Assembly: GCF_900454025.1 (NCBI RefSeq)
Contig: NZ_UGQM01000009.1
Location: 1-23,908, forward strand
From: Mycolicibacterium gilvum
GTDB taxonomy: Bacteria > Actinomycetota > Actinomycetes > Mycobacteriales > Mycobacteriaceae
Length of the DNA stretch: 23,908 bases
Direction of reading: 5' to 3'
Each line of letters opens with the position of its first letter. Positions within the stretch are counted from its first letter, which is position 1. The notes under the pieces are model-generated. The model did not search any database and was not told where the DNA came from. It saw only the letters and a program-made list of their open reading frames with translations. Made by a program: the position numbers and the translations under genes. Positions 1 to 23,908 of the stretch are shown piece after piece.

Positions 1-1259
1 ATGACCTCAACCGACCACGAATCCTGGGCAACCCAGACCTTCGGGCTACGCGTGCGCCACCGTTCCGGCACACCGTTGTTGACCGAGCTAGTCGCCCCCG
101 GATTGCGACGCAACCCCGGCGGGCGCACCTGCTGGTGTCGTCGGTGCTCGGCAAACACATCGCCGCCGACCCGCGTGACGTGATTGCTGCCGGCCACCAA
201 CTCGGGCGTGCCGTTGCCAGCCTGGGCCTCGGGGATGTCGACGTGCTGGGCATGGCCGAAACTGCGACCAGTCTCGGTCACTGCGTCGCCGACAACCTCG
301 ACGCGGCCATGTACCTGCACACCACCCGACGTCACGCACCGCCAAATATGATCTACGCCGAGTTTCAGGAGGGTCACTCGCACGCCACCGACCACACACT
401 GCAACCCAGCAGCGCGGACCTTTTCGCTCAACCGCGACCCATCGTGCTTGTCGATGACGAGATTTCCACCGGAAACACCGCGTTTGCGACAGTCGCTGCA
501 CTGCAACAGCTCCAGCACCGCGCCCATTATGTCGTCGCTTCACTTGTCGATGTCCGCAACGACACACACCGGCACGACGCCGCCGCCGCCGTCAGCAACA
601 AACTGCGCACCTCGGTGCACTTCGTCAGCCTGGCTCAAGGCGACGTCGATCAGCCGGCCGGGCTCATCGACGCCGTGTGCGCACTGAACCCACCAGTGTT
701 GAACACCCCCTCAGACCGCCCCCCCAGCACACCGAGTCGATTAACGCTGCCGTGGCCGGCCCACGTACCCGAAGGAGGGCGGCACGGCTTCCTGCGCCAG
801 GACCGCCCAGAGTTCGAAGAGGCCGTACTTTGGGCCTCGGAACACCTGCACTCATACCTGGACCCCAGCCGCCCAGTACTACTGGTCGGGCACGAAGAGC
901 TCATGTATCTGCCCCTCAGGCTTGCCGATCAACTGGCTCGACACGGCTTCAACACCCGTTTCCAATCGACCACTCGATCACCGGCCTACGTGCACAACCA
1001 CCCTGAGTATCCGCTGGGAACCGGATGGACATTCCCCGCCAGCGAGCCCGGCGAGACCTCGGCCCGGTTCCTCTACAACGGATGGCAAGCGCCGCCGCAC
1101 GTGCGGGTACAACTCGTGCTGCTCGTCGACCGCATCGCCGCCAGCGGCGATCTCACTGTCGGCGAGGTTCTCGCAGCCTCCGGCTACGACGTCATCATCG
1201 CCGAAGTCGACGGCCCGGACGCCACCACGCTCGCCGAGATCCGCGGGCGCCAGCAGTGA
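1..1259 (+). CDS. Phosphoribosyltransferase with C-terminal TRSP domain, apparent frameshift near 117
   Basis: This looks like the PRTase_2 plus TRSP protein of Ter stress clusters, which is predicted to transfer or release a phosphoribosyl group while making a nucleoside-like compound. Frame 1 gives the first 39 residues, ending RRNP. The family sequence then continues one frame back as RRAHLLVSSVLGKH, so the joined product has about 419 residues. The PRPP-binding signature IVLVDDEISTGNTA lies near residues 148-161, preceded by the EGHSHATDH stretch. The family-naming TTRSP motif is near residue 324, followed by FLYN. The shift falls in CCCC at 114-117 and would be repaired by one extra C. 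An internal ATG at 135 could give 374 residues but would lose the conserved N-terminus. The stop overlaps the next gene by 4 nt (GTGA). The family call is strong; the substrate is unknown. Confidence 0.85.
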   Translation, partial: DLNRPRILGNPDLRATRAPPFRHTVVDRASRPRIATQPRRAHLLVSSVLGKHIAADPRDVIAAGHQLGRAVASLGLGDVDVLGMAETATSLGHCVADNLDAAMYLHTTRRHAPPNMIYAEFQEGHSHATDHTLQPSSADLFAQPRPIVLVDDEISTGNTAFATVAALQQLQHRAHYVVASLVDVRNDTHRHDAAAAVSNKLRTSVHFVSLAQGDVDQPAGLIDAVCALNPPVLNTPSDRPPSTPSRLTLPWPAHVPEGGRHGFLRQDRPEFEEAVLWASEHLHSYLDPSRPVLLVGHEELMYLPLRLADQLARHGFNTRFQSTTRSPAYVHNHPEYPLGTGWTFPASEPGETSARFLYNGWQAPPHVRVQLVLLVDRIAASGDLTVGEVLAASGYDVIIAEVDGPDATTLAEIRGRQQ

Positions 1260-2368
1260 AACAACCCCTCACCGGCCCGACATTTGGAACTTACGCTGCC
1301 CACGAAGTCGGATGGCTCCTCACCGACCTATCCGATATGAGGCTCGAAGCGGCGACCGCTGACCGAGAGCGCGAAATTCAAAGCGGCCGCGCCCATTACG
1401 CGGAATCGTTGCCAATCGAGTATCAGCCTGATTCCGTCTACCTGGACCTGTTCGACAGTGTGCTACGCGAAACCGCGAATCGGCTCGCGGTCGCGGTCGG
1501 CTACCTCACTGAACTCGTCCTGGCCGAACGCGGGACAGACATCGCCCTGGTATCGCTGGCCCGCGCGGGGACCCCGATCGGCATTCTCATGCGCCGCTGG
1601 GCGGCCTCTCAACACAGGCTGACGCTACCTCACTACGCCGTGTCGATTGTTCGAGGACGAGGCATCGACACCTGCGCGCTGCGCTACCTGAGCACACACC
1701 ACGATCCAGCCCGAGTCGTGTTCGTCGACGGATGGACCGGCAAGGGAGCCATCACCCGGGAACTGTCAGACGCGATAACCGAACATGCTCACCGCACGGA
1801 GATCGTCTTCAATCCCGACCTCGCCGTGTTGGCCGATCCCGGCCACTGCGTCCGAACATTCGGCACCCGCGATGACTTTCTGATTGCCTCAGCCTGCTTG
1901 AATTCCACTGTGTCAGGCCTTGTCTCGCGCACGGTACTCAACCCCCGCGTCATTGGGCCCACCGATTTCCACGGAGCGAAGTTCTACCGCGATCTGCGCC
2001 CGGCCGACATGTCCAACGTGTTTCTCGATACTGTCAGCGCCCAGTTCGAGACTGCGGAAACCCAAGTCCGCCGAATGCGCGACACTGGGAATGATCAACA
2101 CCGCGAACCCACCTGGTCGGGCCTGACCACAGTGCAGCGGATTCAGCAGCAGTACGGGATCACCACCAGCAACTTTGTCAAGCCGGGCATTGGGGAAACC
2201 ACTCGTGTGCTGCTGCGCAGACTCCCGTGGCGCATCGTGGTACGGGATCCCGACGCCCCGGAACATCGTCACATCAGGTTGCTCGCCGAAGCGCGAAACG
2301 TCCCCGTCGTCGTCGACCCCGACCTCGCGTACGCCTGCGTGGGCCTGATCAAGGAGATCGCCGAGTGA
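1256..2368 (+). CDS. StiP-type phosphoribosyltransferase with C-terminal PELOTA RNA-binding domain
   Basis: A protein of 370 residues starting at GTG 1256, whose first bases overlap the stop of the preceding gene. The open frame extends further upstream, but that part is antisense-like and unlike the family. The family (PRTase_1, also annotated as cysteine protease StiP) is recognised from LARAGTPIG (residues 101-109), SIVRGRGID (130-138) and the PRPP-loop-like VVFVDGWTGKGAI (154-166). The last 65 or so residues, from NFVKPGIGETTRVLLRR, match the small PELOTA domain proposed to bind RNA. It is the second PRTase of the Ter biosynthetic module and is presumably translated coupled to the first. 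The protease name has little support in this sequence, and phosphoribosyl chemistry is the better guess. Confidence 0.87.
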   Translation: MKQPLTGPTFGTYAAHEVGWLLTDLSDMRLEAATADREREIQSGRAHYAESLPIEYQPDSVYLDLFDSVLRETANRLAVAVGYLTELVLAERGTDIALVSLARAGTPIGILMRRWAASQHRLTLPHYAVSIVRGRGIDTCALRYLSTHHDPARVVFVDGWTGKGAITRELSDAITEHAHRTEIVFNPDLAVLADPGHCVRTFGTRDDFLIASACLNSTVSGLVSRTVLNPRVIGPTDFHGAKFYRDLRPADMSNVFLDTVSAQFETAETQVRRMRDTGNDQHREPTWSGLTTVQRIQQQYGITTSNFVKPGIGETTRVLLRRLPWRIVVRDPDAPEHRHIRLLAEARNVPVVVDPDLAYACVGLIKEIAE

Positions 2369-3243
2369 AGGCCTCTGCCCTGATCGCCAGCGACCTAGAT
2401 CGCACCCTCATCTATTCCCACCGCTTCTTCGCCACCACTCCCCCACCCGAGGCATGTGTCGAAATCTACGACGGCGCAGCCATCTCCTTCATGACCGACA
2501 CCGCAATGCACGCTTTAACCGACTTCGCCGCGCAGCACATCGTGGTGCCGGCCACCACACGAACTGTGGCACAGTACCGCCGCCTTTCTCTTCCTGGAGG
2601 CCCGTACCCCTTCGCGGTAACCAGCAACGGCGGCTCAATACTGATCGATGGGGAACCCGACGACCGGTGGAACTCGACGGTTCGAGCACGGATTCGAGCC
2701 GACGGACCTGGGATCGACGTCATCGCTGCAGCGATGCGTGAACAGACCAGCGACGAATGGGTAAAAACCTTCAAGATGGCCGAAGAGTTGTTCTGCTACC
2801 TCGTCATTGACGAGGCCCGGCTACCCGCCGACTTCATGGCAACATGGGCGTCATGGTGTACGCCGCGCGGTTGGCGGGTCTCCCGGCAGGGGCGCAAGAT
2901 CTACACCGTGCCCCATAGCCTGTGCAAATCACGGGCTGTGGCCGAGATTCGCCACCGCCTCACCGAGTCCGGCCAACTCCACACCGACGCACCATTATTC
3001 GCCGCCGGTGATGGCGCTCTCGACGCCGAACTGCTGAGCTACGCCGATGCCTCCATCCGACCGGCTCACGGTGAGCTCCACTCTCTGGGCTGGACATCTG
3101 AGCGCACCACGGTGACCAAGGCCAGCGGCGCCTCGGCAGCCGACGAGATCGTGGCGTGGCTGCACCAGAGCGCCGAGCATACGAGATTTCCACCGTTGAA
3201 GAAAGCACCACATCAGTCCCCTATAACGAAAGGAACTGCGTGA
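2365..3243 (+). CDS. HAD-superfamily phosphatase of the Ter cluster
   Basis: A 292-residue HAD hydrolase. Start GTG 2365 overlaps the previous TGA by 4 nt and has a good ribosome site, AAGGAG at 2351-2356. Motif I is DLDRTLI at residues 10-16, with the nucleophile and acid/base aspartates both present. TSNGGSIL near residue 86 is the cap-side motif typical of Cof-like or sucrose-phosphatase-like HADs. AAGDGALDAELL near 212-223 is the motif IV metal site. A lysine around 133-136 (KTFKMAEE) and a second one near KSRAV are candidates for motif III. It probably removes a phosphate from the intermediate made by the two PRTases encoded upstream. The substrate cannot be read from sequence. Its stop overlaps the start of the double TerD gene. 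Confidence 0.85.
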   Translation: MKASALIASDLDRTLIYSHRFFATTPPPEACVEIYDGAAISFMTDTAMHALTDFAAQHIVVPATTRTVAQYRRLSLPGGPYPFAVTSNGGSILIDGEPDDRWNSTVRARIRADGPGIDVIAAAMREQTSDEWVKTFKMAEELFCYLVIDEARLPADFMATWASWCTPRGWRVSRQGRKIYTVPHSLCKSRAVAEIRHRLTESGQLHTDAPLFAAGDGALDAELLSYADASIRPAHGELHSLGWTSERTTVTKASGASAADEIVAWLHQSAEHTRFPPLKKAPHQSPITKGTA

Positions 3244-4424
3244 GTACGCAACTGAGTAAAGGGCAGAATGGGCCGGTGACCGCTGCCGACCTGGTGGCGT
3301 CAGTACAGCTCGCGGCGCCGGCTGACCTGTCGGCTCTGCTGGTGACCGACAACGGGAACGTACGCACGGACGCAGACTTTGTGTTCTTTAATCAGCCCAC
3401 TGGCCCCGGGGTGAGACTGGTTGCCGGGGCCACCGGCCAACCCGCCAGCCTCGCAGTCGCACTCAACGCCGTCCCCACTGACATTGCCCGAGTCCGCGTG
3501 GTCATCACACTTGATGATCCGAACTCTACCTTTGGAGCGACAGCCGCACCCGTAGCCCGGGTATCCGACACCACCGGCCACATCCTTTACGAGTACCGCA
3601 TCGACGGTCTCACCAGCGAATCGATCGTCATTGCGCTCGAGCTTTATCGCCGCAACGGAGCCTGGAAGGTGCGGGCCGTCGGCCAAGGCTACGCCGGCGG
3701 ATTCGCTGCTCTGGTAACCGACCACGGTGTCAGCGTCGATGATGCCCCGGCACCACCACCACCTCCCCCGCCGGCAGGACGCCCGACATTACCTCCGCCA
3801 CCGCCGGCTTCCTCACCGCCGACCGGTGGTGAAATCAGTCTGGTCAAAGGTCGAACCGTGAACCTCGCCAAGGGGCAACGTGTTTCTTTGCGCAAGGACG
3901 GCGGTGTCGCCCTGACACGAGTTCGTATGGGGTTGGGATGGGATCCGCTCAAACGCGGCATTTTCGGGGGCCGGGCGTCGAACATCGATCTCGACGCTTC
4001 AGCAGTGCTGTTCACCGGTCAGGAGCTGATCGACATCTGCTATTTCCGGCAGCTGAAGTCCAAAGACGGATCAATCAAGCATCACGGAGACAACCTCACC
4101 GGCGAGGGTGACGGGGATGACGAGACCATCTCCGTCGATTTGAGCCGAGTCCCCACTCACATCACCTCAGTGCTGTTCATTGTGACGTCCTACCGTGGCC
4201 ACACCTTCGATCAACTCAGCAACGCATTCTGTCGCCTCGTCGATGCGACGTCGAAGGCTGAACTGGCTCGCTATACCTTGCAAGGCAGCGGCATGCGCTA
4301 TACCGGCATGGTGATGGCCAAGATCTTCCGGTTGGGCGGCGAGTGGAAGTTACAAGCAATCGGGGAGGGAATGCAGGCCAAGCACCCCGGGCAAGCCGCT
4401 CCGCAACTCTCACGGTTCCTGTGA
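3240..4424 (+). CDS. Tandem TerD-TerD protein with proline-rich linker
   Basis: A 394-residue protein starting at GTG 3240, which overlaps the HAD stop; AAGGA at about 3229-3233 is the ribosome site. Two TerD-type domains are present. The first (residues 1 to about 165) contains VRTDADFVFFNQP and ends [17 protein letters not shown] linker of about 28 residues at 170-197 is nearly all Pro, Ala and Ser. The second domain (about 198-394) has the full calcium-binding signatures: NIDLDASA near residue 250 and GEGDGDDETI near 288. The first domain lacks the DLDASA-type acidic cluster, so only the second is likely to bind metal in the standard way. It is the last gene of the junction-spanning operon and probably links the biosynthetic enzymes to the membrane TerC/TerD assembly. 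No signal peptide is visible. Confidence 0.88.
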   Translation: MSTQLSKGQNGPVTAADLVASVQLAAPADLSALLVTDNGNVRTDADFVFFNQPTGPGVRLVAGATGQPASLAVALNAVPTDIARVRVVITLDDPNSTFGATAAPVARVSDTTGHILYEYRIDGLTSESIVIALELYRRNGAWKVRAVGQGYAGGFAALVTDHGVSVDDAPAPPPPPPPAGRPTLPPPPPASSPPTGGEISLVKGRTVNLAKGQRVSLRKDGGVALTRVRMGLGWDPLKRGIFGGRASNIDLDASAVLFTGQELIDICYFRQLKSKDGSIKHHGDNLTGEGDGDDETISVDLSRVPTHITSVLFIVTSYRGHTFDQLSNAFCRLVDATSKAELARYTLQGSGMRYTGMVMAKIFRLGGEWKLQAIGEGMQAKHPGQAAPQLSRFL

Positions 4425-4460
4425 ACAAAACCATGCGGTAAGGGGTTGTCCCTCAATGGA

Positions 4461-5521
4461 TTAACCTTCGCACGCCACGCCGTCGCCGTCGCCGTCAAGT
4501 CCCGTTCGATACCCTGGTTGACCGGCGTACAACGGTGCTGCGCCCGCCGCTTTGGCGGCGCGGCAGTTGGGGTAGTACGCCGCAGAAACGTCCACCGGTG
4601 GTAGCGGAGTTTCCAGCGGAAGTGAAGGCGCCAGCGGGGATTCCGGCAACGGCTCAGGCTGGGTGATCGGCGTAAACGGCTCCGTCTCTACCGGTGTTGT
4701 TTCCGAGGATGTTTCTTCAGACGGCATGTCAAAATCGGATGCACCGCAGCTCGAAAGAACTTGGACGATAGCGTCGCGCTCGGCCTGCGTTACCCAAATT
4801 GCGTACACCGACTTGACTTTCACAATTCGGGCGACGTAGGAACAGCGATACGACTTGTCCGGTGGTAACCATGTGGCCGCGTCTCCGTCGCCCTTCTGCT
4901 GATTGAGATTGCCCACTGTGGCCTGCAGATTTAGAGGGTCGTTGGCGAAGTTACGGCGTGTGACCTCATCCCAGTTCTGCGCACCTTTCTGCCAGCTATC
5001 AGACAGGGCCACGATGTGGTCAATTTGAACATCGGCCGAGGTGTCCGCGCCCCGCTCGAACGCGATAGTCGCGCCCGAGTAAGGATCGTGAAGTATCCCG
5101 CTGACGATTGCACAGTCATTGGAGCCAGGCTTGAACACAATGTCTACAAGGTCGCGCCGCAAAATGTCATTGCGAGTGTCACATCCGTTTCGGCCCCCTC
5201 CACGGTTACATCATCAGTCCACGCGTCACCGAAAAGCGCCCGGTCGTAACCTGTCTTGGGCGCACGTCCCTTGATGGGCAACCGGCTCAGCTCGGCCAGC
5301 GCGTCTGTTCTGCGATCGCCGCTGGGTGGCGAGGTGTCGACGGTCGTTGATGGAAGCGCGCTTTGAAGATTCGACGGCAAGGAACTGGGCGTCAATGTTG
5401 GCGGTAGCGTCGAGGTAATTTCGGCGTCAGCTACCTGATTACGCTCCGCAGTGCCGCATCCCGTCAGTATTGCGACAGTAACCGTTAAAAATATCGCCCC
5501 CAACATATTTCGTGCCGTCAT
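4461..5521 (-). pseudogene. Secreted HNH nuclease lipoprotein with Excalibur domain, apparent frameshift near 5196
   Basis: The joined product has about 353 residues. It begins MTARNMLGAIFLTVTVAI and has a lipobox LTGC with Cys22, so it should be exported and lipid-anchored. A Pro/Ser/Thr-rich spacer follows, then GRAPKTGYDR. After the frame change comes NGCDTRNDILRRD, then the HNH-type core QIDHIVALSDSWQKGA and NDPLNLQATVGNLNQQKGD (DUF1524/GmrSD-like). A second low-complexity spacer leads to a C-terminal Excalibur calcium-binding domain (YYPNCRAAK...DGDGDGVACEG). ATG 5521 is chosen over GTG 5527 because GGAG lies 5 nt upstream. The two frames meet at CCCCC 5194-5198 (plus strand), where one missing base would restore a single reading frame. 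Related actinobacterial proteins are single secreted nucleases. It may be intact if the indel is a sequence error. Confidence 0.82.
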
Positions 5522-5799
5522 TAACACTCCGACGCTTCCCGCTTTCTGTGCTCTGGCTTCGCTAGCAGCAATGCTCAGAAAAGACTAGCGGAGCCCGTCG
5601 GCGCAATTTGATCGCCACCTGCCGAGGCTTTCTCCAACCGCACAGTCTGGTCGCCGCATCATGATCTGTTGCACGCGTCGCGTGACCGCAGCATTGCCGC
5701 GATTCACGAACCGCCCATCAATAAGGCAACGGCGAGCGGTTTAATCTGGGCGTCGCGCGGCGTATCTAAAATGACGGTTCTAGACACAGGTGGCGCGCC
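5522..5799. other. Non-coding gap upstream of the HNH lipoprotein gene
   Basis: This 278-bp gap holds the promoter side of the HNH lipoprotein gene and the 3' flank of the Abi-type gene. I see no convincing coding frame. A plus-strand open frame from 5669 runs into the antisense of the Abi gene, has no ribosome site and matches nothing I recognise. No clear terminator is visible. Confidence 0.4.
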
Positions 5800-6622
5800 T
5801 CAGCCGCCGTCGAGTTTGTCGAGCAGCGCTCCTGCGACGAGTGCGGTTGCGCGAGCGACGAGGCGGGCTTCGGCTGCGCTCAACTCGGTGGTCTTGCGTG
5901 GTGGTCCAGGTCGTCCGTGACCGGTGCCAGCGTCGTTTCGGAGTCGGTTAACTGCGGTGGCCAGTAGGAACAGGCATTGATGCACTGCACGGTGCGGGTC
6001 GGGATCGAGCTTTGGCAGCTCCGTGGGGGTGGCCATGCCGATCGCGGTAAAAGCACTGGTCAATGTGACCGGGAAGTTGCCCGACACCGGGTAGTCACCC
6101 AGGAGTTCTGTCAGAACGTGGCGGGCGGCGGATTCGTCGAGTTCCTTTCCCGTGCCTACCTGTAGCGGGGCGTCGTCGGGGCTGGAGTTGATTCTGTCGA
6201 CGTAGCTGCGCAGCGTCACTGTGAGTTCTGTGCCGCTTGTCGATGACGGTCGGTCGTGTGGACCCGTCGGGTTCGAGAGTGAAGCCGAGCGGAGCGAAGG
6301 CCTGGACGAGCTGGGTCACTCTCCCGCTGCCGGCATAGCTCTCGCTGTCAGGGTTGAAGCCCCCGTGAGCCCGACACAGTGCCACAAGTTCTCGGGCTAA
6401 GGGCAGCCCCGCAGTCGCGTTGTGCGCTGCCGGTGAGGCGAAGACATGTCGGATTCGCTTCATCTTGCCCAGGTGGGACCCGTTCGATGTTCTTCCCTCC
6501 GGTGCCGGGTCGAGATGACCGAGGCCGTGGCGGGCGAATGCATCGCGGAGCTGCTGGTGTGAAGGGCTGCCTGAGATATCGAAGAAGGGGCCAAGGGCCG
6601 CGCCCAGCTCGGTCAGATTCAT
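5800..6622 (-). pseudogene. Abortive infection family protein (Abi_C domain), apparent frameshift near 6233
   Basis: Two overlapping frames join into one protein of about 273 residues. The N-terminal half starts at ATG 6622, four bases inside the recombinase stop (ATGA overlap), and runs to PTVIDKR. The frame that continues as TELTVTLRSYVDRINSS carries the family hallmark GTGKELDESAARHVL and then LLATAVNRLRNDAGTGHGRP. The latter is the conserved R-N-x-x-G-x-G-H-G core of the Abi_C C-terminal domain found in phage-exclusion proteins. Removing one base of the CC at 6233-6234 (plus strand) makes the frame continuous. Abi_C proteins are thought to act in altruistic phage defence, but their activity is poorly known. 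The overlap suggests co-expression with the serine recombinase. A true frameshift would inactivate it. Confidence 0.72.
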
Positions 6623-7218
6623 AACGGCTGCCTCGACTCCAGCGCTGGGTCGTTCACGGGCGCGGAGAGGTACCGGTATGCCGTTGCTCGGCTGATGCCG
6701 AACGCTTTAGCGAGTTCGTGAACGGGTTCTCCGGTCTCGGCGAGACGACGGAGCTGTTGCTGCCGCTCAAGGGTCAGTTTGGCGGGCTTGGTGGCCGGTA
6801 GGCGGCGCGCTCGCCTGGAGTCACGAGAAGCAGCGCGGCGCTCGCGGCCGAGTTCGAGTTCCAGTTCGGCCAGGGTGGCCATGATCGCGGCCACCGCGCG
6901 GCCTGTCGGTGTGCTGGTATCTATGCCTTCGCGTAAGGCGCGCAACAGGATTCGGCGTTCACCGAGTTCGGCAATGGTGCGCGTAACTTCGGCGACGGAA
7001 CGCCCGAGACGATCGATGGCGGTGACGACCACGGTGTCACCTTCGCGGGCGTAGTGCAGCAGGGCCGCCAAGCCCGGCCGGTCAGTGTTCACCGCACCAG
7101 AAAGCTTGTCGGTGAAAACCTGGCCGGACTCGACACCCTGGGAGGCGAGCGCGGCGAGCTGTCCATCGAGGTCTTGGCCCGCGGTGCTCACCCGCGCATA
7201 CCCAAGGATCGTTGTCAC
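6619..7218 (-). CDS. Serine recombinase (resolvase/invertase family)
   Basis: A 199-residue serine recombinase. The catalytic N-terminal domain has GYARVSTAGQD with Ser11 as nucleophile and DRLGRS at residues 69-74 with the active-site arginines. A long helix around 110-130 is followed by a C-terminal helix-turn-helix at about 168-184 (ELAKAFGISRATAYRYL). The length fits small resolvases and invertases rather than large phage integrases. The start is GTG 7218; no strong ribosome site is visible beyond GGTGG. On a plasmid of this size it could resolve multimers. Three TGAGACA repeats directly upstream are candidate binding sites. Its 3' end overlaps the Abi-type gene by 4 nt. Confidence 0.92.
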   Translation of the reverse strand: MTTILGYARVSTAGQDLDGQLAALASQGVESGQVFTDKLSGAVNTDRPGLAALLHYAREGDTVVVTAIDRLGRSVAEVTRTIAELGERRILLRALREGIDTSTPTGRAVAAIMATLAELELELGRERRAASRDSRRARRLPATKPAKLTLERQQQLRRLAETGEPVHELAKAFGISRATAYRYLSAPVNDPALESRQPL

Positions 7219-7227
7219 GCCACCACC

Positions 7228-7288
7228 GTCTCATTGCCCTCCGACATTGAAGATCTGAGACACGCGGTGTGAGACAGGAAATGAGACA
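7228..7288. repeat. TGAGACA repeats upstream of the serine recombinase (candidate res site or operator)
   Basis: TGAGACA occurs at 7256-7262, 7270-7276 and 7282-7288, with starts 14 and 12 bp apart. An inverted copy of the core, GTCTCA, is at 7228-7233. The cluster begins just upstream of the recombinase start at 7218. Resolvases commonly bind their own promoter region at the recombination site, so this is a reasonable res candidate, but no crossover site is proven. Confidence 0.45.
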
Positions 7289-7385
7289 GCGCGACCTGGG
7301 GCTACCCGGTGACGGTGATGCGCCCCGAGGGTGTCTCTTTTCTCTAGAAATGAGAATGGCGCCTGCGCGCGCAGTGGGTGTCAGG

Positions 7386-7720
7386 TCAGACGCTTGCGAC
7401 GGCGTGGATCTGTCTCGGTGCGAATCGTGACGAGAGCGCGTCGAGCGCCTCCGCGGCGGTGTTAAGCGCCTTGGTGGCCTCTTCGAACTGTTTTTGTGCG
7501 GCGTTTCTTCATGCCATCTACGGTACGAGCAACAGCAGACACGAGGTCAATGCCTGTTCTCGCTAACCCCTAGAAAAGCGCGAGCCACAGGCCTCGTCGT
7601 CCGGCGAGTAATCCTGCGGCTCACTTCCAAACCCACCTCGATGGGATGGCTACGCGGCCAGTCTACGGCCACGGCCAAGTGTTCCGCAACGAACCCGATG
7701 TATTCAGGTCCCCTCCACAC
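7386..7720 (-). pseudogene. Small unknown protein, apparently broken by two run-length indels
   Basis: Three consecutive minus-strand frames read as one natural protein of about 110 residues if two runs lose one base each: CCCC at 7567-7570 and TTTTT at 7491-7495 (plus strand). The first part, from GTG 7720, contains EYIGFVAEHLAVAVDWPR. The middle reads LARTGIDLVSAVARTVDGMKK. The last part reads QFEEATKALNTAAEAL and ends RQIHAVASV. The GTG lies 2 nt after the DUF3800 stop, so the two genes are probably coupled. The C-terminal third looks like an amphipathic helix. I do not recognise the family. The separate pieces could instead be unrelated short frames. Confidence 0.45.
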
Positions 7721-7722
7721 CG

Positions 7723-8274
7723 TCAGATCGTGTGAAGTTCGACGGCACTTCCAAGCATGTCGAGATAGGTCCGGTTACCGATGCGGGCCTGGACCACGGC
7801 CCCGCACACGATGTCCGCGGCCCACAGCGCCGGCTCGTGACGGCCTATGGAGTGCTCGATCCGTACCGTCGCTTCGACAACTTTGCGTGACCGCAATTTC
7901 TGCAGCATGTCGAGGTCGCTGGCGTCGAGCTGGCCGCGAGATTCGAAGGTGATCGTCGAGCACGGCATCAACGCCAAGTGCGGCAGAAGAAACTCCATGC
8001 ACTTTCGCCGATGTCGACGGTCATCAGCGTCTTTGTCGACGTGAACCACGACGAACCCGGTGACTGGAAGGCCGGCCACGGCGGCGACCAACTCGACACG
8101 GCGCTCAGCGCTGCTGCCGTGCCAATGCAGCTTCGTTTCACCGATACGCAGAGCGTCTAGCGTCTTGCGCATCTCCGCAACATCATCGTTATCGCACAAC
8201 GTCGCAGCCAGCAGATACGCGCCAGGATCGAGGTCTGGACGCGACCCGGATTCATCGGCCCAAGCGGTCAGCAT
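7723..8274 (-). CDS. DUF3800 domain protein
   Basis: A 183-residue protein that opens with the motif WADESG and closes with ALWAADIVCGAVVQA. These are the two acidic landmarks of DUF3800, a family with an RNase H-like predicted fold often found in mobile and defence regions. VVVHVDKDADDRRHR and a lysine- and arginine-rich middle lie between them. The start ATG 8274 lies inside the end of a possible upstream small gene (7-nt overlap), and a second small gene follows after 2 nt, suggesting a leftward operon divergent from parA. The biochemical role is unknown; nuclease activity is only a fold-based guess. Confidence 0.72.
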   Translation of the reverse strand: MLTAWADESGSRPDLDPGAYLLAATLCDNDDVAEMRKTLDALRIGETKLHWHGSSAERRVELVAAVAGLPVTGFVVVHVDKDADDRRHRRKCMEFLLPHLALMPCSTITFESRGQLDASDLDMLQKLRSRKVVEATVRIEHSIGRHEPALWAADIVCGAVVQARIGNRTYLDMLGSAVELHTI

Positions 8275-8504
8275 GCGCAGACCTTCGTCACAGTCCCGAA
8301 CGGGACGATTGCGGCGTACATCCGGATCAGATCCTTTCCTGCGCGGGTCTCGGCACCCGTCATTAATTCTTGTTCGGGTGCATGCAGGTCTACAGGGACG
8401 GGGTGCACGCGTCCCTCCTCGACGGCGCGAGCCGCGCTTTGGGCGGAGCCGAGCAACGGAACCCCTGGGGGCTGCGCAGCGCGCGTACCGCCGGGTTTCC
8501 GCAT
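8268..8504 (-). CDS. Possible small protein upstream of the DUF3800 gene
   Basis: A 78-residue open frame from ATG 8504 that ends inside the first codons of the DUF3800 gene, consistent with translational coupling. It starts directly beside the partition repeat region, from which it would be transcribed leftward. The N-terminal half is low-complexity. The C-terminal half (MTGAETRAGKDLIRMYAAIVPFG) looks more protein-like, so a start at the internal ATG is possible. I recognise no family, and coding status is uncertain. Confidence 0.35.
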   Translation of the reverse strand: MRKPGGTRAAQPPGVPLLGSAQSAARAVEEGRVHPVPVDLHAPEQELMTGAETRAGKDLIRMYAAIVPFGTVTKVCAC

Positions 8505-8506
8505 CT

Positions 8507-8580
8507 AACGCTTTAACGTTGTAAAACTAAAACATTAAAACGCTGTAGAACTTAAGCGTTAAAGAGTTACAGCGCTATAA
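8507..8580. promoter_or_regulatory. Partition-type operator repeats upstream of parA
   Basis: An AT-rich island inside GC-rich DNA. It holds degenerate copies of the palindrome found after the downstream partition gene: AACGCTTTAACGTT at 8508-8521 (approximate), CTTAAGCGTT at 8551-8560 and AGCGCTATAA at 8571-8580. AACGCTGTA and TACAGCGCT face each other around the middle. The shared words suggest that one DNA-binding protein, probably the small partner of ParA, binds here and represses the par operon. Confidence 0.65.
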
Positions 8581-8590
8581 TTCCAGAGTG
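8576..8590 (+). promoter_or_regulatory. Leaderless-type promoter of parA
   Basis: A perfect -10 box TATAAT at 8576-8581 is followed after 6 nt by the parA GTG at 8588. Transcription would start at or within a base of the start codon, and there is no ribosome site in between. This matches leaderless mRNAs, which are common in mycobacteria. The -10 box overlaps the AGCGCTATAA operator word, so operator binding would block polymerase. Confidence 0.7.
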
Positions 8591-9310
8591 ACAACCAACA
8601 TTGCTGTCTGCCACTCCCGCAAGGGTGGAGTGGGCAAGTCTTTCCTGGCCTACGAACTGGCCTATCTACTTGATGCGGTTCTCGTCGATCTCGAACACGA
8701 CGGGGGAGGCGTGACAGCCAAGTGGGGGTATCGCCCCCAAGATCACCCACGATCAAGACTTCTGGATGCACTGGAAGCGGGTGCCGTCGCGCCGCGACCG
8801 CTGCGCGGATTCAAGAAACCCGACCTCATCCCCGGTCATCCCGATCTCTATGACCACCAGCCCGACGCCGACACCATGGCCGATGCCCTCACAAAGTGGG
8901 CATCCGAATGGGGCAAACCGTGGATCGTGGTCGACACCCATCCCGGCGCCAGCCCAGCTGCCCACGGCGCGCTGGCTGTGGCCAACATCGTGCTGGCTCC
9001 GACCGCGCTACGCACCGCCGAACTCGACGCCACCGCCGAGCTGGTCAATGAGGCGGCCGACTACCCGCTCGTCATCGTGCCCAACTTCGTACCAACGACA
9101 CCACCGGCCGCCGAGATTCAGCGACTGCGCACCATCATCGCCGACACACCCGTGCAGGTCGCTCCACCGATACCCACCGCACTGCACGTAGGGACACGAA
9201 AAAAGCGCATCGCCATCACCGCCGAAGCGCCACCCGCGAGATCTCTACAGAAAGTCGCGGCCGCGCTCACCGACCTCAGCACCTTCGTGAAGGAGTACGT
9301 CAATGGCTGA
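8588..9310 (+). CDS. parA: ParA-family partition ATPase
   Basis: A 240-residue ATPase of the small type Ib ParA/Soj kind without an N-terminal DNA-binding domain. The deviant Walker A motif is RKGGVGKSF at residues 11-19 with the signature lysine of this family (Lys12). VLVDLEHDG at 31-39 is the A' region, and WIVVDTHPG at 112-120 is Walker B. It would use ATP-dependent nucleoid binding to segregate plasmid copies through its partner at the flanking palindromes. Start GTG 8588 is supported by the leaderless promoter. The 3' end overlaps the partner gene by 8 nt. Confidence 0.93.
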   Translation: MTTNIAVCHSRKGGVGKSFLAYELAYLLDAVLVDLEHDGGGVTAKWGYRPQDHPRSRLLDALEAGAVAPRPLRGFKKPDLIPGHPDLYDHQPDADTMADALTKWASEWGKPWIVVDTHPGASPAAHGALAVANIVLAPTALRTAELDATAELVNEAADYPLVIVPNFVPTTPPAAEIQRLRTIIADTPVQVAPPIPTALHVGTRKKRIAITAEAPPARSLQKVAAALTDLSTFVKEYVNG

Positions 9311-9728
9311 CGGACTGGACTCGCTAACCGCCATGCGCTCGAAGTCGACCACATCGCGCCGCACTATCCCGCCGCCGCGACACCAACCGCGCCGCACGCC
9401 GGTCGACATGCCCGCAGCGCCATCGCCAGCAACCGCATCCGAACCGCCCAAGGCACAGCCGGCGGCCCCTGCCCCGGTGACGCCCCCGCCGGCTGCAGGC
9501 ACCGACCTCACGAAAGTGTCGATCTACCTCGACGACACCACGGACGTCTACCTCGAGACCGTGCGCGCAGCGGCCCGCGCGACCAAGCCGCGCGTCGACG
9601 CCACCCGCAGTGCCGTCGTCCGTCTGGCGCTCAACCGGCTCGCCGAACAGCTCACCCCGGCTGAAATCGTCGCTGAGCTGCAACGCAGCGCCGCAGCCCA
9701 TAGCGGCCCTGGCCGAAAACGCGCCTAA
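9303..9728 (+). CDS. Small ParB-like centromere-binding protein
   Basis: A 141-residue protein with a strong ribosome site, AAGGAG at 9290-9295, 7 nt before ATG 9303. The first 65 or so residues are rich in Arg, Pro and Ala and probably disordered. This suits the basic, flexible tail that small partition partners use to stimulate ParA. From about residue 68 the pattern DLTKVSIYLDDTTDVYLETV with a following helix (ATRSAVVRLALNRLAEQL) resembles a ribbon-helix-helix DNA-binding fold. Position right after parA, and palindromes on both sides of the cassette, support a centromere-binding and autorepressor role. Sequence identity to any named ParB or ParG was not assessed. Confidence 0.75.
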   Translation: MADGLDSLTAMRSKSTTSRRTIPPPRHQPRRTPVDMPAAPSPATASEPPKAQPAAPAPVTPPPAAGTDLTKVSIYLDDTTDVYLETVRAAARATKPRVDATRSAVVRLALNRLAEQLTPAEIVAELQRSAAAHSGPGRKRA

Positions 9729-9732
9729 CAAC

Positions 9733-9770
9733 AACGCTTAAGCGTTATAGCGCTATAACGCTTAAGCGTT
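9733..9770. repeat. Perfect 38-bp palindrome after the par operon (candidate centromere)
   Basis: The 38 bases read identically on both strands. The block contains AACGCTTAAGCGTT at 9733-9746 and again at 9757-9770, joined by TTATAGCGCTATAA (9745-9758), so three palindromes are nested in one. It lies 5 bp after the partition partner gene. The same words occur in degenerate form before parA, which fits a parS/parC site bound by the small partner protein. It could also form a hairpin terminator for the par transcript. Confidence 0.75.
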
Positions 9771-9815
9771 TGAACTACGCACCTACGTCTTCCTCGGCCT
9801 CGATTGTGGCGAAAC

Positions 9816-9892
9816 GGTGGATGGTGGCGGTCAAGGCCGTACCGCCGCTGCGCGGTCGACCACGGTCGAGCCTTGACAGCCCACCACCCACC
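9816..9892. repeat. Long imperfect inverted repeat in the non-coding gap after par
   Basis: The left arm at 9816-9836 starts GGTGGATGGTGG and ends GTCAAGG. The right arm at 9871-9892 starts CCTTGACAGC and ends CACCACCCACC. They pair along nearly their whole 21-22 nt, around a 34-nt loop that contains smaller repeats (CGACC/GGTCG). I see no gene on either strand between 9771 and 9956. The structure may be a terminator, a small RNA or part of a replication or transfer site. Confidence 0.5.
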
Positions 9893-9956
9893 GCGCAAAC
9901 GGGGCCACTACGAGGAAACGGCGAAAAAAGCTGATCGCTTGAGAGGGAGTGAAGCG

Positions 9957-10184
9957 CTATTCGGACTGCGGAACGCCGGCCCGGTCCAAGAACTCGTTAA
10001 GCGCCGCATCCACAATGTCGGTGACCGCGTACCCGCGGTCCTTCAACACCTCAATGCGCTGCTGGGTGCCTGGCCGCACATAGGTGTTCAACGGCACTTT
10101 TTGCTGCCGTTTACGCAGCGGCAGTGCGCTGCTGACTTCGGCCGCGGCCGCGCCGTCGATAGCCTTCCCAGCCGAATCGGGCAT
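9957..10184 (-). CDS. Small ribbon-helix-helix type DNA-binding protein
   Basis: A 75-residue protein starting at ATG 10184. The frame extends further upstream, but TAGAAT (minus strand, 10197-10192) lies 7 nt before this ATG, which fits a leaderless start. After a short N-terminal region, basic residues RKRQQKVPLNTYV form a likely beta strand. They are followed by RPGTQQRIEVLKDRGYAVTDIVDAALNEFLDRAG, a helix-turn-helix pair as in CopG/ParD-like ribbon-helix-helix regulators. It is divergent from the gene at 10268 with TGCACGC repeats between them, suggesting it represses both. A plasmid copy-control or antitoxin-like regulator is possible; no toxin partner is obvious. Confidence 0.68.
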   Translation of the reverse strand: MPDSAGKAIDGAAAAEVSSALPLRKRQQKVPLNTYVRPGTQQRIEVLKDRGYAVTDIVDAALNEFLDRAGVPQSE

Positions 10185-10260
10185 GCACGCAATTCTACAT
10201 GCACGCGAAAAGCCCACTGCACGCAAGTTGCTTGCATGTATGCACGCACGCTCTTACAGT
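10184..10260. promoter_or_regulatory. Divergent leaderless promoters with TGCACGC repeats
   Basis: TGCACGC occurs at 10184-10190, 10200-10206, 10218-10224 and 10241-10247, and GCACGC recurs at 10245-10250. Two back-to-back promoters flank them: TAGAAT on the minus strand (10197-10192), 7 nt before the ATG at 10184, and TACAGT (10255-10260), 7 nt before the ATG at 10268. GCTTGCATG elements add further symmetry. The repeats are good candidates for operators of the ribbon-helix-helix protein encoded to the left. Confidence 0.6.
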
Positions 10261-10267
10261 GGTGGGC

Positions 10268-10558
10268 ATGGAAACGCTACGAACGGTTCAAGACGACGTG
10301 AGTGCGCTCCGGGACTTCACGTCCCAGGTTCGCGCACTGTGTGCAAAGCTGATGGCCAATCCGTTCAACACTCCCGCCGCGGAGGAGCTTCTTGATCTGC
10401 TCCTGGAGGATGCGCCGGCCACCGATCTCGCCCTTGAGCGGGTTCTGGAGGCGGTGATCGATGGGCCCGCGTCGAACGGCGTCCAACTCTTGGACATGCT
10501 GGTCGGACGGTGCCGCTATGCCGCTCCGGTCCCGCTCGTCGTCGGTACGGCGGCCTAA
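10268..10558 (+). CDS. Small helical protein of unknown function
   Basis: A 96-residue protein from ATG 10268, METLRTVQDDVSALRDF. It appears wholly alpha-helical and acidic, with repeated Leu and Ala patterns (AAEELLDLLLEDAPATDLALERVLEAV). The start is preferred over an in-frame upstream ATG because a TACAGT box lies 7 nt before it, and there is no ribosome site. It is divergent from the ribbon-helix-helix gene, and the next gene starts 2 nt after its stop. I do not recognise the family. Confidence 0.62.
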   Translation: METLRTVQDDVSALRDFTSQVRALCAKLMANPFNTPAAEELLDLLLEDAPATDLALERVLEAVIDGPASNGVQLLDMLVGRCRYAAPVPLVVGTAA

Positions 10559-10559
10559 A

Positions 10560-10889
10560 GTGGCCCAAGTGAGCATCCCCGCGACGCCGCCGAAGCCAGG
10601 CTCTCCTGAGCACTGGCAAGCGTGGCTGCAGCGATACGGCGGTGACTACACCACCGACGCCGAGCGCCGCGGCGCCTACGAGGACTTCAAAACGAACCTG
10701 GTCACCATGCAGGCTGTCTTTTCCCAATCCGATGACATGCACGTGGCCGGCTACCTCGAAGCCCACGAGCGGGTGGCCAGCGGCGACGCAGACGGTCCCG
10801 ATGATGCCGAGACGTGGGTTCCGGCCAACCTCAACGGCTATGCGCGCGCGGACTGGCTCGAAGGCTTCCGCTCGCACTTCGAGCCATAG
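10560..10889 (+). CDS. Small unknown protein resembling the I29 propeptide inhibitor pattern
   Basis: A 109-residue protein. GTG 10560 sits 2 nt after the preceding stop; GTG 10569 is an equally possible start. The segment WQAWLQRYGGDYTTDAE followed by a helix with F and N at fixed spacing (EDFKTNL) resembles the I29 cathepsin-propeptide fold. Four of the six ERFNIN positions match, counting Met for Ile. I29-like domains inhibit papain-type cysteine proteases, but I would not assign that function here. The rest (MHVAGYLEAHERVASGDADGPDD...) is acidic. It is likely co-transcribed with the gene before it. Confidence 0.58.
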   Translation: MAQVSIPATPPKPGSPEHWQAWLQRYGGDYTTDAERRGAYEDFKTNLVTMQAVFSQSDDMHVAGYLEAHERVASGDADGPDDAETWVPANLNGYARADWLEGFRSHFEP

Positions 10890-11289
10890 ACCCCCGTCCG
10901 GGGCTGGGTCGTTCAGTGCTGGATCGGCCACACGAGCGCGAGGCGGACCGTGGGCGAAGACAGCTTCAGCCATCAGCTCTGCGCTCCTACTGACGATCAG
11001 CTCGTTCAAGTCGTACTGCACTTCGTTGCAGGCTTCATCGAGCAGAACCTGCTGCGTCGAGGCTGGCGATCACCGTGGTCTTATCCGCGCCGCTGACCTG
11101 TGATCGGGCCGCCCAGTCGCTCACCCGATCGCCAATCGCGTCCAACTCCGAGAGCACCATGCCAGCCGCCTCGCTGGCGTACTCCTCGATGAACGCTGAC
11201 CGCGCCTCGCCCGGCCACCACGCCGGGATCGGCAACTGTGCCGCGTACACCGCTGCGATGGCCGCCTCCAGTTCCGGTGAATCGATCAC
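10890..11289 (-). pseudogene. Unknown small acidic protein, apparent frameshift near 11048, 3' end uncertain
   Basis: Two minus-strand frames read as one protein. From GTG 11289 it begins MIDSPELEAAIAAVYAAQLPIPAWWPGE and reaches DKTTVIASLDAA. The neighbouring frame then carries on as VLLDEACNEVQYDLNELIVSRSAELMAEAVF. Losing one base of CC at 11048-11049 (plus strand) joins them. The start has a weak TACCGT box 7 nt upstream and no ribosome site, suggesting a leaderless transcript. The downstream frame stays open far into the antisense of the two genes to the left, so the true end is unclear. No known family was recognised. Confidence 0.45.
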
Positions 11290-11378
11290 AACCCGAACGG
11301 TAGCCGTGTGAAAGGAGAGACGGAATGTGTGCGTGTCGGTACCAGGTACGTGGGCTTCTCTGCGTAAGGATCGGGTGC

Positions 11379-11576
11379 ATGGCCCAACCGCACAAAGGTC
11401 AGCGCGAGCAGATCAAAGTTCGTGCTGCCGCATCCGTGTATGTCCGACTGCGTGAAATGGCCGCAGAACGCGGCACCAGTGTCAGCCAACTTTCGGCCGA
11501 CCTCCTAGCCATTGCGGTTGGCCGCCCTGAGGCCGTCCGTGAGCTCGATAAGGAGGTCCTGCCGCTGGCGATGTGA
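11379..11576 (+). CDS. Small ribbon-helix-helix type (Arc/antitoxin-like) protein
   Basis: A 65-residue protein beginning MAQPHKGQREQIKVRAAASV. ATG 11379 is chosen because AAGGA lies 8 nt upstream; the frame could extend to 11325, but with Cys/Arg-rich, unlikely sequence. QIKVRAAASVYVRLREMAAERGTSVSQLSADLLAIAVG matches a strand plus two helices of the ribbon-helix-helix fold, as in many plasmid regulators and antitoxins. It lies just upstream of the hairpin-rich region and rep, so a role in copy control is plausible but unproven. No toxin gene is adjacent. Confidence 0.68.
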   Translation: MAQPHKGQREQIKVRAAASVYVRLREMAAERGTSVSQLSADLLAIAVGRPEAVRELDKEVLPLAM

Positions 11577-11627
11577 CGAATGCGCCAGGGGGCTCACTCT
11601 TCTCGTCTTGGCGGCGAGTCTCTTGGC

Positions 11628-11872
11628 AGATGTGACATCTGAATAGCTGGTGTGCGGAAACCCCGCTGACATGACGAAGGCCTCGCCGTAGCGAGGCCCT
11701 GGTCGAGGTTTTGAACCGAGTTCGCAGCTCGGTTCTGGGTCCGCACCCGATTCCCCGAAGGGACTGTCTTGCTGGACAGCTCTCACGGTAGCGCACGCCT
11801 GCCTGGCTTACCAGATAAGCCGCGCACCCAGTGTGCAAATCGTGACCTCATCAGTGCCCGATCACGTCGGGC
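11628..11872. other. Hairpin-rich non-coding region upstream of rep (candidate origin or control RNA)
   Basis: Six inverted repeats fall in 245 bp. AGATGT/ACATCT lies at 11628-11640. GGCCTCGC/GCGAGGCC has an 8-bp stem at 11679-11698. GAACCGAG/CTCGGTTC has an 8-bp stem at 11713-11735. CTGTC/GACAG lies at 11764-11779. GGCTTA/TAAGCC lies at 11805-11821. GCCCGA/TCGGGC lies at 11856-11872. No convincing gene covers the region, although an open frame from 11769 leads into rep. Such density just before a replication gene suggests an origin or a structured leader/antisense control RNA. The 11679 hairpin lacks a T run. Confidence 0.55.
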
Positions 11873-11936
11873 AAGCGGTACGTCGCCGACGCCGCTCGGC
11901 TCAGGTGTAGCTCCTGCTGCTCCTAGTCCGCATGTC

Positions 11937-13162
11937 GTGCGTGCGCTGGCGAACGAACGGCGCCGCGAATGGGTGCAGCGCGCCGGGGCTTGCGCACCGC
12001 GCGCACCGATGTGGACCAGTCGCGCTGGCTGGCTCGACGGTCTGCGCCAGTGGGCGCAGACACCGGCCCTGGGCCAGCTGTGCGCCGAGGAACGGGTGTC
12101 GATCACCTCGGCCACGCTGTTGTCGATCGCCGCGGTGATGGCCGAGCACGCCGATCACGCCACCGGCCGCCACGTCGCCGTCACACGCGCGACAATCGCG
12201 TCCCGGGTGGGTTGTGACGTGCGCACGGTGACGGCCGCCTGGCGGGTCCTACGGGTGTCACAGTGGGCCGTCGAGGCGCAGCGCGGCCACGGCTCACCAG
12301 GTACCCCCAGCGTCGGCCGCAGACCCTCGGTGTACCACCTGGTGCCGCGCCGCGAAGCACGTCCCGTGACCCGTCCGTTGTGCATGATTTCCACCTACCG
12401 CCGTCAGGCGGCGTTGGTCTTTCTTCTCCCGTAGGGAATTACTCACCAAGCGAGCGCGCAAGCGCGCCCGCCAACCGAATCTCCGATAACAAACCCAAAC
12501 CCCGACAAGCACCGCCGTGGCGCCGCACCGCGCGGCCGCTGGCCATCCAGCGGCTCGCCGCTGGGCTCGTGGCGAGCACGCAGGGTCTGGACCGCGCCCA
12601 CATCGGCGCCATCTGCGACGCGCTCACCGCCGCCGGCATCGACCCCGCGGTGTGGTCAGCGCGCGCGGTTAACGACGCGCTCAACGCCGACATGCGCGCC
12701 CGAGGAGCGACCTGGCCCGACCACATCGCCAACCCTGGCGCGTTCCTGCACAGCCGATTACGACGGCTGTCCTGGTCACCCCCCGAAACCCCGACAAAGG
12801 CCGGCGGCTCCGCCGCCGTCAGCATCGACCAGACGCCGCCACCGGTGGTGCTCACCGACGAGTCGCGGGCACGGATCGCTGCGGCCCGAGAAGAGATCCG
12901 CCGCGTGCTCACCGAGCGCGCTCAACGCACCCGCGGTGGGCGCACCAGCCGCACGCACGGTCAGCGACACCGCGATGGCATGCCGGTGGAGGCACGGCCC
13001 GGCGGCGCGATGAGTGCACCGTTGAGCGCCTGGTCGACGACGCGCCTAGTGGTTGCGAAACGGCGCGCTGACGTTCGGGCGAGACGCCAAAGTCAGCATC
13101 TCCAACCAACCCATCTTCGTCCTTCCCTGCCCGCATTTCCCGCACTGCCTCAGCTTCCCTGA
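11937..13162 (+). CDS. Plasmid replication initiation protein, apparent frameshift near 12365
   Basis: This resembles the Rep proteins of mycobacterial theta plasmids. The first frame contains VRALANERRREWVQRAG, AGWLDGLRQW and then VAVTRATIASRVGCDVRTVTAAWRVLR, a winged-helix/helix-turn-helix unit. It stops being family-like after PSVYHLVPRREARP. The next frame continues VHDFHLPPSGGVGLSSPVGNYSPS and PLAIQRLAAGLVASTQGLDR, then IGAICDALTAAGIDPAVWSA, ALNADMRARGATWPD and LHSRLRRLSW. One missing base, perhaps in the CCC runs at 12363-12372, would unite them to about 408 residues. GTG 11937 is my start guess; the frame is open further upstream, so the N-terminus may be longer. Because a plasmid needs Rep, a sequence error is likelier than a real break. 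Confidence 0.8.
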
Positions 13163-13260
13163 CGCCGCTCCCCTCCTTCCCATCTTCACCCACTCCGCCT
13201 CATTCCCGCCGTCCACTCCCGCTTCGCCTCCACCCACCACCGTTCTCACCACCATTAACC
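13101..13260 (+). other. C-rich, G-poor tract between rep and the relaxase gene (candidate rut site)
   Basis: By hand count this 160-nt stretch has about 54 percent C and 9 percent G on the plus strand. It spans the end of rep and the first part of the spacer. Such a C-over-G bubble is the hallmark of a Rho utilisation site, so Rho-dependent termination of the rep transcript before mobF is a reasonable reading. The asymmetry could also reflect transfer-related DNA. Confidence 0.45.
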
Positions 13261-13300
13261 ATATGGCACATTTGCACAAGTTTGTGCGATGCTGGTGGTG
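13247..13300. other. Nested inverted repeats upstream of mobF (candidate oriT or operator)
   Basis: Outer arms CACCACCA (13247-13254) and TGGTGGTG (13293-13300) enclose the palindrome CCATATGG (13259-13266) and the tight inverted repeat GCACAA-GT-TTGTGC (13274-13287). No gene is expected here, and the relaxase gene starts 79 bp downstream. Relaxases commonly bind an inverted repeat beside nic in front of their own gene, making this the best oriT candidate in the window. A repressor operator is the alternative. Confidence 0.5.
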
Positions 13301-13378
13301 CGGTTCGGTTTGAGCGCTCGTGCTTCGTGCGTATCGGGTGGTCCGGCTGCATTTTCGAGCAGGGTGTGGGGTGGTGTT

Positions 13379-16294
13379 GTGTTGACGATTGCGAAGTTGT
13401 CGCGGTGGTCGGTGAACTATTACAACGACACCGCCCGGGCGGTCGGGCAGGCCGTCAAAGACGCTCAGTCTGCCGGCGGTGGGTTGGCGGAGTATTACGC
13501 CGAACGCGACACTCGCACCCCGGTGTGGACGTGTGCCGGGGACACCGGTGCGGCCGCGGAGCTGGTGGGTTTAGCGGACGGTTCGCGGGCGGGTGGAGAT
13601 GCCGATCCCGACGTCGTGGCGCGCTGGCTCGATGAGGGTGTGGCGCCCTCGGGGGAGTGCGGCCGGGCGCACGGATCCGGTGGGGTGCATGGCTTTGATT
13701 TGACGTTCTGCGCCCCGAAATCGGTGTCGCTGGTGCGCGCGTTCGGCGGCGACGTCGCCGACAAAGCGGTCGCCGCGGCGCACGCCACCGCGATCGCTGA
13801 AGCGCTCGAATATTTGGCTGCGCATGCCGGATATACGCGGGTGCACAACCCGATAACCGGTGAAAAAGACCTTCAGAAATTGCCGGGGTTGGTCGCCGCG
13901 GCGTATCAGCACGAGACCTCGCGGGCGGGGGATCCGCATCTGCACACTCACGTGCTGGTCCCGAACCGTCAGGCCCGCCGTGATGGTCGGTTGGTGTCGT
14001 TGGATGGCACGTCGTTGTTCCATGAAGCTCGCGCGGCGGGCATCATCTACCAGGCCACGCTGCGTTATGAACTGCACCGTTTGGCGGGTGTGGAGTGGGG
14101 TCCGGTGGATCTGCGGACCGGGATGGCCGAGATCGCCGGCGTTGATCCGAAAAATCTTGCGGCGTGGTCGACGCGTTCGACCCAACTGCGGGAGTGGGCG
14201 GCCAACAATCTGACCGTGATTGACCCCGCCGAGGGGCTTTCGCAAGCGCAGTTGGCGGCCGCGCAGAAGGCCACCCGACCGCACAAACCTGAGCAGCTGG
14301 CGTGGTCGGAGTTGCGGGCCGGGTGGCTGGCAGACGGCAGGGGTTTCGGGATTGACCGGGCCGCGCAACGGGAGGCGCGTAGTGCCCGTGAACGTGCCGC
14401 CTCGAGAGCGGGGGTGCGTGTTGAGCGCACCGGTGTGGCGGTCGATCGGCGGGCGGTGGCGGCGATGGCCGCGCGGGCGGACAAGGCGGCGTTGACGCGC
14501 GCGGATCTGGTCGAGGTGATCGGCGCTCAACTCCCCGTGTTGACCGACGATGGCGCAGCCGCGGCGGCCGGCGGCGGATCGATCACCGGGGCGGGTGTGC
14601 GGATGCCTCGGCAGGTCATCGAGGAGTGCGTTGATGCGGTCGGGATGCGGCTGTCCGGGCCGCGGTTGGCCCATCAACGCGAAGGCTCGGAACGCTTCAC
14701 CGTGGACCGGATTCTCGCTGAGGAAGTGGCGGTGCTCGACCTCGTCGACGCCCGCGATTCGCGGGCCGCGGTGTGGGTGCGCGATCACCGCGATCTGCAG
14801 GCCACGCCGTGGTCGGCGGGAGGGGCGGCGTTGTCTGATGAGCAGGCTCGGGTGGTGCGCAACATCGCCATCAGCCCGTGGTTGGTGCAGCCGTTGAGCG
14901 CGCCGGCCGGCGCCGGTAAGACCACTTCGCTGCGCACCCTGCGCCGCGTCGCGAAGACACGCCACAGTGCGCGGGTGATCGTCATGGCGCCGACCGGCAA
15001 GGCCGTCGATGTCGCCCTGGGCGAGGGCGCTGGGGACACCGGGTACACCATCGCCTCGGCCCTGCAGCAGCTCGCCGAGGGCAGTCTGTCGCTGACGCAT
15101 CACGACCTCGTGGTGGTCGATGAGGCCGGGATGGTCGGTACCGATGACTTGCGCCGTTTGTTGAGCGCCACCACCGCGGCGGGCGCCAAAACCGTGCTGG
15201 TGGGCGACGCCCACCAATTGGCCCCGGTCAAGGCGCGCGGCGGGATGTTCGCCCAACTGTGCGAGGATCTGCCCTGGACCCAGCGGCTGACCGAGGTATG
15301 GCGGATGCGCGACCCGGCCGAGCGCAGCGCCTCATTGGCGCTGCGTGACGGTGGGCCGGCACCGGTGCGCCGCGCGGTGGGCTGGTACCGCGACCACGAT
15401 CGGCTGCACACCGGAGACCCCATCGCGATGGCCGCCGACGCGTTCGAGGCATGGCGCACTGACCACGCCGCCGGCATCGACAGCCTGCTGGTGGCCGACA
15501 CCGTGGAGATGACCGACGCCCTGAATCGGCGCATCCACGACGACGTCACCGCCGCGGACGAGCCGACAGTCCCTGCGGCACGCGGCCAGCAGGTCGCTCG
15601 TGGCGAGGTGATCATCACCCGCCGCAACGATCCCGCCATCGAGGTGTACGACGCCCACGACGTGAAACAGCGGCTCACCGAGGCGCCGGTGCGCAACGGG
15701 CAACGCTGGCAGGTCATCGGTGTCGACCCCGACCACCAGCGCATCGCCGCCCGCCGTATCGGCGACGGCGCGCGGGCAGTATTCGCCGGCGCCTACCTGA
15801 CCGAACACGTCACCCACGGTTACGCGGTCACCGTGCACTCAGCCCAAGGCGTCACCGCCGAAACCACGCACGCGATGCTCGGGGAGAACGCCAGCCGCAA
15901 CCTGCTCTACGTCGCCATGACCCGCGGCCGTGCAGCCAATTACGCCTACCTCTACCAACGCACCACCGGGGAAGCCGACCATCAGCACGCCACCCCCGAG
16001 ACGGGAGTGCACGTCGCCCACCGCGGCACCAGTGCGCAGGCCGCCCGACTGGTGCGCGAGGTGATCGGGCGCGACGAACCCGCCCGCACCGCCCACCAGA
16101 GCGCCGCCGACACTCCCGCCGAGCTGCTGCCTGACCGCGTTGCGAGTCTGCTCGCCCGCCGCGACCGAAATGTTCTGCAACGCCGCACCGTGCACCAAAA
16201 GACTCACCGCGCCCTCGACGACCGCGCCCGCGGTGCCGATCGCTCCCGCGAGCAGCAAAGACACCGCGACCAGGGATACGACCTCAGCCTCTAG
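13379..16294 (+). CDS. MobF-family conjugative relaxase-helicase, short form
   Basis: A 971-residue protein starting GTG 13379, giving [13 protein letters not shown] 13382 is possible, and the frame further upstream lacks family sequence. The TrwC-type relaxase domain has the catalytic tyrosine pair in [10 protein letters not shown] (Tyr14/15) and the three-histidine metal site PHLHTHVLV near residues 187-191. The RecD/TraI-like helicase follows, with Walker [11 protein letters not shown] near 508, Walker [10 protein letters not shown] near 579, [25 protein letters not shown] near 819 and [11 protein letters not shown]. It would nick oriT and unwind the transferred strand. Many actinobacterial MobF proteins are nearly twice as long; this one ends soon after the helicase core with a basic tail. 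No coupling or secretion genes accompany it. Confidence 0.92.
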
Positions 16295-16324
16295 GCTGGG
16301 TCGAACCCCCAGGGAGGTTCGCAG

Positions 16325-16561
16325 ATGCTGTTGTCCAACAATGGGATTCGGGTTGTTACCTGTGCGGAACGCATTGCTGCGGGCTGGGGTCGGGACTATC
16401 ACCACACGGCGCTTACCGCAGCCATCGCCGACCTCTACAGCGATCTGATCACGTCCCCAGCTCTATGGCCTGCACATCGTCGCGACCTTTTCACCAGTGA
16501 TGCCGCCAAAAACAGTCTGAGCATGCCATTATTTTCGGTCCTATCAGCAGCCAGGACTTGA
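16325..16561 (+). CDS. Small unknown protein downstream of the relaxase gene
   Basis: A 78-residue protein with one of the best ribosome sites in the window, AGGGAGG at 16311-16317, 7 nt before ATG 16325. It starts 30 bp after the mobF stop, so the two are probably co-transcribed. The N-terminal part (MLLSNNGIRVVTCAERIAAGWGRDYHHTALTAAIADLY) looks folded and helical; the tail is less structured. It contains one cysteine and a His pair. I do not recognise the family. Its codon use is less GC-biased than mobF. Confidence 0.62.
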   Translation: MLLSNNGIRVVTCAERIAAGWGRDYHHTALTAAIADLYSDLITSPALWPAHRRDLFTSDAAKNSLSMPLFSVLSAART

Positions 16562-16642
16562 CTTGGTGGAAACGGTTATGCCGGAATCGGACGGCGTGGC
16601 GGTTCGCTACGCTGTGGGCAACCGACAACTTGAGGAACGGTA

Positions 16643-17098
16643 ATGGGATTCTGGGATCAATTGCGGGCGAGGACATCCGAGTTAAACGATCAGCTGCAGG
16701 TGAAGACTGCCCAGTTCAAGAACAAAGAGTTCGCTAACGGCGCAATGGCGATGTGCGCGCTGGTCGCCGCCGCCGATGGGTCGATTGATCCTACGGAACG
16801 ACAGAAGACGGCGGCTTTGATTATGAGTAACCAATCGCTGTCAGTCTTCGATGCCGACGACCTGCGGCAGAAGTTCGATTGGTTCTGTGACAAGCTCAAC
16901 GGCGATTTTGATTTCGGCAAAGTCGAGGCCACGGCCACGATAGGGAAGTTGAAGTCGAAACCGGAGCAGGCGCGGGCAGTCGTTCAGATCGGCATCATCA
17001 TTGGCGGTGCGGACGGATCATTCGATCAGTACGAGAAGGCCGCTGTGAAAGACGTGTGTTTTGCCGTTGGTATCGACCCGTCGGAATTCGACCTCTAA
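16643..17098 (+). CDS. terB: TerB-family tellurite resistance protein
   Basis: A 151-residue TerB protein preceded by GAGGAA a few bases before ATG 16643. The fold has two repeated four-helix halves, each carrying an acidic metal-binding turn: AADGSIDPTERQ (ADGSID at 44-49) and GGADGSFDQYEK (ADGSFD at 123-128). MGFWDQLRARTSELNDQL is the typical N-terminus of the short form. TerB is a cytosolic, membrane-associating metal sensor that contacts TerC and TerD proteins. It is transcribed toward the leftward TerD/TerC operon and separated from the rest of the Ter genes, next to the transfer genes. Confidence 0.93.
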   Translation: MGFWDQLRARTSELNDQLQVKTAQFKNKEFANGAMAMCALVAAADGSIDPTERQKTAALIMSNQSLSVFDADDLRQKFDWFCDKLNGDFDFGKVEATATIGKLKSKPEQARAVVQIGIIIGGADGSFDQYEKAAVKDVCFAVGIDPSEFDL

Positions 17099-17175
17099 CT
17101 ATCTAGACGCTAACAAACAATCACGGCTTGAAGCTTCAGTCATGCCCACCGGGTGAACATTTCGCTGAACTTTGT

Positions 17176-18201
17176 CTAGCCCAGGGCCGCCAGTGCCTCT
17201 CGGAGCCCCGGGTAGGTCGGATCTTCTGCCAGGATCTTTTCCAGACCCTTGCGGGCGGCCGCCTTGCGGCGCTGGACGAGATCGACCTGCACCCGTTCCA
17301 GGAGGGCTCGATGGCGCACAGCAGCCGCCCTACTGCGAACCCGAAGTGCCTGTGCGAAGCTCTCGCGGGCGGCGTCATGAAAACCCTGGTGTGCGAATGC
17401 TCGACCGCGTAGTGCCAGTAGCAGAGCGGTCGCGTCGTCATCGTTGCCAACACCATTCGTGAGGTCGATAACTTCTTGATGTCGGTCCGCGCAGCTATAC
17501 AGTTCCCCCAGAGACAATGCGGCATGTGCGGTAGGCCGAGCCCGTTCAACGGTCCAGATGGCTATATCAAGGTCGCCGGCACGTTGGTGAAGTTCGGCTG
17601 CAGCCAGCAGGACCACATCGTCATGCAGGTGCAACTCAGCGGTCACCCCGGGAACAATTTCTACCGGCCAAGTTCGGTCGAAAAGGTACGTGGTGGTGAA
17701 GTGTCGGATTGGGTCGGTGATGGATTGGACCGCGGCCCAACCGAGAAGCGTGCGCGCGCGTTCTTGTGCTGCTTCGTCGCCGTCGCCGAACTCAAAGTGC
17801 AACAAGCCTTCCAGCGTCGCCGCTATGACTCGGACGTGAGGTGAGCTGCGGGCATGCTTACGGGAGATGTTGGGGAAGTCCCCGGGGATCGTGGAGGTCA
17901 GGATCGCGAACAGGTCTTTTTCCCATGACGGTGCGAACATCCCCGGTGCCGGCGATCGAGGCGTGGGTGGCGCGGCCGGCGGATTCTGGTTGCGGCTGTG
18001 AGGACGTGAGCTTCCGGGTCGAAGTGTGGATTGGTGTGACAGCCCGGTCCCCGGGATCGACAGAGTGCGGCTGACTCGGCCGTTGGCGTGACGGGTGACC
18101 CGCATGCCTTTCCCGCCGACCGAGTAACCCAGTCCGCGGGAACTGACATTGAGGCGCACACCAGGAACGACCTTGATGGACTTGCTCAACCTAAAACCCA
18201 T
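17176..18201 (-). CDS. DUF4236 protein with C-terminal helical repeat region
   Basis: A 341-residue protein that starts at ATG 18201 with MGFRLSKSIKVVPGVRLNVSSRGLGYSVGGKGMR, a clear DUF4236 domain (about residues 1-55). GAGG a few bases upstream supports this start. A Pro/Ser-rich linker follows. The remaining 240 or so residues are helical and repeat-like (VLLAAAELHQRAGDLDIAIW, ALRGRAFAHQGFHDAARESFAQAL, GLEKILAEDPTYPGLREALAAL), as in TPR proteins. It begins only 7 bp after the TerD stop and is the last gene of the leftward Ter operon. DUF4236 has no known activity; a scaffold role is inferred from the repeats. Confidence 0.8.
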   Translation of the reverse strand: MGFRLSKSIKVVPGVRLNVSSRGLGYSVGGKGMRVTRHANGRVSRTLSIPGTGLSHQSTLRPGSSRPHSRNQNPPAAPPTPRSPAPGMFAPSWEKDLFAILTSTIPGDFPNISRKHARSSPHVRVIAATLEGLLHFEFGDGDEAAQERARTLLGWAAVQSITDPIRHFTTTYLFDRTWPVEIVPGVTAELHLHDDVVLLAAAELHQRAGDLDIAIWTVERARPTAHAALSLGELYSCADRHQEVIDLTNGVGNDDDATALLLALRGRAFAHQGFHDAARESFAQALRVRSRAAAVRHRALLERVQVDLVQRRKAAARKGLEKILAEDPTYPGLREALAALG

Positions 18202-18208
18202 CGTGGCC

Positions 18209-18835
18209 TCAGATTTCATAGCCGGCGGGGACCGGCGGGTTGTTCCAGTCCACGGCTGGTGTCGGGGTTTGGGATGGGTCCGTTGGGTTGGGCGTGGACG
18301 GCGATTCGTCGTCGACCGTGACACCGAAATCTCTTGCTAGGCCCGCGAGTCCGTCGTGATAACCCTGCCCCACCGCGCGTGCCTTCCACCCCCCGCGCCG
18401 ATAAATCTCGAACGCTACGGCTGCTGTCTCCACGGTGAGGTCGATCATCGTGAATGTCGCTAGCGACGTACCGCCGGCATCGAGGATGGTTGCAGTCACA
18501 GCACCAAGCTCGACTAAGCGATGTCCGCTGTCGACGCTCAAAACAACCGCGATAGCGTCGATGTCGGCGGCTGCGGCTACGTCGGCGAGGTTGATTGCAA
18601 TTCTGTCTTCGAATCCGTCACCGGCGTGGCGCTTGCCGAGATACTTTACCGACCCGTCGACTGACTCGGCCTGGTTGTAGAAGATGAAATCGTCGTCAGT
18701 GCGCACTTGTCTGCCGCGCAGAAGCAGTGCTGAGAGGTCGGCGTCGACATCACCGAAAGATGACCATCGACAACGGATTTCGGCAACAGAGGCCAAGATG
18801 GGCATGTTCTCGCCTTTGCGCAGCGCAATACCCAC
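18209..18835 (-). CDS. TerD-family protein with proline-rich tail
   Basis: A 208-residue TerD protein. GTG 18835 (VGIALRKGENMPIL) is chosen because AAGGAA lies 7-8 nt upstream and the longer frame would be antisense-like. Landmarks are VRTDDDFIFYNQAESVDGSVKYLG, then DRIAINLADVAA and the family end GGWKARAVGQGYHDGLAGLARDFGVTVDD. The acidic DLDAS-type cluster is only partly kept (DVDADLSALLL). After the domain comes a tail of about 30 residues rich in Pro, Thr and Ser, ending PAGYEI. It lies 37 bp after the TerA-like gene. Confidence 0.88.
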   Translation of the reverse strand: MGIALRKGENMPILASVAEIRCRWSSFGDVDADLSALLLRGRQVRTDDDFIFYNQAESVDGSVKYLGKRHAGDGFEDRIAINLADVAAAADIDAIAVVLSVDSGHRLVELGAVTATILDAGGTSLATFTMIDLTVETAAVAFEIYRRGGWKARAVGQGYHDGLAGLARDFGVTVDDESPSTPNPTDPSQTPTPAVDWNNPPVPAGYEI

Positions 18836-18872
18836 GGCCCGTTCCTTCCGGTGGTGCACGCTAACCGAGTGG

Positions 18873-19547
18873 TTACTTTCTGCCTGCAGACCAGCGCATG
18901 CCCCACCGGTAGGCCTTGTCGAGGTCGGACTGACTGCCGTTGATGTACTTGACTTCTCGGGTGACGTCGATTCCTGCACCGGTGTTCGTCAGCAAAGCGA
19001 TGGCGCAGATCCGTGCGTTGTTGTTCGTTGAATCCAGCTTTACCTCAACCTGTGGCCCGGCCGTCGGGAACAGCGTGACCACACCATCGACAGCGGCCCA
19101 GTTGGGGGCGCCCTCGTAGATCATCGCGAAGATCAGAATTCGCTTGAACGCCTGCGGCTGCGACAGGTCGATGTGCATGTTTTCGCCGCCGACGGCGCTA
19201 CCGGTGCGATCATCTCCGTCGAGCTGAATGTGCGGCGCACCATGCAACGATCCGAAGGCGTTACCGAGTGCCTGAACCACACCTTTGTCGCCGTTGGACA
19301 GCTCGTAGAGACATCCCAAGTCGAGGTCGACGCCACCGCTGGCGCCGCCGGCCAGCTTGGCGAGAAAACCTGCTTTCTGCTGACCCCGCGACCAGTTCAG
19401 GTTGACCCGCATGGCCCCTTGCTGTTGTCCGGGCTTGGTGAGACTCACGGTGGGGGCCTGTTTGGTCAGACTGACCTTGCTGAGATTCACCCCGCCCGGT
19501 GTGGGTCCAGCGGCTGCGGAAGGGCGCCGGGTGTAGTCAATTGCCAT
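18873..19547 (-). CDS. TerA-like TerD-superfamily protein
   Basis: A 224-residue protein with GAGGAG 4-5 nt before ATG 19547. An N-terminal region of about 40 residues has the repeated LTK motif (VNLSKVSLTK, TVSLTKPG). It leads into a TerD-superfamily domain with VDLDLGCLYELSNGDKG and LDGDDRTGSAVGGENMHIDL, the acidic calcium-binding positions of the family. The C-terminal half (LIFAMIYEGAPNWAAVDGVVTLFP, then YINGSQSDLDKAYRWGMRW) is characteristic of TerA/TerF-type proteins rather than short TerD. It is downstream of the TerC-like gene on the same strand and likely part of a membrane-linked Ter complex. Confidence 0.87.
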   Translation of the reverse strand: MAIDYTRRPSAAAGPTPGGVNLSKVSLTKQAPTVSLTKPGQQQGAMRVNLNWSRGQQKAGFLAKLAGGASGGVDLDLGCLYELSNGDKGVVQALGNAFGSLHGAPHIQLDGDDRTGSAVGGENMHIDLSQPQAFKRILIFAMIYEGAPNWAAVDGVVTLFPTAGPQVEVKLDSTNNNARICAIALLTNTGAGIDVTREVKYINGSQSDLDKAYRWGMRWSAGRK

Positions 19548-19609
19548 GAGACTCCTCGGTGATTGCCGCGCTGTCAGTTCGCGTGTACGCGCAGCCTATT
19601 TCGGACAGG

Positions 19610-20755
19610 TCAACTTATCGGCGAAAGTGTCTGGTTGCGTTCGTCGGCTGCGATACGGCGGTTGCGGAGCACGCTGGAAATGAGGGCGGCGGCAATGAGA
19701 ACGACACCGACCAATCCAGTAAGGACTTCATTGACATGGACACCCAACGACACAAGCAGAATTACAGCCAGCGCACCAATAGCCCAGTGCGCACCGTGCT
19801 CGAGGTACACATACTCGGCCAGAGTTCCCTTGCGCACAAAGAATATGGTGATAGAGCGGACGAACATCGCTCCGATGAAGCCCAGGCCGAGAGCGATGAT
19901 GATGGGATCGCTCGTGATCGCGAACGCGCCGATCACCCCGTCGAACGAGAACGATGCGTCGAGAACTTCGAGGTAGAGGAACAGGAAAAAGCCGGCCTTG
20001 CCCGTCGCGGTAGCCAACTGGGTGGGTCCAGAGTTCCCTGTCCGCGGTGCCTCGCCGGCATCTTCGGCGAGGGCCTCTTCACGCAGCTCGTCGTCGTCGA
20101 TTTCGAACATGGAGCCCAAACCGTTGACGACGATATAGGTGATCAACCCCAAGGCGCCTGCAACCATCACTGTGGCACGGTGCGCATCGTCGGCGAGAAG
20201 CTCAGCGGCGAGCACGAGGGCCAGCAGCGCGACCACAACAGCGAGCTGGTCGAGCTTTCCGGCGCGACCCAAGGGGCGTTCCAGCCAAGCCAGCCAGTGA
20301 ATGTCACGTTCGGCGAAGATGAAGTTGAGGAACAGCAACATCAAGAACATGCCGCCGAATGCAGCAATCTGCGGGTGTGCTGCGGTTAACGCTGTTTCAT
20401 AACTTGGAGAGCCATCGGGGAAGTACGCCTCGCCGTCGGCCGGCGGGTCGAGCGCAACGTCGAGCGCCCGCACCGGATCCAGGCCAGCAGTCACCCAGAC
20501 GACGGCGAGTGGGAAGACTAGCCGCATCCCGAAAACCGCGATCAGGATGCCAACGGTGAGGAACATCTTCTGCCAGAATTCGCTCATCCGCCGCAAAACA
20601 GTAGCGTTGATAACTGCGTTGTCGAAGGACAGTGAAATCTCGAAGACGCCCAGTATTGCGCAGAGGATGAACGCTTCGACGCCACCGTAAAGGTAGGCAA
20701 TGATCAACGACACCACCGTGACGACGATCGAGAGTCCGAAGGTGCGAATAACCAC
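19610..20755 (-). CDS. TerC-like integral membrane protein (DUF475)
   Basis: A polytopic membrane protein of about 381 residues, with some eight or nine hydrophobic spans. The conserved acidic membrane motifs are EISLSFDNAVINATVL near the N-terminus and EVLDASFSFDGVIGAFAI in the second half, as in TerC/Alx-type metal transport or sensing proteins. LTVGILIAVFGMRLVFP and GGMFLMLLFLNFIF are the strongest spans. A cytosolic loop, FEIDDDELREEALAEDAGEAP, is strongly acidic. GTG 20755 gives the family-like start MVIRTFG. TTG 20764 is closer to the AAGGA site and may be used instead. TerC anchors the Ter proteins at the membrane. Confidence 0.9.
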   Translation of the reverse strand: MVIRTFGLSIVVTVVSLIIAYLYGGVEAFILCAILGVFEISLSFDNAVINATVLRRMSEFWQKMFLTVGILIAVFGMRLVFPLAVVWVTAGLDPVRALDVALDPPADGEAYFPDGSPSYETALTAAHPQIAAFGGMFLMLLFLNFIFAERDIHWLAWLERPLGRAGKLDQLAVVVALLALVLAAELLADDAHRATVMVAGALGLITYIVVNGLGSMFEIDDDELREEALAEDAGEAPRTGNSGPTQLATATGKAGFFLFLYLEVLDASFSFDGVIGAFAITSDPIIIALGLGFIGAMFVRSITIFFVRKGTLAEYVYLEHGAHWAIGALAVILLVSLGVHVNEVLTGLVGVVLIAAALISSVLRNRRIAADERNQTLSPIS

Positions 20756-20786
20756 CGAAACCAAGTTTCCTTACTAAAGTTGGGCA

Positions 20787-20813
20787 CGCCCGCCGAGAAA
20801 GTATCGGCGGGCG
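20787..20813 (-). terminator. Strong hairpin between terD and the TerC-like gene
   Basis: Perfect 10-bp arms CGCCCGCCGA (20787-20796) and TCGGCGGGCG (20804-20813) enclose a 7-nt loop. It lies in the 79-bp gap after terD, on the path of leftward transcription into the TerC-like gene. No T run follows, so it may be a weak terminator, attenuator or RNA-stability element that lets terD be expressed above its downstream neighbours. Confidence 0.6.
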
Positions 20814-20834
20814 CGTCAAATGCTCTGTGCTGCT

Positions 20835-21410
20835 TTAGACGTTGACGCCGTAGTCGCGGGCGATTCCGGACAGCCCAGAGGCATACCCCTGGCCAACAGC
20901 GCGGAACTTCCATTCGGCGCCATTCCGGTACAGCTCACCGAACACCATGGCGGTCTCCGTTGAGGCGTCCTCGGAGAGGTCGTAGCGGGCCAGTTCGGTG
21001 CCGTTAGCGCGATCCACCACGCGGATGAACGCGTTCTGTACCTGGCCAAAGGATTGGCTGCGGCTTTCAGCTTCGTAGATCGACACCGGGAAGAAGATGT
21101 TGGTGATGTTGGGCGGAGTGGCGGCCAGGTCGACGTTGATGGCCTCATCGTCGCCGTCGCCCTGCCCGGTCAGGTTGTCACCGGTGTGTTCAATGGCTCC
21201 TTCAGGGCTCCGCAGATTATTGAAGAAAATGAAGTGCTGGTCGGAGAGCACCTTCTTGTTTTCACCGCAGGCGATGGCGCTGGCGTCGAGATCGAAGTCC
21301 GTTCCAGTGGTGCTGCGAACATCCCAGCCGAGACCTACGGTCACCGCAGTCAGGTTAGGTGCCTGCTTGGTCAGCGAAACGTTGCCGCCCTTGGTCAGAC
21401 TGACGCCCAT
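20835..21410 (-). CDS. terD: TerD-family calcium-binding stress protein
   Basis: A 191-residue canonical TerD/TerE protein, [20 protein letters not shown]. It has all the family signatures: [62 protein letters not shown] and the end [25 protein letters not shown]. The aspartates of DLDASA and GDGDDE form the calcium sites. AAAGGTAG about 8 nt before ATG 21410 is the ribosome site. It is the first gene of the leftward Ter operon and diverges from the biosynthetic operon at 21544. Confidence 0.95.
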
Positions 21411-21543
21411 CGAGAACTACCTTTCAGTAAGAACCGCGCTACCCCGGTGCGCGCAGTGACGACACATACCGTAGTGCATCAAGCGTTGCTGCCTTAGCAA
21501 AACCTGTGAGGGTTCCCCACGCCCTCCTGGTTACGATGCCTTG
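21411..21543. promoter_or_regulatory. Divergent Ter promoter region
   Basis: This is the only gap between the two Ter operons. For the rightward operon TACGAT at 21532-21537 lies 6 nt before GTG 21544, a leaderless arrangement. For the leftward terD operon a TTGATG-like -35 element may exist near 21475, but I see no confident -10. No obvious operator palindrome stands out, so the regulator is unknown. Confidence 0.5.
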
Positions 21544-22728
21544 GTGTCCGGTCGCTGGCTCAGGCTCACCCGCCGCCCGCGCACCGAAACGCGCCCACCG
21601 GACGTAGCGGCCACGCTCACTACCGCTTTCCTTGACCTCGACCACCGTCAGGGAATTGCCCAGGCTGCCGTCGCCGCGGCCGCCGCGCTGCATCCAGCCT
21701 CATCAATCCCGGAGGAATGGGAGTCGGTGGCACAACATTGCTACTCCGCCATGGCCGCCTACCTTCCACTGACCGCGGCAAACGGAGAGCCCACACAGCC
21801 GGCCGCGCAAGTTGCCAGGCACCTGGCCGAGGCGGCAGCAGCAGTCGACGCGTTCTACTCGCGTCACCGTTACATCCTGGACAACGCGATTGGCGCGGTG
21901 AGCGCGGCCGCTGCGGCCGCCGCCGCCGCTACCACAGCAGCCCGCGCCGCTGACGAGCGCCTGGCTGGCATTGACGCTCCGTGGCGCGACTACCCGTCTG
22001 TCCACGCGGCCCACCTGCTGATGCAGTCAGCAACAGCCGAGCTGTCAGCGGCGCGCAACCGCTCTGATCTGATCGCGACTCAAAACAGCAGTGAGCAACT
22101 CCGCACCGCGGCCGCAGCGCTCAATGACGTCCTCGACCTGGCCCCAGGCCGCGCCGAGGAAGCGCGCAGGGCAGTCACCTCTGTGCGAACTCGCCTCGAA
22201 GCACTCAAGACCCGCACCGAAGGCATCAGCGCCGCAGTATCAACCCTGCTACGAGAATTTCATGCCGATAGTTCTGCCGACCTGCTTGGCAATGAACACA
22301 GGTGCCGTGTCGACCTCAATCGGGCAGAGGGCCTCCTGCAGCAGGCCGAGACGGCAGCGCGCGACGGCGATCCCGAAACGGCGCTGAACCTGGTTGGGAT
22401 GGCACGAACCGTTCTTGCTACCGCCGCCGAGCATGTCGACGCGCCGGCGCAACGACTGGCGTTGTTGCGCAGCGTGCGCAGCGACCCACAGCAGGACGAA
22501 CAGCGTGCACGTTTCCGTCTGCGCGACGCCCAGCGGCTCGCTGTCGATCGAGGCGCGCAGGCCCAGTGGGGCGCCGCACTCGACGCTCAGGCGTTGCGCA
22601 TCGACCGCATCGTGGCCACCCTCAGCGGCCGGCATCCCGACTATTGGCGATACCACTTCGAACTCAACGATGTGGCACAGTTCGTCGCAGGAATCGTTGC
22701 TCGCATCCGACAGGAGTCCGCACGGTGA
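21544..22728 (+). CDS. Alanine-rich helical protein of the Ter operon, function unknown
   Basis: A 394-residue protein, first gene of the junction-spanning Ter biosynthetic operon. GTG 21544 is preferred over TTG 21541 because of the TACGAT box 6 nt upstream. The sequence is almost entirely alpha-helical and Ala/Glu/Arg-rich, with a run of alanines near residue 120 (GAVSAAAAAAAAATTAA). It likely forms long coiled coils or helical bundles. The C-terminal part ends in HPDYWRYHFELNDVAQFVAGIV, which looks conserved. Its stop overlaps the CitE-like gene by 4 nt (GTGA). I recognise no enzymatic motif; a structural or scaffold role is inferred. Confidence 0.75.
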   Translation: MSGRWLRLTRRPRTETRPPDVAATLTTAFLDLDHRQGIAQAAVAAAAALHPASSIPEEWESVAQHCYSAMAAYLPLTAANGEPTQPAAQVARHLAEAAAAVDAFYSRHRYILDNAIGAVSAAAAAAAAATTAARAADERLAGIDAPWRDYPSVHAAHLLMQSATAELSAARNRSDLIATQNSSEQLRTAAAALNDVLDLAPGRAEEARRAVTSVRTRLEALKTRTEGISAAVSTLLREFHADSSADLLGNEHRCRVDLNRAEGLLQQAETAARDGDPETALNLVGMARTVLATAAEHVDAPAQRLALLRSVRSDPQQDEQRARFRLRDAQRLAVDRGAQAQWGAALDAQALRIDRIVATLSGRHPDYWRYHFELNDVAQFVAGIVARIRQESAR

Positions 22729-23908
22729 CCGACGGCGAGGTCGCCACAACCCTGGGTATCCAACACTTCCAACACCTGAATGCTTCACAACAGGCTCAGC
22801 TGTTCTGGAAGCCACCTGAGGTGATCTCGCTGCACGACGAACCACGCCTGATCGCGACCGCCCTGGGCGCAACCCTCTACATCCCCGCCGACCGTCCCGA
22901 TCTCGCCGCCACGGTCACACGCCGCGCCAGCGAGGGCATCTGTTCGATGGTGCTTGACCTCGAAGACGCCGTTGACGATATGCACGCCGACGCCGCGATG
23001 CATAACGTCGTGACTGCTCTCGACGAGCTGGCCGCCGATCCACTCGCCACCATGGTGTTCGTGCGTGTCCGTAGCTACGACTGCATCCCCCAAATCGCCG
23101 ACAGACTTACAGTCGGAGCGCATGCTCTAGCTGGGTTCGTCATTCCGAAATTTGAAGCGGACACCGGCGCACGGTATCTCCGCCAAACTGAGGACGCCGC
23201 GTCCGCGTTGTCACGTCACCTGTACTGCATGCCGGTGTTGGAATCTGAGCGCATCCTGTTCCAGGAGACCCGTGACGCCGAACTTACCGCCCTGGTCGAC
23301 CTGTTGGACGAGCACCGCCAAACCGTGCTCGCAGTTCGTGTCGGCGCCACCGATATGTGCGGGTCGCTGGGAATCCGACGGGATCGCGATCACACAATCT
23401 ACGACGTCAAGGTGGTCGCCGACGTCCTCGCCGCCATTATCAACCGGTTTGGCCGTCCCGACGGGACCGGATTCGTGGTTACCGCACCAGTGTGGGAATA
23501 CTTCGCCGACCACGAACGACTCTTCCGACCGTTGTTGCGCGCCACCCCATTTCGCGACCACGACGCAGTGCGGTTCCGCGACATGCTGGTCAGTCGGGAT
23601 TTGGATGGCCTGCTACGCGAAATTAGCCTCGACCGAGCTAACGGACTGCTCGGTAAGACCATTATTCACCCCACCCACGCCGCCCCCGTGCATGCGCTAT
23701 CGGTCGTCACTCACGAAGAGTTCCGCGACGCTTCCGATATCGCCGCATCAGACACCGGTGGCGTGAGCCGGTCGCATTACCGCAATAAGATGAACGAGTC
23801 GCGGCCACACCGTGTTTGGGCCCACCAAGTGTTGCAACGTGCCCGCGTGTTCGGGGTGGCCAACGACGGCGTGACATTCGTCGACTTCTTGACAGCATTG
23901 GCCGGTCG
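22725..23908 (+). CDS. CitE-like (HpcH/HpaI family) aldolase/lyase of the Ter cluster
   Basis: The frame starts at GTG 22725, overlapping the preceding stop, and runs off the right edge without a stop. If the molecule is circular it ends at TGA on bases 2-4, giving 395 residues and an ATGA overlap with the PRTase gene. Landmarks are ATLYIPADRPDL near the N-terminus, then MVLDLEDAVDD with the metal-binding acidic residues of CitE-type TIM barrels. AGFVIPKFE and MPVLESERILF follow. After these come VRVGATDMCGSLGIRRD and NGLLGKTIIHPTHAAP, the typical C-terminal barrel motif. Such enzymes cleave or form C-C bonds beside a carboxyl or acyl-CoA group. The Ter version is predicted to act in the nucleoside-like metabolite pathway; the substrate is unknown. 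Confidence 0.9.
   Translation, partial: MTDGEVATTLGIQHFQHLNASQQAQLFWKPPEVISLHDEPRLIATALGATLYIPADRPDLAATVTRRASEGICSMVLDLEDAVDDMHADAAMHNVVTALDELAADPLATMVFVRVRSYDCIPQIADRLTVGAHALAGFVIPKFEADTGARYLRQTEDAASALSRHLYCMPVLESERILFQETRDAELTALVDLLDEHRQTVLAVRVGATDMCGSLGIRRDRDHTIYDVKVVADVLAAIINRFGRPDGTGFVVTAPVWEYFADHERLFRPLLRATPFRDHDAVRFRDMLVSRDLDGLLREISLDRANGLLGKTIIHPTHAAPVHALSVVTHEEFRDASDIAASDTGGVSRSHYRNKMNESRPHRVWAHQVLQRARVFGVANDGVTFVDFLTALAG

Follow-up and report, generated by a model that had tools for sequence, protein, structure and literature searches.

The window analyzed here, that is, the whole stretch of 23,908 bp of DNA from Mycolicibacterium gilvum, is a small plasmid of the MobF type that belongs to the pGD25-3 family and carries a further mobile version of the Ter module standard in Mycobacteriales. 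The module is unusually compact and mobile, while its gene set is itself ordinary for Mycobacteriales. We favor, as the somewhat more probable reading, a mobile version of the usual Mycobacteriales Ter pathway, in which PRPP would be consumed to make a ribosylated product that TerD, TerA, and TerB would sense at TerC.

A Ter module fills half of a small circular plasmid

The window is one entire contig of an 11-contig genome of 6,432,993 bases, the largest contig seen being 6,148,425 bases long. It aligns with plasmid pGD25-3 of Mycobacteroides abscessus GD25 (NZ_CP063323.1; 23,599 bp) at 97.9% DNA identity, with 99% of the window covered; given this near-identity, neither the plasmid nor its cargo is new. 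The 1,155-base aldolase gene matches pGD25-3 with 100% DNA identity and no gap across both window ends, which supports a circular molecule. The Ter block extends from terB (position 16643) through the origin to the end of a gene for a double TerD protein (position 4424) and takes up 11,690 of the 23,908 bp (49%), as the initial annotation had estimated in calling it nearly half of the plasmid. That annotation also placed a whole synthesis-plus-sensor module on a small mobilizable plasmid, and this is borne out: the TrwC/MobF relaxase that a mobilizable MobF plasmid requires is encoded by an open frame of 971 aa. The relaxase and Ter genes are as follows.

13379..16294, forward strand: MobF/TrwC relaxase-helicase, 971 aa, intact (PF08751, E 6.5e-61; 100% DNA identity to mobF of pGD25-3)
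16643..17098, forward strand: TerB (PF05099, E 3.9e-26)
17176..18189, reverse strand: DUF4236 protein (PF14020, E 2.3e-18; TPR models below cut-off)
18209..18835, reverse strand: second TerD-family protein (PF02342, E 3.8e-31)
18873..19547, reverse strand: TerA-like protein (47% identity over 205 aa to residues 182-383, the C-terminal part, of Klebsiella TerA)
19610..20755, reverse strand: TerC/DUF475 integral membrane protein (PF04332, E 1.7e-130; PF03741, E 5.9e-14)
20835..21410, reverse strand: TerD (PF02342 match at 20850-21410; PDB 3ibz, E 5.9e-96)
21544..22728, forward strand: all-helical protein of 394 aa, opening the synthesis arm (long-helix model, weakly like spectrin/EzrA-type repeats)
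22758 through the origin to 4 (window part 22758..23908), forward strand: HpcH/CitE-like aldolase (C-C_Bond_Lyase, PF15617, E 1.8e-114)
1..1259, forward strand: PRTase_2 + TRSP gene (PF15609, E 3.2e-51, and PF12500, E 1.4e-26, on the open part)
1256..2368, forward strand: StiP + PELOTA_1 protein, 370 aa (PF11202, E 2.6e-102; PF15608, E 2.6e-34)
2365..3243, forward strand: HAD phosphatase, HAD-IIB type (motifs, weak family matches)
3240..4424, forward strand: double TerD-domain protein (PF02342, two stretches, E 2.5e-78)

In a Pfam scan of 10 proteins, 7 scored above the cut-off, with best E values from 2.3e-18 to 1.8e-114; the helical, HAD, and TerA-like proteins had no family above it. These seven matches, together with a gene order that recurs elsewhere, exclude chance as the source of the Ter locus. 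The sensor side comprises TerD-family, TerC/DUF475, and TerB proteins and a TerA recognized only by its resemblance to the C-terminal region of Klebsiella TerA; the synthesis operon comprises C-C_Bond_Lyase, PRTase_2-TRSP, and StiP-PELOTA_1 genes by Pfam and an HAD gene by motif and weak matches. The leftward TerD (20835..21410) is 63% identical to Klebsiella TerD and lies near solved TerD structures, and all four PF02342 matches above the cut-off are on the plasmid contig. The ter loci of M. alvei and Klebsiella also contain DUF4236 genes.

The synthesis arm had been described as six overlapping genes. The genes, their order, strand, and coordinates stand; taking the start codons annotated for pGD25-3, overlap (4 nt) is found at four of the five junctions, the helical and aldolase genes being separated by 29 nt, and the PRTase is not one open gene. 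The 4-nt overlaps suggest that translation may be coupled across these four junctions.

The plasmid family and its mosaic structure

Compared with pGD25-3, the relaxase and Ter block are essentially identical: every 500-base step from the relaxase across the Ter genes and on to about 8.67 kb has 98 to 100% identity. The partition and replication segment, from about 8.67 to about 13.5 kb, is only 87 to 96% identical in the printed steps, which leave out the last bin (about 11169-11576), and it has a 320-base insertion. This drop points to a mosaic origin: the cargo and relaxase may have become linked to replication segments that had diverged, or the replication segment itself may have been swapped.

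The available text of the pGD25-3 paper lists that plasmid as mobilizable, with 5.2 copies, whereas PLSDB types it as nonmobilizable; neither “tellur” nor “TerD” occurs in the main text as available. Plasmid 3 of Mycobacterium sp. djl-10 (CP016643) is called very similar to pGD25-3 in the available part of that paper (PMC8092301). It measures 26,982 bp, beside a 6,395,946-bp chromosome, and we rejected its identity with the window on account of this size. Since the window differs in size from both plasmids, it probably represents a third plasmid of the pGD25-3 family.

A Ter operon on a plasmid is in itself long known, and plasmid-borne Ter synthesis genes are common: StiP is found on 2,566 of 72,556 PLSDB plasmid records, 40 of which are typed as mobilizable. 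A 24-kb carrier is rare. In an even sample of 60 StiP plasmids taken down the PLSDB ranking, 59 measured at least 91 kb, pGD25-3 being the sole exception, and carriers of 48.7 and 59.5 kb are also present among the best PLSDB matches listed.

The six-gene set is standard in Mycobacteriales

The initial annotation raised the possibility that the module is a minimal form of the pathway and proposed looking for its exact six-gene set in other neighborhoods. The six genes recur in the same order and on the same strand in 21 of 26 Mycobacteriales loci from other genera and in none of 54 other loci, and the core four (aldolase, PRTase, StiP, and HAD) occur in order in 25 of the 26 and in 48 of the 54 other actinobacterial loci, these counts being based on 80 actinobacterial loci kept from at least 583 confirmed by the StiP search. 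Three of the five Mycobacteriales misses (L020, L023, and L030) are truncated by contig ends, and no helical gene was detected in the other two (L014 and L025). All eight other StiP-bearing mycobacterial loci, seven of them read directly and one via the M. alvei plasmid record, likewise have the six genes in this order and TerC and TerD in divergent orientation. Given this recurrence (21 of 26 and 8 of 8 loci), the set is not stripped down, and we rejected the minimal-pathway proposal. One similarity search in this work scored only the 7,995 candidates with the most shared words, and its best 120 are listed. StiP occurs in 9 of 396 genomes drawn from the host's larger genus, with the window's own genome counted; such a patchy presence in mycobacteria would fit spread as cargo.

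As for the partner genes, no TelA (PF05816) was detected in the host genome, in a search in which 3 of 14 controls were positive. ATPgrasp_Ter had no match on the plasmid contig and one sub-cut-off match on the chromosome, the model being unspecific (12 of 14 controls above the cut-off), and TerY_C matched neither the host genome nor any control. TelA, TerY_C, and ATP-grasp partners accompany Ter loci in some lineages, and we do not use them to define such a locus. One Mycobacteriales version does have vWA genes, since a Prescottella plasmid carries them. The commonest neighbor family was AIM24 (13; Pfam, 39 of 50 flanking ORFs at seven mycobacterial loci), in a scan for which 25 of the 36 matched families are listed, so that a rare partner may be missed. 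The annotation of pGD25-3 contains no AIM24 gene.

Other known loci share parts of this arrangement. The Lactococcus plasmid pFI430 (59 kb, MOBP) resembles the window in being mobilizable, in its aldolase-PRTase-StiP-hypothetical order, and in having three TerD genes and DUF475; it differs in carrying YceG and a “toxic anion resistance” gene, and the helical gene is absent from its annotation. We take this “toxic anion resistance” gene to be of the TelA type. The 304-kb plasmid pJCM12272 of Mycolicibacterium alvei has the same divergent layout and six-gene order, with a StiP 74.6% identical to that of the window; in contrast to the window, it is large, carries AIM24 genes (three) and encodes another long TerD protein, and no terB is annotated in the 29 kb of its ter locus shown. 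The enterobacterial ter locus of Klebsiella p3 (NZ_CP122384.1) likewise pairs a divergent synthesis operon with a terABCDE-type arm and has the PRTase, StiP, aldolase, and DUF4236 genes in common with the window, but it includes ATP-grasp, vWA, and TerY-C genes in another gene order, and its StiP is only about 36% identical.

A frame break in the first PRTase gene

Relative to pGD25-3, where the gene is intact, the PRTase_2-TRSP frame of the window is broken near its 5' end: the first 38 or so codons and the remainder lie in different frames, and the open part is a GTG-started 374-aa ORF from position 135. The DUF1524 and Abi genes, intact in pGD25-3, are frame-broken in the window as well, as apparently is the replication gene. 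The initial annotation makes no mention of the broken PRTase frame.

If the break is real, the plasmid would have lost or altered one synthesis step, and the pathway could be dead or truncated in this strain, yielding no complete product. We consider this rather unlikely, although the break lies in a gene without any base substitution relative to pGD25-3, and the PRTase and StiP form one protein in 64 of 91 loci, so that loss of one should matter. The single-base indels in the PRTase and DUF1524 genes both sit in short homopolymer runs; the region from 13577 through the origin to 5668 has two substitutions but three indels; and a broken replication gene would be unexpected in a plasmid that is maintained. 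The excess of indels over substitutions, their homopolymer sites, and the apparent break in the replication gene suggest an assembly error, and an assembly indel therefore appears at least as likely as a real mutation, and probably the likelier of the two.

A proposed PRPP-consuming pathway

The favored reading treats the Ter module as accessory cargo of the plasmid and its right-hand operon as a PRPP-consuming pathway, the steps of which we infer from fold, families, and gene order. The aldolase would prepare or cleave a precursor, PRTase_2-TRSP and StiP would act as a pair to attach phosphoribosyl groups, and the HAD enzyme would take off a phosphate, leaving a small ribosylated (nucleoside-like) compound. 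At a TerC membrane complex, the TerD, TerA, and TerB proteins would then sense this compound, or calcium, making the cell more tolerant of metal, envelope, or phage stress. Such a pathway is supported by the Pfam families to which most key genes belong and by the conserved catalytic motifs. For the original Ter gene survey by Anantharaman and colleagues, we follow the summaries of others. A nucleoside-like product is a published prediction in the available text of two papers (PMC7824862 and PMC8115787), the former describing Ter as synthesis of a nucleoside-like signal, ligand binding by TerB and TerD, and a membrane response through TerC. The available part of the Klebsiella study reports the same two-operon layout and a need for terC in tellurite resistance (PMC8115787).

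A different division of labor is suggested by the same study, in which, as far as its available text goes, the Klebsiella terZ-F genes alone were sufficient to confer tellurite resistance on E. coli (PMC8115787); the synthesis arm may thus not serve tellurite resistance. The working part would then be only the TerD/TerC/TerA/TerB arm, handling metal at the membrane by metalation or export of the TerC type, with the synthesis operon a conserved passenger or reserved for a separate condition. TerC proteins of Bacillus are reported to metalate exported enzymes in the available text of PMC10550928, and the broken PRTase frame of the window is in keeping with a dispensable operon. We nevertheless judge this unlikely: a useless passenger would decay, yet the core four genes stay together in 25 of the 26 Mycobacteriales loci with conserved active sites, and two TerC-family genes are already present on the host chromosome.

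The Abi_C and GmrSD_C-Excalibur genes that adjoin the module suggest another role, namely, anti-phage or anti-plasmid defense in the plasmid's own interest, beside an Abi-like gene and an HNH nuclease. A review, in its available part, describes Ter genes of jumbo phages and a role of Ter in fertility inhibition by plasmids (PMC7824862), and pGD25-3 is listed among Abi-bearing plasmids. Both flanking genes, however, are frame-broken in the window, the available parts of the pGD25-3 papers give no plasmid-specific phage phenotype, and PADLOC matched none of 10 proteins (the six synthesis-arm proteins, with the open part of the PRTase, one leftward TerD, two Abi pieces, and a DUF1524 piece). Defense as the main function thus seems distinctly unlikely.

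StiP as a candidate ribosyl transferase

Within the favored PRPP pathway, the initial annotation spoke of two different PRTases. This agrees with our results, for PRTase_2-TRSP by its Pfam family and for StiP by its predicted fold, against a database name of cysteine protease. The StiP model (pLDDT, 87.5; pTM, 0.90) has a predicted type I PRTase fold with a C-terminal L7Ae/Pelota-like domain. Its matches in structure searches include PyrR/HGPRT, and the best structural Z scores, 12.2 and 11.0, are to CriT of Bcs3 and the T. composti ribofuranosyltransferase (PDB 8a0c and 7shg). The TM-scores of the top Foldseek rows are low (0.27 by query, about 0.53 by target), and the best 50 rows of each of two structure searches are mainly PRTases, lists of a kind that do not exclude a protease fold. 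For the structure alignments, sets of 61 and 54 sequences were selected from among the matches.

By sequence, a profile search against PDB chains gave no solved-structure match for StiP at E values up to 10, the CriT/gPRT relation included, and the open part of PRTase_2 had none either; the chemistry proposed for both therefore rests on fold, family, and motifs. PRTase_2 has weak PRTase-family matches and a conserved PRPP loop, VDDE..TG.T (n = 85). The corresponding StiP loop, VDGWTGKG (n = 91), has one acidic residue and lacks the vicinal acidic pair, so the StiP claim extends to the fold and a PRTase-like mode rather than to membership among classical nucleobase PRTases. CriT also lacks the adjacent acidic pair, according to the available text, and the CriT and T. 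composti chemistries described there pair a PRPP transferase with an HAD phosphatase; StiP, too, adjoins an HAD gene. The HAD protein has weak, sub-cut-off matches to HAD-IIB/MPGP models (NCBIfam) and a PDB match to trehalose phosphatase (E 8.6e-7), and its DxDxT and GDxxxD motifs are conserved (n = 90 and 89, respectively).

PRTase_2 and StiP lie in one continuous frame in 64 of the 91 loci and in separate frames in 25, with no usable pair in the remaining 2. StiP and HAD are separate in 90 of 91; for the aldolase and PRTase, the corresponding count is 84 of 91, and the other loci lack a usable pair. The 64 fusions come mostly from Streptomyces and Nocardia and so are not independent events; all eight other mycobacterial loci have separate genes, like the window. 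The fusions suggest that PRTase_2 and StiP probably act together in one process.

StiP thus looks like a PRTase-fold enzyme, perhaps a PRPP-dependent ribosyl transferase rather than a protease. A more specific and quite speculative version, to which we assign little likelihood, is that the Ter product is something other than a classical nucleoside: StiP would be a CriT-like, PRPP-dependent O-phosphoribosyltransferase, its Pelota/L7Ae domain would present an RNA or RNA-like acceptor, the HAD enzyme would remove the 5'-phosphate, and PRTase_2-TRSP would make or load the first ribosyl group. That StiP is the cysteine protease of its database name, and that the operon includes regulated proteolysis, we consider highly improbable, even though the Pfam description and the NCBI product name speak for it, as do two residues of the family, Cys214 (near-invariant, 0.98 of 91) and His239 (invariant).

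These results suggest that “cysteine protease StiP,” the usual name in databases, is misleading. A concrete proposal for a two-step reaction follows from the predicted PRTase fold of StiP, the PRTase_2-StiP fusions, and the neighboring HAD gene, and the part most worth following may be this enzymology, with StiP as a putative ribosyl transferase coupled to PRTase_2 and HAD. If the RNA-acceptor version were true, stress would be answered by ribosylating RNA or a small acceptor. A 24-kb plasmid with the full module offers a convenient natural unit for study of the predicted Ter product.

Mosaic structure and assembly quality

Comparison at the DNA level with pGD25-3, a near-identical plasmid of Mycobacteroides abscessus GD25, indicates that the window plasmid is a mosaic. 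The replication/partition segment (8670-13450) is 87-96% identical to its counterpart, whereas the remaining window is 98-100% identical; the drop is sharply bounded, with one border beside the relaxase gene and the other in parA, and the segment carries a 320-base insertion near 10147. The replication gene looks frame-broken, because it is spread over three frames relative to the 354-aa Rep protein of pGD25-3. Taken together with the breaks in the PRTase, DUF1524 and Abi genes, the broken frame points to indels introduced by assembly error.

Replication gene and genes flanking the Ter block, compared with pGD25-3
4461-5521, GmrSD_C/HNH protein carrying an Excalibur domain at its C terminus, frame-broken
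5800-6622, Abi_C protein, frame-broken
6622-7218, resolvase-type serine recombinase, protein 100% identical
12009-13071, replication gene, three frames

Recurrent neighbours and possible partners of ter loci

GmrSD_C was also found in 2 of the 39 flanking ORFs scanned in other mycobacterial ter loci. AIM24-family genes repeatedly adjoin mycobacterial ter loci (L087, L100-L106), accounting for 13 of the 39 scanned ORFs, and three such genes lie in the Mycolicibacterium alvei plasmid locus (L087).

StiP, the predicted PRTase-fold protein of the Ter block, is 41.6% identical to a StiP encoded on MT836648.1 (hit H81), a 15-kb record from human faeces named 'Bacteriophage sp.'

The ter locus of a Prescottella equi plasmid (L090) contains two vWA-domain genes (6763-8085 and 13985-15367), one of them between the HAD and TerD genes; thus, some Mycobacteriales versions of the Ter system do have vWA partners. 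Genes encoding DUF4236 are present in the ter loci of the window plasmid (17176-18189), M. alvei and a Klebsiella plasmid (L088), and DUF4236 may therefore be a general Ter partner.
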